Under the pieces are notes generated by a model that ran no database searches, was not told the DNA's origin, and saw only the letters and a list, made by a program, of their open reading frames with translations. The position numbers and the translations under genes were made by a program. DNA of 64,000 bases from Neoroseomonas soli (GTDB lineage: Bacteria; Pseudomonadota; Alphaproteobacteria; Acetobacterales; Acetobacteraceae). This document shows, one piece after another, positions 1 through 64,000 of this stretch (position 1 is the stretch's first letter; every line of letters begins with the position of its first letter). The stretch spans positions 1-64,000 of the forward strand of contig NZ_JAAEDM010000010.1 of assembly GCF_018129065.1 (NCBI RefSeq), in the 5' to 3' direction.

Positions 1-207
1 GGCGACGCGCTGGCGGGCCAGGCCGCGCTCGAGTTCGGCGGCTTCCTGGGCAAGGCGGGCGGCGTCGGCCGCGGCGGCCCGCTCGGCCTCGGCGGCGCGG
101 CGGGCGTCCTGGATGGCTTCGCGGGATGGCTGGGCGTGGGCAGGAGGGAGGGTCAGGGCGGCGAGGAGGAAGAACAGGAGGGCTCTGCCCCCCTGGCCCC
201 CCGCCAA
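1..207 (-). CDS. EnvC-like murein hydrolase activator, N-terminal part (runs off left edge)
   Basis: The reading frame encodes a signal peptide (hydrophobic run ALLFFLLAALTLPPAHA, cleavage after AHA near residue 25) followed by an Ala/Glu/Arg-rich helix that looks like the start of the EnvC coiled coil. EnvC proteins activate cell-wall amidases during division and end in a LytM domain, which is outside this window. The call rests on the coiled coil and on the position just after gpmI, the usual arrangement in this group. The only plausible start is a TTG at 207, inside the arm of a hairpin, so the start is uncertain. Confidence 0.5.
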   Translation of the reverse strand, partial: MAGGQGGRALLFFLLAALTLPPAHAQPSREAIQDARRAAEAERAAAADAARLAQEAAELERGLARQRVA

Positions 208-224
208 GGGCTTGAGGCCCTTGG
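204..224. repeat. Extragenic palindrome, 8-bp stem
   Basis: CCAAGGGC - TTGAG - GCCCTTGG is a perfect 8-bp inverted repeat. It is flanked by runs of G and C that look like the dispersed extragenic palindromes of GC-rich alphaproteobacteria. It lies at the proposed start of the EnvC-like gene. Confidence 0.5.
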
Positions 225-320
225 AACCCCCGAATCTGGGGGAGAAAAGTATGCGCGTGCCGTCCGCGGGCCTGCCCACGGCACGGGGGTCCGGGGGCCT
301 TTCGGCCTCCGGCGGGGGTC

Positions 321-341
321 CCAGGGGGCGGCGCCCCCTGG
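321..341 (-). terminator. Hairpin just after gpmI stop
   Basis: CCAGGGGGC - GGC - GCCCCCTGG is a perfect 9-bp stem with a 3-base loop, beginning 3 bases after the gpmI stop on the minus strand. There is no clear T-run, so it may be a transcript-stabilising palindrome rather than a true intrinsic terminator. Confidence 0.5.
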
Positions 342-343
342 TC

Positions 344-1903
344 CTACTCCGCGGCCACGGCCGCACGCGTCGTCCGCAGGAGCGACTTCCCCGTCATCGC
401 CCCCGGCTGCGCCACGCCGAGCAGCGCGAGCAGGGTCGGCGCGATGTCGGCGAGTCGTCCATCCGCCAGCCCGGCGCCCTCGGGCGCGCCGAGCAGCATG
501 GCCGGCACCGGGTTGGTGGTGTGCGCCGTGTGCGGCCCGCCCGTCGAGGGGTCGCGCATCATCTCCGCATTGCCGTGGTCGGCGGTGACGAAGAGCGCGC
601 CGCCGGCCGCGCGGATCGCCTCCGCGATACGGCCGAGGCCGGTGTCCACCGCCTCCACCGCCTTGGTGGCGGCGGCCAGGCTGCCCGTATGCCCGACCAT
701 GTCGACATTGGCGTAGTTCAGCACGATCAGGTCGTAGGTGCCCGAGGCGATCGCCTCGACCGCCTTGTCCGTCAGTTCCGGCGCCGACATTTCCGGCTGC
801 AGGTCATAGGTCGCGACCTTGGGCGAGGCGACCATGATTCGGTCCTCGCCAGGGTAAGGCGTCTCCTCGCCGCCGTTCAGGAAGTAGGTGACGTGCGGGT
901 ACTTCTCCGTCTCCGCCATGCGCAACTGCTTCAGCCCGGCCGCGGACACGACGGCGCCGAGGATGTCCGCCATGGACTGCGGCGCGAAGAGGGTGGCGAG
1001 GTGGGCGTTCAGCGCCTCGCTGTATTCCGTCATGCCAGCCGCGGTGGCGAAGCGGATGACGCGCTTGCGCGCAAAGCCGGCAAAGGCCGGGTCCAGGAAG
1101 GCGGTCAGGATCTGCCGCACCCGGTCGGCGCGGAAGTTGAAGCACAGCAGCCCATCGCCGTCCTTCATGCCGGCGTAGTCGCCGATGACGGTGGCGGGGA
1201 TGAACTCGTCCGTCTTGCCGGCGGCGTGGGCTGCGGCGATGGCCGCCTGCGCGGTCGCGGCGCGCGCGCCCTCGGCCGCGGCCATGGCGTCATGGGCCTG
1301 GCTCACGCGCTCCCAGCGGTTGTCGCGGTCCATCGCGAAATAGCGGCCGATGACGGTGGCGATGGAGACGCCGGGAAGGCCGGCGATGTCGGCCTCGAAC
1401 TTCGCGAGGAAATCCGGCGCCGCCTTGGGCGCGGTATCGCGCCCATCGGTCAGCGCATGGATCGCCACCGGAACGCCCGCCCCGGACAGGATACGCGCCA
1501 GCGCCACCGCATGGTCCTGGTGCGAATGCACCCCGCCCGGGGAGAGCAGCCCCACCAGGTGGCAGGTGCCACCCGAGGCCTTGAGCGCCGCGATCAGCCC
1601 GGTCAGCGCCGGCAACGCCGCGATCGATCCGTCGGCGATCGCATTGCCGATGCGCGGGAGGTCCTGCATCACCACGCGCCCGGCGCCGATGTTGAGATGC
1701 CCGACCTCCGAATTGCCCATCTGCCCGCCCGGCAGGCCGACATCGCCGCCCGAGGTGCGCAGGAAGGCATGCGGGCAGGAGGACCACAGCGCGTCGAAGG
1801 CCGGCGTGCGGGCCTGGCGCACGGCATTGTCGGCGCGGTCCTCGCGCCAGCCCCAGCCGTCCAGGATGACGAGCATGACAGGGCGGGGGCGGCTGGCGGA
1901 CAT
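344..1903 (-). CDS. gpmI: 2,3-bisphosphoglycerate-independent phosphoglycerate mutase
   Basis: This cytosolic enzyme interconverts 3- and 2-phosphoglycerate in glycolysis and gluconeogenesis through a phosphoserine intermediate and two Mn ions. The 519 residues match the family length (about 510). The first metal-site motif is LDGWG (residues 14-18). The catalytic serine lies in QMGNSEVGH (Ser65). TADHGNAEM and GPHTAHTTNPVP near the C-terminus carry further metal ligands. ATG 1903 was chosen because the protein then starts just before the conserved VMLVILDGWG strand. The EnvC-like gene follows downstream. Confidence 0.95.
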   Translation of the reverse strand: MSASRPRPVMLVILDGWGWREDRADNAVRQARTPAFDALWSSCPHAFLRTSGGDVGLPGGQMGNSEVGHLNIGAGRVVMQDLPRIGNAIADGSIAALPALTGLIAALKASGGTCHLVGLLSPGGVHSHQDHAVALARILSGAGVPVAIHALTDGRDTAPKAAPDFLAKFEADIAGLPGVSIATVIGRYFAMDRDNRWERVSQAHDAMAAAEGARAATAQAAIAAAHAAGKTDEFIPATVIGDYAGMKDGDGLLCFNFRADRVRQILTAFLDPAFAGFARKRVIRFATAAGMTEYSEALNAHLATLFAPQSMADILGAVVSAAGLKQLRMAETEKYPHVTYFLNGGEETPYPGEDRIMVASPKVATYDLQPEMSAPELTDKAVEAIASGTYDLIVLNYANVDMVGHTGSLAAATKAVEAVDTGLGRIAEAIRAAGGALFVTADHGNAEMMRDPSTGGPHTAHTTNPVPAMLLGAPEGAGLADGRLADIAPTLLALLGVAQPGAMTGKSLLRTTRAAVAAE

Positions 1904-2039
1904 GGCGGGTTCCTCGGTTCCGGGGCGGGATTTGCCCTCCCCGGGCTCCGCCCGCAAGGCCGCGGCGCGGTCACGGAGCGTACGGATTGCGCGGGACAGT
2001 GTCACCGCGCGGGCATGGGGGCGGCCTCGGCGGGAAGGG

Positions 2040-2717
2040 TCACCCCGCGACCAGGACCGGCACACCCATCAGCGCGCGGTGCCCATGCAGCAACGCGGCC
2101 CAGAGGATCAGCCCCGCGAGCGGCGCGATCCAGCCGATCTCCCGCGCCGCGAAGCCCGTGCGGCCGGCCAGGATCGCCCCGAAGGGCAGGATGGAGGTCG
2201 CTGCGGCGAAGCCGGGCCAGGCGTCGGGGTGGCGCGCCGCCATCTTGGCGTCGATCGAGGGCATGCCCGCGAGCGCCGTCACCAGGAAGGCGCCGAAGAA
2301 GATGACCGCCGCCGTGTCACCGTTGCCGATGACGTGAACCGCGGACCAGATGGCGAAGGACCACAGCATCGGGTGGCGGGTGACGCGCTGGATGCCTCTC
2401 GGCCCGCGCGCCAGCAGCGAGGCGCCGCCGACCGCCGTCGGGTTGCCGAGCAGCGAGCAGGCGAAAAGCAAGAAGGCCGGCAGCATCGCCAAGGCCAGGA
2501 TCCAGCGCAGCCAGCCGGGGGCGAACCAGAGCGGTACCGTCTCCGCCCCCTGCCAGGCGCGCACCAGCAGCGCGATGGCGACGACGGAGGCGAGCGAGAA
2601 GGCCGCGCGGAACCCGCCTTCCCCGAGCCTCGCCACAAGCCTGCCGCGCAACGGGGTGCCGGCGATGCCGACATGCACACCGATCCAGACCAGCGCGGCG
2701 AGGATGAGCAGGGCCAT
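2040..2717 (-). CDS. NnrU family integral membrane protein
   Basis: This 225-residue inner-membrane protein has about six hydrophobic segments, the first at residues 2-19. RHPMLWSFAIWS and VHVIGNGD in the middle are typical of the NnrU/NADH-ubiquinone-like family, which is linked in some bacteria to nitric-oxide and denitrification genes; mechanism unknown. No denitrification genes are present here, so its role in this strain is open. It lies between rlmH and gpmI on the same strand with short gaps and is probably co-transcribed with them. Confidence 0.8.
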   Translation of the reverse strand: MALLILAALVWIGVHVGIAGTPLRGRLVARLGEGGFRAAFSLASVVAIALLVRAWQGAETVPLWFAPGWLRWILALAMLPAFLLFACSLLGNPTAVGGASLLARGPRGIQRVTRHPMLWSFAIWSAVHVIGNGDTAAVIFFGAFLVTALAGMPSIDAKMAARHPDAWPGFAAATSILPFGAILAGRTGFAAREIGWIAPLAGLILWAALLHGHRALMGVPVLVAG

Positions 2718-2756
2718 GCCGGCAGTCTCGGCGCGGCTGGGCCCCGCCGTCCAGCG

Positions 2757-3293
2757 TCACGGCCGCCAGGCACGGTGATAGGGGTGGTTCTGGCGGATCG
2801 CCTGCGCGCGATACAGTTGCTCCGCCAGCATCCCCCGCACCAGGAAATGCGGCCAGGTCATCGGGCCGAGGGCGATGCGGCGATCCGCCCGCGCCAGCAC
2901 GGAGGGGTCGAGACCCTCCGCGCCGCCGATGAGGAAGCAGGGCGTGCGGCCCGCCTCCTCCCATCGCGTGAGCATGGCCGCGAAGGCCTCGCTGTCCGGT
3001 GCCTCCCCGCCCAGGTCGAGCGCCACCGCCACCCCGTCCGCCGGCAGGGCGGCGAGCAGCGCGGTGCCTTCGCGGCGACGCACCTCCGCCGCGCTGCCGC
3101 GAGCCTCGGGGATCTCCGTGACCTCGGGCGGCGGGCGCAGCCGGGCGGCGTAGTGCGCGTAGAGCGCCGCCTCCGGCCCCGCCTTCAGGCGCCCGACCGC
3201 GATGATCCTAGTCGCGCGGGGCGTCGGTCGGGTTCCCGGCCGGCGGGCTCTCCGGTCCCCACATGCGTTCGAGCCGGTAGAGCTCGCGTGCAT
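2757..3293 (-). CDS. rlmH: 23S rRNA (pseudouridine1915-N3)-methyltransferase
   Basis: RlmH is a SPOUT-class methyltransferase that methylates pseudouridine 1915 in helix 69 of 23S rRNA using S-adenosylmethionine. [12 protein letters not shown] marks the N-terminal strand; [11 protein letters not shown] and the end [15 protein letters not shown] are the trefoil-knot cofactor and RNA-binding signatures. The core is about 150 residues, matching the family. The only ATG in frame (3293) adds about 30 unrelated residues and overlaps rsfS by 86 bases. At the expected start the codons read ACT AGG ATC ATC, with no ATG, GTG or TTG, so the true start is unresolved. Confidence 0.9.
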
Positions 3294-4620
3294 CGGGGCG
3301 GAAAAGGTGGATCACCAGGTCGCCGGCATCGATCAGCACCCAGTCCGGCGAGGCCTGGATCGAATCCCGCCGCAGATGCAGCCCGGCTTCGCCAAGCGCC
3401 TCGTCCAGATGCGTCGCCATCGCCTGGAGCTGCCGCTCGACCATGCCGGTGGCGATGATCAGGCGGTCGGCGTAGTCGGCGCGGCCGGTGACGTCGAGCA
3501 CGACGATGTTCTCGGCCTTGTCGTCCTCGAGGCTCTTCACCGCCGCCTCGCACAGCAGGGCGAGGCGGTCGGGTGCGAGCTTCTCCCGCGTCCCGGAGCG
3601 CGCCGGGCGTGGGGCGGCAGACACGGCACCGGCACCCGCCGCGGCGGCGGCCAAGGGCGTCGCCGCGGGCTCGGCCTTGGCGGCGGTCGCAGTCCTGGCT
3701 TTCGTCGCGGTGGCGGCCCTGGGCTTCGCAGCTGGCTCGGCCTTGGCGGCGGTCGCAGTCCTGGCTTTCGTCGCGGTGGCGGCCCTGGGCTTCGCAGCTG
3801 GCTTGGCCTTGGCGGCGGTCGCAGTCCTGGCTTTCGTCGCGCTGGCGGCCCTGGGCTTCGCAGCGGGCTTGGCCTTGGCGGCGGTCGCGGTCCTGGCTTT
3901 CGTCGCGGTGGCGGCCCTGGGCTTCGCGGCGGGCTTGGCCTTGGCGGCGGTCGTCGTCCGGGCCTTCGTCGCGGCGGCGGCCCTGGGCTTGGCGGCGGGC
4001 TTGGCCTTGGCGGCGGTCGTCGTCCGGGCCTTCGTCGCGGCGGTAGTCCTGGGCTTCGCGGCGGGCTTGGCCTTGGCGGCGGTCGTCGTCCGGGCCTTCG
4101 TCGCGGCGGTAGTCCTGGGCCTCGCGGCGGGCTTGGCCTTGGCGGCGGTCGCGGTCCGGGCCTTCGTCGCGGTGGCAGCCCTGGCTTTCGCGGCGGGCTT
4201 GGCCTTGGCGGCGGTCGCGGTCCGGGCCTTCGTCGCGGCGGTAGCTCTGGGCTTCGCGGCGGGCTTGGCCTTGGCGGCAGCCGTCGTCCGGGCCTTCGTC
4301 GCGGCGGTAGCCCTGGGCTTCGCGGCGGGCTTGGCCTTGGCGGCGGACGCGGTCCGGGCCTTCGTCGCGGTGGCGGCCTTCGGCTTCGTCGCCTTGGCCG
4401 CCGGCTTCGCAGCCTTTGCGGCCGGCGTCGCCTTCCGTGCGGATGCCTTCGGCGCCGCGGCTTTCGCCTTCTTCGGTGCCGTCGTGGTCTCTTCGGTCTT
4501 CGGCGTGCGGGCTATGGCCCCCTCCTCTCGCCCGTGTGGTCCGCTGCCTTCGCCGCGCGGATCGCGGTGGCGGAGGCAGCGTGCTCCCGGGCCGGAACCA
4601 AGCACCAAGCGGCGTGACAA
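3208..4620 (-). CDS. rsfS: Ribosome silencing factor RsfS with long Ala/Lys/Pro-rich repeat extension
   Basis: The last 130 or so residues are a normal RsfS/Iojap domain ([20 protein letters not shown], then [17 protein letters not shown]). It binds ribosomal protein L14 and blocks subunit joining during starvation. In front lies a basic low-complexity region with eleven 22-residue repeats (consensus [20 protein letters not shown] plus two residues), like histone-H1 or AlgP tails. Usual family length is 110-150; this is 470. The ATG at 4620 lies inside nadD. An ATA at 4515, preceded by AGGAGG at 5-base spacing and overlapping the nadD TAG, is a plausible true start giving 435 residues. Confidence 0.85.
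3638..4363 (-). repeat. Eleven tandem 66-bp repeats within rsfS
   Basis: About 726 bp of in-frame 66-bp units, each coding for 22 residues that begin KART. Units differ by scattered substitutions, mostly Ala/Thr swaps. The GC-rich repeat also keeps antisense frames open, which produces false overlapping reading frames. Copy number is probably variable between strains (inference). Confidence 0.9.
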
Positions 4621-5138
4621 GCAAAGGATTCTGTCAGCACCGCTCCCGGTGACCGCCGGTGATGCCGCAGCACCTGCGCCGCCCGGCCCGCGAAAGCGTG
4701 CCGCGTCCAGCCCGGACGCGGCAGCACCGCGAGTGCCGTGTTGCGCGCAATGTTCCGCCAGCCCTTCCAGAGTGGCAGCTGCACCAGATTGTCCGCGCCG
4801 ATGACAAAGACGAAGCGCGCGCGCGGGAAGCGGCGGCGCAGTTCACGCAGCGTCTCCACCGTGTAGCGCGTGCCGAGCGCGCGCTCGATGTCGGTCGCGA
4901 TGACCCGCCGCCCGTCCGCGATGCGCCGCGCGGAAGCGAGCCGTTCCGCCAGCGGCGCCATGCCCTTCACCGGTTTCAGCGGATTGCCCGGTGAGACCAG
5001 CAGCCAGACCTCGTCCAGCCGCAGGGCGCGAAGCGCCATCCGCGCCACGTGCAGGTGGCCCTCATGCGCCGGATTGAAGGAGCCGCCGAGCAGCCCGATG
5101 CGGACCGCACGGGAATCGCCGAAGCGCGCCGGCGTCAC
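4512..5138 (-). CDS. nadD: Nicotinate-nucleotide adenylyltransferase
   Basis: NadD transfers AMP from ATP to nicotinate mononucleotide to form deamido-NAD. The nucleotidyltransferase signature LLGGSFNPAHEGHLHVA contains the HxGH motif (residues about 17-33). VIGADNL and the late SATAIR correspond to the usual GADN and ISSTxIR motifs. At 208 residues it is of normal length. It starts at GTG 5138, overlapping the preceding hydratase stop by 4 bases, and its TAG overlaps the possible ATA start of rsfS, so translation along nadD-rsfS-rlmH is probably coupled. Confidence 0.93.
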   Translation of the reverse strand: MTPARFGDSRAVRIGLLGGSFNPAHEGHLHVARMALRALRLDEVWLLVSPGNPLKPVKGMAPLAERLASARRIADGRRVIATDIERALGTRYTVETLRELRRRFPRARFVFVIGADNLVQLPLWKGWRNIARNTALAVLPRPGWTRHAFAGRAAQVLRHHRRSPGAVLTESFACHAAWCLVPAREHAASATAIRAAKAADHTGERRGP

Positions 5139-5986
5139 CGCGTGCGGACGCTCACGCCGACCGGCTGCGCGGCGAGACCTTCGTAACGCACCGTGTAGGT
5201 GCGGCCGGGCTCCAGTGGCAGGGTCGGCGAATAGCCGGCGACGGACAGCACCTGCCCGGCCTCCAGCCGCCGCCCGGCGCGGGCAAGGTCCTCGATCAGG
5301 AAGGCGACCACGTTGAGCGGATGCCCGAGCGCGGCCGTGCCGGGCGCGCGCGCGCGTTCCTGCCCGCGATCGTCGACCATCGTCACCGTCATGCCGGCCA
5401 GGCGGTCCGCGAAGGCCTGCGTCGCCTCCACCGGGATCGGCGTGCCCATCACGCCGAGTCGCGCCCCGACATTGATGGCGAGCAGCTGCGGCCCGTCGAA
5501 GCCGCCGCTCAGCACCAGGTCGGGCAGTTCGATGTACGGGATCACGGCATCGAGGTGACGCAGGATCGCGAGGTGGTCCCGCCCTGCCTGATTGATGCCG
5601 TCGTCGCGCACGCGCACCAGCAAGTCGCTCTCGATGACCGGCACCGCGCCGAAGCGCGCCGGGATCTCCGCGCCGTCACGCAGGCTGATGGAACTTTCCA
5701 GCAGCACGCCCCGCACCGGGTGATTCACGCCGAAGCGCTGCTGCACCGGCGCACTGGTGAGACCCGCCTTGTAGCCGACCGGGCGGCCCCAATGCGCGCT
5801 CAGCATCTCGACCAGTTGCTCCTGGGCGCAGAACCCGTCCTCGAGCGACGTCATCCCGGCCAGGGGCGGGCTCGGCGTATTGGCGATCAGTGCTTCGGCG
5901 AGGCGCTCGATCGCCGCCGTCTCGGGGCAGGCCGCCTGCACCGCCATCGGCAAGGCGAGCAGGGCAGCGAGCAGGGGTGCGCGCAT
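5135..5986 (-). CDS. Exported 2-keto-4-pentenoate hydratase-like protein
   Basis: Fold of the MhpD/fumarylacetoacetate-hydrolase superfamily, which act on short 2-oxo acids with a divalent metal. Family-like blocks visible are GYKAGLTS (near residue 72), VIESDLLVRV and PYIELPDLVL, the last two carrying the acidic residues expected at the metal site. The surprise is a clean signal peptide (MRAPLLAALLALPMAVQA), because most relatives are cytosolic; this one is probably periplasmic. A second, degenerate copy lies immediately upstream at 6049-6843. Both interrupt the usual proA-nadD neighbourhood. Substrate unknown. Confidence 0.7.
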   Translation of the reverse strand: MRAPLLAALLALPMAVQAACPETAAIERLAEALIANTPSPPLAGMTSLEDGFCAQEQLVEMLSAHWGRPVGYKAGLTSAPVQQRFGVNHPVRGVLLESSISLRDGAEIPARFGAVPVIESDLLVRVRDDGINQAGRDHLAILRHLDAVIPYIELPDLVLSGGFDGPQLLAINVGARLGVMGTPIPVEATQAFADRLAGMTVTMVDDRGQERARAPGTAALGHPLNVVAFLIEDLARAGRRLEAGQVLSVAGYSPTLPLEPGRTYTVRYEGLAAQPVGVSVRTR

Positions 5987-6048
5987 CGGTCGTTCCTCCG
6001 TCCTGTCGCGGATGCTACCGGCGCCGCGGGCGGCGCGGGAAGGGTGGT

Positions 6049-6843
6049 TCAGCGGAACGCCACGCTCACCGCGCCGAGGCCCGAGACGGAGAGCCGCCAG
6101 GTCTCGCCCGCGCGCGGCGCGAAGGGGGCGGGCGCGGCGAGCAGCGCGACGTATTCCCCCGCCCGCAACGGCCGGCCTTCCGCCGCAAGCTCACCCGCGA
6201 GCCGCGCGAGCAGGTCGAGCGCCGGCGTGGCGAGCCCGAGGGCGGGCAGGCTCGCCACCACGCTGCCATCGGACTGCAGCGTCGCATCGGCCGTGAGCGC
6301 CGCGGCATCGGCCACGGGCGCGGCGGGGCCGACGATGCCGAGCCGCAGCCCGAGATTCCCGGCAATCCGTTCCATCGCGCCCGTACCCCGCGGCATCGCC
6401 GCCAGGTCGAGCAATGCGAGGTAGGGGCTGGCTGCCTCGATATGCGCGACCAGCGCCGCGGGCGCGGTGGCCTCGGTGACGTCCCGGCCGATGAGCAGCA
6501 GCAGCCCCGGGGCGACCGCGGGGCGTGCGCCGAAGCGGGCTTCCATGGTCGCGCCGGAGCGCTCGCGCAGTGCCGCGTGGAACAGCGCGCCGCGCAGCGG
6601 CGGGACGGCGTCGCCGGCGATGGCGGCACCTTCGACATCGCCCCAGGGCTGGGCGAGCATCGCGATCAGCCGGTCCCGTGCGCAGAGCGCCTCTGCTTCC
6701 GTCGTCACGTCGAAGGGGGCAGGGACGCGGCGTTCGAGCAGTTCCAGGGCGAAGCGCGCGACGGTCGCCATGTCCGGGCATGCGGCCCTCGTCGGCGTGA
6801 CGCCGGCGAGCAGCGCAGCCAGGACGAGGGCCCCCGTCTTCAT
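6049..6843 (-). CDS. Exported hydratase-fold paralogue lacking the acidic site
   Basis: This 264-residue protein aligns by eye with its downstream neighbour along most of its length and has its own signal peptide (ending TPTRA). The blocks that hold acidic residues in the neighbour are altered: VIESDLL becomes VAPGLLL, PYIELPDL becomes PYLALLDL, and GYKAGLTS is gone. It is therefore probably a non-enzymatic paralogue (inference), perhaps a binding protein or a partner subunit. ATG 6843 overlaps the proA stop by 4 bases (ATGA), so it is translationally coupled to proA. Confidence 0.65.
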
Positions 6844-8105
6844 GGCCGTGTCTGGCCGGTCCCGATGACGTGGTAGCGGTAGGTGCAGAGCTGCTCGACG
6901 CCGACCGGCCCACGCGCATGCAGGCGTCCCGTGGCGATGCCGATTTCCGCGCCGAAGCCGAACTCGCCGCCGTCGCAGAACTGGGTCGAGGCGTTCCACA
7001 GCCCGACGGCGGAATCGATGCCGTCGAGGAAGGTGCGCGCAGCAGACTCGTCCCGGGTGACGATCGCCTCGGTGTGCTCGGACCCGTAGCGGCGGATATG
7101 CGCGAGCGCATCGTCAATGCCGTCCACCACCTTCACCGAGAGGACGGCGTCGAGCCATTCGGTGGCGAAGTCCTGCTCCGTGGCCGCGGGCAGATCGGCG
7201 ACGATGGCGCGCGCACGTTCCTCGGCGCGGAAGTCGCAGCCAAGGGAGCGCAGGTCCGCGACCAGGAGCGGCAGCAGCGAGGGCGCGATGGCGGCGTCGA
7301 TCAGCAGCGTCTCGGTGGCACCGCAGACGCCGGTGCGGCGCATCTTGGCATTCGCCAGGATGCTGCGCGCCATGTCGTGATCGGCCGCCGCGTGGATGTA
7401 GGTGTGGCAGAGGCCCTCGGCATGGGCGAGGACCGGCACGCGCGCCTCCTCCAGCACGCGCGTCACCAGCCCCTTGCCGCCGCGAGGCACGATCAGGTCG
7501 ATCAGCCCCGAGGCGCGGAGCATGGCCCCGACGAAGGCGCGGTCGGCGGTTTGCGCGACCTGCACCGCTTCCTCCGGCAGCCCGGCGGCACGCAGGCCTT
7601 CGACCAGGCAGGCATGGATCGCGGCGGCGGAGCGCGTGCTCTCGGACCCCCCGCGCAGGATCACCGCATTGCCCGATTTCAGGCAGAGCGCCGCGGCATC
7701 GGCCGTCACGTTCGGGCGGCTTTCGAAGATCATGCCGATGACGCCGAGCGGCTGTGCGATGCGGCGGATGACGAGGCCGTTGGGCCGTGCCCATTCCGCC
7801 AGCACCCGGCCGACCGGATCGGGCAGGGCGGCGACTTCCTCGAGGCCCTTGGCCATCGCCTCGATGCGCGCGGGCGTCAGGGTGAGACGGTCGCGGAAGG
7901 CGGCGGTGAGGCCGGGCGCGGCCTCGATGTCCGCGGCATTGGCGGCGAGCAGCGCGTCGGTCCGCGCGCGCAGCGCGGTGGCGGCGGCATGGAGCGCGGC
8001 GTCCTTCACCGGGGACGGCGCGCGCGCGATCGTGCCCGCGGCGGCGCGGGCGGCGCGGGCGGCGGTCTCGAGCTGGCGGGCGGCGTCCTGGGCGATGGCG
8101 TTCAC
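6840..8105 (-). CDS. proA: Glutamate-5-semialdehyde dehydrogenase (gamma-glutamyl phosphate reductase)
   Basis: ProA reduces gamma-glutamyl phosphate to glutamate-5-semialdehyde with NADPH, the second step of proline synthesis. An aldehyde-dehydrogenase fold is visible: [30 protein letters not shown], the catalytic cysteine in [13 protein letters not shown], and the end motif [19 protein letters not shown]. The GTG at 8105 gives 421 residues, against about 417 for the family; no ATG fits. The usual partner proB lies about 2 kb upstream, separated from it by a solute-binding protein gene and a divergent exported protein gene. Confidence 0.95.
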
Positions 8106-8321
8106 GGCGGTTCCACTCCTGCCCGCCGGGACGGACGGGCGGCATTGCACGCGGTGGTCATAAGGCAAGCGCGCCCCGGAACATAGGGTGGCGCTTCGCG
8201 GGCGGCATGGGGTGCGGCCGGCAATATGGGCAAGCGTAACAACCTGGGCTGTGGCGCCGAATAGATCCTCGGCACGCAAACAGTGCCGTCGAAGCCCCCC
8301 CCGACCAAGGAGTCCAGGATC

Positions 8322-8765
8322 ATGTCCACCCGCACCCTGCGCCTCGCCGCCATCTTGCTCGGCGGTCTCGCGGCGACGCCAGTGCTGGCCCAGACCGCCA
8401 CCACGCCCACCCCGGCCTCCCCTGCGGCCACGGCCACGGCCCAGCCCCGGCGCTTCGCCATCTTCGTCGGCGGGGGCGAGAGCCAGCAGGTCATCTACGT
8501 CGATGCCAACATGGCGCCGCGCACGGCGGTCGCGGGTGCGCCCGCGCCATTGCCGATGGGGCCGCTGGAGGCGGTGACCATCGGCTACGGCGAGAGCGCC
8601 ATGACCGTCTATGTCGACAACATGGGCCGCATGGCCATGCAGCAGTCGGCCCTCCGGAGCGCACCCGCCGCAATCGGGCAGCGGCAGGCGGTCTATCTCG
8701 GCGGCGGCGAGAGCGCGATGGTCGTCTATGTCCAGGAAGTCGAAATGACGCCGGCGCGCCGCTGA
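8322..8765 (+). CDS. Small exported protein with three GGGES-type repeats, function unknown
   Basis: 147 residues, beginning with a typical signal peptide ([19 protein letters not shown], cleavage after LAQ or AQT). The mature part contains three related segments: [29 protein letters not shown] and [15 protein letters not shown], separated by Ala/Pro-rich linkers. I do not recognise the family. It is transcribed away from proA, on the opposite strand to the core genes around it. ATG 8322 was chosen because it places the signal peptide at the N-terminus; a weak purine-rich stretch precedes it. Confidence 0.65.
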
Positions 8766-8817
8766 ACGCCGCGTCGTGCCGGGCAGGCGGCGGGGCCCTG
8801 GCCTCGCCGCCGCGCCT

Positions 8818-9084
8818 TCATCGCGCCGGCAGGCGCATCCCGGCGATGCGGATGATGCCGTGCGGGTTCGGGCGGCCGGGCCGGATGATGATGTTCGCGG
8901 CGTCGTGGTCGCCGCGGCGGGTGGAGGCGAGCATGGTCCTCGCCTCCAGTGTCCGGATGCGGATGCCGAAGCCGCCTGCGGCCACCTTGGTCCGGAAGAT
9001 CTGCGCGGCCTGCGCCTCGGCCAGGCTTTCAGGCTCGAGGCGAGGCTGTTGTGCCCGGCCGCGCGCAGCCGGGCACGGCCTGCG
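8818..9084 (-). pseudogene. Start-less open frame after the Bug-type gene (remnant or unusual-start small protein)
   Basis: Directly after the TAG of the solute-binding protein gene, and in the same frame, 88 codons stay open with strong C/G third positions and protein-like content, for example [35 protein letters not shown] and [14 protein letters not shown]. No ATG, GTG or TTG lies early enough to make it a normal gene, apart from internal GTG and ATG codons. It may be the tail of a decayed gene, or be made by stop readthrough or from a CTG. A hairpin falls within its first codons. Function unknown. Confidence 0.3.
9051..9076 (-). terminator. Hairpin after the Bug-type gene
   Basis: GTGCCCGGC - 8-base loop - GCCGGGCAC forms a perfect 9-bp stem starting about 9 bases after the minus-strand stop at 9085. 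There is no U-run. Confidence 0.5.
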
Positions 9085-10059
9085 CTACTCCACGCGGATG
9101 CCGCTCTCGCGGATGATCGGCTCCCACTTCGTGCGCTCGCGCGCCCAGGCGCCTGCGAACTCCGCCGGCGTGGTCGGCATGGGCTCGAGGCCATTGCGGG
9201 CGAGGTTGGCGATCACCTCGGCATCCGCGAGCGCGGTGCGCATCGCGGCATTGAGCCGTGCGATGGCGGCCTCCGGCGTGCCGCGCGGCGCAACCACCGC
9301 ATACCACCCCGGCACGTCGAAGTCCGGCACGCCGGATTCCGCGACCGTCGGCACCTCGGGCAGCAGGCGGGAGCGGCTGATCGTCGGCACCGCCAGCGCG
9401 CGCAGCCGCCCGGACTGCACATGCGGCAGCACCGAGGGCGCCGTGGCGAAGGAATAATCGAGGCGGCCCGAGAGCAGGTCCGTCGCGACCATCGCCCCGC
9501 CGCGGTAGGAAACCGGAATGGTCTCGATCCCGGCCATCTTGTCGAAGAGCAGGCCCGCAAGGTGCGGCCCGCCCGCGATGCCGCTGTGACCATAGGAAAG
9601 GCGGCCCGGCGCGGCCTTCGCCGCGGCGATGAGGTCCGCGACATTGCGCCAGGGGCGCTCCGCCGGGATCACCAGGATGTTGAAGAGGTCCACCGCGATC
9701 GAGACCGGCACCAGGTCGCGCTGCGGGTCGAAGGACAGGCGCATCACCATCGGGCTGACAACCAGCGCACCGATGGTCGCGAGCAGGATGGTATGCCCGT
9801 CGGCGGGGCTGCGCACCGCCGCTTCGGTCGCGATGTTGGACCCGGCGCCGGGGCGATTCTCCACCACTACGGGCTGGCCCAGCGCTTCCGCCATCTTCGG
9901 CGCGAAGGCCCGCGCGGAGATGTCGACCGCACCGCCAGGCGTGTAGCCCACCAACAGCCGGATCGGCCGGTTGGGGAAGCTGTCCTGCGCGAGGGCAGGG
10001 CGGGCGAGCGGCAGGGTGGCGGCGGCGATCAGTGCGCGCCGCGGCAGGGGATGGTTCAT
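9085..10059 (-). CDS. Bug family tripartite tricarboxylate transporter substrate-binding protein
   Basis: These periplasmic proteins bind organic acids for TctAB-type transporters, or act alone as sensors. It has a signal peptide ([18 protein letters not shown], with an arginine pair resembling a Tat signal) and the family blocks [33 protein letters not shown] and [15 protein letters not shown]. At 324 residues it is full length. No TctA or TctB genes are nearby, so it is an orphan receptor, common in Acetobacteraceae and Burkholderiales. It sits between proB and proA, probably as a later insertion. ATG 10059 starts the signal peptide. Confidence 0.9.
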
Positions 10060-10126
10060 GGCATTTCGTCCCGGAGTCGCGGCGTGGTGTTTCGCACGAC
10101 CCCGCGGTGCCACGGAAGCCCGGGGA

Positions 10127-11254
10127 CTACAGCAGGACGAGATCGTCGCGGTGGATGATCTCGTCCCGGCCGCGCCAGCCGAGGAGTGATTCCAGTTCCT
10201 CGCTGCGGTGGCCGGCGATCAGGCGTGCGGCTTCGGCATCATAGGCCGAGAGGCCGCGCGCGAGTTCCTGGCCTGCCTCGTTCCGCACGCTGACGGGGTC
10301 GCCGCGTGAGAAATCCCCCTGCACGCCGCGCACGCCGGCCGGCAGCAGGGAAGACCCTCGGGCGAGCGCGCGCGCCGCGCCCGCATCCACCACCAGCGTC
10401 CCGAGTGGCGCGATGCTGCCTGCGATCCAGCGCTTGCGTGCGGTGCGTCCCTCCGGGGCCGGAAGGAACCAGGTGCAGCGCGCACCGTCCACCAGGGCCG
10501 CGAGGGGATGGTCGCGCTTGCCGAGCGCGATCGCCATCGCGCAGCCCGCGCCGGTGGCGATGCGCGCGGCGATCAGCTTGGTGCGCATGCCGCCGGAGGA
10601 ATAGCCGGGCGGCGGTTCGCCACCCATGGACATGATCTCGTCCGTGATGCGCTCCACCGCGGGAATGTGCGCGGCCTGCGGGTCCTTGCGCGGATCGGCG
10701 GTGTAGAGGCCGTCGATGTCGGAGAGGAGCACGAGCGCGTCGGCGCTGATCATCTCCGCCACGCGCGCGGCCAGGCGGTCGTTGTCGCCGAAGCGGATCT
10801 CCGCCGTGGCGACGGTGTCGTTTTCGTTGATGACGGGCACGCAGCCGAGGCCGAGCAACGTGCTGATCGTCGCGCGCGCGTTCAGGTAGCGGCGGCGATC
10901 CTCGGAATCCTCGAGCGTCAGCAGCAGCTGAGCCGCGTTCATGCCGTGCGCGGAGAGCGCTTCCTGCCATGCGCCGGCCAGGCGGATCTGGCCGACGGCG
11001 GCTGCGGCCTGCTTCTCCTCCAGCCGCAGCTTGCGCCGGGTCAGGCCCAGCGCCCGGCGCGCCAGCGCGATGGCGCCGGAGGAGACCAGCACGACCTCCG
11101 CGCCGCGCTCGCGCAGCGCCGCGACATCGGCGGCGACCGAGGACAGCCAATCGGCGCGCGGCGTGGCCGTCGCTTCGTCCACCACGAGGGCGGAGCCGAT
11201 CTTGACGACGATGCGCTTCGCGGCGGCGAGCGACGGGGAGGCGATATCGGACAT
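10127..11254 (-). CDS. proB: Glutamate 5-kinase
   Basis: ProB phosphorylates glutamate with ATP, the first and feedback-inhibited step of proline synthesis. The amino-acid-kinase domain shows [22 protein letters not shown] and [43 protein letters not shown] is the catalytic-loop region. The last 80 or so residues form a PUA domain ([18 protein letters not shown]). At 375 residues it is of usual length. ATG 11254 was preferred; an ATG at 11272 would add six residues. obgE ends 34 bases upstream, so the two are likely co-transcribed. Confidence 0.94.
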
Positions 11255-11288
11255 GGCAGGCGCCTGTAGCATGTGGCGCCGCGGGCGT

Positions 11289-12296
<1,008 letters not shown>

Positions 12297-12317
12297 TCAG
12301 GGTGCCCGAAACGGAAA

Positions 12318-12337
12318 CGGGGGCCGTGAGGCCCCCG
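12318..12337 (-). terminator. Intrinsic terminator after rplU-rpmA
   Basis: CGGGGGCC with a 4-base loop and GGCCCCCG makes a perfect 8-bp stem. On the minus strand it is followed by TTTCCGTTTC. It lies between rpmA and obgE and may attenuate read-through from the ribosomal protein genes. Confidence 0.65.
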
Positions 12338-12363
12338 CCAACGCGCAACGCGTATACGTGCGG

Positions 12364-12633
12364 TTACTCAGCGGCCTGGGCGTCGGCCACGACCGTCACG
12401 TGCACGCGGTCGTCGCCCCTGCGGACGAAGCGGACGCGGCCGTCGATCGCGGCGTGCAGGCTGTGCTGGCGGCCGGCATAGACATTATCGCCCGGGATCA
12501 TCTTCGTGCCGCGCTGGGTCACGATGATGGAGCCGGCGTTCACGGTCTGGCCGCCGAACAGCTTCACGCCGAGGCGCTTGCCTTCGGAGTCGCGGCCGTT
12601 GCGGGACGAGCCGCCTGCCTTCTTGTGTGCCAT
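12364..12633 (-). CDS. rpmA: 50S ribosomal protein L27
   Basis: L27 reaches the peptidyl-transferase centre with its N-terminal tail. The start [20 protein letters not shown] is diagnostic, followed by [20 protein letters not shown]. At 89 residues it is full length. It begins 19 bases after rplU and is co-transcribed with it. Confidence 0.97.
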
Positions 12634-12652
12634 GGCTTCTCTCCTTCCGCGA

Positions 12653-12970
12653 TCAAGCCGCGGTGATCGCGGCGATGCGCAGCACCGTCTGGTGCTGGCG
12701 ATGGCCGTTCTTGCGCCGGCTGTTCTGGCGGCGGCGCTTCTTGAAGATGATGACCTTGTCGCCGCGGTTCTGCTCGACGACCTCGGCGGTGACCGAGGCG
12801 CCGGCCACGGTCGGGGCACCGATGGTCAACCCGGCCTCGGTCGCGACGGCGAGGACGTCGTTGAAGGTGATGGTCGTGCCCGGGGCAGCGTCCAGCTTCT
12901 CGACCGCCAGGGTGGCGTTCGGGGTGACGCGGTACTGCTTGCCGCCGGTGCGGATCACTGCGTAGGTCAT
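12653..12970 (-). CDS. rplU: 50S ribosomal protein L21
   Basis: L21 is a primary 23S rRNA-binding protein of the large subunit. It starts [15 protein letters not shown], typical of the family, and has the late basic block [20 protein letters not shown] that contacts rRNA. At 105 residues it is of normal length. It is the first gene of the minus-strand core block in this window; its promoter lies in the 220 bases between it and tRNA-Ser. Confidence 0.97.
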
Positions 12971-13193
12971 GACAGGTCCTGATGCCTTCCCGCCGCCCCG
13001 GAGGACCGGGAACAAACGAGCAAAACGCTTGCGGCGGAGCATGCACCCCGCCGGGAGCGGGGCGTATAGCGGCGGGCGGGGTCGCGCGTCAACGGGCGGG
13101 GGAGGAATTCTTCCGCGCGGAGCCTTCCGGGATGGCCCGACAAGGGGGGGCGTTGCTTCCGGGCAAGACTACCATTATAGGCCCGGACCCCGT

Positions 13194-13696
<503 letters not shown>

Positions 13697-16600
13697 ATGG
13701 CAACCTTCGACGACATCAAAGCCGGAGCGCGGCTTCGCGGTCTGGACGCCGCAGGCGTGGCCGAAATCGTCCAAGTGGCGAGGTTCGGCCCCGATGCGCT
13801 GAACCTGGTCTTCCGCGTGAACGGCCGCGTGGGCGAGCGGCTGGTCTATCGCGGGGAGGAGGCCGGCTTCGAGTTCCTGGAGGCAGGCCGAGCCTACGCC
13901 TTCGACGCTGACGGCAGCCTGCTGCGTCTCGCGTCGGAGGCCTACCGCCTCCGGTTAGCCCACCTCTTCGACCCCTACCTGGCCGTCAGCGCGTCCCAGA
14001 TCGAGGCGCTCCCCCATCAGATCACCGCCGTCTACGGCGACATGCTGCCGCGGCAGCCATTGCGCTTCCTGCTCGCGGACGACCCGGGCGCCGGCAAGAC
14101 GGTCATGGCGGGGCTGCTCATCAAGGAGCTCCTGATCCGTGGCGACCTGGAACGCTGCCTGATCGTCGCACCGGGGAGCCTCGTCGAGCAGTGGCAGGAG
14201 GAAATGGCCGAGAAGTTCGGCCTCCCCTTCGATCTCCTGTCGCGAGACCAGATCGAGAACTCGGTCACCGGCAACCCCTTTGCCGAGCGGAACCGCTTGA
14301 TCCTCCGCCTCGACATGGCCGCCAGGTCCGACGAGCTGAAGGCGAAGCTGAACGCCGCGCCGGAATGGGACCTCGTGATCTGCGACGAGGCCCATCGCAT
14401 GGCCGCGTCGTACTTCGGGGGCGAGGTCAAGGAGACGCAGCGGCACAAGCTCGGTCGGCTGCTGGGCGGCATGGCCCGTAACTTCCTGCTCATGTCCGCG
14501 ACGCCGCACAACGGTAAGGAAGCGGACTTCCAGCTCTTCATGGGGCTGCTCGACGCTGATCGCTTCGAGGGACGGTTCCGCGAAGGCGTCCACAAAGCCG
14601 ACGTCTCCGACATGATGCGTCGCCTCACGAAGGAGGAGCTCTACCGCTTCGACGGAACGCCCCTCTTCCCCGAGCGGCGTGCCTACACCGCCAGCTACGA
14701 GCTCTCGCCCGCGGAGTCGGCTCTCTATCAGGCCGCCACGTCCTATGTGCGAGAGGAAATGAACCGCGCCGATCGCTCCGGCGACGGCAAGCGGCAGAAC
14801 AGCGTGGGCTTCGCCCTGCAGATCCTGCAGCGGCGCCTCGCTTCCTCCCCGGCTGCGATCCACCGCTCCCTGGAACGACGCCGCAAGCGCCTGGAGGAGC
14901 GGCTGCGCGATGAGAAGCTCCTGCGGCAGAATGGCGGTGTGCCACTCAGCCGCGTGCCTGTCCTGCCCAGCTTCGACGCCGACGACCTCGAGGATGCGCC
15001 CGGCGAAGAAGCGGAGGCCATCGAGGAGCAGATCGCCGACCAGGCGACCGCCGCCGCCACCCTCGCCGAACTCGAGGCCGAGATCGTCATCCTCAAGGAT
15101 CTCGAAGCGCAGGCCCTGCGCCTCAAGCTGTCCGGCCAAGACGCCAAGTGGCGCGAGCTCGAGGCCATCCTCGACGACCCCATCATGCTCGATCCGGCGA
15201 CCGGGCTGCGGCGGAAGATCCTGATCTTCACCGAGCCCAAGGATACGCTGGAGTACCTGCAGCAGAAGATCGCCGCCCGTGTCGGCGATCCGGCCTCGGT
15301 GGTCGTCATCCACGGCGGCATCGCACGCGAGGCTCGGCGCGCGGCGATCGCGGCCTTCAACTCCGACCCGGTCGTGCGGGTGATGATCGCGAACGACGCC
15401 GCCGGCGAGGGCGTGAACCTCCAGCGCGGCGCCCACCTCATGGTCAACTACGACCTGCCGTGGAACCCGAACCGCCTGGAGCAGCGCTTCGGGCGCATCC
15501 ACCGCATCGGCCAGACCGAGGTCTGCCATCTCTGGAACCTGTGCGCGACCAACACCCGCGAGGGCGAGGTCTATCAGCGCCTTCTGGAGAAGCTGGAGCA
15601 GGCCCGGGCGGCCCTGGGCGGCAAGGTCTATGACGTCCTTGGCGAGCTGTTCGAGGGCCAGGCCCTTCGCGACCTCCTGGTGGACGCCATCCGCTACGGC
15701 GACGCTCCCGAGACCAAGAGCCGCCTGTTCCAGAAGGTGGACGATGCGGTGGACGTCGATGCGATCGAACGCCTGGTCGCCGAACGCAAGCTGACCTCGG
15801 AGGGCATGGATCCCAACGCGGTCGCCGCCATTCGCGAGGAGATGGAGCGCGCCCAGGCCCGCCGCCTGCAGCCGCACTTCATTGGCGCCTTCTTCCGGGA
15901 GGCATTCCAGCTCCTGGGTGGGCGGATTGCCGAGCGCGAGAAGGGCCGCTTCGAAATCCTGCGCGTGCCGCCGGTGCTCAAGCACCGTGATCGGCTGATC
16001 GGTCGCGGCGATCCCGTGCTGGACCGCTATGCCCGCATGACCTTCGATAAGGGTCTCGTGCCCGGCAAGCCGCAGGCCGAGCTCATGGCCCCCGGCCATC
16101 CGTTGCTCGACGCCGTTCTGGATATCATTCTGGAACGCTTTCAGCCGCTGCTTCAGCAGGGCGGCGTGCTGGTGGATGAAGGCGATGAAGGCCTCTCGCC
16201 ACGACTGCTCGTCTACCTGGAGCACGCGATCCGGGACGGCCGGGTAGCAAAATCGGGCGAGCCCCGTGTCGTGTCGCAGCGCCTGCAGTTCATCCATCTC
16301 CGCGAAGACGGGACGGCCGCCGACGGCGGACCTGCGCCCTACCTCGATTGCCGCCCCATCACGGCCGAGGAACGTGATCTGGTCGCAGATGCGATCACGG
16401 CGCCATGGCTGTCGGGTCGCGTTGAAGAGCAGGCGCTCGGCTACGCCATCGCGAAGCTGGTCCCCGAGCACCTTGGCGAGGTGAAGCGCCGCCGGCTGGC
16501 CGAGATCGACAAGGTGGAGCGGGAAGTCAGGTCGCGCCTCACCCGCGAGATCAACTACTGGGATGCCCGTGCGGCACGGCTCCGCGAGGAGGAGCGCGTC

Positions 16601-17203
16601 GGCAAGGAACAGCGCATCAATGCCAGCAACGCGGAGGCTACGGCCCAGCGGCTCGTCGAGCGCCTGCACAAGCGCCAGGAGGAACTGGCCCGCGAGCGGC
16701 AGATCACCGCGTTGCCGCCGGTCATGAAGGGCGCCGCGCTGATCATCCCGAAGGGCCTCCTCGTTGCGCGGAACCAGCCGACGCGCACTCCCGTTCCGGC
16801 GGGCTTTGCGGAGGACGCGACCTCGCGCGCTGAGGTGGAGCGCCTTGCCATGGAGGCTGTCATGGCCGCGGAGCACGCGCTCGGGCATGTGCCGCGCGAC
16901 GTCTCGGCCGAGAAGAAGGGCTGGGACATCGAGAGCCGCGACATGAAGTCCGGCCACTTGCGCTTCATCGAAGTGAAAGGGCGGCACATCGACGGCGACG
17001 TGATCATGCTGACGAAGAATGAGCTGCTGGCGTCACTCAACAGCCCCGAGGCATTCATCCTGGCCATCGTGCTCGTGGAGGCGGGGTTCGCCCGCGAGCC
17101 CGCCTATGTGCGCCGCTTCTTTCAACGCGAGCTTGGCTTCGCCGAGACTGCCGTGGCGTTCCATGTCGGCGACCTGCTTACGATCGCGGGGAGGCCCGGG
17201 TGA
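13697..17203 (+). CDS. SNF2/DISARM DrmD-like helicase with C-terminal DUF3883 nuclease-like domain
   Basis: This 1168-residue superfamily-2 ATPase is the first gene of the defence operon. The Walker A block LLADDPGAGKTVMAG lies at residues 125-139, the DEAH box (VICDEAHR) at 227-234, and LLMSATPHN near 270. The C-terminal helicase lobe has NDAAGEGVNLQRG and QRFGRIHRIGQTEV near 600. The last 100 residues match DUF3883, an Mrr-like fold, with GWDIES near 1075 and FIEVKGR near 1090 giving a D...ExK pattern. It is inferred to move along or open foreign DNA and possibly cut it. The next gene starts inside its stop codon. Confidence 0.85.
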   Translation: MATFDDIKAGARLRGLDAAGVAEIVQVARFGPDALNLVFRVNGRVGERLVYRGEEAGFEFLEAGRAYAFDADGSLLRLASEAYRLRLAHLFDPYLAVSASQIEALPHQITAVYGDMLPRQPLRFLLADDPGAGKTVMAGLLIKELLIRGDLERCLIVAPGSLVEQWQEEMAEKFGLPFDLLSRDQIENSVTGNPFAERNRLILRLDMAARSDELKAKLNAAPEWDLVICDEAHRMAASYFGGEVKETQRHKLGRLLGGMARNFLLMSATPHNGKEADFQLFMGLLDADRFEGRFREGVHKADVSDMMRRLTKEELYRFDGTPLFPERRAYTASYELSPAESALYQAATSYVREEMNRADRSGDGKRQNSVGFALQILQRRLASSPAAIHRSLERRRKRLEERLRDEKLLRQNGGVPLSRVPVLPSFDADDLEDAPGEEAEAIEEQIADQATAAATLAELEAEIVILKDLEAQALRLKLSGQDAKWRELEAILDDPIMLDPATGLRRKILIFTEPKDTLEYLQQKIAARVGDPASVVVIHGGIAREARRAAIAAFNSDPVVRVMIANDAAGEGVNLQRGAHLMVNYDLPWNPNRLEQRFGRIHRIGQTEVCHLWNLCATNTREGEVYQRLLEKLEQARAALGGKVYDVLGELFEGQALRDLLVDAIRYGDAPETKSRLFQKVDDAVDVDAIERLVAERKLTSEGMDPNAVAAIREEMERAQARRLQPHFIGAFFREAFQLLGGRIAEREKGRFEILRVPPVLKHRDRLIGRGDPVLDRYARMTFDKGLVPGKPQAELMAPGHPLLDAVLDIILERFQPLLQQGGVLVDEGDEGLSPRLLVYLEHAIRDGRVAKSGEPRVVSQRLQFIHLREDGTAADGGPAPYLDCRPITAEERDLVADAITAPWLSGRVEEQALGYAIAKLVPEHLGEVKRRRLAEIDKVEREVRSRLTREINYWDARAARLREEERVGKEQRINASNAEATAQRLVERLHKRQEELARERQITALPPVMKGAALIIPKGLLVARNQPTRTPVPAGFAEDATSRAEVERLAMEAVMAAEHALGHVPRDVSAEKKGWDIESRDMKSGHLRFIEVKGRHIDGDVIMLTKNELLASLNSPEAFILAIVLVEAGFAREPAYVRRFFQRELGFAETAVAFHVGDLLTIAGRPG

Positions 17204-18915
17204 CAGGGTCCGCCGCCCCGGAACTCCGGCTCGACCTGCTCTTGGGGCAAGTCATCCCCGATACGCGGGTTCTGGACGGTTCGCGCCAGTATCCCAAGCC
17301 AACGGCGCTCTCCGAGGTCTTCGACAAAGCAACCCATGTGCGGGGCCTGCTCTCAGGTCTCGATCACCGGGGGGTAGAGTGGCTTCGGCACGTCGCGAGC
17401 AAGCCAACCCTGGAGGCGTGCTCCATCGTATTGGGCCTGTATCCGGGGTGCCCGACCTGGGACGACGTTCTTCTTGACGCCCTCGACATCCAGCAGCAGT
17501 CCGCCGGACGGGTAAGCTTTCGTGTCCGTGCACGGCGTGATGGGTTGAACCGTCCAGGCAATCTGCTCTGGGTCAACCGGGGGGACGAACCCGGAGTTCT
17601 GGTGACCGGAAACCTCGGGAATGGCCTCATCACCTCCCGATGGGACGCGACCGATGCGAACCTCGTTCTGCCGCTCACTGACGTCGCCGAACAGGCACTC
17701 GTCAACTGGTTCGACTTGCTCCACGGCAACAGTCGCCCGTTGACACCTGACGCGGCGACGGCCCCGAGGCTCCGTCTTCCGGATGGCTCCGAGGAGGGCG
17801 CGCGCCTTTGGCGTGATTACCTCGCAAAGCTAGCCGCAGCTGAGGCGGAGCAGCCAGCCCCGGTCGTGGATTCGGAGACTGGCGCGGTCGACCACCCGAC
17901 CGATCCGCCGCCGTCGAAGCAAGTGGTGACCGTGGCGGGCATCGTCCGGCGTATCTTCCCGCGACCCGATCCCGTCTTGTTGTCGCTGCAGGCCGCGCTG
18001 GCCAAGGGATCGCTCGTTTCACTGGATCGAGTGGATCGGATTCCGCCGCTCGATATGCCGATCCGTCCCGAGATGCTCGGTGAGATCGGCACGCGCCGTG
18101 TCGGTGGTGCATCGCGGCGTGTGGCTTACCGCGTCAGCCTGTTCGACGAGAAGACGCAGAAGCAGCTGAACAATCGGCACGGCGACGCCTCCACTCGCTT
18201 GTCGGCCTTCAGCTTGATGCTCCGCGACGGACAGCGCTGGATGCCGGAGAAGGCGTTCCCGCTTTTCGAGCAGGAGCTGGCGGCGTCGCATGAGAAGGCG
18301 ACCAAGGCGCTTCTGGCGGCTATTGGCGGCAAAGCTGCAGCCGATGTCGTGACCGCGCTTTCCGACAAGGTCGCACGCGATCTGCGCGAATTGGCGAAGC
18401 AGGCCGGCCTGACCACCGCACCACCTGATAGTCTCCTGGATGAAGTGCTCGCCGGTCTACGGAAGCGGCTCGAAGCCCATCTGGGCAAGGAGGCTGCGCC
18501 CGGGATCGCCCGCATGGAGGCTCGGCTCGATGCGCGCGAGGATGCGCATCACTCCCCTTGGGGTACGGTCCAGACCTTCCTGGTCTCGGCAGCGCGGCTG
18601 CCGCGCGAGGTGATGAGCGACCCCTTCCGCATGCGCGGCCTGACTACCGAGGCCGACGCATTGCTGCGCGCCTTCGACATCTTCGGCGATGCTCTCGTGA
18701 AGCGGCATCTCGACGGCGGTCGGGTCGAGAATCAAGCCAGGCAGGAGCTGGAGATCATCGAGGAAATCCTGAGCAAAGAGACAGCCACGCCCTGGCACCG
18801 CGCCCAGGCGCTGCACCGGCTCATCACAGGCCAGGGCCCGGATGCAGTGCGCGCGGCGATGACCGAGGAAAGGACGCCAGCGGTCGCACTCACGCCGGGG
18901 AATCCACCTCAGTGA
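17200..18915 (+). CDS. Unrecognised 571-residue protein of the defence operon
   Basis: I do not recognise a family. The first 180 residues look globular. The segment WVNRGDEPGVLVTGNLG followed by GLITSRWDATDANLVLP is faintly like the second half of a phospholipase-D repeat (GSxN...G...N.E), but no HxK pair is present, so this is only a suggestion. From about residue 330 the protein is mostly helical and charged (EKATKALLAAIGGKAAADV, ELEIIEEILSKE). It starts at GTG 17200, which overlaps the helicase stop as GTGA, and the next gene overlaps its own stop the same way, so the three are translated as a coupled unit. Confidence 0.7.
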   Translation: MTGSAAPELRLDLLLGQVIPDTRVLDGSRQYPKPTALSEVFDKATHVRGLLSGLDHRGVEWLRHVASKPTLEACSIVLGLYPGCPTWDDVLLDALDIQQQSAGRVSFRVRARRDGLNRPGNLLWVNRGDEPGVLVTGNLGNGLITSRWDATDANLVLPLTDVAEQALVNWFDLLHGNSRPLTPDAATAPRLRLPDGSEEGARLWRDYLAKLAAAEAEQPAPVVDSETGAVDHPTDPPPSKQVVTVAGIVRRIFPRPDPVLLSLQAALAKGSLVSLDRVDRIPPLDMPIRPEMLGEIGTRRVGGASRRVAYRVSLFDEKTQKQLNNRHGDASTRLSAFSLMLRDGQRWMPEKAFPLFEQELAASHEKATKALLAAIGGKAAADVVTALSDKVARDLRELAKQAGLTTAPPDSLLDEVLAGLRKRLEAHLGKEAAPGIARMEARLDAREDAHHSPWGTVQTFLVSAARLPREVMSDPFRMRGLTTEADALLRAFDIFGDALVKRHLDGGRVENQARQELEIIEEILSKETATPWHRAQALHRLITGQGPDAVRAAMTEERTPAVALTPGNPPQ

Positions 18916-19535
18916 ATGCCGGCCCGCCCGTCATGGAACGGCTGCTCAACGAGCGTGAGGCGATCTATACCCAATTTCATGGATCGTCCGCCGGGCCAGC
19001 ACACTTTTTTCTCGATCAGAATGCTGAGGATTACGCCGCTTACTACACCGCCATGTACCTGATCCAAGATACCGGCGAGGCGATCTACACGCATGCCAAG
19101 CAGGGCTTCGCCGCGTCGAGCATGGCAGCCTACATCGAGTTCTGGGGCGTGATGCAAGCCACCCAGATCCAACAGGACGCCATCGTCGAACTTCGCCGCG
19201 CGATCGTCGGACCACAGCCAAGGCTCTCCCTTGGCCCGGGATGGAGGAAGCTCCGGGACTTTCGGAACCTCGTCGCGGGACACCCAGCCAACAGGTCCCA
19301 CGGCGTCCCAGCCACTCAGCGCGCCTTCATGGGACGGACGCCCTACAGATACGATCGCCTGAGCTACGAGATGTTCGACGCCGCGGCGGCCAGAAACCCG
19401 TCGCCCGCCGCCGGACCTATCCCAGGGATCTCACACCCTGTCGTCGATCTGAGGCAGATGATCAGTGACTATGAATCCGAGGCGGTGCCGATTCTCGGCA
19501 CTGTTCTCTCCTCGCTGCGCGCGCGTTGGCCCTGA
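18912..19535 (+). CDS. Small helical HEPN-like protein of the defence operon
   Basis: 207 residues, nearly all predicted helical, with many aromatic and acidic residues (AEDYAAYYTAMYLIQDTGEAI). Near residue 117 it has RNLVAGHP, an R-x5-H pattern preceded by a helix (WRKLRDF), which fits the catalytic motif RX4-6H of HEPN ribonucleases. The assignment is from the motif and helical character only. GTG 18912 overlaps the upstream stop as GTGA; ATG 18933 is an alternative. It precedes the methyltransferase by 9 bases. If HEPN is correct, it could be an RNA-cutting abortive-infection effector (inference). Confidence 0.6.
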   Translation: MNAGPPVMERLLNEREAIYTQFHGSSAGPAHFFLDQNAEDYAAYYTAMYLIQDTGEAIYTHAKQGFAASSMAAYIEFWGVMQATQIQQDAIVELRRAIVGPQPRLSLGPGWRKLRDFRNLVAGHPANRSHGVPATQRAFMGRTPYRYDRLSYEMFDAAAARNPSPAAGPIPGISHPVVDLRQMISDYESEAVPILGTVLSSLRARWP

Positions 19536-19544
19536 AAGACGAGC

Positions 19545-22433
19545 ATGTCCACTACCCCACGCAAGAAGCTCATCGAAGTCTCCATCCCGCTCGAGGCGAT
19601 CAACGCTGCCTCGGCGCGGGAGAAGTCGATTCGTCACGGGCATCCCTCGACGCTGCACCTCTGGTGGGCGCGGCGCCCGTTGGCGGCGTGCCGGGCGGTG
19701 CTGTTCGCGCAGCTTGTGGACGATCCCTCCTCCTGGCCCGACCGCTTCCCCACGCCCGAGGCGGTAGAGGCGGAGCGGCGCCGACTGCACCACGTGATTG
19801 AGCGCCTGGTGCCCTGGGAGGCCTCGAACAACGAGGAGATCCTGAACGCGGCACGGTGGGAGATCGCGCGCAGCGTCGCCTGGGGCCTCGGCGAGGAGCC
19901 GCCGGCGAAGGAGGATGGCGCAGCCATCCTGGCCTACCTCCAGGCCAAGGCGCCGCCGGTCTATGACCCCTTCTCGGGCGGCGGCTCGATCCCGCTGGAG
20001 GCGCAGCGGCTGGGGCTGCGCGCCTATGGCAGCGACCTCAATCCTGTGGCGGTGCTGATCGGCAAGGCGCTGGTGGAGATCCCGCCGAAGTTCGCTGGCC
20101 TTCCGCCGGTGAACCCGGCGTCCCGCGCGGAGCGCGCGCGGGGCGGGCGCTGGCAGGGGCGCGGCGCGCAGGGGCTGGCCGAGGATGTGCGCTACTACGG
20201 CGCATGGATGCGGGAGGAGGCGGCGCGGCGCATCGGCCATCTCTATCCCGAGGCGACGCTGCCGGATGGCGGCAAGGCGACCGTCATCGCCTGGCTCTGG
20301 GCGCGGACGGTGCGCAGCCCGGATCCGGCGGCTAAGGGCGCGATGGTGCCGCTGGTATCGTCGTTCATGCTCTCGACCAAAGAGGGCAAGAAGACGTGGG
20401 TCGAGCCTCTGCTCGATCCCACCTCCCCCGATGGATGGCGGTTTGAGGTGCGAACCGGAAAGCTGAGCAAGGCAGACGAAGACCGCTTGAAGAGTGGGAC
20501 GAAAACGGGGCGAGGCGGGTTCACTTGTGTTCTGACCGGTGCGGCGATCCCATTCGACTACGTTCGTAATGAGGCTGTTGGACAAGGACTCGGGCAGCGC
20601 TTGATGGCTGTCGTCGCGGAAGGTGCTCGATCGCGCATCTACTGCTCAGCCAGTCGGGACCAGGAAAGGGTTGCGCGATCTGCAGACCCGGCTTGGGGCC
20701 CCGAGGAGCTAGTTACGACCCCTAGTCACGATGTTGACCGTCTGCCGATGTATGGAATGCCGCGGTGGAGGGATGCCTTCACACCTCGCCAGCTTGTTGC
20801 GTTGACGACGTTCTCCGACCTGGTGGCTGAAGCGCGGGATACTGTACTGGCCGATGCGCGGGCAGCTGGACTACCTCATGATGGTCTAACGCTCGCCGAA
20901 GGAGGCAACGGAGCCGCTGCTTACGCCGACGCCGTCGCAACGTACCTTGCGTTCGTCATTAATCGCAGCGTGGATCGTGGATCGTCTATTTGCTCTTGGG
21001 ACAGCAGCCCGAAGATGGAGGCGCTGCGCAATACGTTTGCCCGACAGGCACTGCAGATGACTTGGGATTTCGCAGAAGGTAGCCCATTCTCAAACTCGTC
21101 CGGCAACTTCATCTTCAATGTCGAATGGACCGCTGACGCGCTTAGCCGTGTCCCGGCGGTTGCGAATGGAGCGATCCACAACATAGATGCGGCCAAAAAT
21201 TCCTTTCCGGTTCGACCAATACTTATCTCTACAGATCCACCATATTTCGATAACATCGGCTATGCGGATCTGTCCGATTTCTTCTACGTATGGATGCGCC
21301 ATTCGCTTTCTGGCATTTGGCCTGACCTATTCCGTCGCCTGACTACACCCAAGGCTCGGGAACTGGTCGCTACTCCCTATCGGCACGGCGGAAAGAAGGA
21401 AGCGGAAGACTTCTTCATGCAGGGCATGTCGGAGGCGCTGGTCGCGATGCGCAAGGCAGCGATCGAGGACGCGCCGCTCGCCGTCTACTATGCCTTCAAG
21501 CAATCCGAGGCGGCGCAGGATGGAATCACCTCCGCCGGCTGGGCATCCTTTCTGCAAGCTGTGGTGGATGCCGGCCTTGCCTTGGACGGCACCTGGCCGG
21601 TGCGAACCGAGCTCGCAAACCGGATGATCGGCAGCGGCACCAACGCCCTCGCCTCGTCCATCGTTCTGGTGTGCCGAAAGCGCACGCAAGGTGCCAGCGT
21701 CGCAACCCGCGCCGAGTTTGTACGCGCCCTCAAGCGCGAGATGCCCGACGCCATTGCTGCCATCCGCAAGGCCGGCGTCGGCCCGGTGGACATGCAGCAA
21801 TCCGTCATCGGCCCCGGCATGGGCGTCTTCACCCGCTTCGCCAAGGTGCTGGAGGATGACGACAGCGCCATGCCGGTGAAGACCGCGCTCTCCCTCATCA
21901 ACCGCGTCTGGGACGAGATCGAGAACGAGCTCAGCGAGGCCTTCGACGCGCCGAGCCAGGTCGCGCTCGCCTGGTTTGCCACCTACGGCTTCGACGCCCG
22001 CCCCTCGGGCGAGCTCATCACGCTCGCCAACGCCAAGAACGTCCCGCTCGCCACACTCTTCGCTTCCGGCGTCTTCCAAGATTTGCGCGGAAAGGCCGGC
22101 CTCGTTGCGCGGGAGAACCTGCCCGCCGGCTGGTCCCCGACCAACGACAAGGCGCCCACGGTCTGGGAATGCGTGCAGCACACCATCCGCGTGCTGAACG
22201 CCGAAGACGGCGGCGCCGAGGCCGCCGCAGCGCTCGTCGCGCAGATGGGCCCTCGCGCCGAGGACGCCCGCGCGCTCGCCTACCGCTTGTTCGAGATCGC
22301 CACCCAGAAGGGCTGGGCCGCCGAGGCACTGGTCTACAACGCCCTGGCCCAGGAATGGCCGCGGCTCGCGGACATGGCGCCCGAGGTCATCGCGCGCGGC
22401 CCGGTGGCCGCGGCGCAAGCCTCGCTGTTCTGA
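19545..22433 (+). CDS. DUF1156 (COG1743) adenine-specific DNA methyltransferase
   Basis: A 962-residue modification enzyme. The N-terminal DUF1156 signature is LIEVSIPLEAINAASAREKS with LHLWWARRPLAACRAVL (residues 5-60). The SAM-binding motif I DPFSGGGSIPLEAQRLG is near 140, and the catalytic motif IV TDPPYFDNIGYADLSDF near 562 predicts N6-adenine methylation. These enzymes occur in defence cassettes with DUF499 ATPases and helicases. Bases about 20390-21430, coding for the middle of the protein, are clearly less GC-rich and use more A/T-ending codons than either end, suggesting recombination. It probably marks host DNA as self (inference). Confidence 0.88.
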   Translation: MSTTPRKKLIEVSIPLEAINAASAREKSIRHGHPSTLHLWWARRPLAACRAVLFAQLVDDPSSWPDRFPTPEAVEAERRRLHHVIERLVPWEASNNEEILNAARWEIARSVAWGLGEEPPAKEDGAAILAYLQAKAPPVYDPFSGGGSIPLEAQRLGLRAYGSDLNPVAVLIGKALVEIPPKFAGLPPVNPASRAERARGGRWQGRGAQGLAEDVRYYGAWMREEAARRIGHLYPEATLPDGGKATVIAWLWARTVRSPDPAAKGAMVPLVSSFMLSTKEGKKTWVEPLLDPTSPDGWRFEVRTGKLSKADEDRLKSGTKTGRGGFTCVLTGAAIPFDYVRNEAVGQGLGQRLMAVVAEGARSRIYCSASRDQERVARSADPAWGPEELVTTPSHDVDRLPMYGMPRWRDAFTPRQLVALTTFSDLVAEARDTVLADARAAGLPHDGLTLAEGGNGAAAYADAVATYLAFVINRSVDRGSSICSWDSSPKMEALRNTFARQALQMTWDFAEGSPFSNSSGNFIFNVEWTADALSRVPAVANGAIHNIDAAKNSFPVRPILISTDPPYFDNIGYADLSDFFYVWMRHSLSGIWPDLFRRLTTPKARELVATPYRHGGKKEAEDFFMQGMSEALVAMRKAAIEDAPLAVYYAFKQSEAAQDGITSAGWASFLQAVVDAGLALDGTWPVRTELANRMIGSGTNALASSIVLVCRKRTQGASVATRAEFVRALKREMPDAIAAIRKAGVGPVDMQQSVIGPGMGVFTRFAKVLEDDDSAMPVKTALSLINRVWDEIENELSEAFDAPSQVALAWFATYGFDARPSGELITLANAKNVPLATLFASGVFQDLRGKAGLVARENLPAGWSPTNDKAPTVWECVQHTIRVLNAEDGGAEAAAALVAQMGPRAEDARALAYRLFEIATQKGWAAEALVYNALAQEWPRLADMAPEVIARGPVAAAQASLF

Positions 22434-22444
22434 AGGAGCCCGGC

Positions 22445-22993
22445 ATGCGTTTTCGAGTGTTCGGCCCATTCACGATTCCGCGGAACACGAACGGCCTCAT
22501 CTCGTTCAACAAGGACGCCAAGCGCGAGTTCTGGGAGGGCGTCGAGTCGGCGTGTGAGGGCGTCTCGTCAGGCTGCGGCTGCTACATCGTCGCGGCGGCT
22601 GGCGGGAACGGGGCCAAGCCCCACTATGTAGGCCTAACGGTACGGCGCTCGTTCAAGGCGGAGTGCTCCGCAGCCCACGTGATCAACCACTTCAATGAGG
22701 TTATCGCCGGGAAGCCCAAGCTTCGGCCGCAGCTCTTCCTCATCGCGAAGCTCACGCCAACCGGTCGCTTCGCAAAGCCGTCCTCGTCCGGACATGCCGA
22801 CATCAGGTTTCTTGAGAACTACATGATTGGCCTGGCTCTCGACCGGAACCCGGAGCTGCGCAATCAGAAGCAGACCAAGCACCTGAAGGACCTCCACGTC
22901 GAAGGCTTCCTCAACACCGGCCAAGGCAAGCCGAGCCCGAGCGCGAGCAGCCTTCGAACTCTTCTCGGACGTAAGGCGGGCAAGAAGAAATGA
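22445..22993 (+). CDS. Stand-alone GIY-YIG nuclease-like protein
   Basis: 182 residues. GCYIVAAAGG (residues about 39-48) followed by HYVGLTVRRSFKAEC (about 60-74) fits the GIY and YIG strands with the conserved arginine after them. FLENYMIGLAL (near 122) could supply the glutamate, and ELRNQKQTKHLKD the asparagine. GIY-YIG domains cut DNA with one metal ion. The tail is short and basic (GRKAGKKK). A ribosome site GAAGGAG precedes ATG 22445, and its stop overlaps the next gene's ATG. An embedded GIY-YIG protein is not a standard part of the DISARM sets I know. The family call is moderate. Confidence 0.65.
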   Translation: MRFRVFGPFTIPRNTNGLISFNKDAKREFWEGVESACEGVSSGCGCYIVAAAGGNGAKPHYVGLTVRRSFKAECSAAHVINHFNEVIAGKPKLRPQLFLIAKLTPTGRFAKPSSSGHADIRFLENYMIGLALDRNPELRNQKQTKHLKDLHVEGFLNTGQGKPSPSASSLRTLLGRKAGKKK

Positions 22994-25900
22994 GCGACGA
23001 AAAGGAAACGCTCCGCCGGGTGCAGGATGCCCTGTTCCACCTGCGCAAGGGGTTGGCGCCCTTCGTCGCCGCGCGGATGTCGCGCGCGCGCGGTCCCGAC
23101 TGGCTGCGCCTGGCGAGCCGCGCGACGGGCGCTTCGCCGGATGAGGCGCTCGACGCCTATGGCCTGCTCAAGACGATGATCGACAACTGGCGCGATGCCT
23201 TCGACGAGGCGTTCAGCCGGAACGACAAGCACAAGGCCCGCAACTTCGCTTCCATGGCGCTCGAGGCGCGCAACGCTGCCTCGCACCTCGCCATCCCGAT
23301 GGCCGATGACGAGGCGCTCCGCTACCTCGACGCCATCCATCAGCTTCTGCGCCTGGTGAAGGCGCCAGAAGCCGAGGTGGCCGAGGCGAAGAAGCTCTAC
23401 GAGGCTCAGCGCCATGTCGGCGTTGCCGCGGCGCCCGCCACGCCGCAGCCCACGCCTGCGCCGCAGCGGCTGGAATTGCAGTCGGCGGATGGACCTGCGA
23501 AGGCCCTCAAGCCATGGATCGAGGTGGCGCTGCCCCACCCCGACGTCATCGCGAATCGATTTAAGGAGGCCGAGTTCGCCGCGGACCTCTTCGCGGTGGA
23601 TGCGGGCCACGCGACAGACGGCTACGCCACGCCCGCGGACTTCTTCGGCATCACCTTCCTGACGGAAGGGCTGAAGCGCGTGCTGACCTCGGCGCTGCAG
23701 CGCCTGTCGGGCGCGGGTGGTGATCCGGTGATCGGCCTGCAGACCGCTTTCGGCGGCGGCAAGACGCACACCATGCTCGCCATCTATCACCTGGCGAAGC
23801 ATCTGCGCGAAGGCGGCGACCCCGCCGCGCTCGGCGGCATGGCGCCCCTGGTCGAGAAGCTCGGAATTACTGCCTGGCCGAAGCCGCGCGTCGCCGTCTT
23901 CGTTGGTTCGTCGAAGGGGGCGGATGTCTCCTTGACCTTGGGTGGCGGCCCGCCCGTACGCACGCTGTGGGGCTACATCGCCTGGCGCCTGGCAGGTGAG
24001 GCTGGGCTGAAGCTGGTGGCGGAAGCCGAGGCTGCCCGCACCAACCCGGGCTCCGAATTGCTGGTCGCACTGTTCAAGCTGGCGGGACCGAGCGTCATTC
24101 TGCTCGACGAGCTGACGATGTTCGCGCGGCAGCTCGACGACGACCGCTTCGAGGCCTTCCTGTCCTTCATCCAGTCGCTGACCGAAGCGGCGAAGATGGT
24201 GCCGGGCATTCTCATTGTCGGGTCGCTGCCCGAGAGCCGTGCGGAAGCCGGTGGTCCGCGCGGCGTCGAGGCGCTGCTGCGGCTGGAGAAGGTCTTCGGC
24301 CGTGTCCAATCGGCCTGGCTGCCGGCCTCCGGCAACGAGACCTACGAGATCGTCCGTCGCCGCCTGTTCCAGCCGCTGGATGCGGATGGCGAGCGCGCCC
24401 GCGAGGAGACGATCAAGGCCTTCCACGATCTCTACAAGAAGAACCCCGCCGAGTTTCCGCCCGAGGCGAAGGAGCCGCGGTATCTCGAGCTGCTGCGCCT
24501 CTCCTACCCAATCCATCCGGAGCTGTTCGAGCGGCTGGCGAAGGACTGGTCCAGCCTCCAGAAGTTCCAGCGGACGCGCGACGTCATCCGCTTCATGGCG
24601 AACGTGGTCGGCGTGCTGTGGCACGGGCAGACGCGAGACCCGCTAATCACTCCGGCCCGCGTGCCGGTCGCGCATGAGAAGGTGCGCACAGGGGTGCTCT
24701 ATCCCCTCGATCCGGCCTTTGGGTCTGTGGTCGACAAGGAGGTGGACGGCGACGGGGCGTTGCCGGCCCGTATGGAGGCCAATCCGTCCCGCCGAATCTC
24801 TCAGCTGCGGGCTGCCACGCGAGCGGCGCGCTCGGTCTTCCTGTGTTCAGCGCCGTCCGTCGGGCAGCCGAATGCGGGGCTGACAGGCCAGGGTTTGCGC
24901 TTGGCCTGCGCCGAGCCGGGCGATCAGCTGGCCATCTTCGGCGAGGCTCTACGCGAGCTCAGCGAGCGGGCGACCTACCTCTACGAAGAGGCCGGGCGCT
25001 ACTGGTTCTCCACTCAGCCGACCCTGAACCGGCTGGCGGATGATCGGGCCAAGGCGTTCCTGGATCAGGTGCACGAGGTGGATGCCGAGATCGTTCGCCT
25101 CCTGACGGAGGATGCCGGGACAAAGGGCGGCTTCCATCGCGTCTTCGCCGCGCCCGATGACCCCGTGACGATCGATGAGGCACAGGCCCTATCCCTCGTC
25201 ATCCTGGGGCCGAGCACGCCGCATGCCGGGAAGGGCGCGACGAAGTCGGCAGCGTCGGATGCGATCGCGGAGGCGCTGATGCGTTGCCGCGCGTCGCAGC
25301 GCCGCTTCCGCAACACGCTTCTGTTCGTCGCGGCTGACGAAGCGAACCTGGCGACGGCGCGCGAGGTGATCGCCAAGGCGATGGCCTGGGACTCCATCGT
25401 GAAGGACAGCCGCCTGCAGCAGCAGATGACGAATGCGCAGGAGGCGGACGCGAAGGACAAGGCGAAGACCCACGGTGACGGTGCGCGCCGTGCTGTCCGG
25501 TCCGCCTGGAGCCATGTCTTCTATCCGGTGAAGAGTGAGACGGCGGGAAAACCCTTCGACCTCGAGCACACGCTGATCTCGTCGCGCGACCGGGCCGCAA
25601 TCCCGGCTGTCGTGTACGAGAAGGCGAAGGGCGACGGCATCGCGCTGGAGAAGCTCGGGACGGAGCGGCTTTGGCTGGCGCTGAGGCCTATATGGCCGGA
25701 GGACCGCGCCCATCTGCCGATCGCCGAAGTGGCGGATTGGTTTGCGTCCTACGTCTACCTCCCGCGGCTGCGGGATCGCGTCGTGCTAGAGAACACCATC
25801 CGCGACTCGGTGGCGAAGCTCGATCCCGAGTTCGGCTACGCCGATAGCTACGACGAGGCGACGGGGCGGTACCGCAACCTCGTCTGGGCGAAGAACCTCA

Positions 25901-26322
25901 CCGAGCTCCCCTCCGCGAATGCGATCCTGGTGCGCGCAGCGGAAGCACGAGCTCAGCTCGCAGAGGCGCAGGCAAAGCCAGATGGAGTTCCCGCGGGCGC
26001 TGATCCGCGGCCGCATCCCGGATCAGGGAATGCGAATGGAGGGCGTGAGCCGACCGCCTCGCCCCCGACCTCGGCGCCACAGAAGCCGCGTCGCTTCTAC
26101 GGTTCGGTCGAGATCGACATGGTCCGCCCGATGAAGTCGTTCGATGCGATCTTCAATGCGGTGGTCATGGAGTTGCAGCGGACAAGCGGTGCGAAGGTGA
26201 AGCTCACGCTGGAGATTGAAGGGGAGGCGCCGGAGGGATTCGACGAAAGCGAGGTCAGCGTCGTGCGTGACAACGCGAAGCAGCTGAAGTTTAGGCCTGA
26301 GTCGACGGGGTTTGAGGAGTAG
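22990..26322 (+). CDS. DUF499 (COG1483) ATPase with HEPN/Swt1-like N-terminus
   Basis: A 1110-residue AAA+ protein. Residues 1-125 are helical and contain ARNAASHL, an R94-x4-H99 motif, matching HEPN_Swt1-type domains. An Ala/Pro linker leads to the ATPase, with Walker A AFGGGKTH at 253-260 and Walker B VILLDEL near 367. The C-terminus (RRFYGSVEIDMVRPMKSFD, then QLKFRPES) is characteristic of DUF499 proteins. It starts at ATG 22990, overlapping the GIY-YIG stop by 4 bases. DUF499 and DUF1156 proteins often travel together in defence islands. It may be the sensor or motor of the system (inference). Confidence 0.85.
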   Translation: MSDEKETLRRVQDALFHLRKGLAPFVAARMSRARGPDWLRLASRATGASPDEALDAYGLLKTMIDNWRDAFDEAFSRNDKHKARNFASMALEARNAASHLAIPMADDEALRYLDAIHQLLRLVKAPEAEVAEAKKLYEAQRHVGVAAAPATPQPTPAPQRLELQSADGPAKALKPWIEVALPHPDVIANRFKEAEFAADLFAVDAGHATDGYATPADFFGITFLTEGLKRVLTSALQRLSGAGGDPVIGLQTAFGGGKTHTMLAIYHLAKHLREGGDPAALGGMAPLVEKLGITAWPKPRVAVFVGSSKGADVSLTLGGGPPVRTLWGYIAWRLAGEAGLKLVAEAEAARTNPGSELLVALFKLAGPSVILLDELTMFARQLDDDRFEAFLSFIQSLTEAAKMVPGILIVGSLPESRAEAGGPRGVEALLRLEKVFGRVQSAWLPASGNETYEIVRRRLFQPLDADGERAREETIKAFHDLYKKNPAEFPPEAKEPRYLELLRLSYPIHPELFERLAKDWSSLQKFQRTRDVIRFMANVVGVLWHGQTRDPLITPARVPVAHEKVRTGVLYPLDPAFGSVVDKEVDGDGALPARMEANPSRRISQLRAATRAARSVFLCSAPSVGQPNAGLTGQGLRLACAEPGDQLAIFGEALRELSERATYLYEEAGRYWFSTQPTLNRLADDRAKAFLDQVHEVDAEIVRLLTEDAGTKGGFHRVFAAPDDPVTIDEAQALSLVILGPSTPHAGKGATKSAASDAIAEALMRCRASQRRFRNTLLFVAADEANLATAREVIAKAMAWDSIVKDSRLQQQMTNAQEADAKDKAKTHGDGARRAVRSAWSHVFYPVKSETAGKPFDLEHTLISSRDRAAIPAVVYEKAKGDGIALEKLGTERLWLALRPIWPEDRAHLPIAEVADWFASYVYLPRLRDRVVLENTIRDSVAKLDPEFGYADSYDEATGRYRNLVWAKNLTELPSANAILVRAAEARAQLAEAQAKPDGVPAGADPRPHPGSGNANGGREPTASPPTSAPQKPRRFYGSVEIDMVRPMKSFDAIFNAVVMELQRTSGAKVKLTLEIEGEAPEGFDESEVSVVRDNAKQLKFRPESTGFEE

Positions 26323-27415
26323 AGCTCGCTTTCGCTCCGGAAGGCGCCGTCTTGTTCCTCCGCGAATAAGCGGCACGCACCGCCGGCATGTCGGCGCTCA
26401 CCTTTGTTTTGTGGAGGGCGTCCAGCGCCTTCTGCGAGTAGCGGGGATGCTTCGACGCGCCGATCTTCAAGACCTTGAACGCCTCGGGATCGCTCTTGAG
26501 CCCGAGGTGATAGACCAACGCACTCGCCTCGAACTCATTCAAGGCCAGCTTCTTGGCCAGGTCCTTGAGACCAAGTGTGAAAATATCGGTGTCGTTCACT
26601 CGGCGGATCGCTATGGCGGCGCCTCCAGGCTCTCCATCCTTCGTGACCTTGACCGCGACGCCTTCCTGCTTCGAAAGCCGAAGGCTGAGGGTTGGGCCGC
26701 TACCGTCTGCGGTGATGTTGACCGCGGCGACACCTGGAAAAAGATCCTTCCAAGACCGACCCTGCCGAACGGCTTGTGAAAGCGCCTTCAGTTGCGCCGC
26801 GGTCGGTTGGCCTTCCTCGCCCTTGATCGCTCGATCCAGGATGGACATTGCGCGGAGGCGCTGCTCCGCGAGCTGCGCTTTCCGACTGCCTGGTCGCAGC
26901 AGTTGCCGGACCGCCTCGTGTTCCTGTGCGAATAGCGTCATCAGATCCACGGGCGGCGTGGTCGATACCGGAAGTACTCGCGCGGGCATCATGGACACGA
27001 GCTTCCGCCCAAAAACCTTGTCCAACAGGTCGCGAAACAAGGTCACGCCAGTTTGGGCATGGAGGTAAAGGCTGGCCTCCGAAAGGGTGACGAGGTGGTG
27101 CTGGGCTGCGTCCCGAAGGCTATTCAAGGCCTGCAGCGTAATCGACTGCTCCTCGGTCAAGAATGCAATTTTCGAATCGCTCAGCGCCCGTCGAACGCAG
27201 AGGGAGAAGCCAATCGTCTGGTTCTCGCGGCCCGTCTCGCGGATCGAACCACCCCGATGGAGGATCGCGGCCTTCAGCAGCATTTCGAAGGCGTGGTCCA
27301 TCAGGATCAGTGTGGCTGCCACTCGCCCTCTCTCGTGGGGGCGATTGAACACCTCGATGCCGAGCAGGAGTGAGTCGCCCGCCTTGTCGAGAAGTTGCCG
27401 TGCCTCCCGCCGCAT
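26291..27415 (-). CDS. DUF3644 family protein, HEPN-like
   Basis: 374 residues. The N-terminal part (LLDKAGDSLLLGIEVFNRP, LILMDHAFEMLLKAAILH) is typical of DUF3644. LRDAAQHHLV gives an R101-x4-H106 pattern as in HEPN nucleases. The second half carries alternating strands and a winged-helix-like end (YSQKALDALHKTK). It converges on the DUF499 gene and overlaps its end by 32 bases. DUF3644 proteins are common next to restriction and abortive-infection genes. It may be an extra effector or an independent system; the sequence does not decide. Confidence 0.75.
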   Translation of the reverse strand: MRREARQLLDKAGDSLLLGIEVFNRPHERGRVAATLILMDHAFEMLLKAAILHRGGSIRETGRENQTIGFSLCVRRALSDSKIAFLTEEQSITLQALNSLRDAAQHHLVTLSEASLYLHAQTGVTLFRDLLDKVFGRKLVSMMPARVLPVSTTPPVDLMTLFAQEHEAVRQLLRPGSRKAQLAEQRLRAMSILDRAIKGEEGQPTAAQLKALSQAVRQGRSWKDLFPGVAAVNITADGSGPTLSLRLSKQEGVAVKVTKDGEPGGAAIAIRRVNDTDIFTLGLKDLAKKLALNEFEASALVYHLGLKSDPEAFKVLKIGASKHPRYSQKALDALHKTKVSADMPAVRAAYSRRNKTAPSGAKASSTPQTPSTQA

Positions 27416-27447
27416 CCGGTTAGCGTTCCCTGATAGGTTGCTGGTTC

Positions 27448-27478
27448 GTTATAGCGGCGCGGCGGGCAGAAACGCCAA
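27448..27478 (-). promoter_or_regulatory. Possible sigma70 promoter of the DUF3644 gene
   Basis: On the minus strand TTGGCG and TATAAC are separated by 19 bases, and the -10 ends 32 bases before the ATG at 27415. The spacing is slightly long. Confidence 0.4.
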
Positions 27479-27518
27479 GGAGCCACGAATCGGAACCCTG
27501 AACCCAAAGAGTAACAGA

Positions 27519-27905
27519 TCAGGAGGACGGAGTAGCGATGTGCTGCGACTGCCCCTCCCACTTCACCGGAAACGGCTGCATCAGGGCTGGCAGCGCCATT
27601 CCCTCCGGTTGCCGTCCGTCCAGGATCGCCTCGACGATGTCCGGTGCCAGTAGGGTCAGCCGCAGCACACGAGAGACGTAGGACGAGTTGATCTTCTCCG
27701 CCGCGGCCAGTTCGTTGATGGTGGAGAAGCGGCCCGTCTCCAGCATCCGCCGCCACCGGAACGCCCGCGCCACCGCCTTGATGAGCGTGATGTCCTGCCG
27801 GCGCTCCAGTGCCAGCACGCCCGGCGTGACCATCGCCTTCCGCCCGCCCCGTGGCTTCACCCGGAGCGGGATAACCACCGTGAGGGTCTGCGCCGCGTCG
27901 CTCAC
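27519..27905 (-). CDS. ParB/HTH-like small protein linked to the recombinase
   Basis: 128 residues starting at GTG 27905 inside the recombinase stop (GTGA). The central part (RMLETGRFSTINELAAAEKINSSYVSRVLRLTLLAPDIVEAIL) has the form of a helix-turn-helix like those of ParB relatives: ITELA...NSSYVSRVLRL. Proteins of this kind regularly follow serine recombinases with DUF2924 partners in alphaproteobacterial prophages. It may be a DNA-binding accessory factor in integration or excision. It ends 104 bases from the DUF3644 gene, so the left prophage boundary is probably in or near that gap (inference). Confidence 0.7.
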   Translation of the reverse strand: MSDAAQTLTVVIPLRVKPRGGRKAMVTPGVLALERRQDITLIKAVARAFRWRRMLETGRFSTINELAAAEKINSSYVSRVLRLTLLAPDIVEAILDGRQPEGMALPALMQPFPVKWEGQSQHIATPSS

Positions 27906-29254
27906 GCCGCCGCCCTCCCGGCTTCGGGCGCCTGGGCGGCCAGGTCGCGCACCAGGCTGCCGAGCCCGTCCAGCCGCAGCCGTACCGCGGCGCCCTCGGC
28001 CCGGACGTCGATGCGGTCCACCAGCAGCCGCACGATGCGCGCCCGTTCGGCGGGGAACAACTCGTCCCACAGTGGCTCGATCCGCTCCAGCGCCAACAGC
28101 ACCTCCTGCTCCGTCACGTCCGGCGCTGTGGCGCGCGCCGCCCGCCAGGTGCCGACCACCATCTCCGGCTGCCGCAGCAGCGCGCGGACCTGAGCGACCA
28201 CCGCCGCCTCGATCTCGCCGGCCGGAACCCGAGGGATTTTCGGCCGCTCCGTCGCGCCGACCTTCAGCACGCCCTGGCTGACATAGTAGCGGTACATCTG
28301 CCCGCCCCGGCCGCGGCTATGGCTCGGCGACATGGCGCGACCGTCGCTGTCGAAGATCAGCCCGCGCAGCAGCGGCGCGGTGGTGTTCCGTGTCCGGTTG
28401 ACCCGCACGCGCGGGCTGACCTGTAGGACGGCGTGCACCGCGTCCCACTGCGTCTGCGCGACGATGGCGTCGTGCTCGCCGGGATAGGCCGTGCCCTTGT
28501 GCACCGCCTCGCCGAGATACACGCGGTTGCTCAGGATCCGGTAGACGTCGCTTTTCGTCAGCGGCCGGCCCCGCTTCGTGGTGGCACCCTCGGCGCGCAG
28601 CACCTGCACCAGCCTGGTGCAGGACTCCAGCTCCACGAAGCCCTGGAAGATCCGCCGCACCAGCGTGGCCTCGGCCTCGTTCACCATCAGTTTCCGCTCG
28701 CGCACGTCGTAGCCGAGCGGCACGAAGCCGCCCATCCACATGCCGCGCTTGCGCGACGCCGCCACCTTGTCGCGGATGCGCTCGCCGATGACCTCTCTTT
28801 CAAATTGCGCAAAGCTGAGCAGGATATTCAGTGTCAGCCGGCCCATGCTGGTCGTCGTGTTGAAGCTCTGCGTGACCGACACGAACGTCACATTGTTCGC
28901 ATCGAACACCTCGACCAGCTTGGTGAAGTCAACCAGCGAGCGGCTCAAGCGATCGATCTTGTAGACCACCACCACATCCACCAGCCCCTCCTGGATGTCA
29001 GCGACGAGGCGCTTCAGGGCGGGGCGTTCGAGTGTTCCGCCGGAGATGCCACCGTCGTCGTAGCGGTCGCGGACGAGCACCCAGCCCTCGGCGCGCTGGC
29101 TGGAGATGTAGGCCTCGCAGGCCTCGCGCTGCGCGTCGAGGGAGTTGAACTCCATATCGAGGCCTTCCTCGCTCGACTTCCGGGTGTAGACCGCGCAGCG
29201 CAGCTTCCGGACGGTCGCCGGCATGGCGGCGGCCGGCTTCGCGTCCCGCTTCAT
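27902..29254 (-). CDS. Large serine recombinase (phage integrase)
   Basis: 450 residues. The N-terminal resolvase domain has the catalytic serine in YTRKSSEEGL (Ser26/27) and the arginine-rich YKIDRLSRSLVDF. FERE...RIRDKVAASR leads into the long helix. A recombinase domain follows (PLGYDVRERKLMVNEAEA, then LTKSDVYRILSNRVYLGEAVHKG). The DNA-binding C-terminus is shorter than in phiC31-type enzymes. It inserts the phage genome without need of a tRNA site. It overlaps DUF2924 upstream and the HTH gene downstream by 4 bases each, forming a compact integration operon at the left end of the prophage. Confidence 0.92.
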   Translation of the reverse strand: MKRDAKPAAAMPATVRKLRCAVYTRKSSEEGLDMEFNSLDAQREACEAYISSQRAEGWVLVRDRYDDGGISGGTLERPALKRLVADIQEGLVDVVVVYKIDRLSRSLVDFTKLVEVFDANNVTFVSVTQSFNTTTSMGRLTLNILLSFAQFEREVIGERIRDKVAASRKRGMWMGGFVPLGYDVRERKLMVNEAEATLVRRIFQGFVELESCTRLVQVLRAEGATTKRGRPLTKSDVYRILSNRVYLGEAVHKGTAYPGEHDAIVAQTQWDAVHAVLQVSPRVRVNRTRNTTAPLLRGLIFDSDGRAMSPSHSRGRGGQMYRYYVSQGVLKVGATERPKIPRVPAGEIEAAVVAQVRALLRQPEMVVGTWRAARATAPDVTEQEVLLALERIEPLWDELFPAERARIVRLLVDRIDVRAEGAAVRLRLDGLGSLVRDLAAQAPEAGRAAA

Positions 29255-29757
29255 GCCGCACTCCGGCTCGGGCGCAGCCCGAAGAACACGCGCCCGTTCC
29301 AGCGCGTGCCGGTGATGGCGCGGGCAATGGCGGAGAGCGACTGGTAGGGCTGGCCGCCGTACTCGTAGCCGGCGCGCGTCACCGTGACGATGTGCTCGAC
29401 GCCCTGATACTCGCGGATCAGCTGCGTTCCGGCGATCGGCTTGTCCTCGCCGCGCATGCGGCGGACGCTGACCTTGCCGCCGTCGAGCTGCTCGCCGAGC
29501 GCCTCAAGCCGGGCCACCGTCTCTGGCTTCAGCCCGCCGTAGGCCAACTCCTGGATCCGGTAGGCGAGCCGGCTCTCCAGGAAGCGCCGGTTGTAGGGCG
29601 GCGGTTCCGTGCCGAAGAGCTCCCGCCACTGCTGCTTCAGCGCGGGCGTGGCGGCCGCCTTCAGGGCAGCGAGCCGGCCCAGCACGTCGGCCGGCGGGAT
29701 GGCAGGTGCGGTGAACGCCGGCGGGGTGGCGGGCTTCGGCTTCGTGGTGCGCGTCAT
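29251..29757 (-). CDS. DUF2924 protein
   Basis: 168 residues: a Thr/Pro/Lys-rich start, then LKQQWRELFGTEPPPYNRRF and LESRLAYRIQELAYGG, and a C-terminal YEYGGQPYQSLSAIARAITG that resembles the DNA-contacting RAMA-like segment found in these proteins. DUF2924 genes nearly always precede a serine recombinase in this order, but no biochemical role is known. The ATG at 29757 gives the family-like start; the stop overlaps the recombinase ATG (ATGA). It is probably the first gene of the integration operon. Confidence 0.82.
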   Translation of the reverse strand: MTRTTKPKPATPPAFTAPAIPPADVLGRLAALKAAATPALKQQWRELFGTEPPPYNRRFLESRLAYRIQELAYGGLKPETVARLEALGEQLDGGKVSVRRMRGEDKPIAGTQLIREYQGVEHIVTVTRAGYEYGGQPYQSLSAIARAITGTRWNGRVFFGLRPSRSAA

Positions 29758-30002
29758 GCGTCTCTCCGGGTGGTCCGGTTTGCATGCAGGCGCTGGGCGG
29801 CCGGGAAGTGTAGCAACCGCTCTCCGCGGTCCGCAGCGTCGCGCGCAGCTTCCGCGGCAGCGCGGCTGCGCAGCCGCAGCAGGCCGCGCGCGAGAACGTC
29901 GCACACCTCGCGGAGGTGGGGTGGGAGGTGGTGATTGGTCGAGGTCGGCAGGGGCATCGCGATCCAACACGCATGGTCCTGCCTGTTATGTACGGATTTG
30001 GG

Positions 30003-30026
30003 GTGGTGCCGTTCTCACGGCACCAC
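30003..30026 (-). terminator. Hairpin after the immunity operon
   Basis: GTGGTGCCGT - TCTC - ACGGCACCAC is a perfect 10-bp stem with a 4-base loop, 15 bases past the minus-strand stop at 30041. No U-run, but a strong structure. The rest of the 29758-30040 gap holds no recognisable gene. Confidence 0.6.
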
Positions 30027-30040
30027 GCGAAGCACCCCGA

Positions 30041-30715
30041 TCACGCCGCCTTCCGCTTTGCCTCCGACCCGAAGATGGCCCAGACATCGCGCAGCCGACG
30101 CTTCATCGTGCTCTCGTCGGGCACCCTGCCGCCCTTCTCGGCAAACCAGCCCTGCACATGCCGGATCAGGGCGCCGAAGGATTCCGGCACGCCCTCGAAG
30201 TAGATCAGACGGCACGCCTCGAGCCGAGCCGCGTCCCAATCATAGATCGCTTGCGAACCACGGGACGTCCCGATCTTCGTACCGATCGTGATGTCATCCA
30301 GCGCTTCTTCTGTGGCCGCGTAGCGCGCGAACTCCTCGTGGCGCACGCCGACCTCGTCACGAATGACGGTGTAGCCGCGATCCTCTTCGCTCGTGCTGAC
30401 CAGGCGCCGATAGCAGCCCGGCTCGGCGGCCAGCCAGAAGATAGTCTGAGATCCATGCCGCAGAACGAACCAGGCATCGTCGGGCTTCAGGTCGACGAGA
30501 CCTTGCATACGAAGGCGGTCATCCGGGATCGGCGCGGCATCACCATCGAGGGCGACCTCGTAATGGCCATCCTCCACCAGCAGGCCAGCCACGGCGGTGC
30601 ATAACTGGATCTTCCGCTCAGATACCAGCACAGACATGTCGAGCAGCGACAGCCCAAGCCGCTCGCACACTTCGTCGATCTGATAGAAGACCTTCTTCTT
30701 CGGCGGGTTTGCCAT
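30041..30715 (-). CDS. Putative phage DNA-binding protein of the immunity operon
   Basis: 224 residues of no named family. The start KKVFYQIDEVCERLGLSLLD looks like the winged-helix or MerR-like beginning of a site-specific DNA-binding protein (ID-EVCERLGLS helix-turn-helix pattern), and the end SFGALIRHVQGWFAEKGGRV with MKRRLRDVWAIF is helical. It is the last gene of the minus-strand immunity operon, 11 bases after the XRE gene, and is followed by a strong hairpin. It may be a regulator or part of lysogeny control. Weakly supported. Confidence 0.55.
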   Translation of the reverse strand: MANPPKKKVFYQIDEVCERLGLSLLDMSVLVSERKIQLCTAVAGLLVEDGHYEVALDGDAAPIPDDRLRMQGLVDLKPDDAWFVLRHGSQTIFWLAAEPGCYRRLVSTSEEDRGYTVIRDEVGVRHEEFARYAATEEALDDITIGTKIGTSRGSQAIYDWDAARLEACRLIYFEGVPESFGALIRHVQGWFAEKGGRVPDESTMKRRLRDVWAIFGSEAKRKAA

Positions 30716-30726
30716 CGCCTCCTCCC

Positions 30727-31008
30727 TCAACCAGCACGCATGCTGCGCAGGCGCCGATAGGCCAGCACGACACGACCCATGTCCTTGCGCATGTCGGGCG
30801 GCAGGCGCTCCGCCTCGACGAACAACGCGTCGAGTGGAATACCGAGAATCGCCGCGGCGCGCTGGACCACCTCATCGCTCGGTGGCCTGTCGAGATTGCG
30901 CTCGATCCGAGACCAGTAGCCAGGGGAGATGCCCATCCGCTCGGCCAGGTCATTGAGCCCGATCGCGAGCTCCGTGCGCCGGGCGCGCACCACATCGCCG
31001 AACGCCAT
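30727..31008 (-). CDS. XRE-family transcriptional regulator
   Basis: 93 residues with a clear helix-turn-helix (RRTELAIGLNDLAERMGISPGYWSRIERNLDRPPSDEVVQRAAAILGI), like Cro/C1-type repressors. It lacks the self-cleavage domain of lambda CI. Its ATG overlaps the ImmA/IrrE stop by one base, so the two are co-translated. The neighbouring divergent promoter region carries repeated GGGGTGCG motifs that are candidate binding sites for it. Confidence 0.85.
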   Translation of the reverse strand: MAFGDVVRARRTELAIGLNDLAERMGISPGYWSRIERNLDRPPSDEVVQRAAAILGIPLDALFVEAERLPPDMRKDMGRVVLAYRRLRSMRAG

Positions 31009-31736
31009 CACACGCCTCCTTCCACCAAGCCGTAGCGCGACAGGCGCACGGCGATGAACCGCTCCGACACACCGAAATCGCCGGCCAGCGCCGCCAGCAC
31101 GCCGGCCAGGACATCGGACGGATTGCCGGCCGCGACGATCGGACTGGCCGGTCGGCCCTGGTGCGGCCCGCGGCAAAGCCGGAGCCCTTCGCTGCGCGCA
31201 TAGGCCAGCAATCGCGTGTGCAGCGGCACCGGCGGCGCCAGCAGAGCGCCCATGAATTCATTGGCGCGGGCCTCGGCGCCACGACCCTGGCGTTCGAGCG
31301 CCCGCGGGGAACTGGCCACCGCATGATAGCGCTGGTCTCCCCTGGCCAGCGCAGCCGGCACGTCGAACAGCAAATGGCCGAGCTCATGCGCCGCCGTGCT
31401 CAGCGCCAGGTCAGGGCGATTGGCTGTCATCGGTCCATTGACCGCGATGTAGGCCCAGCCCGGTTCGTGCGCATCGATGTCGCAGAGGCCGAGCACCGTG
31501 TGGCCGAACTCGTCGCGCAGCGCGCGGCCCAGCTCCCAGGACACGGACAGGCGCTGCTCGTTCACCTCGACCGCGCGACAGGCGTCGATCAGTGCCGGGA
31601 GGGTGAGCGCGAGGCTGTCGGGCTCGCGCGGGATCTGGCGTCGGACCTGGGCGGCGACGGTACGAATGGCTGGGGCAGCTGCGTCCTGGCGCGGGCTGAG
31701 CGCCGCGGCTGCGGGATAGGCGATCGCGATGGACAT
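31008..31736 (-). CDS. ImmA/IrrE family metallopeptidase
   Basis: 242 residues. The zinc-peptidase motif HELGH lies in STAAHELGHLLFD, with downstream AEARANEFMGALLAP, as in ImmA/IrrE proteins. These cleave XRE-type repressors to release prophages or mobile elements. The immediate downstream XRE gene is the natural substrate (established for ICEBs1-type pairs; inferred here). Unusually it is the first gene of the pair. A GTTC-N7-GTTC SOS-type box lies 43 bases upstream, pointing to DNA-damage induction. Confidence 0.88.
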   Translation of the reverse strand: MSIAIAYPAAAALSPRQDAAAPAIRTVAAQVRRQIPREPDSLALTLPALIDACRAVEVNEQRLSVSWELGRALRDEFGHTVLGLCDIDAHEPGWAYIAVNGPMTANRPDLALSTAAHELGHLLFDVPAALARGDQRYHAVASSPRALERQGRGAEARANEFMGALLAPPVPLHTRLLAYARSEGLRLCRGPHQGRPASPIVAAGNPSDVLAGVLAALAGDFGVSERFIAVRLSRYGLVEGGV

Positions 31737-31778
31737 AGGAACCAGGTCCCTGGCTTAGAGATGATCGGGCAACAGTAA

Positions 31779-31793
31779 GTTCACTTTATGTTC
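31779..31793 (-). promoter_or_regulatory. LexA-type SOS box upstream of the ImmA/IrrE operon
   Basis: GTTC-ACTTTAT-GTTC matches the alphaproteobacterial LexA consensus GTTC-N7-GTTC exactly, with an A/T-rich spacer. It lies 43 bases before the minus-strand start at 31736. Confidence 0.65.
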
Positions 31794-31827
31794 CCGTCCG
31801 TGGAGGTGTCCAGCGGTCGCGACGGGA

Positions 31828-31956
31828 GGGGGTGCGGTGATCGCGGCGATCCCGCACCCCCTGGTGCGTAAGTGATTGATGGGCAGTGCTAACGCGTTGA
31901 CTTGTTATGGGGTGCGATGATCGGCGGGGGCGTTCAACGCACCCCTGCGCACCCCC
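31828..31956. promoter_or_regulatory. Divergent control region with repeated GGGGTGCG operators
   Basis: A long palindrome at 31828-31861 has 10-base arms (GGGGGTGCGG and CCGCACCCCC) and inner arms GATCGC and GCGATC. A second near-copy, GGGGTGCGATGATCGG, is at 31909-31924, and inverted CGCACCCC motifs are at 31938-31945 and 31949-31956. TTGACT at 31897-31902 could be a -35. This is the expected place for phage repressor operators, between immunity and early genes. Confidence 0.6.
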
Positions 31957-32030
31957 TTGCCCTAGCCGCACCCCCGACCGCGGCGCTGATCTCGGCTCAT
32001 CGCAATCAACCGAGGCGGAAGGGCCGTGGG

Positions 32031-32615
32031 ATGAGAGAGAAACAGAAATCGCAGGCACATCTTCCTGAAAGTTGGGATGAACGTCAGGTCCGCGTGGCTC
32101 TGGCGGCGGCTCGCTGCCACGCCGCGCGTTTCGCCCGACAGCGTCGCCTGGCCCGGGAGGACCGGGAGGACCTGACCCAGGACATCCTGCTGGTCATCCT
32201 CGAGGCGGGCCAGCGCTTCGACGCCACGCGGGCGTCCTGGGCCACCTTCGTTGCGGTGCTCGCGCGGCGTGCCGTCATCGAGCGGGCGCGGCAGCCATCG
32301 CCGCCGGCGTGCGTGTCCCTCGATGGCGAGTTCGCTGCCGACATCCGCAGTTCGCTCGCGGTGCCACAGGCGGATCCCGACATCGCCGTCGCGTTCGGGC
32401 GCGTCGGCGAGGATCTACCACCGGCACCGCGAGCGCTGCTGCGGCGGATCATCCTGCACCGTGATGTCGCAGCGGCGCGCGACGCCGGCGCTGTCTCTCC
32501 CGCCACTTTCTATCGCGAGCTGCACGACCTGCGCTGCTGGCTGCGTGCGCTCGGCGTGCGTCCTGCGGCGGCAGCACCCATGCGTGCGACGGCGCCGATG
32601 CGATCGGGGCCGTGA
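32031..32615 (+). CDS. Sigma-70-like phage regulatory protein
   Basis: 194 residues. The N-terminal half resembles sigma region 2 (AARCHAARFARQRRLAREDREDLTQDILLVILEA, then RFDATRASWATFVAVLARRAVI). The C-terminal part has a possible region-4 helix-turn-helix (RDVAAARDAGAVSPATFYREL). Related genes lead the early operon of many alphaproteobacterial prophages. It is divergent from the immunity operon. ATG 32031 was chosen because it follows the last operator and starts the conserved part. It may switch on early phage genes (inference). Confidence 0.65.
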   Translation: MREKQKSQAHLPESWDERQVRVALAAARCHAARFARQRRLAREDREDLTQDILLVILEAGQRFDATRASWATFVAVLARRAVIERARQPSPPACVSLDGEFAADIRSSLAVPQADPDIAVAFGRVGEDLPPAPRALLRRIILHRDVAAARDAGAVSPATFYRELHDLRCWLRALGVRPAAAAPMRATAPMRSGP

Positions 32616-32680
32616 GAAGGATTTCGCGCAGATCCGTAAATAACAAAGTGAGCACCACGCGTCGAAGGGAGCCCCACACG

Positions 32681-33064
32681 ATGCACTTCACATCCCCCGA
32701 ATTGCTGTCGAACGAGATCCTGCTGAGCATCGAGGATCTGCTTGACGTCGTGCTGACCGAGAATGGGCTGTGCGACCGCTACGCCGATGCGTCGCCCGGC
32801 GAGGCGATCGTCTATCACATCGGCCTGCTGGCCCGCGATCGCGACAAGGTCGCGTCCGAACTGTCGGCCGAGCGCCGCGAGGATCTCGAAGCCGTCGCGC
32901 GGCGCGTCTGGGCGATGGCGGAAGCCGGTCTCGGTCATCTCGTGCAGCGCCGCGTCGCCGAGGGGCGCTGCGCCTATCTGCTGATCGTCCGGCCGCGGCC
33001 GCTCAGCGCCCGGAGCGCGGCCGGCTACGTGCTGGCCGACCTGCTCGGCCGGGAGGCGGCGTGA
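32681..33064 (+). CDS. Phage early protein, function unknown
   Basis: 127 residues, acidic and helical (IEDLLDVVLTENGLCDRYAD) with a mostly hydrophobic end. Not recognised. It begins at ATG 32681 after a GAAGGGAG ribosome site; its stop overlaps the next gene's ATG by one base. It opens the plus-strand replication and recombination operon that continues to about 41.9 kb. Confidence 0.6.
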   Translation: MHFTSPELLSNEILLSIEDLLDVVLTENGLCDRYADASPGEAIVYHIGLLARDRDKVASELSAERREDLEAVARRVWAMAEAGLGHLVQRRVAEGRCAYLLIVRPRPLSARSAAGYVLADLLGREAA

Positions 33065-33606
33065 TGGAAGCAGCCCGCCGCAACCAACCCACGATCGACG
33101 ACACGCGCCTCCTGCCAATCGGCCAGGTGATCGACCTGCCGGCCGAGCATCTCGCCCTGCTGCAGGAGGAGGCGCGATCCCGTCTCGACATCGCCAAGCG
33201 CGCGCTCGACTGGATCGAGGGTGCCATCGCCATGCGCTACGAGCAGCGCGCCATCGGTGCCCGCGCCGCGGCCGGCAAGGATACCGGCACCGTCCGCTTC
33301 CAGGACGGCAACGTCGAGGTCACCGCCGATCTGCCGAAGAAGGTGGAATGGGACCAGCGCCGGCTCGCCGCGCTCGCCGAGCAGATCCGCGCCGGCGGTG
33401 AGGATCCCGGCGACTATGTCGAGGTCAGCTTCAAGGTGGCCGAGCGCGCCTATGCCGCCTGGCCGGAGCGCATTCGCGGCGCGTTCGAGCCGGCGCGTAC
33501 GGTGCGCACGGGCAAGCCGACCTACCGGCTCACCATCCTCTCCGACACTGAGCGGCGCGACAGCCCGCACGCCGATGTCCCCGCGACCTTCGGGAGGATC
33601 GGCTAA
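33064..33606 (+). CDS. Phage early protein, function unknown
   Basis: 180 residues; the central part (KDTGTVRFQDGNVEVTADLPKKVEWDQRRL) recurs in phage operons just before the RecA-like ATPase gene. LLQEEARSRLDIAKRALDWI is a long helix. It has no recognised catalytic motif. One-base overlaps join it to both neighbours. A role in phage recombination is suggested only by position. Confidence 0.65.
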   Translation: MEAARRNQPTIDDTRLLPIGQVIDLPAEHLALLQEEARSRLDIAKRALDWIEGAIAMRYEQRAIGARAAAGKDTGTVRFQDGNVEVTADLPKKVEWDQRRLAALAEQIRAGGEDPGDYVEVSFKVAERAYAAWPERIRGAFEPARTVRTGKPTYRLTILSDTERRDSPHADVPATFGRIG

Positions 33607-34481
33607 TGGCCCTGCGCATCATCACCGCCGACGAGCGGCTGGCCGAACCGCGCGGCGTCAAGGCCGTGATCTTCGGCAAGAGCGGCATCGGCAAGACCTC
33701 GTTGCTCTGGACGCTGCCCGCAGAGAGCACGCTGTTTATCGACCTCGAGGCCGGCGATCTCGCGGTGCAGGGTTGGTCCGGCTCCTCCATCCGACCGCGG
33801 ACCTGGGAGGACTGCCGCGACCTCGCGCTGTTCCTCGCCGGGCCGAACCCCGCGCTACGCGACGAGCAGGCCTACTCGACCGCGCAGCACGCTCGCGTGC
33901 TGCAGGAGTACGGTGATCCCGCGACGACGGAACGCTTTTCGACGATCTTCGTCGACAGCATCACGGTCGCGGGGCGGCTGTGCTTCCAGTGGTGCCGCGG
34001 CCAGCCCGAGGCGTTCTCTGAGCGCACCGGTAAGCCCGATGTGCGCGGCGCCTACGGGCTGCACGGGCGAGAGATGATCGCCTGGCTCACGCATCTGCAG
34101 CACGCGCGCGGCCGCAACGTGATCTTCGTCGGCATCCTCGACGAGCGCACCGACGACTTCAACCGCAAGGTCTTCGCGCCGCAGATCGACGGCAGCAAGA
34201 CCGGCCAGGAACTGCCGGGCATCGTCGACCAGGTCATCACCATGGCCGAGGTCAAGGACGAGGCAGGCGCGCCGCACCGCGCGCTGGTCTGCCAGACCAT
34301 CAATCCCTGGGGTTTCCCGGCCAAGGACCGCTCCGGCCGCCTCGACCTGATCGAGCCGCCGCATCTCGGCCGCCTGTTCGAGAAGATCGCCGGGCCCGCG
34401 CGCCCGCCGGCAGAGCGCCTCGCCTTGTCAGCGCCGACGCTCGCCGTCCCCGACACCTCCTCCACCACGCCCAGCACCTGA
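33606..34481 (+). CDS. Phage RecA-like ATPase (AAA_24, Sak4-like)
   Basis: 291 residues with Walker A IFGKSGIGKTSLLW (residues about 22-35), Walker B-like TIFVDSITV, and FVGILDERTDDFNRKVFAPQ in the core. Such proteins of the RAD52/Sak4 set act as phage single-strand annealing or recombination ATPases. The following gene probably encodes its single-strand DNA partner, then come a helicase and a Cas4-like nuclease, which together form a recombination module. Confidence 0.75.
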   Translation: MALRIITADERLAEPRGVKAVIFGKSGIGKTSLLWTLPAESTLFIDLEAGDLAVQGWSGSSIRPRTWEDCRDLALFLAGPNPALRDEQAYSTAQHARVLQEYGDPATTERFSTIFVDSITVAGRLCFQWCRGQPEAFSERTGKPDVRGAYGLHGREMIAWLTHLQHARGRNVIFVGILDERTDDFNRKVFAPQIDGSKTGQELPGIVDQVITMAEVKDEAGAPHRALVCQTINPWGFPAKDRSGRLDLIEPPHLGRLFEKIAGPARPPAERLALSAPTLAVPDTSSTTPST

Positions 34482-34493
34482 CGGAGATCCCGC

Positions 34494-35135
34494 ATGGCTT
34501 CCTGGAACGACTACAACGACGCGCGCCAGAACCCGAACCTAATCCCCAAGGGCACCATCGCGAAGGTCCGGCTGACGATCCGCCCGGGCGGCTTCGATGA
34601 TCCGAGCCAGGGCTGGACCGGCGGCTACGCCACGCGGGGCAGCACCGGCGCCGTGTACCTCAACGGCGAATTCACCGTGTCGGAGGGACCCTACGCCAAG
34701 CGCAAGATCTTCACGCTGATCGGCCTCTACAGCCCGAAGGGCCCGGACTGGGCCAACATGGGCCGCTCCTTCGTGCGGGGGATGCTCAACTCCGCGCGCG
34801 GCATCTCCGACAAGGATGTCTCGCCCCAGGCGCAGGCGGCCCGGCGCATCGGCGGCTTCGCGGATCTCGATGGCCTCGAGTTCGTCGCCAAGGTCGATAT
34901 CGGCACAGACGCCAACGGCGAGGAGAAGAACGAGATCCGCATGGCGGTGACGCCCGACCACCGCGGCTATGCCGAGGCGATGGGCGCACACCGCATGTCC
35001 GCCACGGCGCCGGCCTACACGCCGCCGGCGCAGCCGCCCAGCCAACCGGCTGCGCCGATCCCCCACGGCGCCTTTCCCGCCGCGGCCTCCGCGCCGCCCG
35101 CCGGCAACGACCCGCGCCCGGCCTGGGCGCGCTGA
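34494..35135 (+). CDS. Phage protein, possible single-strand DNA-binding partner
   Basis: 213 residues. The first 145 form a beta-rich domain (KGTIAKVRLTIRPGG, GAVYLNGEFTVSEGPYAKRK, FVAKVDIGTDANGEEKNEI). The tail is a flexible Pro/Ala-rich segment, as in many single-strand DNA-binding proteins. The family is not certain. It follows the RecA-like ATPase by 12 bases and precedes the helicase. Confidence 0.6.
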   Translation: MASWNDYNDARQNPNLIPKGTIAKVRLTIRPGGFDDPSQGWTGGYATRGSTGAVYLNGEFTVSEGPYAKRKIFTLIGLYSPKGPDWANMGRSFVRGMLNSARGISDKDVSPQAQAARRIGGFADLDGLEFVAKVDIGTDANGEEKNEIRMAVTPDHRGYAEAMGAHRMSATAPAYTPPAQPPSQPAAPIPHGAFPAAASAPPAGNDPRPAWAR

Positions 35136-35152
35136 GGGGAGGCCCGGCACGC

Positions 35153-36829
35153 ATGCTGCTCCGGCCGCGACAGAAGGTCTTCGTCGAGCGCAGCCTGCGT
35201 GCGCTCGGCGAGCACGGCAACACGCTCGGCGTCGCCCCGACCGGCGCCGGCAAGACGATCATGCTGTCGGCGGCGGTGGGCGAGCACATCGATGGCAGTG
35301 CCGCCAAGGCCGCCGTCCTCGCGCATCGGGATGAGCTGACGGCACAGAACCTGGCGAAGTTCCGCCGCGTGAATCCCGACGTCATCACCTCGGTCGTGGA
35401 TGCGGGCCAGAAGTCATGGGCCGGCCAGGTCACCTTTGCCATGGTGCCGACGCTGACGCGCGCGGCGAACCTCGACGCGATGCCGGCGCTGGACCTGCTG
35501 GTGATAGACGAGGCGCATCACGCCGTCGCCGACAGCTACCGCCGCATCATCGATCGGGCGCTGCAGCGGAATCCGGACTGCCGGATCTATGGCGTCACCG
35601 CCACGCCGAACCGCGGCGACAAGGTCGGGCTGCGCCAGGTGTTCTCGAACGTCGCCGACCAGATCCGGCTCGGCGAGCTGATCGCCTCCGGCCACCTGGT
35701 GCCGCCGCGCACCTTCATCATCGATGTCGGTGTGCAGGACGAGCTGCGCGCGGTGCGGCGCAGCGGCGACGATTTCGACATGGGCGCGGTCGCCCGCGTC
35801 ATGGACACGGTGCCGGTCACCGACGCGGTCGTGAAGCACTGGCAGGAGAAGGCCGGCGGCCGCCAGACGGTGGCGTTCTGCTCCACCGTCGCCCATGCGG
35901 AGCATGTCGCCGCTGCCTTCAACGCAGCCGGCGTCCCCACCGTCTTGGTGACCGGCGACATGCCCGAGGGGGAGCGGCGCTCCGTCCTGGCCGCCTACGC
36001 CAGGGGCGAGGCGCGCATCGTCGTCAACGTGGCAGTACTGACCGAGGGCTGGGATCACCCGCCAACCTCCTGTGTCGTGCTGCTCCGGCCGAGCTCCTTC
36101 AAATGCACCATGATCCAGATGGTCGGCCGCGGGCTGCGCACCGTGGATCCCAACGAACATCCCGGCATCGTCAAGCGCGACTGCATCGTGCTCGACTTCG
36201 GCACCTCCTCGCAGATCCATGGCTGCCTGGAGCAGGACGTCGATCTCGATAGCCAGCCCGGCGAGGGCGAGCCGCCCACCAAGGCCTGCCCCTCCTGCGA
36301 CGCCGAGGTGCCGATCGCGGTGATGGAGTGCCCGATCTGCGGTCACGCCTTCGAGCCCCGCGGGCGCGAGACGGCGCCGCTCGCCGACTTCATCATGACG
36401 GAGATCGACCTCCTCCGCCGCTCCGCCTTCCAGTGGTGCGACCTGTTCGGCGACGACGCCGCGCTGCTGGCCAATGGCTTCAACGGTTGGGCCGGTATCT
36501 TCTTCCTGAACGGGGCGTGGCACGCGGTCGGCGGGGCGAAGGAGGAGCGGCCGCGCCTGCTGTCCATCGGTGAGCGGCTGGTGGCGCTGGCCGCGGCCGA
36601 CGACTGGCTGAACACCCACGAGAGCGACGAGAGCGCCCATAAGAGCCGGCGCTGGCTGCGCGAGCCGCCGACCGAGCGGCAGCTGATTCACCTGCCCCCG
36701 GCAGCCCGGGCCGATCTCGGCATGACACGCTACCAGGCCTCGGCGCTGCTGACCTTCAAGTTCAACCGCCAGGCCATCCAGCATCTCGTGCGCAGCGCCC
36801 AGCCCGCGGCGCTGAGGCAGGCAGCATGA
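35153..36829 (+). CDS. Phage DEAD/DEAH-box helicase with zinc ribbon
   Basis: 558 residues of superfamily 2 (COG1061-type). Walker A is VAPTGAGKTIMLS (about 26-38), the DEAH box LLVIDEAHHAVAD, motif III VTATPNRGD, and the C-lobe has VNVAVLTEGWDHPP with QMVGRGLRTVDP. A four-cysteine zinc ribbon CPSCDAEVPIAVMECPICGH follows near residue 380. It is probably used in phage replication or recombination. The C-terminal 150 residues are not recognised. Confidence 0.85.
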   Translation: MLLRPRQKVFVERSLRALGEHGNTLGVAPTGAGKTIMLSAAVGEHIDGSAAKAAVLAHRDELTAQNLAKFRRVNPDVITSVVDAGQKSWAGQVTFAMVPTLTRAANLDAMPALDLLVIDEAHHAVADSYRRIIDRALQRNPDCRIYGVTATPNRGDKVGLRQVFSNVADQIRLGELIASGHLVPPRTFIIDVGVQDELRAVRRSGDDFDMGAVARVMDTVPVTDAVVKHWQEKAGGRQTVAFCSTVAHAEHVAAAFNAAGVPTVLVTGDMPEGERRSVLAAYARGEARIVVNVAVLTEGWDHPPTSCVVLLRPSSFKCTMIQMVGRGLRTVDPNEHPGIVKRDCIVLDFGTSSQIHGCLEQDVDLDSQPGEGEPPTKACPSCDAEVPIAVMECPICGHAFEPRGRETAPLADFIMTEIDLLRRSAFQWCDLFGDDAALLANGFNGWAGIFFLNGAWHAVGGAKEERPRLLSIGERLVALAAADDWLNTHESDESAHKSRRWLREPPTERQLIHLPPAARADLGMTRYQASALLTFKFNRQAIQHLVRSAQPAALRQAA

Positions 36830-36832
36830 GTC

Positions 36833-37204
36833 ATGATCCGCGCCCCCGAGATGCCCTGCGCGGTCTGCTCCCGCCCGGCGCGTGGCTTTGGCTGGTTCGA
36901 CCCGGCGCCACGGAAGAAGCCGCGGCCCTCGGCCTGCTTCTGCTGCATCGCTTGCCAGGGCTTCTGGTCGCGCTTGGCGGGGAGGTCGTCCGCCGTGGTT
37001 GACCTCACCGAGCAGGAGAAGGCCGCCATGCGGGCCGCGCTGCGCCCCCTGGGCGAGATCATGGCTGAGATCGGCTGGGGCACGCGGCTCCAGGACCTCA
37101 CCGGGCCGCAAGTGCTGACGTTGATCGAGGTTGCGGTCGGCGCCTTCCAGGAGGCGATGCAGGCGATTGCCCGCGGCCAGACCATCGAGGAGCTGTCCCT
37201 CTGA
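36833..37204 (+). CDS. Small zinc-finger phage protein (DUF6511-like)
   Basis: 123 residues. CAVCSRPARGFGWFDP and ACFCCIACQGF provide paired cysteines for a metal site at the N-terminus; the rest is helical (EQEKAAMRAALRPLGEIM). It resembles DUF6511 proteins found beside phage helicases; I am moderately sure. It starts 3 bases after the helicase stop and its end overlaps the nuclease gene. Confidence 0.6.
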   Translation: MIRAPEMPCAVCSRPARGFGWFDPAPRKKPRPSACFCCIACQGFWSRLAGRSSAVVDLTEQEKAAMRAALRPLGEIMAEIGWGTRLQDLTGPQVLTLIEVAVGAFQEAMQAIARGQTIEELSL

Positions 37205-37971
37205 TGCTCGACTTCAACAGCCGGGGTCAGACCGCCCTGTACGTCAACGCGGCGATCGACGCGGCCCTGGTCGCACGCCAGGCCGCCACCCCACCACGGA
37301 CCTATCTCGGCGGCTCCCGGCTCGGCCATTCCTGCGAGCGCGCCCTGCAGTTCGAATTCCTGCAGGCCCCGAAGGATGAGGGTGCGGAATTCGACGGGTG
37401 GATCCTGCGCATCTTCGGCATCGGCCACGCGCTGGAGGATGTCGCGGTCGATTGGCTGCGCGCCGCCGGCTTCGATCTCTACACCCGCAAGGGCAACCGG
37501 CCGGATGGCGATCAGTTTGGCTTTGCCGTGGCGGGCGGACGCATCCGTGGCCATGTGGACGGCATCCTCGCCGGTGGCCCCGCGATCCCCGGGATGGCCT
37601 TCCCCGCTCTGTGGGAATGCAAGACCATGAGCGCCAAGGCCTGGCGGGAGACGTCGAGCAAGGGCGTCGCCTCGGCCAAGCCGATCTATGCGGCGCAGAT
37701 CGCGGTCTACCAAGCCTATATGGACGCGACGGTGCCCGGCGTCGCCGACCATCCGGCGCTGTTCACCGCCATCAACAAGGATACCGCCGAGCTGCACCAC
37801 GAGCTGGTGCCCTTCGATGCAGCGCTGGCGCAGCGCATGTCGGACCGGGCGGTGCGGGTGCTCAGGGCGTGCGACGCAGGCGACCTGCTGCCGCGCATCG
37901 CCGCGCAGCCTGACTTCTATGAATGTCGCTTCTGCCCCTGGGCCAAGCGCTGCTGGGCGCAGCCGGCATGA
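37204..37971 (+). CDS. Cas4-like PD-(D/E)XK nuclease
   Basis: 255 residues. SRLGHSCERALQFEFLQ gives the first cysteine; VDGIL (about 119) and LWECKTMS (about 137) form the D and ExK nuclease residues; ECRFCPWAKRCW gives the last three cysteines for an iron-sulphur cluster. This is the layout of Cas4/AddB-type 5'-3' exonucleases. In a phage it is a recombination exonuclease, not CRISPR adaptation; no CRISPR array is present. Its stop overlaps the next start as ATGA. Confidence 0.85.
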   Translation: MLDFNSRGQTALYVNAAIDAALVARQAATPPRTYLGGSRLGHSCERALQFEFLQAPKDEGAEFDGWILRIFGIGHALEDVAVDWLRAAGFDLYTRKGNRPDGDQFGFAVAGGRIRGHVDGILAGGPAIPGMAFPALWECKTMSAKAWRETSSKGVASAKPIYAAQIAVYQAYMDATVPGVADHPALFTAINKDTAELHHELVPFDAALAQRMSDRAVRVLRACDAGDLLPRIAAQPDFYECRFCPWAKRCWAQPA

Positions 37972-40244
37972 GCGCCTGGGGCGATTTCAACGATGCGCCG
38001 AGCCTGCCCTGGGAGGAGGAGGGATCGGCGATCAACCACGGCGCCATCGCGACCTTCCTCGAGGTGGTGTTCGGCTATTGCGACGGGCTGATCCCCATCC
38101 GCGGCTTCGTCGATCAGGGACAGGGCCTCGAGACGCGCCCGCACAACATCTGGATCCCGGCCGACGCTGCTGCCGCGGAGCTGCTTGGCACCTACGCGAA
38201 CTGGGCGGCGCGCGAGGGCACGGCGGTCTATGTCATCCCCGGCACGGTGGCCGAGCAGGGTCAGGCCCGCGCCGAGCATGTGCGGCAGATGCAGGCCGTT
38301 GTCGTCGATCTCGATACCGGCGACGTCGAGGCGAAGCTCGCGCATCTTATCCAGCACCTCGGACCGCCGACGCTGGTGGTGCAGAGCGGAGGTCGCACGG
38401 CCGAGGGTGCCGCCAAGCTGCATGCCTGGTGGCGGCTGACGGAACCCGCGGAGGGGCAGGACCTGATCCGGCTCTGTGCCCTGCGCGGGGAGATGGCCGA
38501 CAAGGTCGGCGGCGATCCGCATTTCCGCTCCGCGCATCAGCCGATCCGAGTGCCCGGCACGCTGTATCGCAAGGGTGGTGCCGAGCGCGTCGTCAGCATC
38601 CGCCAGCATCATGCCGAGCGCGAGGTGGATCTCGCCGAGTTCGCCGAGGCGGTCGCCGCCATGCCCTTTCTGCCGGGGCAGGAGCGTCATCACAGCCTGG
38701 CACAGGGCGAACGGCCGAGCCTCGACGCCATCCTCACCACCCCTGTCCGCGAGGGCGCCCAGGATGGCTGGACGCGCTTCCAGGGCGCCAGCGCCGCCAT
38801 CGGGCACTTCATTCGGCAGGTCCACGAAGGGCGGCTCAACCGAGATCAGGGCTGGGAGGCGATCTGCGGTTACAACGCCGCCTGCCTGCGCCCAGCCTGG
38901 CCGCTCGATCGCCTCAAGGCCGAGGCCGACGCGTTGTGGGCGCTCCATGTCGATCGCAACGGGCCGCCGCTGCTCAGAGCTGATGGCGCGGCTCCCGCTT
39001 CCGTCCCGGCGCATACGCTCGGTGCCCTGCTCGACGACACCTCGCCCATGCCGGACGACCTGATCGGTCCCCGCGTGCTGACACCCGGCGGCATGCTGGT
39101 GCTCGGCGGCGCGCCCAAGGTCGGCAAGTCCGACTTCCTGATCAGCCTGCTGGTGCACGCCGCTGCTGGCGCGCCGTTTCTCCGGTTCACCGCGGCGCGG
39201 CCACTACGCGTCTTCTATCTGCAGGCGGAGATCCAATACCACTACCTCCGCGAACGCCTGCAGCAACTCCGGCTCGACCGCGACGTCGTCGCCCGTGCGC
39301 GCGACACCCTCGTCGTCACCCCGAAGCTGCGCATGCTGCTCGACGAGCAGGGTGTGCCCCTCGTCGCCGCTGCCATCCGCCAGGCCTTCCCCGACGCGCC
39401 GCCGGACGTGATCTGCATCGACCCGATCCGCAATCTCTTCGATGGCGGGCCAGGCGGCGAGGGCGAGAACGACAATGCGGCGATGCTGTTCTTCCTGCAA
39501 AGCCGCGTCGAGGCGCTGCGCGACCAGGTCGGGCCCCAGGCGGGCATCATCCTCGCCCACCACACCAAGAAGCTCGCGAAGCACCAGGTGAAGGACGATC
39601 CTTTCCTGTCGCTGTCCGGCGCCAGCGCGCTGCGCGGCTTCTACACCTCGGGGATGATCCTCTTTCGGCCCGACGAGGAGGAGACGCCGCGCGAGCTGCA
39701 TGTCGAACTCCGCAACGGGCCTGCGCTCTCACCGCTGCTGATCGACAAGGCCTCCGGGCGCTGGGTGGAGTTGGACCGCCGGGCGGAACGCCTGGTGCGG
39801 AAGGACATCGGCCGCAAGCTCGATGCGGAGCGCACCCGCCGCCACGACGTGATCCTCCGCCTCATCGCCGAGGAGGCGGAGGAGGGTCGGCTCTGCACCG
39901 CGAACGCCTTCGCGTCGAAGTTCGAGAACAAGCATGGACTGGGCGGCAAGGACAACATCCGCGAGCGGATCGGCGTCCTGGCGACCAAGGGCTACATCAA
40001 GTACCGGCGTGATGCCCGCGACCTCGGGCAGCCCTACACCAAGTCGAAGAACGGCTACCTCGTCGTCCAGGAGATGCTCCTCGCCACCGGGGAGGAGATC
40101 ATCGATCCGGAGACCGGCGAGATCATCCCGGCCACCGTCCGGGTGCTCCCGAGCCACTTCCAGTGCCCCCAGAGCGAGGCGCTGCTCGAGGTCGAGAACC
40201 CCGAGGTGTGGGTGTTGCACGACCTCGAGGAAGGGGCGGCCTGA
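37968..40244 (+). CDS. Phage replicative helicase (RepA/AAA_25 type) with N-terminal primase-like region
   Basis: 758 residues. The N-terminal third contains AVVVDLDTGD and VVQSGGRTAEGAAKLHAWW, as in archaeo-eukaryotic primase-like (RepB/DUF3987-related) domains. The RecA-like core has Walker A LGGAPKVGKSDF (about 380-391), Walker B PPDVICIDPIRNLFDGG, and ILAHHTKKLAK. The C-terminus has a winged-helix-like segment. It is inferred to start phage DNA replication. It is followed directly by a repeat-rich, A/T-richer stretch that could be the origin. Confidence 0.8.
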   Translation: MSAWGDFNDAPSLPWEEEGSAINHGAIATFLEVVFGYCDGLIPIRGFVDQGQGLETRPHNIWIPADAAAAELLGTYANWAAREGTAVYVIPGTVAEQGQARAEHVRQMQAVVVDLDTGDVEAKLAHLIQHLGPPTLVVQSGGRTAEGAAKLHAWWRLTEPAEGQDLIRLCALRGEMADKVGGDPHFRSAHQPIRVPGTLYRKGGAERVVSIRQHHAEREVDLAEFAEAVAAMPFLPGQERHHSLAQGERPSLDAILTTPVREGAQDGWTRFQGASAAIGHFIRQVHEGRLNRDQGWEAICGYNAACLRPAWPLDRLKAEADALWALHVDRNGPPLLRADGAAPASVPAHTLGALLDDTSPMPDDLIGPRVLTPGGMLVLGGAPKVGKSDFLISLLVHAAAGAPFLRFTAARPLRVFYLQAEIQYHYLRERLQQLRLDRDVVARARDTLVVTPKLRMLLDEQGVPLVAAAIRQAFPDAPPDVICIDPIRNLFDGGPGGEGENDNAAMLFFLQSRVEALRDQVGPQAGIILAHHTKKLAKHQVKDDPFLSLSGASALRGFYTSGMILFRPDEEETPRELHVELRNGPALSPLLIDKASGRWVELDRRAERLVRKDIGRKLDAERTRRHDVILRLIAEEAEEGRLCTANAFASKFENKHGLGGKDNIRERIGVLATKGYIKYRRDARDLGQPYTKSKNGYLVVQEMLLATGEEIIDPETGEIIPATVRVLPSHFQCPQSEALLEVENPEVWVLHDLEEGAA

Positions 40245-40661
40245 TGCGATCGGACCGTAACGGCACTGACCGAAACTGCTCCCGAATCTGCACAGTTTCG
40301 GTCCGAATCTGCTCCCCCGCCAAAACTGCCAAACTGCTTTTCGCCAATCGGATCAATGACTTCTGGCCGAACGCAGTTTCGCGTAACGAATCTGCTCGAA
40401 ACTGCTCCGAATCTGCTTTTTCCGATTTCAAATCAGTGACTTGGAGCAGTTTGGCAGATTCGGTTTTTCGCCTCCCCCTACGGGGGGTGTGCGTGCGCGC
40501 CTCAACGGCGCACGCACACCACACCTCGGGCGCCTGGTTCGGGTTCGGGGACCACCCCCCACCAGGGCCATTTCGACCCCAAGCCGGGCAGCGACGGCGA
40601 GCTCCGCCAAGAACCGCGCCGCCGCCGCCCTCACCACGATCATCCCCTCTCGGAGACCATC
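40245..40661. other. Gene-free 417-bp stretch, candidate phage replication origin
   Basis: A/T-richer than both neighbours and packed at 40271-40463 with short repeats of the forms CGAAACTGCTC and CGAATCTGC in both orientations (about ten copies). A G/C-rich stretch with a CGGGGGGT run and an alternating GCGTGCGCG segment follows. It lies directly after the replicative helicase gene. A frame open through it would give an odd Asn-Cys-Ser/Arg-Asn-rich peptide and is not thought real. Confidence 0.5.
40271..40463. repeat. Iteron-like array of CGAAACTGCTC / CGAATCTGC motifs
   Basis: Copies noticed: 40271-40281, 40283-40291, inverted 40293-40300, 40304-40314, 40322-40337 (two partial), inverted 40373-40381, 40387-40396, 40397-40407, 40408-40416, and inverted within 40443-40463. 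The unit is 9-11 bases and the spacing irregular. Confidence 0.65.
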
Positions 40662-41207
40662 ATGGCTTTCACGACTCTCGCCACGCCCACCGCCAATGCA
40701 AGCCTGCCGCCCGGCATCGATCCGTCGCTGCGGCAGACCGGGAACACTGTCCTCGCCATCGATCTCGGCACGACCGTGGGCTGGGCGCTGCGCATGGGTG
40801 ACAGCACGATCCTCTCGGGCATCCAGACCTTCCGTCCCGGCCGCTTCGAGGGAGGCGGCATGCGCTATCTCCGCTTCACCGACTGGCTGGTCGAGATCGC
40901 CATGCGCGCCCATGGCATTCGTCGCCTCGTCTTCGAGGAAGTGCGACGCCACGCTGGCACCGACGCGGCCCATGTCTATGGCGGCTTCCTCGGCACGCTG
41001 ACCGCCTGGTGCGAGGAGCACGAGATCCCCTACGCGGGCGTCCCGGTCGGCACGATCAAGCGCTTCGCCACGGGCAAGGGCAATGCCGACAAGGCGGCGA
41101 TGATTGCGGCCATGCGGGCCCGCGGCTTCGCCCCCGCCGACGACAACGAGGCAGACGCGATCGCCCTGCTGCTCTGGGCGACCGAGCCCACGGGAGGCCG
41201 GGCATGA
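40662..41207 (+). CDS. RuvC-like Holliday junction resolvase of the prophage
   Basis: 181 residues with an RNase-H fold: VLAIDLGTTVGWAL (first Asp), LVFEEVRRHAG (Glu) and DDNEADAIALLLW (final acidic pair). These are the RuvC/Rap-type catalytic residues. It resolves junctions during phage recombination and packaging. Its stop overlaps the next start as ATGA. It is normal for this late-early position of siphovirus genomes. Confidence 0.85.
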   Translation: MAFTTLATPTANASLPPGIDPSLRQTGNTVLAIDLGTTVGWALRMGDSTILSGIQTFRPGRFEGGGMRYLRFTDWLVEIAMRAHGIRRLVFEEVRRHAGTDAAHVYGGFLGTLTAWCEEHEIPYAGVPVGTIKRFATGKGNADKAAMIAAMRARGFAPADDNEADAIALLLWATEPTGGRA

Positions 41208-41434
41208 GCATGCACGGTGCACCGCTGGCGCCCCGCTCCTGCCTCAACCGTGGCACGCGAAGCCCGACCAGCGACACGGAGGTCAACGCCATGCGGGCCG
41301 CCGCGTGGCATCGGCACGGCGTCGCCGCCATTCCTGTGGACGATGTCCTGGATCCCTGGCTGCGCCAGGCGATCACCAACGAGGCCAACCGGCGCTGGGG
41401 CCGACGCAACGGGGAGATCCACCATGGCCGGTAA
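41204..41434 (+). CDS. Small phage protein, function unknown
   Basis: 76 residues. After LAPRSCLNRGTRS the second half contains VAAIPVDDVLDPWLRQAITNEANRRWGRR, which resembles short proteins beside RuvC-like genes in related prophages (from memory). It begins inside the resolvase stop and overlaps the next gene by 11 bases. Confidence 0.6.
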   Translation: MSMHGAPLAPRSCLNRGTRSPTSDTEVNAMRAAAWHRHGVAAIPVDDVLDPWLRQAITNEANRRWGRRNGEIHHGR

Positions 41435-41978
41435 GCGCAGGACCAGAGCCGCAAAGCCGAAAGGCGAGGATCTTGCGCAGCCCTCGAAGTGGCGGCTGCA
41501 GCACGGGCCGGTGGGGGAGCCGATGCGGGAGGCCGATCCCGAGACTGGCCTGCCGGTCGTGCACCGCCGCACGGTCGACACCCTCGGCCAGATGCTCGCC
41601 AACGGCACCATCACGCAGGAGATGCACGACGCCGGCGCCGTGTTCCGCCGGCAGTTCCGCGTTGCGGCGCTCGACCAGCTGCGCGCCATGCCGCTGATCC
41701 GCATTCCTGGCGGTTCTGGCGATTCCCTCACCGATCGCCAGGTCGCAGCACGCGAGCAGGTCGCGCATGCCATGATGGCCCTGGGCGGCTTCGAGAGTGC
41801 GGCTGGCTCCTGCGTCTGGCACGTGGTGGGGCTGGAATGCTCCGTACGCGAATGGGCGCTGCGTCAGGGCTGGGGCGGGCGCAGCGTTGGCCACGCGCAG
41901 GCGCAGGGCATGCTCGTCGCCGCACTCGGTGTTCTGGCAGCGGTCTATGGTCTGGTGCCGGCCCGGCGAGCGGCGTGA
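41424..41978 (+). CDS. DUF6456-like phage protein
   Basis: 184 residues. A basic N-terminus (MAGKRRTRAAKPKG) is followed by FRRQFRVAALDQLRAMPLI and the helical block AAREQVAHAMMALGG with ECSVREWALRQGWGGRSVGHAQ, a spacing like that of DUF6456 proteins, which occur in alphaproteobacterial prophages and near ctrA-type regulators. Function unknown; DNA binding is plausible. It is the last gene of the early plus-strand run. Confidence 0.6.
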   Translation: MAGKRRTRAAKPKGEDLAQPSKWRLQHGPVGEPMREADPETGLPVVHRRTVDTLGQMLANGTITQEMHDAGAVFRRQFRVAALDQLRAMPLIRIPGGSGDSLTDRQVAAREQVAHAMMALGGFESAAGSCVWHVVGLECSVREWALRQGWGGRSVGHAQAQGMLVAALGVLAAVYGLVPARRAA

Positions 41979-41983
41979 GCCGG

Positions 41984-42190
41984 TCACTCCATGCCCAGCA
42001 CGAAGGCGGCGGCCTCGCCGATCAGTGTGAATGGCAGGGCCGGATGATGGGCCAGGATGGCGTCGTGCACCGCCCTGCTGGTGTCGACCCTGGTGAAGGG
42101 ATCGGGAGGTCGCCGCGCAGCCCGCGCGGCGGCCAGCGTCGAGACGCTCAGCCACAGCGGAGGGAGGCGGGGTGGCTCGCCATCGGGCAT
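41984..42190 (-). CDS. Small reverse-strand protein, uncertain
   Basis: 68 residues. LPPLWLSVSTLAAARAARRP followed by DPFTRVDTSRAVHDAILAHHP and PFTLIGEAAAFVLGME reads like a genuine short protein with good codon use, but no clear ribosome site is seen. It is convergent with the DUF6456-like gene. A LexA-type box lies 24 bases before its start and could control it together with the divergent gene at 42263. Confidence 0.45.
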   Translation of the reverse strand: MPDGEPPRLPPLWLSVSTLAAARAARRPPDPFTRVDTSRAVHDAILAHHPALPFTLIGEAAAFVLGME

Positions 42191-42213
42191 GCGGACGCAT
42201 ATCGCCCCTATGA

Positions 42214-42228
42214 GAACAATACAAGAAC
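42214..42228 (+). promoter_or_regulatory. LexA-type SOS box
   Basis: GAAC-AATACAA-GAAC, the reverse complement of GTTC-N7-GTTC, with an A/T-rich spacer, 35 bases before ATG 42263. The surrounding 50 bases are unusually A/T-rich and likely hold the promoter. Confidence 0.65.
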
Positions 42229-42262
42229 ATGATAGTCTGACTGCCCCAAACGGAGGATGGTC

Positions 42263-42598
42263 ATGGCAGCACGTCGCCGGGCAGCGACACGCCCCCTCGA
42301 CGCGGCGCTGGTGCGCCTACAGACAATGGCTGCGCGTGGGGTCCAGTCGACCCGCATAGCGCGTGAGGTCGAGATCATCGTGGGTGAATGGCTTGGTGAG
42401 GCGGATGCCGATCCGGCTGATGTCAAAACCCGGCTCGACGAATTGCACGAGCAACTGGCTTCCGGTGTCGTCGATGCCGAGGAGCAGGTGTCCTACGTCG
42501 ATCCCGACGAGGCACCTGCCGTGAAGCAGGCCGGCGTCACTTTGGCCGCGCTGGTCGCGACGCGGGATGCGGTGGAGCGGGCGCGCGACACGCTGTAG
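42263..42598 (+). CDS. Small SOS-controlled phage protein, function unknown
   Basis: 111 residues, mostly helical (RLQTMAARGVQSTRIAREVEIIVGEWLG, then DPADVKTRLDELHEQLASG). A GGAGG at 42252-42256 lies 6 bases before ATG 42263, which decides this start over the ATG at 42257. The exact LexA-type site just upstream suggests expression on DNA damage, fitting a role in prophage induction or in replication after induction. The family is not recognised. Confidence 0.6.
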   Translation: MAARRRAATRPLDAALVRLQTMAARGVQSTRIAREVEIIVGEWLGEADADPADVKTRLDELHEQLASGVVDAEEQVSYVDPDEAPAVKQAGVTLAALVATRDAVERARDTL

Positions 42599-42894
42599 CG
42601 ACGGCGCCGCTGCAGCGTGCTGCGCTGTTACAATTCACCCGCTGGCGGAGCGGAATCCGCATCTCGTAGACTCTCCCCACGATGATGAATTGCGGGTGCA
42701 GCTATCTGCACCGCGGCTCATCAGCCACAGCGCGGCTGAGCAGCCACTGTGGCTCGCGAGCTGCAGGGTCCTTCCTGGGCCCGACGTATGCGGGGGGCGG
42801 AAGCGCGCAACGCGTCTAGCGTCAGCCCCGTTTTCCAGGTTGCCAGCGCTGCCAGGTTGCCAGCCGCGGCGCCTTTCATTCGAACATCACGCAG
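42599..42894. other. 296-bp gene-free stretch before the methyltransferase pair
   Basis: Contains TTACAATTC and GATGATGAATT islands and repeated TTGCCAG words near 42840-42870, but no convincing gene or clear promoter pair. Confidence 0.4.
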
Positions 42895-44370
42895 GTGCAG
42901 ATGCTCCAGGCCCCATGGGCTGCGAGCGCCGTTGAGGCGCGCGCGGTCGCATCCCTGCTGCCCTATGCCGGCAATGCGCGCACGCATTCCGCCGAGCAGG
43001 TGGCGCAGATCGCAGCGAGCATCCTCGAGTTCGGCTTCGTCGCGCCGGTGCTGATCGACGAGCGCGGCGAGATCATCGCCGGCCACGGACGACTGCTGGC
43101 CGCGCAATCCCTCGGCCTCGAGGTCGTCCCCACCATCATCCGCGCGGGGCTGACCGACGCCCAGAAGGCCGCGTATCGGCTGGCCGACAACCGCATTGCG
43201 CTAAGCGCCGGCTGGGACGAGGCGCTGCTTGCCGCCGAGGTCGCCAAGCTGCAGGAGATGGGGAGCATCGACCTTGCGCTGACCGGCTTCGATGGCACCG
43301 AGATCGAGCGTCTGCTGGCAGGGCTGGAAACCGAGACTGGCAACCTTGCCAGCCCGGCGGTTGCCAGCGCGGCCGAACCGTCAGCTGGCAACTCGGGCGT
43401 CGATCCGGACGCCGACGGCGAACCGAATCCCGCCGACGCGGAACCCGATCCGCCACGTCAGGCCGTCACGCGCCCCGGCGACCTCTGGTTGCTCGGCGAG
43501 CACCGGCTGCTCTGCGGCGACAGCACCGATGCCGCTAGCGTCGCGCGGCTGATGGGCGACGAGCGCGCGGCGCTGCTCTTCACCTCCCCGCCATATGGCA
43601 ACCAGCGTGCATACACCACGGGTGGCGTCTCGGACTGGGACGCGCTGATGCAGGGCGTGTTCCACCATGTCGACGCGGCCCTGCGGCGCGATGGCCAGGT
43701 GCTGGTCAATCTCGGCCTGATCCACCGCGAGGGCGAATGGCAACCCTATTGGCAGGGCTGGCTCGACTGGATGCGCGCGCAGGGTTGGCGTCGCTTCGGG
43801 CTCTACGCCTGGGACCAGGGTCCCGGCTTGCCCGGCGACTGGAACGGCCGCCTCGCACCGGCCTTCGAGTTGGTGTTCCACTTCAATCGCGAGGCGCGGC
43901 CGCCCAACAAGATCGTGCCCTGCAAATGGGCCGGCACGCCGAACAAGGGCAGCGGGCTGCGCGCCGCCGACGGCGAGGTGAAGGCCTACACCCATATCGG
44001 CCTGTCGGTGCAGGAGATGCGCATCCCCGACAGCGTGCTGCGCATCACCCGCCACAAGGGCCGGGGGATCGAGACCGAGCATCCGGCAGTGTTCCCGGTG
44101 GCGCTGCCGGAACTGCTCATGCAGACCTATGCCAATCTCGGTGACGTCGTGTTCGAGCCCTTCGCAGGCTCCGGCACCACCATCCTCGCCGGGCAACGGA
44201 CGGGCCGGAAGGTGCGGGCGATCGAGCTCGCGCCCGCCTATGTCGACCTCGCCATCGCGCGCTACCGCATGCTGTTCCCTGAGTTGAGCGTCATGCTCGA
44301 CGGCGACGGACGCGGCTACGACGCGGTCGCCGCCGAGCGGGCCGCGGAGGTCGCGGCGCATGCAGCCTGA
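42895..44370 (+). CDS. ParB-domain DNA methyltransferase with TSPPY motif
   Basis: 491 residues. Residues 10-120 form a ParB/Srx-like domain (LPYAGNARTHSAEQVAQIAASI, then IIAGHGRLLAAQSLG). A Pro/Asp-rich linker leads to a beta-class methyltransferase with motif IV LLFTSPPYGN (about 228-237) and motif I VFEPFAGSGTTILAGQ near the end. TSPPY is typical of N4-cytosine enzymes, so m4C is the first guess. Such proteins protect phage DNA from host restriction. The next gene, a paralogue, overlaps it by 11 bases. Confidence 0.85.
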   Translation: MQMLQAPWAASAVEARAVASLLPYAGNARTHSAEQVAQIAASILEFGFVAPVLIDERGEIIAGHGRLLAAQSLGLEVVPTIIRAGLTDAQKAAYRLADNRIALSAGWDEALLAAEVAKLQEMGSIDLALTGFDGTEIERLLAGLETETGNLASPAVASAAEPSAGNSGVDPDADGEPNPADAEPDPPRQAVTRPGDLWLLGEHRLLCGDSTDAASVARLMGDERAALLFTSPPYGNQRAYTTGGVSDWDALMQGVFHHVDAALRRDGQVLVNLGLIHREGEWQPYWQGWLDWMRAQGWRRFGLYAWDQGPGLPGDWNGRLAPAFELVFHFNREARPPNKIVPCKWAGTPNKGSGLRAADGEVKAYTHIGLSVQEMRIPDSVLRITRHKGRGIETEHPAVFPVALPELLMQTYANLGDVVFEPFAGSGTTILAGQRTGRKVRAIELAPAYVDLAIARYRMLFPELSVMLDGDGRGYDAVAAERAAEVAAHAA

Positions 44371-45628
44371 TCTGCGCGTCGAGACGATGCCGGTCGCCGC
44401 GCTCGCACCCTATGCTGCCAACGCCCGGCTGCACCCGACGGAGCAGGTGGCGCAACTCGCCGCCTCGATCGCCGAGTTCGGCTTCAACGTGCCGGTGCTC
44501 GTGGATGACGCCGGGGTACTGATCGCCGGGCACGGCCGGGTCCTGGCCGCCAGGGTGCTCGGGCTGCAGGAGGTCCCGGCCATCCGCCTCGGACATCTGA
44601 CCGAGGCGCAGGCACGGGCCTATCGCCTGGCGGACAACCAGCTGGCGCTGAATTCGGCCTGGGACGAGAGCCTGCTGGCGGCCGAACTGCGATCACTGCG
44701 CACCGAAGAGTTCGACCTCGGGCTGATCGGCTTCGATGGGGCGATGCTGGATCGGCTGCTGTCTGAAGCGTCACCCGAGGTGTCGGCTACGTCCGCGGGC
44801 GATCCCGACGCGCCGGCGCCGGAGCCACCGGCGGCGCCCGTCACGCGCCTTGGCGACCTCTGGCTGCTCGGCCCGCATCGTCTGCTCTGTGGTGACAGCA
44901 CCAACGCTACGGACGTCGCGCGGCTGCTCGATGGCGCCCGGCCACATCTGATGGTGACCGACCCGCCTTACGGTGTGAACTATGATCCGGAATGGCGCAA
45001 CGAGGCCGGCGTCTCGGCCACGATGCGCACCGGCAAGGTAGCGAATGACGACCGTGCCGACTGGCGCGCGGCGTGGGCGCTGTTCCCCGGCGACGTCGCC
45101 TATGTCTGGCACGCGGGCGTGCATGCGCGCACCGTCATTGAGAGCCTCGAGGCAGCCGGCTTCGCGGTGCGCAGCCAGATCGTCTGGGCGAAGTCCCGCT
45201 TCGTGCTGGGGCGCGGTGACTACCATTGGCAGCACGAGCCCTGCCTTTACGCCGTGCGCAAGGGTGCGACCGGCCATTGGCAGGGCGCCCGCGACCAGGC
45301 GACGCTCTGGTCGATTGCCAACGGCGGCGACGAGGACGCCGCCACCGTGCACGGGACGCAGAAGCCGGTCGAATGCATGCGCCGGCCGATGGTCAACAAC
45401 AGCGCCGTGGGCGATGCGGTCTATGAGCCGTTCTGCGGCAGCGGTAGCACCATCATCGCGGCGGAGACGACCGGGCGGCGTTGCTACGCGGTGGAACTCG
45501 ATCCGCGCTATGTCGACGTCACCGTCCTGCGATGGCAGGCGCTGACCGGGAAGGCCGCGGTGTTGGTGGGGGAAGATCGGACCTTTGGTGATCTCGCCGC
45601 CGTCCGGGCGATGCGAGCGGCGTCGTGA
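44360..45628 (+). CDS. ParB-domain DNA methyltransferase with DPPY motif
   Basis: 422 residues with the same layout as its upstream neighbour: ParB-like domain (LAPYAANARLHPTEQVAQLA, LIAGHGRVLAARVLG), linker, then methyltransferase motif IV MVTDPPYGVNYDPEW (about 200) and motif I YEPFCGSGSTIIAAE. DPPY is typical of N6-adenine enzymes, so the pair may give two kinds of methylation. HGTQKPVECMRRPM is the usual motif X-like region. Its stop is at 45628; a TPR cargo gene follows. Confidence 0.87.
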   Translation: MQPDLRVETMPVAALAPYAANARLHPTEQVAQLAASIAEFGFNVPVLVDDAGVLIAGHGRVLAARVLGLQEVPAIRLGHLTEAQARAYRLADNQLALNSAWDESLLAAELRSLRTEEFDLGLIGFDGAMLDRLLSEASPEVSATSAGDPDAPAPEPPAAPVTRLGDLWLLGPHRLLCGDSTNATDVARLLDGARPHLMVTDPPYGVNYDPEWRNEAGVSATMRTGKVANDDRADWRAAWALFPGDVAYVWHAGVHARTVIESLEAAGFAVRSQIVWAKSRFVLGRGDYHWQHEPCLYAVRKGATGHWQGARDQATLWSIANGGDEDAATVHGTQKPVECMRRPMVNNSAVGDAVYEPFCGSGSTIIAAETTGRRCYAVELDPRYVDVTVLRWQALTGKAAVLVGEDRTFGDLAAVRAMRAAS

Positions 45629-45778
45629 ATGCACGCCAAGGCATACATCGATCGCGCGTACACAAATCACCGAACTCTCTGCTGTGAGGCTGCCCTCTCC
45701 TTCGCTAGAATTTCCTGCGAGATCGGGCGCGCGCATAGAGCGGCAGGTCGTCCGTCTCTTGCGCGCGGAGGACGTGCC

Positions 45779-47083
45779 ATGTTGAGCGACCGCTACGGGC
45801 TGTCCATGTCCACGACGTCGCAGGCATCCCGAGACTTCTACGCCGAGGGCTGCGACTGCCTTCTCCGCCTCTATCCGGGCGCCCTCGCCGCTTTCGAGCA
45901 GGCGATCGAGAGTGACCCAGATTTTGCCCTCCCTCACGCGGCGCGGGCACGCGTGCTGCAACTGGGCGGCGACATGCCCGGCGCGCAGGCGGCCGCGGCG
46001 AGGGCCGCGGAACTGGCCGCCACCCAGTCGGAGCGGGAGAACAGCCACGCCGCCGTCTTCGTCCATCTGGTGAACGGGCGCTCCGCTGCGGCGCTCGATG
46101 CCGTCCGCGCCCATGTCGCGCAATGGCCGCGCGATGCGCTTGTCGCGAGCACGGCGGCGAACCAGACCGGGTTGATCGGCACCTGCGGCCGTGCGGGTCG
46201 CGAACAGGAGCAACTGGATTTCCTCGCCGCGCTGGCTCCGCACTACGAGGACGATTGGTGGCTCGACAGCCACTATGCGCTGGCGCTGTCGGAACTCGGC
46301 CATTGGGCCGAGGCGCGCAGGCGGGTCGAGCGCTCCCTCGCCCGGCAGCCCCGCAATGCCGCCGCCGCGCATTCGATGGCGCATCTCCAGTACGAGACTG
46401 GCGAGCCGGAAGCCTCCATCAACTTCCTGTACGGATGGCTGGCAGAATATCCGCGGAACGGTGCCTTCCGGGGTCACCTCAGCTGGCATCTTGCCCTTGC
46501 GCTGTTGGGCGAGCAGCGCGTCGAGGAAGGCTTTGCGCTCTTCGAGGATGCTTTCGCGGCGGAGGAGTACCCCGGCCCGAAGGTTGTCAAGCTCATGGAC
46601 GCTGCATCCTATCTGTGGCGGGTGGAGCTGGCAGGGCATGCGCGGAACGAGGCCCTCTGGCGGCGTGTGCACGAATTCGCGCACCAGACTTTTCCGCGTC
46701 CTGGGATGGCCTATGCGGACTGGCACGTCGCACTGGCGGATGCCGTTGCCGGTGATGCTGAGGCGGCGGAGGCTCGTGCGCAGGAACTGTCGGCCCTCGC
46801 TGAGGCCGGGCGGTATCCGGCAGGTCCCGGCATGGCTGCGATCGCGCGCGCGGTCGCGGCATTCGAGCGCAAGGACTATGCCGCTGCAATCGCCGCGCTC
46901 GAGCCAGTATTGCCGGAGCGCGAACGCTTCTCGGGCAGCCGCGCTCAACTCGATCTGCTCGAGTTCACACTGCTCAAGGCGTATCTCGACTCAGGTCGGT
47001 TGGAGGAAGCGCGTCGACTGCTGACTACACGTCGGCCCGGCCCAAGGGGGGTCCCGGTGGCCGGCGCTGAGACCCTGCATTGA
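45779..47083 (+). CDS. TPR-repeat protein (TTC38-like), prophage cargo
   Basis: 434 residues of helix-turn-helix TPR repeats across most of the length: LLRLYPGALAAFEQAIESDPDFALPHAARARVLQ, AHSMAHLQYETGEPEASINFL, then LSWHLALALLGEQRVEEGFALFEDAF. The arrangement resembles tetratricopeptide 38 family proteins, which are chromosomal genes of unknown role. It has no signal peptide. GGAG 9-11 bases before ATG 45779 supports the start; TAGAAT at 45706-45711 could be a -10. It is not part of any phage module I know and is probably a carried host gene (moron). Confidence 0.75.
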   Translation: MLSDRYGLSMSTTSQASRDFYAEGCDCLLRLYPGALAAFEQAIESDPDFALPHAARARVLQLGGDMPGAQAAAARAAELAATQSERENSHAAVFVHLVNGRSAAALDAVRAHVAQWPRDALVASTAANQTGLIGTCGRAGREQEQLDFLAALAPHYEDDWWLDSHYALALSELGHWAEARRRVERSLARQPRNAAAAHSMAHLQYETGEPEASINFLYGWLAEYPRNGAFRGHLSWHLALALLGEQRVEEGFALFEDAFAAEEYPGPKVVKLMDAASYLWRVELAGHARNEALWRRVHEFAHQTFPRPGMAYADWHVALADAVAGDAEAAEARAQELSALAEAGRYPAGPGMAAIARAVAAFERKDYAAAIAALEPVLPERERFSGSRAQLDLLEFTLLKAYLDSGRLEEARRLLTTRRPGPRGVPVAGAETLH

Positions 47084-47132
47084 TCCGGCGCGATCGATTG
47101 GACAACGGAATCGGCACCCATCACACACGCAA

Positions 47133-47160
47133 TGCGCCAGGAAGCAAACTTCCCGGCGCA
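47133..47160. terminator. Bidirectional hairpin between convergent genes
   Basis: TGCGCC A GGAAG - CAAA - CTTCC C GGCGCA forms 11 pairs with one A-C mismatch. It lies between the ends of the TPR gene (plus) and the DUF3489 gene (minus). Confidence 0.6.
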
Positions 47161-47187
47161 CGCATCGCTCTCCGAACAAGCGAGCCG

Positions 47188-48078
47188 CTATTGGGAGACT
47201 CGATAGACGCTGTAGGATCCGCGGGCGCCCTCCTTGTTCGGCCCGACCTGGCGGACGCGCTCCATCACCTGCACCTCGATCCCTTGCCGCTTCTTCAGGC
47301 CGGCGAAGAACCCGCGGACCGTGTGCTGCTGCCAGCCCGTCGCCTCGCAGATCTGCGCGATGGTCGCGCCCTCCTCGCGGCGGAGCATGGCCAGCACCGT
47401 CTCCTGCTTCGTGCCCTCGCGCGGCTTGCGCGGCGCACCCGCCTCGCGTTTGGGTCCGCCCGGCTTCGTGGCCAGCGCGACGCGCAGGGCGTCGATCGCG
47501 CTCGGCAGGGCAGTGCGCTGGTTTGCTTCGTCGTCCCAGACGTCGAGAATGCGCTGCGCGACCTCCCGCAGCGTGACACTGCGCGCCTGGCGCGGGGTTG
47601 CGAGCGCCTGGTCCAGTAGCGCCACGTCCTCCCTACGGGCGGGGTAGAGGGCGGCCTCAGCATTCGCCGCGGGGGTGTCCTGCGGCAGGGCGTCCTTCCC
47701 GCCCGTCGGCGCCGTGTCGGCAACCGTGGCAGGCTCAGCGACCTCCTCGCCGCCGTCGATCAGGCGGGGATCCACCCCGTTGCGCTCGTCGCGCGGGCGG
47801 GTGTCCTCGACCTCCTCCGCCACGCCCTCCGGCGTGACGCCGATGGCGCGCAGCCCGGCCTCGGTGATGCGCAGCAGGCGGGTCCGGCCGTCGATCTGCC
47901 AGGCGTCCCGCGCGTTATAGGCGCTGGCGTGCTCGTCACTGACAAACCCCTGCTTGATCAGGGCCTTCGCCACCGTCTGCCGCGCCGCGGCGGGCAGGCG
48001 CTCGGGCGGGATGGCCAGCCGGTCGTCGCGCTGGCTCGCCTGGCTGAGGATGATGCGCTGGGTATCGGAGAGCTTCAT
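47188..48078 (-). CDS. DUF3489 protein
   Basis: 296 residues. The C-terminal block TKQETVLAMLRREEGATIAQICEATGWQQHTVRGFFAGLKKRQGIEV is the DUF3489 winged-helix signature. The N-terminal 90 residues (MKLSDTQRIILSQASQRDD, then ALIKQGFVSDEHASAY) look like a second helix-turn-helix. It has Gly/Asp/Glu-rich linkers. It is common in alphaproteobacterial prophages and probably binds DNA, perhaps regulating late genes. Encoded opposite to the surrounding late genes. Confidence 0.85.
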   Translation of the reverse strand: MKLSDTQRIILSQASQRDDRLAIPPERLPAAARQTVAKALIKQGFVSDEHASAYNARDAWQIDGRTRLLRITEAGLRAIGVTPEGVAEEVEDTRPRDERNGVDPRLIDGGEEVAEPATVADTAPTGGKDALPQDTPAANAEAALYPARREDVALLDQALATPRQARSVTLREVAQRILDVWDDEANQRTALPSAIDALRVALATKPGGPKREAGAPRKPREGTKQETVLAMLRREEGATIAQICEATGWQQHTVRGFFAGLKKRQGIEVQVMERVRQVGPNKEGARGSYSVYRVSQ

Positions 48079-48253
48079 TTCGGGGCTCCTGGTTCGGCAC
48101 CCGAGGATCCGGGTGCTACGGCCCCGAGCCCCGTGCGGGGCGATGCTGCGCCGGTCTGCGGCGCGTGACGCATGCTTCGCGCTGCGGCGGGGGCTGAGCC
48201 AAGCGCCATCGGCGCTGCGTTGATGGCGTTGTTCGAGGGATTCCGATCACATC

Positions 48254-48835
48254 ATGATCGCCACCGCGCCGCCGGGCCGCGTGGCCTCGCAGCGCGAGGT
48301 GGCGCGCCGCCTCGGCATCTCCCATACGGCCCTGCAGAAGGCGCAGCGCGCCGGCCGCATCGCCCCCGAGGCCGATGGCGCCTGGGACGTCCAGAAGGTC
48401 CGGGCACGGCTGGCGGACAGCAGCGATCCCGTCAGGAAGACGGCGACGCTCGTGCAGCAAAAGCCGGCACCATCTCGGCCAGCAGCGCCACGGCCGCCTG
48501 TCGCACCGATGCCGCAGGCAGCTGATCCGCTGCCGCGCGCCGCCCAGAACACGTTCCACGACGCCCGCACGGCAAACGAGGTGCTGAAGGCGCAAGAGCG
48601 CCGGCTGCGGCTCGACGAGCGCAAGGGCAAGCTGGTCGACAAGGCCCGGGCGCTGCTGCTGGTGCACCGCCTCGCCAAGGAGGAGCGCGACGCCATCCTC
48701 GCCTGGCCCGCCCGGGTCGCCGCCGAGATGGCGGCCGAGCTCGGCGTCGATGTGCATCGGCTGCAGACCATGATGGACAGCCGGCTGCGCCAGCATCTCG
48801 CCGCCCGCCACGATGTCCGCGTGCAGGTGTCGTGA
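48254..48835 (+). CDS. Phage terminase small subunit (Nu1-like)
   Basis: 193 residues. The N-terminal helix-turn-helix (SQREVARRLGISHTALQKAQRAGRI) recognises the packaging site; the later helices (RRLRLDERKGKLVDKARALLLVHRLAKEERDAI) mediate oligomerisation, as in lambda gpNu1. Its stop overlaps the start of the large subunit, supporting the pairing. ATG 48254 gives the whole motif. Confidence 0.8.
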   Translation: MIATAPPGRVASQREVARRLGISHTALQKAQRAGRIAPEADGAWDVQKVRARLADSSDPVRKTATLVQQKPAPSRPAAPRPPVAPMPQAADPLPRAAQNTFHDARTANEVLKAQERRLRLDERKGKLVDKARALLLVHRLAKEERDAILAWPARVAAEMAAELGVDVHRLQTMMDSRLRQHLAARHDVRVQVS

Positions 48836-50793
48836 TGGCGGGCGAGCATTTGCTGGAGGAACTCGGCCGCTTCGACGGCGACGCCGAGATCCTGCAGGCC
48901 TGGCGCGACGGCATGGCACCCGAGCCGGCTCTGCTGGTCTCGGAATGGGCCGACCGCCACCGCCTGCTCGGCTCGCGAGGTTCCGCCGAGCCGGGACCCT
49001 GGCGCACCGCGCGCACGCCCTATCTGCGTGAGATCATGGACGCGCTGTCGCCGGCGCATCCGGCGCGGCGGGTGGTGTTCATGAAAGGTGCCCAGGTCGG
49101 CGGCACCGAGTGCGGCAATAACTGGATTGGCTACGTCATCCACCACGCCCCCGGGCCGATGCTCGCGGTGCAGCCGACCACCGAACTGGCCAAGCGCTTC
49201 TCGGACCAGCGCATCGACCCACTGGTCGAGGAAACGCCGGCCATCCGCGAACGGGTCGCGCCCGCGCGGTCACGGGACAGCGGCAATCGCCAGCTCAGCA
49301 AGGAGTTCCCCGGCGGCCAGCTGGTGATGACCGGCGCGAACAGCGCGGTCGGCCTGCGCTCCATGTCGGCGCGCTTCCTGTTCCTCGACGAGATCGATGC
49401 CTATCCCGGCGATGTCGAGGGCGAGGGCGACCCGATCGCGCTGGCCGAGGCCCGGGCGCGGACCTTCGGCTGGCGGCGAAAGGTGCTGCTGGTCTCGACG
49501 CCCACGATCGCCGGCCTGTCGCGCATCGAGCGCGAATACCTGGCGTCCGACCAGCGGCGCTACTTCGTGCCGTGCCCGCATTGCGGGGTGATGCAGTGGC
49601 TGCGCTTCGAGCGGCTAGTCTGGGATGAGGGCCAGCCAGAGACGGCGCGCTATCTCTGCGAGGCCTGCGACCAGGCGATCGGGGAGCAGCACAAGGCGGC
49701 GATGCTGGCCGGCGGGGCCTGGCGAGCGACCGCGGAGCCCACCGATCCCCACGCGGTCGGCTTCCACATCTCGGCGCTCTATTCGCCGCCCGGCTGGATG
49801 CCCTGGTCGGAAATCGCCCGGCTCTGGCTCGCCGCGCAGGGCGACGACCGGGCGATCAAGACCTTCCGCAACACCGTCCTCGGCGAGACTTGGCAGGAGG
49901 CGGGCGAGGCGCCGGACTGGCAGCGGCTCTATGACCGCCGTGAGCATTGGCCGGTTGGCACGGTGCCGATGGGCGGGTTGCTGCTGACCGCCGGCGTCGA
50001 CGTGCAGCGCGACCGCCTCGAGGCCAGCATCTGGGCCTGGGGGCAGGACCGCCAGTCCTGGCTGGTCGAGCACCGCGCCCTCGCGGGGAACCCGTTCGAG
50101 GCGGCGCTGTGGGAGGAGTTGCGGCGGCTGCTGGGCGAGACCTGGCGGCATGCCTCGGGCCACCGCTTGCCGATCGCCATGGCGGCGATCGACAGCGGCG
50201 ACGGCATGACCACCGCCGAGGTCTACACCTTCGTCCGGCGCGCCGGGGCCGGCCGCGCCATCGCGGTCAAAGGTCAGGACGGGCTGCGCGCCGCGGTCGG
50301 CCAGCCGGCGGCCACCGAGGTGCGGCGCAACGGGCGCAAGCTCGGCGGGCTCAAGGTCTGGCCGGTGGGCTCGTCCTTTCTCAAGGCCGAGACCTATGGC
50401 TGGCTCAAGCTCGATCGCCCCACTGAGGAGAGTGAGGATCCCTTCCCCGCCGGCTTCGTACACCTGCCTGTCCATGCCGCCGGTGAGGAATTCTGTCGGC
50501 AGCTGACGGCCGAGCAGCTGGTTGCGCGGGCCGGGCGGAACGGCTTTCGCCGGCTCGAATGGGTCAAAACCCGCGAACGTAATGAGGCGCTGGACTGCCG
50601 CGTCTATGCGCGCGCCGCCGCGGCCGCCCTCGGGATGGATGGCTGGGGCGAAGGTCGCTGGGCACGGATGGCAGATGCGCTGTCTCTGCCCGCCGACGAA
50701 CCATCCTCCGCAGCGGCGCAGGCATCGTCCGCCGCTGTACCGCCGACCCGCCCTCGCGCCTGGCTTGCCCCGCGTGGCGGCTGGCTGCGCTGA
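48835..50793 (+). CDS. Phage terminase large subunit (lambda GpA type)
   Basis: 652 residues of the GpA family. The ATPase region has VVFMKGAQVGGTECGNNWIG (Walker A-like, about 80-100) and RFLFLDEIDAYPGD (Walker B, about 180). A zinc-type CPHCGVMQW with CEACD is followed by the nuclease region with AGVDVQRDRLEASIWAW (Asp of the RNase-H-like fold). It packages DNA into proheads. Both GTG 48832 and ATG 48835 are possible; ATG overlaps the small-subunit stop by one base and was preferred. Confidence 0.9.
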   Translation: MAGEHLLEELGRFDGDAEILQAWRDGMAPEPALLVSEWADRHRLLGSRGSAEPGPWRTARTPYLREIMDALSPAHPARRVVFMKGAQVGGTECGNNWIGYVIHHAPGPMLAVQPTTELAKRFSDQRIDPLVEETPAIRERVAPARSRDSGNRQLSKEFPGGQLVMTGANSAVGLRSMSARFLFLDEIDAYPGDVEGEGDPIALAEARARTFGWRRKVLLVSTPTIAGLSRIEREYLASDQRRYFVPCPHCGVMQWLRFERLVWDEGQPETARYLCEACDQAIGEQHKAAMLAGGAWRATAEPTDPHAVGFHISALYSPPGWMPWSEIARLWLAAQGDDRAIKTFRNTVLGETWQEAGEAPDWQRLYDRREHWPVGTVPMGGLLLTAGVDVQRDRLEASIWAWGQDRQSWLVEHRALAGNPFEAALWEELRRLLGETWRHASGHRLPIAMAAIDSGDGMTTAEVYTFVRRAGAGRAIAVKGQDGLRAAVGQPAATEVRRNGRKLGGLKVWPVGSSFLKAETYGWLKLDRPTEESEDPFPAGFVHLPVHAAGEEFCRQLTAEQLVARAGRNGFRRLEWVKTRERNEALDCRVYARAAAAALGMDGWGEGRWARMADALSLPADEPSSAAAQASSAAVPPTRPRAWLAPRGGWLR

Positions 50794-50807
50794 CACTGGA
50801 GATCTCC

Positions 50808-51161
50808 ATGACCGCCACCATCCCGGTGCGCACCAGCATCGCCGCCGGCCAGGTGCTGAGCGGACCCGTCGCGAGCGTCGGCTATGGCGTCTGCCTGCTG
50901 CTGCTGCCCGCCGCCTGGACCGACGCGCCGCTCACTTTGCAGGGCTCGCTGGACGAGGGTGAGCCCACCTTTTGGGCCGATCTCTACGACCATCTTGGCA
51001 ACGAGGTGGTGCTGACGGTCGCCGCCGGCCGCGCGCTCACCCTGCCACCGACGCTGCTGCTCGGCTGGCGCTGGCTGCGCCTGCGCTCCGGCCTCGCCGC
51101 CGCGCCGGTGAACCAGGCGGCGGAGCGCCTGCTCACCCTCGGCATCCGGCCGCTCGCATGA
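50808..51161 (+). CDS. Phage structural protein, function unknown
   Basis: 117 residues. GGAGATCTCC precedes ATG 50808. A beta-rich start (TIPVRTSIAAGQVLSGPVAS) with GRALTLPPTLLLGWRWLRLRSG suggests a head or tail accessory protein. Its place between terminase and portal-region genes is typical. The stop overlaps the following gene by 4 bases. The family is not recognised. Confidence 0.65.
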   Translation: MTATIPVRTSIAAGQVLSGPVASVGYGVCLLLLPAAWTDAPLTLQGSLDEGEPTFWADLYDHLGNEVVLTVAAGRALTLPPTLLLGWRWLRLRSGLAAAPVNQAAERLLTLGIRPLA

Positions 51162-51763
51162 CCGCACTGTTCCAGCACTACCTGCCCCCGGCGCCGACGA
51201 TGCTGCCCTATGTGTCGGGGCGCTTCTACGCCTCGCAGCATGCGCGCGCGGTCGGCGGCGCCGTCGCGATGACGGCGAACCGGCTCTACTGCGTCCCCTA
51301 CGTGCTGGCCCGGCCCGGGCTGTTCTCGGCCATGGCGGTGAGCATCACCACCGGCGCCGCGGGCGTCCTGCGCATGGCGCTGGCCGCCGACAATGGTGCC
51401 GGGCGGCCGGGGGGCGTCGTCGAGGAGCCGGTGGTGGACGCCGACACGACCGCGGTCGGTAGTGCGATCTGTCCATTTGCGCAGCCGCGCTGGATCCCGG
51501 CCGGGATCTGGTGGCTGCTGCTGTGCTTCTCGGGGGCGCCCTCGGTGCGCGGCACCAGCACGCAGGCGTTCAGCGGGGGGAACACGCTGCTGCTCGGCTC
51601 GTCCGCGGCGGATGGTGGCGCTGGTGGCGGCACCGGGAGCGAGAACGGGTTCTTCGCGGCGCTGCCGCACCAGACCGGTGTGCCGATCATGCCCAGCCCG
51701 CCGGGTGGGCTGTCCTATCTGGCCAACGCAGCGACGCCGCTGCCGACGCTGCGGGCGGCCTGA
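51158..51763 (+). CDS. Phage structural protein, function unknown
   Basis: 201 residues, rich in Ala, Gly and Ser. YVSGRFYASQHARAVGGAVAM and GIWWLLLCFSGAPSVRG recall beta-sandwich capsid or fibre accessory proteins, but no family is recognised. Overlaps of 4 bases upstream and one base downstream (ATG 51763) place it in the packaging operon. Confidence 0.6.
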   Translation: MTALFQHYLPPAPTMLPYVSGRFYASQHARAVGGAVAMTANRLYCVPYVLARPGLFSAMAVSITTGAAGVLRMALAADNGAGRPGGVVEEPVVDADTTAVGSAICPFAQPRWIPAGIWWLLLCFSGAPSVRGTSTQAFSGGNTLLLGSSAADGGAGGGTGSENGFFAALPHQTGVPIMPSPPGGLSYLANAATPLPTLRAA

Positions 51764-51999
51764 TGGACCCGACCGTCCTGGCCTGGGCGCTGGCGCAACC
51801 GGCCGGCAGCCGCGCGACGGTGCTGGCCGCGGCCTACACCGGTGGCACCACGCGCGTGACCTTCGACGGCCGCACCGTGGAGTACCGTAGCCTCGACGAG
51901 CTCGGCCGGGCGATTGCGGCGCTGCATGGCGCGGAGAACAGCGCGGCGCGGCGGCCTTCAATGACGCTGGCAAGCTTCACCCGCGGAGGCAATGCGTGA
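51763..51999 (+). CDS. gpW-like head-tail joining protein
   Basis: 78 residues. TRVTFDGRTVEYRSLDELGRAIAAL is the usual signature of lambda gpW-type proteins, which fill the head exit and stabilise DNA in the head. The helical start LAWALAQPAGSRATVLAAAYTGG fits. Its stop overlaps the portal gene's GTG start. Confidence 0.8.
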   Translation: MDPTVLAWALAQPAGSRATVLAAAYTGGTTRVTFDGRTVEYRSLDELGRAIAALHGAENSAARRPSMTLASFTRGGNA

Positions 52000-53483
52000 T
52001 CGACCGCATGACCCGCCGCCTCCGCGATGCCTGGTCGGCGCTACGCGGCTATGCCGCGGCGCAGGACCATCGCGCCTCCGCCTGGGCGCCCTCCGGCGGC
52101 AGCGCCAATGCGGAGGTCGGCCTGGCCGCGGCGACAGTCGCGCGCCGTGCCCGCGATGCCGTCCGCAACGATCCCTACGCGTGCCGCATCGTCGATCTCT
52201 GGACTGGTAATGCCGTCGGCGCAGGGATCACGACGCGCTGGCCCGACGATGCGCACGGCCGGGTGTGGCAGCGTTGGGCGGAGAGCACCGCCTGCGATGC
52301 CGAGGGCCGGCTCGACCTTTATGGCTTGCAGGCGCTGGTGATGCGGGCGGTGGTCGAAAGCGGCGAATGCTTCGTCCGCTTCCTGATGGTGCCGCCATCG
52401 CCTGCCAATCCGATCGGCCTGCGCCTGCAGGTGCTGGAAAGCGACCACCTCGACACCGCGCGCAATGGCATGGTGGAGGGCGCGCCGACGATCCAGGGCA
52501 TCGCCCTCGGCGAGGCCGGTGCGCCAATCGGCTACTGGCTGCATCGCGTCCACCCCGGCGCGGCATGGATCCTGCCCGGCGCGACCTGGCAGAGCAGCGA
52601 GCGGATCCCCGCGTCAGAGGTGCTGCACATCTATCGTAAGCGCAGGCCCGGCCAGTTGCGCGACGTCTCCTGGCTCGCGCCCATCCTCCTTCGCCTGCGC
52701 GACCTCGGCGACTACGAGGCCGCGTTGCTGATGAAGGCCAAGATCGAGGCCTGCCTCGCGGCGGTGGTCACGGAGGAGGGGGACGAGGCGCTGACCGGCG
52801 CCGCCGCCGGCCTGCTGCGCGACGCCCAGGGCCGCACCGTCGAGAGCTTCGAGCCAGGGATGATCCTGTATCGCCGCGGCATGGGCTCGGTTGAGGTGGT
52901 GAACCCCTCCGGCGGCGGCTCACATGCCGCCTTCGCCCGCCGTGCGCTCGAGGCCGCCGCGGTCGGCGCGGGCCTCACCTACGACCAGGTCTCGGGCGAC
53001 CTGACCCAGGCGAACTACTCCAGCCTGCGCGCCGGCAAGATCGAGTTCCGCCGGCTCTGCGAGCAGGTCCAGTACGGCATGCTGATCCCGATGATGGTCC
53101 GGCCGATCGCGGAGCGCTTCCACGCGCAAGGTGCTCTGCTCGGGCTATGGGGCGCGGAGATGCCGGGCGGCGTCAGCCACGTCCCGCCGGCGCACGAGAT
53201 GATCGACCCGCTGAAGGACACCACGGCGCTGATCGCCCAGGTCAGGGCGGGCTTCGTGCCGCAGCCCGAGGCGGCCGGGGCCTTCGGCTACGACTTCCGC
53301 GCCGCGGTGGAGATGATCCGTGAGGCCAACGCGCTGCTCGACGAGGCCGGCCTCGCGCTCGACACCGATCCGCGCCGGGTCGCGAAATCAGGCGCGGCGC
53401 AGGATGCTGCGCAGATCGCGGCCATTGAGATTGCCGCAACAGGTGCCGCTGCGCCCGCTGGGCAGAACGCTGCGACGTCCTGA
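51996..53483 (+). CDS. Phage portal protein (lambda GpB family)
   Basis: 495 residues. Family blocks: ARDAVRNDPYACRIVDLWTGNAVGAGITTRW, ALVMRAVVESGECFVRFLM, RPGQLRDVSWLAPILLRLRDL and SGDLTQANYSSLRAGKIEFRR. It forms the dodecameric channel for DNA entry. It starts with GTG 51996 overlapping the gpW-like stop as GTGA. The last 40 residues are Ala-rich. Confidence 0.93.
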   Translation: MIDRMTRRLRDAWSALRGYAAAQDHRASAWAPSGGSANAEVGLAAATVARRARDAVRNDPYACRIVDLWTGNAVGAGITTRWPDDAHGRVWQRWAESTACDAEGRLDLYGLQALVMRAVVESGECFVRFLMVPPSPANPIGLRLQVLESDHLDTARNGMVEGAPTIQGIALGEAGAPIGYWLHRVHPGAAWILPGATWQSSERIPASEVLHIYRKRRPGQLRDVSWLAPILLRLRDLGDYEAALLMKAKIEACLAAVVTEEGDEALTGAAAGLLRDAQGRTVESFEPGMILYRRGMGSVEVVNPSGGGSHAAFARRALEAAAVGAGLTYDQVSGDLTQANYSSLRAGKIEFRRLCEQVQYGMLIPMMVRPIAERFHAQGALLGLWGAEMPGGVSHVPPAHEMIDPLKDTTALIAQVRAGFVPQPEAAGAFGYDFRAAVEMIREANALLDEAGLALDTDPRRVAKSGAAQDAAQIAAIEIAATGAAAPAGQNAATS

Positions 53484-53505
53484 GCCGCGCGGCGCAACAG
53501 AGGTG

Positions 53506-53979
53506 TTAGCGGGCCTTGCGAGCCGTGCGCTGTGAACGGGCCTTGCCGGCTGTCCGCGCTGCAGAGGCGGGTGCTTGCGCCTTTCGCTTTGGGCCCGTGC
53601 TGCGGCGCTCAGCGCGTGACCGAAGCTGAGCAACGGCCGGTGCAGCTGACTTGCGCGGCGTCGCCGCCGCGAGCGGTGTAGGAGCATCCGCGTGCGGTAC
53701 TGAGCTCGTCGGCAGCGCAACGCGAAATTGTTCAACGTTACCCTCTACCGCACTGAGTGCGGCAGGCGCTGCTTTGGAGGCGAGTTGCGCCATCCAGGGG
53801 GTGGTCCAGAAGCGCATCGCCTGCTTGCTCATCTCAGCGGCCATCGCCGTCTGCTGGCGGTGCATTTCTCCCATCCAGTAGCCTCGCATGGTGCCTGCGG
53901 TCGCATTCGCGGCGCTGAGCCAATGGCTCATGAACGGGTTGGTCAGGAACGTCGGGTTCCTTGTCATCGGTTTTCTCAT
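53506..53979 (-). CDS. Phasin-like cargo protein, reverse strand
   Basis: 157 residues if started at ATG 53979 (ATG 53967 is equally possible). The N-terminal 60 residues (FMSHWLSAANATAGTMRGYWMGEMHRQQTAMAAEM) have the amphipathic, Met/Trp-rich pattern of small phasin-like or polyhydroxyalkanoate-granule proteins. The end is very basic (PKRKAQAPASAARTAGKARS), like histone-type tails. It is inserted between portal and capsid genes on the opposite strand, so it is cargo and not part of the virion programme. Family assignment is weak. Confidence 0.55.
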   Translation of the reverse strand: MRKPMTRNPTFLTNPFMSHWLSAANATAGTMRGYWMGEMHRQQTAMAAEMSKQAMRFWTTPWMAQLASKAAPAALSAVEGNVEQFRVALPTSSVPHADAPTPLAAATPRKSAAPAVAQLRSRAERRSTGPKRKAQAPASAARTAGKARSQRTARKAR

Positions 53980-54122
53980 TTGATTGGTGAACACCTTACA
54001 TGGTGCGCCGCAGCATGAATTGCGACCTCTTGCTGCCCTCGGAAGCTCGAAAGACGCAGAGCAGCGGCCAAGCGCCAATCGGCTGCTCCGAGACCCGGAC
54101 GTCATCAAGACAAGGCTGACGA

Positions 54123-56231
54123 ATGCACGACACCACGAACGCGGACGCGGGCCCCCTCGCGCCGGCGCCTGCGGCTGCGTCCTATCGACCTCCCATCGCT
54201 GGGCAGTTGATCGTGGCCCAGCGCGCCATCACCGCCCCTGCCACCGTCGACCGCGCCGCCCGCACCGTCGACGTGGTGTGGAGCACCGGCGCGCGCGCCC
54301 GCAACTTCGTCCCGGCCCTCGGCCTCATCACCGAGGAGCTGGAGATGTCGCCCAATGCGGTGCGGATGGAGGCACTGCGCTCCGGCCGCGCCCCGGTGCT
54401 CGACACGCATCGCCGTGGCGGTGCGCGCGACGTGCTCGGCCGCGTTACCGCCGCCCGCCTCGAGCGCGGTCGCGGCTATGCCACGCTGCAGTTCAGCACC
54501 GCGGCCGACGTCGAGCCGGTCTGGCAGCGCATCGCTGACGGCACGCTGCGGGCGGTGAGCGTCGGCTATCGCGTGCATCGCTACGAGCCGCGGCCCGACA
54601 CCGCCACCGGCGAGACCGTCCACCGCGCGGTGGACTGGGAACCTTTCGAGATCTCCGTCGTGCCGCTCCCGGTGGACCGCGATGCGGCGGTGCGTGGCGA
54701 GGCGCCGCAGGGCGCGCCCGCCATCGCCATCGAGCCTGCCCTGCCTGACGAGGATCCACCCATGCCCGAGACGACGCCGGAAGCCCCGGCCACGCCGGCG
54801 CCGTCTGCGCCGCCCGCCACCCCGCCCCAGGAGACCACCGTGACCACCAGCCCCGCACCGGCCGCTCCGTCCGCGCCCGCCACGCCGCCCGAGCCGACCC
54901 GCGCCGCACCGGACCTCGACGCGGTCCGTGCCGAGGCCCAGCGCGCCGAACGCGAGCGCATCGCCGGCATCGACGCCGCGGTCGAGGCCGCCCGCGCCCT
55001 GCTACCGGTGGATCGCATAACGCCGATCCGCGCCGAGGCGATCTCGACCGGCTGGACCGGCGACCAAGCCCGCCGCGCCCTGTTCGACGCCCTCGTCGCG
55101 CAGGGCCCGCGGCCGTCCGTTCCCGCTCGGCCGGAGACCGGCCCCGGCCACGACGACCCGGCGCAGATCCTCGACGCCATGGCCGAGGCACTCGCCGCCC
55201 GTGCCATGGCCGGCTATCAGCCGCAGGGGGCGGGACGCCACGCCGAGTTCATGGGCTGGCGCCCCTCCGACATGCTGCGCGAACTGCTCGCCCGCCGTGG
55301 CGATCGCAACCCGCCCCGCAACCCGACCCTGCTCGCCGAGCGCGCCTTCCACACCACCTCTGACTTCCCGGCGCTCCTCTCCGCCGCCGCCAACAAGATG
55401 CTGCTCGCCGCCTACCAGCCCGCGCAGCCGACCTACCGCCAGATCTTCCTCCGGCGCGACTTCCGCGACTTCAAGCCGCATCGGCACCTGCGCGTCGGCG
55501 ACTTCCCGACCCTGCTGCCGCTGCTGGAGAACGGCGAGATCCAGGCCGGGACGATGTCCGAGAGCCAGGAGATCGTGCTCCTGCAGACCTTCGCGCGCCG
55601 CATCCGGGTCACCCGGCCGATGCTGGTGAACGACGACCTGGGCGCCTTCACCGACTTCGCCGCCGCCATCGGCCGGCGCGTCGCCGAGTTCGAGAACGCC
55701 ACCGCCTACAACCTGCTGAACAGCGCCAATGGTGACGGCCCGACGCTGACCACCGGCAGCGCGCCGGTGTTCGCCACCGGCGCCGCGCGGGCCAACAAGG
55801 CCAGCACTGGCACGGTGCTCGACACCTCGACCATCGGCGCCGGCCGCACCGCCATCATGAAGCAGCGCACGCTGGACGGGCTGCCGATCTCGATGGGCCA
55901 GACCATGCGCCTGCTGGTCGGGCCGAACCTCGAACTCGCCGCGCGCCAGGCGACGGTGGTGGTGCAGGCGAGCGAGATCGGCAAGGCGAACGTCTTTGCC
56001 GGTTTCGTGCAGCCGGTAATCGAGCCGCTGATCCAGGCGAACCGCTGGTACCTCTTCTCCGACCCGGGCGCGGCACCCGTCTACGTCTATGGCTACCTGA
56101 ACGGGGCGGAGGGGCCGCAGGTGACCACCGGCCCGGTCCAGGGCGCCGACGGCATCGAGGTCAGCGTGATCTTCGACTTCGGCGTCGGCGCCATCGACTG
56201 GCGCGGCGCCTGGTTCAACCCGGGCACCTGA
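54123..56231 (+). CDS. Prohead protease fused to major capsid protein
   Basis: 702 residues. The first 200 are an S78-type protease: LDTHRRGGARDVLGRV carries the histidine and LRAVSVGYRVHRYE the serine. A Pro/Thr-rich linker and a coiled-coil scaffold-like stretch (AVRAEAQRAERERIAGIDAAV) follow. From about 420 on is the HK97-fold capsid (FPALLSAAANKMLLAAYQPAQPTY, then GRRVAEFENATAYNLLNSANG). Such fusions replace separate protease, scaffold and capsid genes. ATG 54123 lacks a strong ribosome site. Confidence 0.88.
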   Translation: MHDTTNADAGPLAPAPAAASYRPPIAGQLIVAQRAITAPATVDRAARTVDVVWSTGARARNFVPALGLITEELEMSPNAVRMEALRSGRAPVLDTHRRGGARDVLGRVTAARLERGRGYATLQFSTAADVEPVWQRIADGTLRAVSVGYRVHRYEPRPDTATGETVHRAVDWEPFEISVVPLPVDRDAAVRGEAPQGAPAIAIEPALPDEDPPMPETTPEAPATPAPSAPPATPPQETTVTTSPAPAAPSAPATPPEPTRAAPDLDAVRAEAQRAERERIAGIDAAVEAARALLPVDRITPIRAEAISTGWTGDQARRALFDALVAQGPRPSVPARPETGPGHDDPAQILDAMAEALAARAMAGYQPQGAGRHAEFMGWRPSDMLRELLARRGDRNPPRNPTLLAERAFHTTSDFPALLSAAANKMLLAAYQPAQPTYRQIFLRRDFRDFKPHRHLRVGDFPTLLPLLENGEIQAGTMSESQEIVLLQTFARRIRVTRPMLVNDDLGAFTDFAAAIGRRVAEFENATAYNLLNSANGDGPTLTTGSAPVFATGAARANKASTGTVLDTSTIGAGRTAIMKQRTLDGLPISMGQTMRLLVGPNLELAARQATVVVQASEIGKANVFAGFVQPVIEPLIQANRWYLFSDPGAAPVYVYGYLNGAEGPQVTTGPVQGADGIEVSVIFDFGVGAIDWRGAWFNPGT

Positions 56232-56334
56232 GGACGAGGTAGTCGGGTGGTGCTGTGTGCGCTGACGATGGGCGAGGATTGTGGCGATCTCGCCCATCGC
56301 TAAGGTGCGAAAAGTAACCTTGGATTCGGCTGCC

Positions 56335-57066
56335 ATGCGCGTCGCCACTTGGAACATTAGGCATGGCGGCGCCGCCGGTGACGGACATCGCCGCGTTGTC
56401 GGCACGCTGCTGGGATTTGATGCCGACGTCCTCGTTGTTACGGAATTTCGCACGAACGACCGTGGTGCGGCGATCGTCGTGGCTCTTCAGAAAGCCGGGT
56501 ACTACACCACCAACCCCGACTCGCCTCCCAACCGAAACTCAGTCCTCATCGCCAGCCGAACGCCGATCGCGACAACCCAGTCGCTGGCGTCCTCGCTTCC
56601 CGATCCCTGGCGGCTGTGGATGGCGGACCTCGGATGGGGCCGTGTGACGGGCGTCTACATGCCGAACCAGGAGCGCAAGCTGCCGTACTGGGACAGCGTT
56701 ATCAGTGCCGCATCCGGCCCCAACTCTCCATGCCTCTTGATCGGTGACTTCAACACCGGGCGCAACGATTTGGATAAGGCGGACAACGCGACCGCCCTCA
56801 TCGGGGCCGAGTACATGGACCGCATCGGCGAGGTGGGCCTCATCGATCTCTGGCGATCGCGTCATCCCGATCGGCGCGAGTACTCCTGGTTCAGCACGCC
56901 GTGGAACAACGGCTTCCGCCTCGACCATGCCCTTGGGACCAGTCGCATCGCTGCGATGGTCACCGACTGCCGATACGATCACGCACCGCGTCTGGAACGC
57001 ATTTCCGACCACTCGGCATTGATCGTCGAGTTGGCGGTGACCGGAACAGCGACCAACGCACGCTGA
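56335..57066 (+). CDS. Endonuclease/exonuclease/phosphatase-family protein, prophage cargo
   Basis: 243 residues. MRVATWNIRHGG, then VLVVTEFRTND (catalytic Glu), LLIGDFNTGRNDLD and the late ERISDHSALIVEL carry the exonuclease III-type metal and catalytic residues (N, E, D-N, D-H). It may cut DNA or hydrolyse phosphate esters. ATG 56335 puts the conserved strand at the N-terminus, as in relatives; upstream GTG 56281 would add 18 unlike residues. Codon use is less GC-extreme than in the neighbours, and two hairpins follow it, so it looks like an inserted moron. Confidence 0.78.
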   Translation: MRVATWNIRHGGAAGDGHRRVVGTLLGFDADVLVVTEFRTNDRGAAIVVALQKAGYYTTNPDSPPNRNSVLIASRTPIATTQSLASSLPDPWRLWMADLGWGRVTGVYMPNQERKLPYWDSVISAASGPNSPCLLIGDFNTGRNDLDKADNATALIGAEYMDRIGEVGLIDLWRSRHPDRREYSWFSTPWNNGFRLDHALGTSRIAAMVTDCRYDHAPRLERISDHSALIVELAVTGTATNAR

Positions 57067-57074
57067 ACTTTGAA

Positions 57075-57095
57075 CCGGCGCCATGGGGGCGCCGG
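57075..57095. terminator. First hairpin after the EEP gene
   Basis: CCGGCGCC - ATGGG - GGCGCCGG, a perfect 8-bp stem, 9 bases past the stop codon. Confidence 0.6.
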
Positions 57096-57125
57096 CCATT
57101 TCGAGACATCGCAGAACCAAGCACG

Positions 57126-57145
57126 GGGCGCCCTTTCGGGCGCCC
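57126..57145 (+). terminator. Second hairpin after the EEP gene
   Basis: GGGCGCCC - TTTC - GGGCGCCC, an 8-bp stem followed by TTCGTGTTT, a moderate intrinsic terminator, 28 bases before the DUF2190 start. Confidence 0.65.
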
Positions 57146-57173
57146 TTCGTGTTTCCGAGGAGTTTTCATCACC

Positions 57174-57524
57174 ATGCGCAACTGCATCCGCACCGACGCC
57201 CGCTCTGTCCCGATGGTGGTGCCCTATGCCGGCGGGATCCTCTCCGGCCAGGGCATGATGGTCGGCGCCTTCTTTGGAGTGGCAGCGTCCGACGCCGCCC
57301 AAAACGCCAGCGTCGAGTGTGAGACCCGGGGCGAGTTCGAGCTGACCAAGGAGCCCTCGCTCGCCATCAGCCAGGGCGCGCGGGTGTTCTGGGACAACAC
57401 CAACCGCCGTATCACCACCACCGCCACCGGCAACTTTCAGGTCGGGCTCTGCACCGTTGCGGCGCTGGCGGCCGATGCCACGGTGCGGGTGATGCTCGCC
57501 CGCGTGCCGGCCTCGGGGGCGTGA
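57174..57524 (+). CDS. DUF2190 phage protein (capsid decoration-like)
   Basis: 116 residues. VPYAGGILSGQGMMVGAFFGVA and GEFELTKEPSLAISQGARVFWDN fit DUF2190, small proteins always placed right after the capsid gene and thought to decorate or cement heads. GAGGAG precedes ATG 57174 by 12 bases. Here it is separated from the capsid by the EEP insertion. Confidence 0.85.
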   Translation: MRNCIRTDARSVPMVVPYAGGILSGQGMMVGAFFGVAASDAAQNASVECETRGEFELTKEPSLAISQGARVFWDNTNRRITTTATGNFQVGLCTVAALAADATVRVMLARVPASGA

Positions 57525-57922
57525 TGGCTGCGCTGCTGCCGCGCGACCACGTGCGGCTCGAGGGCGTGCATCGCGACCTGGTGCGCGTCGTCGAACGGGC
57601 CCGCCAAGCGGTGCCCTTCATCGTCACCGAGGGGCTGCGCTCCCGCGAGCGGCAGGCGCGGCTGGTCGCGATCGGTGCCTCGCGCACCATGAACAGCCGG
57701 CACCTCACCGGCCACGCCGTCGATCTGGCCTACTGGCTCGACGACGGCGACGGTGCGGTGGAGCAGGGCGAGATCCGCTGGGATTGGTCCCTGTACGAGC
57801 AGATCGGCGCGGCGATGAAGGCTGCGGCGAAAGAGCTCGGTGTGGCGATCGTCTGGGGCGGCGACTGGCCCTCCTTTCGCGACGGCCCGCACTTCGAGCT
57901 CGACCGCACGGCCTATCCCTGA
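57524..57922 (+). CDS. M15-type peptidase endolysin
   Basis: 132 residues. SRHLTGHAVDLAYW and GPHFELDR carry the zinc ligands (His, Asp, His) of VanY/L-alanyl-D-glutamate peptidases, here cutting peptidoglycan peptides at lysis. FIVTEGLRSRERQARLVAIG is the usual substrate-site helix. It has no signal peptide, so a holin should release it; one is encoded downstream at 58793. Confidence 0.88.
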   Translation: MAALLPRDHVRLEGVHRDLVRVVERARQAVPFIVTEGLRSRERQARLVAIGASRTMNSRHLTGHAVDLAYWLDDGDGAVEQGEIRWDWSLYEQIGAAMKAAAKELGVAIVWGGDWPSFRDGPHFELDRTAYP

Positions 57923-58311
57923 TGGGCGCGGCCATCCTTGCGCTGCTCGGCCGGCACGCCGTGCCGATCGGTCTGGCAGCAGCCGTTGCCATGATGGCGC
58001 TGACCGCCTGGCACTTCCGATCGCAGCGCGACGCCGCCCGGCTGGATGCCGCGACGGCCACGCGCACCGCCGAGGCCAATGCGGCCGCGCTGGCCCGCGC
58101 CACCGCCGAGCACGCGCGCCACATCGTCGCGCTGACCGGCGAGGCCGAGCGCGCCCGCGCCCAGGCCGTGCGCCTCGGCGCCAACCTGGAGGCTCTGCGC
58201 CGTGACCCGAGCCACGCGATGGGCGCTGCCCCTGTGCTGCGCGATGCTGTTGAGCGCCTGCGCGGGAACCGCACCGCCGGAGATCCGGCTGTTGCCGCTC
58301 CGCCTCCCTGA
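57922..58311 (+). CDS. Inner-membrane spanin subunit (Rz-like)
   Basis: 129 residues: an N-terminal membrane anchor (HAVPIGLAAAVAMMALTAW, residues about 12-31) and a long Ala/Arg/Glu helix (AEANAAALARATAEHARHIV), the layout of i-spanins. The Rz1-like gene at 58202 starts inside it in another frame, which supports the call. Spanins fuse inner and outer membranes at the last step of lysis. Confidence 0.72.
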   Translation: MGAAILALLGRHAVPIGLAAAVAMMALTAWHFRSQRDAARLDAATATRTAEANAAALARATAEHARHIVALTGEAERARAQAVRLGANLEALRRDPSHAMGAAPVLRDAVERLRGNRTAGDPAVAAPPP

Positions 58312-58477
58312 CGCGCTGCTGGTCTGCGCGGCGGCGCCGGCGCTTCCCAACGCAGACCGGCTCACGCAGGGCCAAGTGGCGGAGCTGCTGCTCGCCTATG
58401 ACGCGGCCCATGCCGACTGCGCCGGGCGGCTCGCCGCGGTGCGGCGGCTCAACCCGGCCGACGGGGGCGAGCGGTGA
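58202..58477 (+). CDS. Outer-membrane spanin lipoprotein (Rz1-like)
   Basis: 91 residues from GTG 58202, in a different frame and overlapping the Rz-like gene by 110 bases. The signal peptide ends in the lipobox LLSAC (Cys19), and a proline-rich start follows (AGTAPPEIRLLPLRLPD), typical of o-spanins. TQGQVAELLLAYDAAHADC is the final helix. Embedded Rz/Rz1 pairs are the classic arrangement. The stop overlaps the next gene's GTG. Confidence 0.78.
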   Translation: MTRATRWALPLCCAMLLSACAGTAPPEIRLLPLRLPDALLVCAAAPALPNADRLTQGQVAELLLAYDAAHADCAGRLAAVRRLNPADGGER

Positions 58478-58782
58478 ACGCCTTCGCCGATGCGATGACG
58501 GCGCTGGTCGCCGATCCGAACCTCGGCACCGAGGCGGTCTATCGGCAGGGCGGTACGGGCGCGCCCGTCGCCGTCAGGGTGCTGCGGTCTTCCCCGGACC
58601 GTGTCGCCGATGCCTTCGGTACCGAGATCCTCGCGGCCACCGACATCCTCTCCATCGCCATCACCGTCCTGCCCGACGTCGCCGCCGGCGACAGCTTCGC
58701 CCTCGGCCCTGACCTGCTCACCGTGACCCATGCCGAGCGTGACGCCTCCGGCACCGCCTGGCGCGTGCTCTGCCAGCGATAG
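58474..58782 (+). CDS. Phage head-tail connector-type protein
   Basis: 102 residues from GTG 58474 (GTGA overlap with the spanin). The beta-rich end (SIAITVLPDVAAGDSFALGPDLLTVTHAE) resembles small head-tail joining proteins of the gpFII type that describe a default/required value pattern. Assigned mainly by position, before tail genes. Confidence 0.6.
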   Translation: MNAFADAMTALVADPNLGTEAVYRQGGTGAPVAVRVLRSSPDRVADAFGTEILAATDILSIAITVLPDVAAGDSFALGPDLLTVTHAERDASGTAWRVLCQR

Positions 58783-58792
58783 GAATCCCGCC

Positions 58793-59113
58793 ATGCCGCA
58801 GAACGCCCTGACCCTGCTGGAGATCCTGCGCGACCTGCTGCTCGGTGCCGCCGCCGGCCTCGCCGGCGGCTTCGTGCGCTGGAACAACCCCGAGCGTCGG
58901 CGTTTTGGCTGGTGCCTCGCGTGGGAGGTGCCCTCCGCCGCGCTGGTCGGCAGTGCCGGCTATGCCCTCGGCGGCTTCCTCGAGCTCAACGAGTACGGCC
59001 GGTTCCTCTTTGCCTTCGTGTTCGGCTACCTCGGCCAGGCCGCGCTGCACGACCTTGCGGTCGCTATCATCCGCCACCGCACCGGTCTGCCGCCGGGCGG
59101 CGGCACGCCGTGA
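58793..59113 (+). CDS. Phage holin-like membrane protein
   Basis: 106 residues with three hydrophobic stretches: LLLGAAAGLAGGFV, AWEVPSAALVGSAGYALGGF and FLFAFVFGYLGQAALHDLAV. Size and layout fit LydA-type or class I holins that let the endolysin out. It lies within the lysis group after the spanins. Its stop overlaps the next start (GTGA). Confidence 0.7.
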   Translation: MPQNALTLLEILRDLLLGAAAGLAGGFVRWNNPERRRFGWCLAWEVPSAALVGSAGYALGGFLELNEYGRFLFAFVFGYLGQAALHDLAVAIIRHRTGLPPGGGTP

Positions 59114-59838
59114 GGCTCGCGGTCCGCATCGTCGGCGACCTGCGGCAGCTTCTCGCCGCCGAGGTCCGCGCCAGCGAGCGCGCGGCGATGACGGCGATCC
59201 GCGCCGAGACCGAGCAGGTGAAGCAGGAGCTGCGGCGGCAGGTGACCAGCAGCTTCGGCGGCAACGCGAGGGGGATCGCCAATGCCTGGCGCTCGCAGGT
59301 CTTCCCGCGGTCGGGGCAGTCGCTGCGTCCCGCCGGGTTGGTCTGGACCAAGGTGCCAAACGTCATCGATGCCTTCGAGCGCGGTGCGCTGATCCGCGCC
59401 AAGGGCGGGCGGAAGTTTCTCGCCATCCCGACCGGCTTCAACGCGGCACGAGGACGCCGCGGCCGCGGCGAGAAGGGGCTGCGTGTCACGCCGGCGCAGA
59501 TAGTCGCCTCCGGCCAAGGATTCTTGCGGCCGTTCCAGTCGGGCCGAGGCTTCGTGTGGTGTCTGCCGCTGCGCCAGGGTGAGCAGACCGGCCGGCGGCG
59601 CCGCACCCGGCTCGTCGCCGGCGGCCTCACCGAGATCGGCACCGGCAACCGCAAGGGCCGTGAGGCCTGGGCGCGCGGCATGCTCCAGCGCGGCATGGTG
59701 CCGATGTTCCTGCTGCTGCCGCAGGTGAAGCTCGCCAAGCGGCTGGACGTGAAGGGCGCTGCCGAGCGCGGCCTGCGCCGACTGCCCGCCCGCTTCGTCG
59801 CGGCCTGGGAGCGCGAGAGTCGGGGATCGGCGCCGTGA
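59110..59838 (+). CDS. DUF6441 phage tail-region protein
   Basis: 242 residues from GTG 59110. VWTKVPNVIDAFERGALIRAKGGRKFLAIPTGFNAARG followed by MVPMFLLLPQVKLAKRLDV is the DUF6441 layout seen near tail-completion genes of alphaproteobacterial phages. The N-terminal helix is charged. It may be a tail-completion or head-tail protein. Its end overlaps the next start by 4 bases. Confidence 0.75.
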   Translation: MRLAVRIVGDLRQLLAAEVRASERAAMTAIRAETEQVKQELRRQVTSSFGGNARGIANAWRSQVFPRSGQSLRPAGLVWTKVPNVIDAFERGALIRAKGGRKFLAIPTGFNAARGRRGRGEKGLRVTPAQIVASGQGFLRPFQSGRGFVWCLPLRQGEQTGRRRRTRLVAGGLTEIGTGNRKGREAWARGMLQRGMVPMFLLLPQVKLAKRLDVKGAAERGLRRLPARFVAAWERESRGSAP

Positions 59839-60281
59839 GCATACGCGAGGCCGCGATCGCGGCGCTGCACGGCCGGCTGGCGGCGGCACTTGCGCCCAGG
59901 AACCCTGCGCCTCTGGTACTGCGCGGCGAGACCGTGCCGCAGCGCCTGCCACCGGGCGGCCTCGTTGTCATCCGCGACGGCGAGACCATCGACGAGACGG
60001 CGATCCTGTCGCCGCTCGCCTGGGCCATCGAGCACCGTGCCGAGGTCGAGGTCACCGTCGGCGGCGTGACGCCGGCGGCCCGGACGGCGCTGTTCGACGC
60101 TCTGCTGGTGGACATCGCTGCCGCCATCACCGCCGACCGCACGCTTGGCGGTGCGGTGGAGTGGGCGCAGCCCGGTGCGCCCGACTTCGAGGACGTCGAG
60201 TTCGAGGGCGCCGCTGCAGCACGCGCTGCTTCCGTCCCCGTCGCGCTGTTCTTCACCGTCGCCGGCTCGCCGCTGGCCTGA
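59835..60281 (+). CDS. Phage tail terminator-like protein
   Basis: 148 residues from GTG 59835. The domain ETVPQRLPPGGLVVIRDGE, AEVEVTVGGVTP and RTALFDALLVDIAAAI matches the mixed fold and spacing of minor tail or tail-terminator proteins (gpU-like). It is placed directly before the tail tube gene, as expected. No catalytic residues. Confidence 0.65.
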   Translation: MSIREAAIAALHGRLAAALAPRNPAPLVLRGETVPQRLPPGGLVVIRDGETIDETAILSPLAWAIEHRAEVEVTVGGVTPAARTALFDALLVDIAAAITADRTLGGAVEWAQPGAPDFEDVEFEGAAAARAASVPVALFFTVAGSPLA

Positions 60282-60315
60282 CGCTTCTCCCTCTCGCTGA
60301 TCCCGGAGACCACCG

Positions 60316-61272
60316 ATGCCCCGTGCCATCGGCGCCAATTGCCGTCTGCTCATGATCCCCGAGGCGACCTACGGCACCGCGCCCGCGGGCGACTGGCTGC
60401 GCATGCCGTTCCTCTCCTGCGACCTCGGCGCCGAGCAGCCGCTGCTCGATGCCGATGTCATCGGCGTCGGCAGCAGTCGCGATCCGGCCGCGCCCTTCCT
60501 CGACACCGTCACCGTGCAGGGCCAGGCGGTGGTGCCGGTGGACCTCAACAACATCGGCCACTGGCTGCGCCTGTTGCTCGGCCCGCCGACCACCACCGGC
60601 ACCAGCCCGAACTTCATCCACAGCTTCGGCTCGGGCGCGGCGGCGCTGCCGTCGAACAGTATCGAGATCGGCTACCCCGACGTCCCGAACTACGATCTCT
60701 GCACCGGCGTGCGGGCCGACACGCTGGAGATCGACTTCTCGCCGACCGGCCCCGCCACGGCGACCTTCGGGCTGATGGGGCAGGGCTCGACGCGCGGCGC
60801 ATCGAGCTCGGGCGGCACGCCGACCAGCGCCGCCTACAACGCCTTCAACAAGGCGCAGGGGGCGATCAGCCGGAATGGCTCGGCACTCGCCCAGGTGACC
60901 GGGGCACGCATGACCTACGCCAACGGCATGGAGATGGTGCGCACCATCCGCGCCGATCGGAAGGTGGAGGGCGTGGATCCCGGCATCGCGCGCGCCACTG
61001 GCCAGATCACCGCGCGCTTCGCGGACACCACGCTGCTGACGCAGGCGCAGAACAACGCGTCGGCGGAGTTCGCCTTCAGCTACACGATCGATGCGAACCG
61101 CAGCCTCACGTTCACTCTGCATGAGGTCTACCTGGCGCTGGCCAAGACACCGGTTGAAGGGCCGGGCGGCGTCGAGGCGAGCTTCGACATCCGGGCAGCC
61201 TACAACGCCGCGGCGACGCGGATGATGACCGCGGTGCTGCAGAACCAGCAGGCGGGGACGGCGTACGCGTGA
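60316..61272 (+). CDS. Phage tail tube protein
   Basis: 318 residues. CRLLMIPEATYGTAPAGDWLRMPF starts the usual tail-tube domain; VTVQGQAVVPVDLNNIGHWLRLLLG and FSPTGPATATFGLMGQGSTR follow, with an Ig-like end (SFDIRAAYNAAATRMMTAVL). It forms the hexameric tube of a siphovirus tail. GGAGACC precedes ATG 60316. After it the tail operon is interrupted by a reverse-strand insertion. Confidence 0.82.
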   Translation: MPRAIGANCRLLMIPEATYGTAPAGDWLRMPFLSCDLGAEQPLLDADVIGVGSSRDPAAPFLDTVTVQGQAVVPVDLNNIGHWLRLLLGPPTTTGTSPNFIHSFGSGAAALPSNSIEIGYPDVPNYDLCTGVRADTLEIDFSPTGPATATFGLMGQGSTRGASSSGGTPTSAAYNAFNKAQGAISRNGSALAQVTGARMTYANGMEMVRTIRADRKVEGVDPGIARATGQITARFADTTLLTQAQNNASAEFAFSYTIDANRSLTFTLHEVYLALAKTPVEGPGGVEASFDIRAAYNAAATRMMTAVLQNQQAGTAYA

Positions 61273-61303
61273 GGTCTATCGCGATTCTTGAGGATGACGC
61301 TCG

Positions 61304-61867
61304 CTAAAGCAGGCGCGGCCCATTGGAATCCATCGTCCAGATTGGTTTATCAGGGAAGGCCGTGCGCACCTCGGCGAGGCAGATGCGCTTTGGGGCGATG
61401 ATTGTTTCTGTTCCCCAGGGCAATTCGCATTGGGCCTTGTGCCGGACCTCGATGTTTGCCGGATCTTCTATGAACAATCCTACCGGCTTGGCACCACGCA
61501 CCCGCCATTCGTTATACGACCCCGGCGCGACCCGATTGAGCGACGCATCGAACGATGCGGCCGACAACAGTTCACCTAGTGAGTGATTGTTGCTCCCTTC
61601 GGCGTATGCGCCGGCATCGTCGTGATAGACGCGCAGCACGTCCTCGGCGGTCCTGGGTTCAAGCACCACTCCGACCGATCCTACTACCTTCATTCGATGC
61701 CCCGGGGTTAGCACTGAGCAGGAAAGCGGCCACGCTTCCTGCTCAGCGAACACTTGCCGGAGATCGGTTGGATAGACCAGCTCACCGCGCATGGCCGCGT
61801 GATGCGAAAAGTGCACGATCAGCGCCTGCCGCGCCTTGAGTCGTGCGCGGAGTTCATCGTAGGTCAT
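61304..61867 (-). CDS. Unknown protein paired with the HNH nuclease gene, prophage cargo
   Basis: 187 residues of no family I recognise. The start MTYDELRARLKARQALIVHFSHHAAM has a His pair; LGELLSAASFDASLNRVAPGSYNEWRVRG and EVRHKAQCELPWGTETIIA follow. It lies 48 bases after the HNH gene on the same strand and is probably co-expressed with it. Codon use is less GC-rich than in the tail genes. It could be an effector or an immunity partner of the nuclease; the sequence does not tell. Confidence 0.6.
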   Translation of the reverse strand: MTYDELRARLKARQALIVHFSHHAAMRGELVYPTDLRQVFAEQEAWPLSCSVLTPGHRMKVVGSVGVVLEPRTAEDVLRVYHDDAGAYAEGSNNHSLGELLSAASFDASLNRVAPGSYNEWRVRGAKPVGLFIEDPANIEVRHKAQCELPWGTETIIAPKRICLAEVRTAFPDKPIWTMDSNGPRLL

Positions 61868-61915
61868 GGCGCCCAGTCCCCGTGCGCATCGCCGCGTAGA
61901 TCGTCGAGCCCGGGT

Positions 61916-63550
61916 TCAGCCTGCATGTCCGAGGCTTGTCTCGACGGACGCACGCCGCGCCGCGGCAACGATGCGACCTGCGAAACAGACAGGCAGCGTC
62001 ACAAGTTGGTCCTGCGCGGCGGCCACGTCAGCAGAAGCCAGCGCGCCGGTGATCCGGACGCGATGCTGTTGACCCTCGGGCACCAGCACCAGACGCCCGG
62101 CGTCGAATAGTACGTGCATGTGAATCGTCAGCAGCAGCCCGTTATCTGGGGAGTTGTCGTCAAATCCATCCAGGGAGGTCATGATGTGCGCGGCGTTCAG
62201 CAGAAGTGGATCGTCGCAGCCGGTGATCGCGCAGCGTCGACCGAACAAAAGCATCACCTGTCGTCGGAATTGCCCCTGACCAGGACGCAGCATCGTCGAC
62301 CCCTGTACACGGGCCAGTGGCGGTCGAGCCATCGGCGCTTCGATCTGGGGCGGTGCGGGGACGTCATCAGGGTCACGTGGAACTGGGAGTAGGCCGTGGG
62401 CGGAAGTCCACTGCCGATAGTTCTCGGCCATTGGGTTCGACGGGATCAGCGTTGCAATGGCGTGCAGCGGCACAGATTCGATGTGGAAGGTCGCGCCTGT
62501 GAGATCGGGGCGCCACATCGTGCGGGCAATCTTGCCGCTGTCCTCGCTGATACGGACACCTTTAAAGACCCGGGATGTGTAGTCATCAATCACGCTCGGA
62601 GCGAACGCGTGATCCGGAATGACGAATGGATCGCGACGAGGATCGTTCGGGAACCAGTCAACGATGTCGCGATGTTCCATCGGCCCCGTGGGCGTCGCGA
62701 CGAATGCGATCTCCGCAACATTCGAGGCGATCTTGATGGCGTGAATGAGGTGCGTCTTGCGGACATAGACGCGCGCAAGATCATGGGAACTGGCAAACTC
62801 CAGCAGATGCTGCGACTGAGGGTCGTCCAGCGGTGCGCGGGCAGCCGCGATGATCCGCTGCTGATGCTCCCCCTGACGGACATGGACGCAGAGCCCCCAC
62901 GTCGTTGGATCGAAGCCCAAGGCACGAATTGAGTCGCCCAATGGATTCTGGAAGTCGATGTAGACGCGGTCGTCTTCGACGCGTGGTGAGAAGGTGGCCG
63001 AGACGGGGATGATGTCGTCGCCGCCGTCTTGGCGGCTTGCGGGTGAAGTCGCCTGCGTCGGAAGAAAACGCCTATAGTCGTCGAAGTCTGGTGTGTCTTG
63101 CGCGTCCTGCCACTGCGCGTCGGTGATGGACGTGGCAATCCTGCGCCAGTCAGCAAAGGCGCGTACCTTCGTCATGGCAAAGGCGACCGCGTAAGGTGGC
63201 AGATCGACGCGGGAATCGGTTGCGCGGACTACCTCGTCGATCATTCGCGCCCGATCACCCGGCTCGCGAACGAGCCAGGGAATGAGCACCGGGCCCAAGC
63301 CGATACTAGGTTGGCCAGTGGCTTCGTTCACAACAATCACACTCAGCGGCGGGACGTTAATTCCCTGCTGCTGACCGACTTCCCATAGCAGATGACCAAG
63401 GATGCCGATTTGCCTGCCAACTCCCAGAGAATGTAGCGCCAAGCCGTACTGACGACGCAGTCGATTAGCGACGTCGCCATAAGTGATCTCACGCCGCTGC
63501 TCCAACGACGTGATGAGGATGTCGAACAATGGCTTGGTGAAGTTGGTCAT
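61916..63550 (-). CDS. HNH endonuclease with long N-terminal region, prophage cargo
   Basis: 544 residues. The C-terminal HNH domain has CAITGC (Cys440, Cys445), then NAAHI (His456), DNGLLLTIHMHVLFDAG (Asn and His of the metal site). This matches the HNH_2 restriction-type domain. The N-terminal 430 residues are unknown: ITYGDVANRLRRQYG starts a helical part, RVYIDFQNPLGDSIRALGFD and FHIESVPLHAIATLIPS are beta-rich. ATG 63550 was chosen as the first good start; longer frames add unlike sequence. It is likely an anti-phage or superinfection-exclusion nuclease (inference). Confidence 0.78.
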   Translation of the reverse strand: MTNFTKPLFDILITSLEQRREITYGDVANRLRRQYGLALHSLGVGRQIGILGHLLWEVGQQQGINVPPLSVIVVNEATGQPSIGLGPVLIPWLVREPGDRARMIDEVVRATDSRVDLPPYAVAFAMTKVRAFADWRRIATSITDAQWQDAQDTPDFDDYRRFLPTQATSPASRQDGGDDIIPVSATFSPRVEDDRVYIDFQNPLGDSIRALGFDPTTWGLCVHVRQGEHQQRIIAAARAPLDDPQSQHLLEFASSHDLARVYVRKTHLIHAIKIASNVAEIAFVATPTGPMEHRDIVDWFPNDPRRDPFVIPDHAFAPSVIDDYTSRVFKGVRISEDSGKIARTMWRPDLTGATFHIESVPLHAIATLIPSNPMAENYRQWTSAHGLLPVPRDPDDVPAPPQIEAPMARPPLARVQGSTMLRPGQGQFRRQVMLLFGRRCAITGCDDPLLLNAAHIMTSLDGFDDNSPDNGLLLTIHMHVLFDAGRLVLVPEGQQHRVRITGALASADVAAAQDQLVTLPVCFAGRIVAAARRASVETSLGHAG

Positions 63551-63778
63551 GGTGAATATTGGCCCGCGACCCAAAGCGATCGCAACTATCGGACTGCCTG
63601 GAACGGGCCGCCGCAGGCCACTTCGCTGCGGCCAGCGGAAAGTCGATCGACTGGCGCGACGACAAGAGGGGGTGGCGGTGTGGGCTAGCGACAGTCGGAT
63701 GCCCTCAATCTCGCTCACTGCGCTCACCCCGCGCTGACGCGCATTGCTCTGCTTCCTTCCTTCCACATGGAGACGTCC
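63551..63778. other. Gene-free gap before the tail chaperone gene
   Basis: 228 bases between the divergent HNH gene and the tail gene. It should hold the promoter of the cargo pair. It is less GC-rich next to the HNH start. No repeat or terminator stands out. Confidence 0.4.
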
Positions 63779-64000
63779 ATGCTCACCCTCGACCTCCCGG
63801 CCGAGCCGTATTGGCTCGACCTGCCGCGCGGCGTCCGCGTGGAAATCCGACCCGTGACCACCGCCGTCATGGCCGCCGCGCAGGCCGCCGCGGCCCGCCG
63901 TCTCGCCGCGATACGCCTCGCCGATCCGGATCTCGATCCCGACATGTCGCGCGGCCTCTCCTTCGCCTTCCTGGTCAAGGCGCTCGCGCGGCACGCCGTC
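63779..64000 (+). CDS. Phage tail assembly chaperone-like protein (runs off right edge)
   Basis: The first 74 residues are visible: LTLDLPAEPYWLDLPRGVRVEIRPVTTAVMAAAQAAAAR, then a helical part with DPDLDPDMSRGLSFAFLVKALAR. This is the usual start of the tail assembly chaperone encoded between tail tube and tape measure genes. GGAG 6 bases before ATG 63779 decides the start over ATG 63767. It shows that the tail operon resumes after the cargo insertion. Confidence 0.7.
   Translation, partial: MLTLDLPAEPYWLDLPRGVRVEIRPVTTAVMAAAQAAAARRLAAIRLADPDLDPDMSRGLSFAFLVKALARHAV

Follow-up and report, generated by a model that had tools for sequence, protein, structure and literature searches.

The Hma system (PADLOC; PMC8565338) is a Type-1 DUF499-centred BREX-related (BR) system. 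In Type-1 BR systems the helicase begins with a TUDOR domain and carries a C-terminal REase, and the DUF499 protein has an RRM at its C-terminus and, in part of the members, a HEPN domain (PMC12839542). Genes embedded in Hma loci, the Hma-embedded candidates (HEC), go back to a preprint (Payne 2024), as cited in PMC12111858, PMC12988326 and PMC11411939; according to these three papers, several HEC are active against phages.

A window of 64,000 nucleotides from Neoroseomonas soli was analysed here, in which an original prediction had singled out positions 13697-27415 as a defence island of seven genes. The locus is most probably an Hma system, restriction-modification-like, with stacked embedded cargo, and its add-on genes would come and go singly. 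HmaA, HmaB, HmaC and the PADLOC candidate PDC-S19 are already known; the genes for proteins of 571, 207 and 182 aa are uncatalogued.

Gene layout and the Hma core

The seven ORFs were confirmed, six on the + strand and one convergent on the - strand (Table 1). As predicted, the six genes running in the same direction overlap or are separated by 9-11 bp; the junctions are, in order, GTGA, GTGA, 9 bp, 11 bp and ATGA. The DUF3644 gene is convergent, and its end shares 32 bp with the end of HmaC. For the 571-aa, 207-aa, 182-aa and DUF3644 genes the coding frame has the best codon score among the six frames, and the smallest margin is that of the 571-aa gene (0.122 versus 0.006 for the antisense frame). 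Promoter and terminator scans gave a signal no greater than in shuffles.

Table 1. Positions of the features of the locus in the window.
Feature	Position	Strand	Basis
tRNA-Ser(CGA)	13194..13283	+	ARAGORN; Rfam tRNA
HmaA, SNF2-type helicase with C-terminal PD-(D/E)XK-like (NOV_C) domain	13697..17203	+	PADLOC, Pfam, motifs
571-aa protein without known family, A-B slot	17200..18915	+	GTGA overlap with HmaA
207-aa protein without known family, HEPN-like motif only	18912..19535	+	Codon bias backs the frame
HmaB, DUF1156 DNA methyltransferase	19545..22433	+	PADLOC, motifs
182-aa GIY-YIG-like protein, B-C slot	22445..22993	+	Residues kept in two remote relatives
HmaC, N-terminal Swt1-like HEPN and DUF499 AAA+ ATPase	22990..26322	+	PADLOC, Pfam, motifs
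DUF3644 protein, PADLOC candidate PDC-S19	26291..27415	-	PADLOC, Pfam
Serine recombinase, phage integrase type	27902..29254	-	Resolvase/Recombinase (Pfam); phrog_95 integrase, 352 bits

HmaA, HmaB and HmaC lie in that order in one operon, with inserts at A-B and B-C. The PADLOC models matched residues 1-1164 of 1168 in HmaA (1575 bits), 5-948 of 962 in HmaB (1142 bits) and 172-1109 of 1110 in HmaC (800 bits; positions 2-940 of 941 of the profile covered). The motifs are intact in HmaA (GAGKT at 131, DEAH at 230, IEVKG at 1091), in HmaB (DPFSGGG at 141, DPPY at 564) and in HmaC (GGGKT at 255, ILLDE at 370, and RNAASH as the HEPN motif). The original prediction was right in its reading of a defence locus in one operon, with a core of helicase, methylase and AAA ATPase and with many nuclease and RNase-like domains in the mix; its family names helicase, DUF1156, DUF499 and DUF3644 were correct by Pfam.

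Two domains described for Type-1 BR systems are present. NOV_C was found at the C-terminus of HmaA (residues 1047-1128, 2e-20, Pfam), where it includes IEVKG, and HEPN_Swt1 (PF18731) at the N-terminus of HmaC (residues 14-123, 3.1e-14, Pfam), which also matches DUF499 (2.9e-25, Pfam). Neither DUF3780, typical of Type-2 BR systems, nor PglZ, which goes with iSTAND in Type-3 BR systems, was found by Pfam among the seven proteins.

The tRNA stretch was matched in all 29 genus genomes, in matches whose end points say little because the query stopped 17 bases past the tRNA. When 20 kb of three genus genomes were compared, similarity past the tRNA stopped at 13283, 13289 and 13548, and similarity to the sister locus described below begins at 13270. 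The left edge of the element is likely the 3' end of tRNA-Ser, and on the best reading the Hma locus lies between this gene and the prophage-type integrase. At the right end, synteny was not resumed against the 20-kb stretches of three same-genus genomes; the tRNA-end core is not repeated exactly anywhere else in the 93.6-kb contig.

A sister locus and the slots between Hma genes

A sister locus in Falsiroseomonas tokyonensis (L064) keeps HmaA, the 571-aa gene, HmaB, HmaC and the recombinase, and is without the 207-aa, GIY-YIG-like and DUF3644 genes. The block shared with it (13270-29954) is broken by three clean length differences, which correspond to the 207-aa gene (18831-19550 versus 54 bp in L064), the GIY-YIG-like gene (22434-22998 versus 29 bp) and the DUF3644 gene (26331-27548 versus nothing). 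HmaA is 93% identical between the two loci, and the recombinase-side block (27549-29954) 78% identical. Three of the seven genes are thus absent, each with a clean junction in its place, and the other four are retained; the genes therefore vary independently. Since one close sister locus was found, gain and loss are not distinguishable.

The original prediction had favoured a single seven-gene system that it could not name, and had listed independent variation of the genes, or existing models matching all seven, as evidence against it. The + strand junctions, each an operon-like overlap or a short gap, would suit such a dedicated system, but the sister locus is intact without three of its genes, the convergent DUF3644 gene stands outside the operon, and separate existing models (HmaA, HmaB, HmaC, PDC-S19) cover four of the seven genes, the 571-, 207- and 182-aa genes being unmatched. 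We consider it highly improbable. The DUF3644 gene itself, which had been assigned to no nameable set, matches PDC-S19 at 495.7 bits (PADLOC) and DUF3644 at 2.3e-16 (Pfam); DUF3644 is a HEPN family (PMC3710099).

HmaB identity between the sister loci is 91%, 55% and 87% for residues 1-280, 281-560 and 561-962, and residues 281-560 may hold the target-recognition region. The window and L064 form a clean natural comparison, in which exactly three genes and the strongly diverged middle of HmaB differ, and the pair allows testing how Hma swaps cargo and specificity.

In a sample of Hma loci that is non-random and partly redundant, 39 A-B gaps could be measured, of which 25 hold an insert of at least 250 bp; for the B-C gaps the count is 11 of 39. 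The B-C count includes by hand one locus (L061) although a transposase insert breaks its HmaB, and was 5 of 24 when loci without the HEPN part, in which the match to HmaC begins some 150-170 residues in, were left out. Slot proteins tested match Septu PtuA/PtuB, HEC-01, HEC-02, HEC-09, PARIS (weakly), PDC-S06 and PDC-M38 in PADLOC; no PADLOC model matched 6 of the 20. Other slots carry a pair annotated HicB and RelE/ParE (L011), XisH/XisI (L018), a four-helix-bundle protein (L012, L056) and transposases (L056, L061). Such contents would also agree with extra genes that are no defence genes at all, such as passengers that are toxin-antitoxin-like, regulatory or decaying. This is unlikely for the present locus: its frames are intact and coding-like, one gene is conserved at 81%, and several slot proteins of other loci belong to known defence modules.

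The uncatalogued genes

The 571- and 207-aa genes lie between HmaA and HmaB, and the 182-aa gene between HmaB and HmaC. For the three proteins Pfam, PADLOC, NCBIfam and PHROGs gave no family above cut-off, and PADLOC gave no model at E 0.1, hence no HEC or PDC model. PDB searches returned no significant match. Relatives of the three genes were found neither in plasmids at E 1e-3 nor, by peptide patterns, in viral contigs.

The 571-aa protein has a relative in L064 only (79-81% identity), where its gene shares 4 bp with HmaA and 4 bp with HmaB. It is kept with Hma in both loci and is the strongest candidate for a novel embedded defence protein. It might also be read as a lineage-specific fourth Hma subunit, required by this branch and not independent cargo: in either sister locus its place is between HmaA and HmaB, in L064 with the overlaps just given, and it was not seen apart from Hma, being present in its own genome only among 150 order and 398 phylum genomes and matched in none of 72,556 plasmid records. 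We regard a fourth subunit as rather unlikely. The A-B slot is often used for cargo, and no relative turned up in 11 viral-contig Hma loci or when the slot proteins of the other loci were compared (apart from itself and L064, the best phmmer E was 0.15). The structure predicted from a two-row alignment was too poor to use (pLDDT 33.5). As embedded cargo, the 571-aa protein, alone or with the 207-aa protein, could be the founding member of a new family of anti-phage proteins, with the GIY-YIG-like gene as a second, unrelated new embedded effector; we hold this to be possible rather than probable.

The labels GIY-YIG and small HEPN had been given to the 182- and 207-aa proteins in the original prediction; the motifs are there, and a Pfam match above cut-off is lacking for both. 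The 207-aa protein has RNLVAGH at 118, a pattern that as R[ND]x(3-5)H occurs in 187 of 2000 shuffles of its sequence and as Rx(4-6)H in 1579 of 2000. Its single-sequence structure prediction is an all-helical model at a pLDDT (35.8) that is too poor. Weak matches in 3 of 288 other class genomes were to enolase-like, CoA-transferase and hydantoinase proteins and were taken as chance. A HEPN domain proper (PF18731) is present in the DUF499 protein.

In the 182-aa protein and two remote relatives G45, Y47, Y61, G63, T65 and E124 are invariant, and a catalytic Arg is not clearly conserved. The G-x-Y ... Y-x-G and the Glu would be the GIY-YIG motif and the metal-binding residue. The match to a GIY-YIG profile, built on 11 of 15 domain stretches (3 on the wrong strand and 1 near-copy were left out), is limited to 20 columns over the motif (E 7e-4, probability 26). 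No Pfam family was found for any of the three sequences at E 10, and no relative of the GIY-YIG-like gene in phage records. One class genome was rejected as a second case: its HmaA and its partial 182-aa match are on different contigs, and the 12 kb after the partial match hold no Hma gene.

Proposed working and relation to known systems

HmaB would methylate the cell's own DNA, its variable middle region defining the target site. HmaC, as an AAA+ ATPase, may assemble on and screen incoming DNA; HmaA would translocate and then cut unmarked DNA through its C-terminal nuclease, and RNA cleavage by the HEPN domain of HmaC could serve as the last resort. Separate add-on effectors or helpers, which presumably defend against phage, would be encoded by the 571-aa gene (by itself or together with the 207-aa gene), by the GIY-YIG-like gene and by PDC-S19; those inside the operon would be expressed with Hma through translational coupling. 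The two gaps between core genes and the downstream edge of Hma would have collected accessory genes, gained or lost singly.

DISARM was rejected as home family. The helicase family is shared, as had been predicted (DrmD and BrxHII matches in PADLOC), but membership in DrmD did not hold: in NCBIfam, DrmD gave 367 bits where the cut-off is 610, and 164 where it is 950, and the HmaA model fits the helicase far better. Drm proteins other than DrmD were searched for among the seven proteins. The methylase has a described link to BREX type 3 (PMC12839542), from which the locus differs in having no PglZ match in Pfam among the seven proteins. ARMADA, from a preprint on the YprA helicase (PMC12458937), was also set aside; its text contains none of the terms DUF499, DUF1156, GIY-YIG, HEPN, COG1743 and COG1483.

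No difference from PDC-S19 was seen in the DUF3644 protein, which matches it over residues 1-355 of 374; the gene is convergent to the Hma operon and missing from the sister locus. Like HEC, the 571-, 207- and 182-aa genes sit between Hma genes on the Hma strand, but PADLOC-DB 2.0.0 has no HEC model that their proteins match. The three papers cited above describe several Hma-embedded genes that have proved to work as defences, and the locus offers three uncatalogued embedded genes. With Hma and Type-1 BR systems it shares the A-B-C order on one strand, the HEPN domain fused to HmaC and the nuclease-like domain on HmaA; it differs from them in that its operon takes in about 2.9 kb of uncatalogued genes and that a PDC-S19 gene of 1.1 kb lies alongside.

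Core genes and sister locus

The three core genes of the island were matched to PADLOC models of the Hma system. The helicase corresponds to HmaA (1575 bits, residues 1-1164), the DUF1156 protein to HmaB (1142 bits) and the DUF499 protein to HmaC (800 bits, residues 172-1109). According to Pfam, the helicase carries a C-terminal NOV_C domain, and HmaC opens with a Swt1-like HEPN domain. The motifs GAGKT, DEAH and IEVKG are intact in HmaA, as are DPFSGGG and DPPY in HmaB, and RNAASH, GGGKT and ILLDE in HmaC. The convergent DUF3644 gene matched PADLOC candidate PDC-S19 (496 bits). The locus is a known system (Hma) carrying new cargo. The seven genes and their junctions lie as originally predicted. 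The accompanying view that four of them belong to no nameable set holds for the 571-, 207- and 182-aa genes, which have no PADLOC match, but not for the DUF3644 gene.

Six 8-residue patterns taken from the 571-aa protein were run against a collection of species genomes (described as covering 84,980 species), an approach that detects close relatives only. The 80 pattern matches led to one relative, 81% identical, in the Hma locus of Falsiroseomonas tokyonensis (L064). There the order is HmaA, the 571-aa relative, HmaB, HmaC and a relative of the window's recombinase, and HmaA is 93% identical overall to that of the window. Along the DNA block common to both loci, the two differ cleanly in length at three places and diverge in two patches within HmaB, which are of similar length in both. 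Three of the seven window genes are missing from L064 and the other four are retained, a result that contradicts the original prediction of one unfamiliar seven-gene system and that this prediction had itself named as its refutation. The 571-aa gene meets HmaB by ATGA in L064; this is thus the very junction at which the window carries its 207-aa gene. HmaB identity is 91% over residues 1-280, 55% over 281-560 and 87% over 561-962. Since methylases of DUF499-centred BREX-related systems carry a TRD insert (PMC12839542), we infer from the sequences that HmaB target specificity may have changed between these otherwise close loci.

Coordinates of features in the window and in the loci compared
Feature	Sequence	Position	Strand	Remark
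Ends of similarity to three genus genomes	window	13283, 13289, 13548		13548 in the closest genome
Block common with L064	window	13270-29954		DNA alignment; 13270 = last bases of tRNA-Ser
207-aa gene	window	18831-19550		span of the length difference; 54 bp in L064
Diverged middle of HmaB	window	20385-21224		residues 281-560, between well-kept flanks
GIY-YIG-like gene	window	22434-22998		span of the length difference; 29 bp in L064
DUF3644	window	26331-27548		span of the length difference; nothing in L064
Prophage	window	27902-61272		after the island
692-aa protein	window	61916-63994	-	C-terminal HNH_2 domain; far window end, lower-GC region
Large A-B slot protein	L013	4755-8996		1413-1496 aa in L013 and L014
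Large A-B slot protein	L014	4518-9008		
Relative of large slot protein	L038	4527-5999		490 aa; A-B slot
832-aa A-B slot protein	L062	6311-8809		Gordonia plasmid pGKT2; no Pfam or PADLOC match
Relative of 182-aa protein, then 251-aa open frame	L066	186-1895		HNH-like stretch in the 251-aa frame (by eye)

The extra genes and the slots of other Hma loci

The assigned frame was favoured by codon statistics in all four genes tested. No Pfam family above cut-off was found for the 571-, 207- and 182-aa proteins. They are absent from the 2023 PADLOC models and matched nothing in PADLOC, NCBIfam or PHROGs, save one NCBIfam match of the 182-aa protein below cut-off (E 0.08). The predicted GIY-YIG gene keeps GxY, YxG, T and Glu across three sequences, and its profile match spans 20 columns; on these residues and this match, the 182-aa protein is putatively GIY-YIG-like. 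A HEPN identity, likewise predicted, is weakly suggested for the 207-aa protein. DUF3644, the family of the convergent gene, is among the listed HEPN families (PMC3710099). The add-on genes are inferred to be separate effectors; alternatively, the 571-aa gene could encode a branch-specific Hma subunit.

The 571-aa protein was found in no genome but its own among 150 order and 398 phylum genomes. Besides its own genome, the 207-aa protein gave three matches among 289 class genomes, which are taken as chance. The 182-aa protein has matches in 7/289 class genomes at E 0.01, its own included; two of the others match over nearly the whole length (33% and 30%) and four in part. Around five of these six, stretches of 9 to 19 kb, in some cases shortened by the contig end, hold no Hma gene; for the sixth, 3.1 kb was examined. 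The arrangement in L066 hints at a separate two-gene unit. With the own genome counted, HmaA was present in 1/35 genus and 9/289 class genomes (E 1e-200) and HmaB in 14/398 phylum genomes (E 1e-150).

Plasmids, whole genomes and IMG/VR, together with L064 and the window, supplied 49 Hma loci. The HmaA-HmaB gap (A-B slot) is at least 250 bp in 25/39 measurable loci and the HmaB-HmaC gap (B-C slot) in 11/39. These fractions are rough, because the sample takes in the window, near-duplicates (L013/L014, L036/L054, L043/L044) and hand-picked plasmids (18/53 records). By alignment rather than domain search, the HmaC match extends into the N-terminal HEPN part in 25/39 B-C-measurable loci. PADLOC models were matched by 14/20 slot proteins tested: Septu PtuA/PtuB (L036), HEC-02 and, partially, PDC-M26 (L050), HEC-01 (L055), HEC-09 (L043), PDC-S06 and PDC-M38 (L052), a weak PARIS-like pair (L012) and a partial TmtA (L013), the last in a protein with a sacsin-type ATPase start. 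The six without a model are one of L050 and those of L015, L018, L048, L056 and L062; the L062 protein is another uncatalogued embedded gene. In other slots, annotation gives a HicB/RelE-ParE pair, XisH/XisI or four-helix-bundle proteins. Anti-phage activity has been reported for several Hma-embedded candidates (HEC; PMC12111858, PMC12988326, PMC11411939); given these reports and the filled slots elsewhere, embedded-gene architecture of this kind is already in print.

Boundaries and mobility

The tRNA-Ser stretch was matched in 29/29 genus genomes, and past the tRNA the similarity to three of them stops; the element therefore most likely starts at the tRNA-Ser 3' end. The tRNA is absent from L064, and the bases around this point common to both loci are CTCCGCCAGTTCC. 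The Hma operon is flanked by tRNA-Ser and a serine integrase (phrog_95). Beyond this integrase the prophage holds DUF2924, a Sak4-like protein, a phage helicase, a primase/helicase, two ParB-domain DNA methylases, terminase gpA, portal, capsid, an endolysin and a minor tail protein, among them genes for phage replication. No right end of the element was found. HmaA relatives (at least 48%) occur on eleven IMG/VR viral contigs, in whose covered stretches the four extra genes have no relatives, and no HmaB relatives were seen in phage records at E 1e-50. Hma could be carried by the prophage as cargo, or could adjoin it at a shared site.

Mode of action and relation to known systems

The Hma gene arrangement was noted in 2013 (PMC3710099) and named in 2021, with 1,638 instances (PMC8565338). 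HmaB is described there as an m5C methylase, unlike the adenine methylase of a 2026 survey (PMC12839542); the PADLOC HmaB model is an adenine methylase. By analogy with the model of that survey, Hma here most likely works in an R-M-like manner: HmaB would mark self, HmaC would screen, HmaA would translocate and cut, and HEPN would serve as back-up. The survey equates Hma with Type-1 DUF499-centred BREX-related systems, in which the helicase is described as ending in a nuclease and the ATPase of some members as bearing HEPN (PMC12839542). The window shares both with them, a nuclease-like domain at the helicase C-terminus and HEPN on the ATPase.
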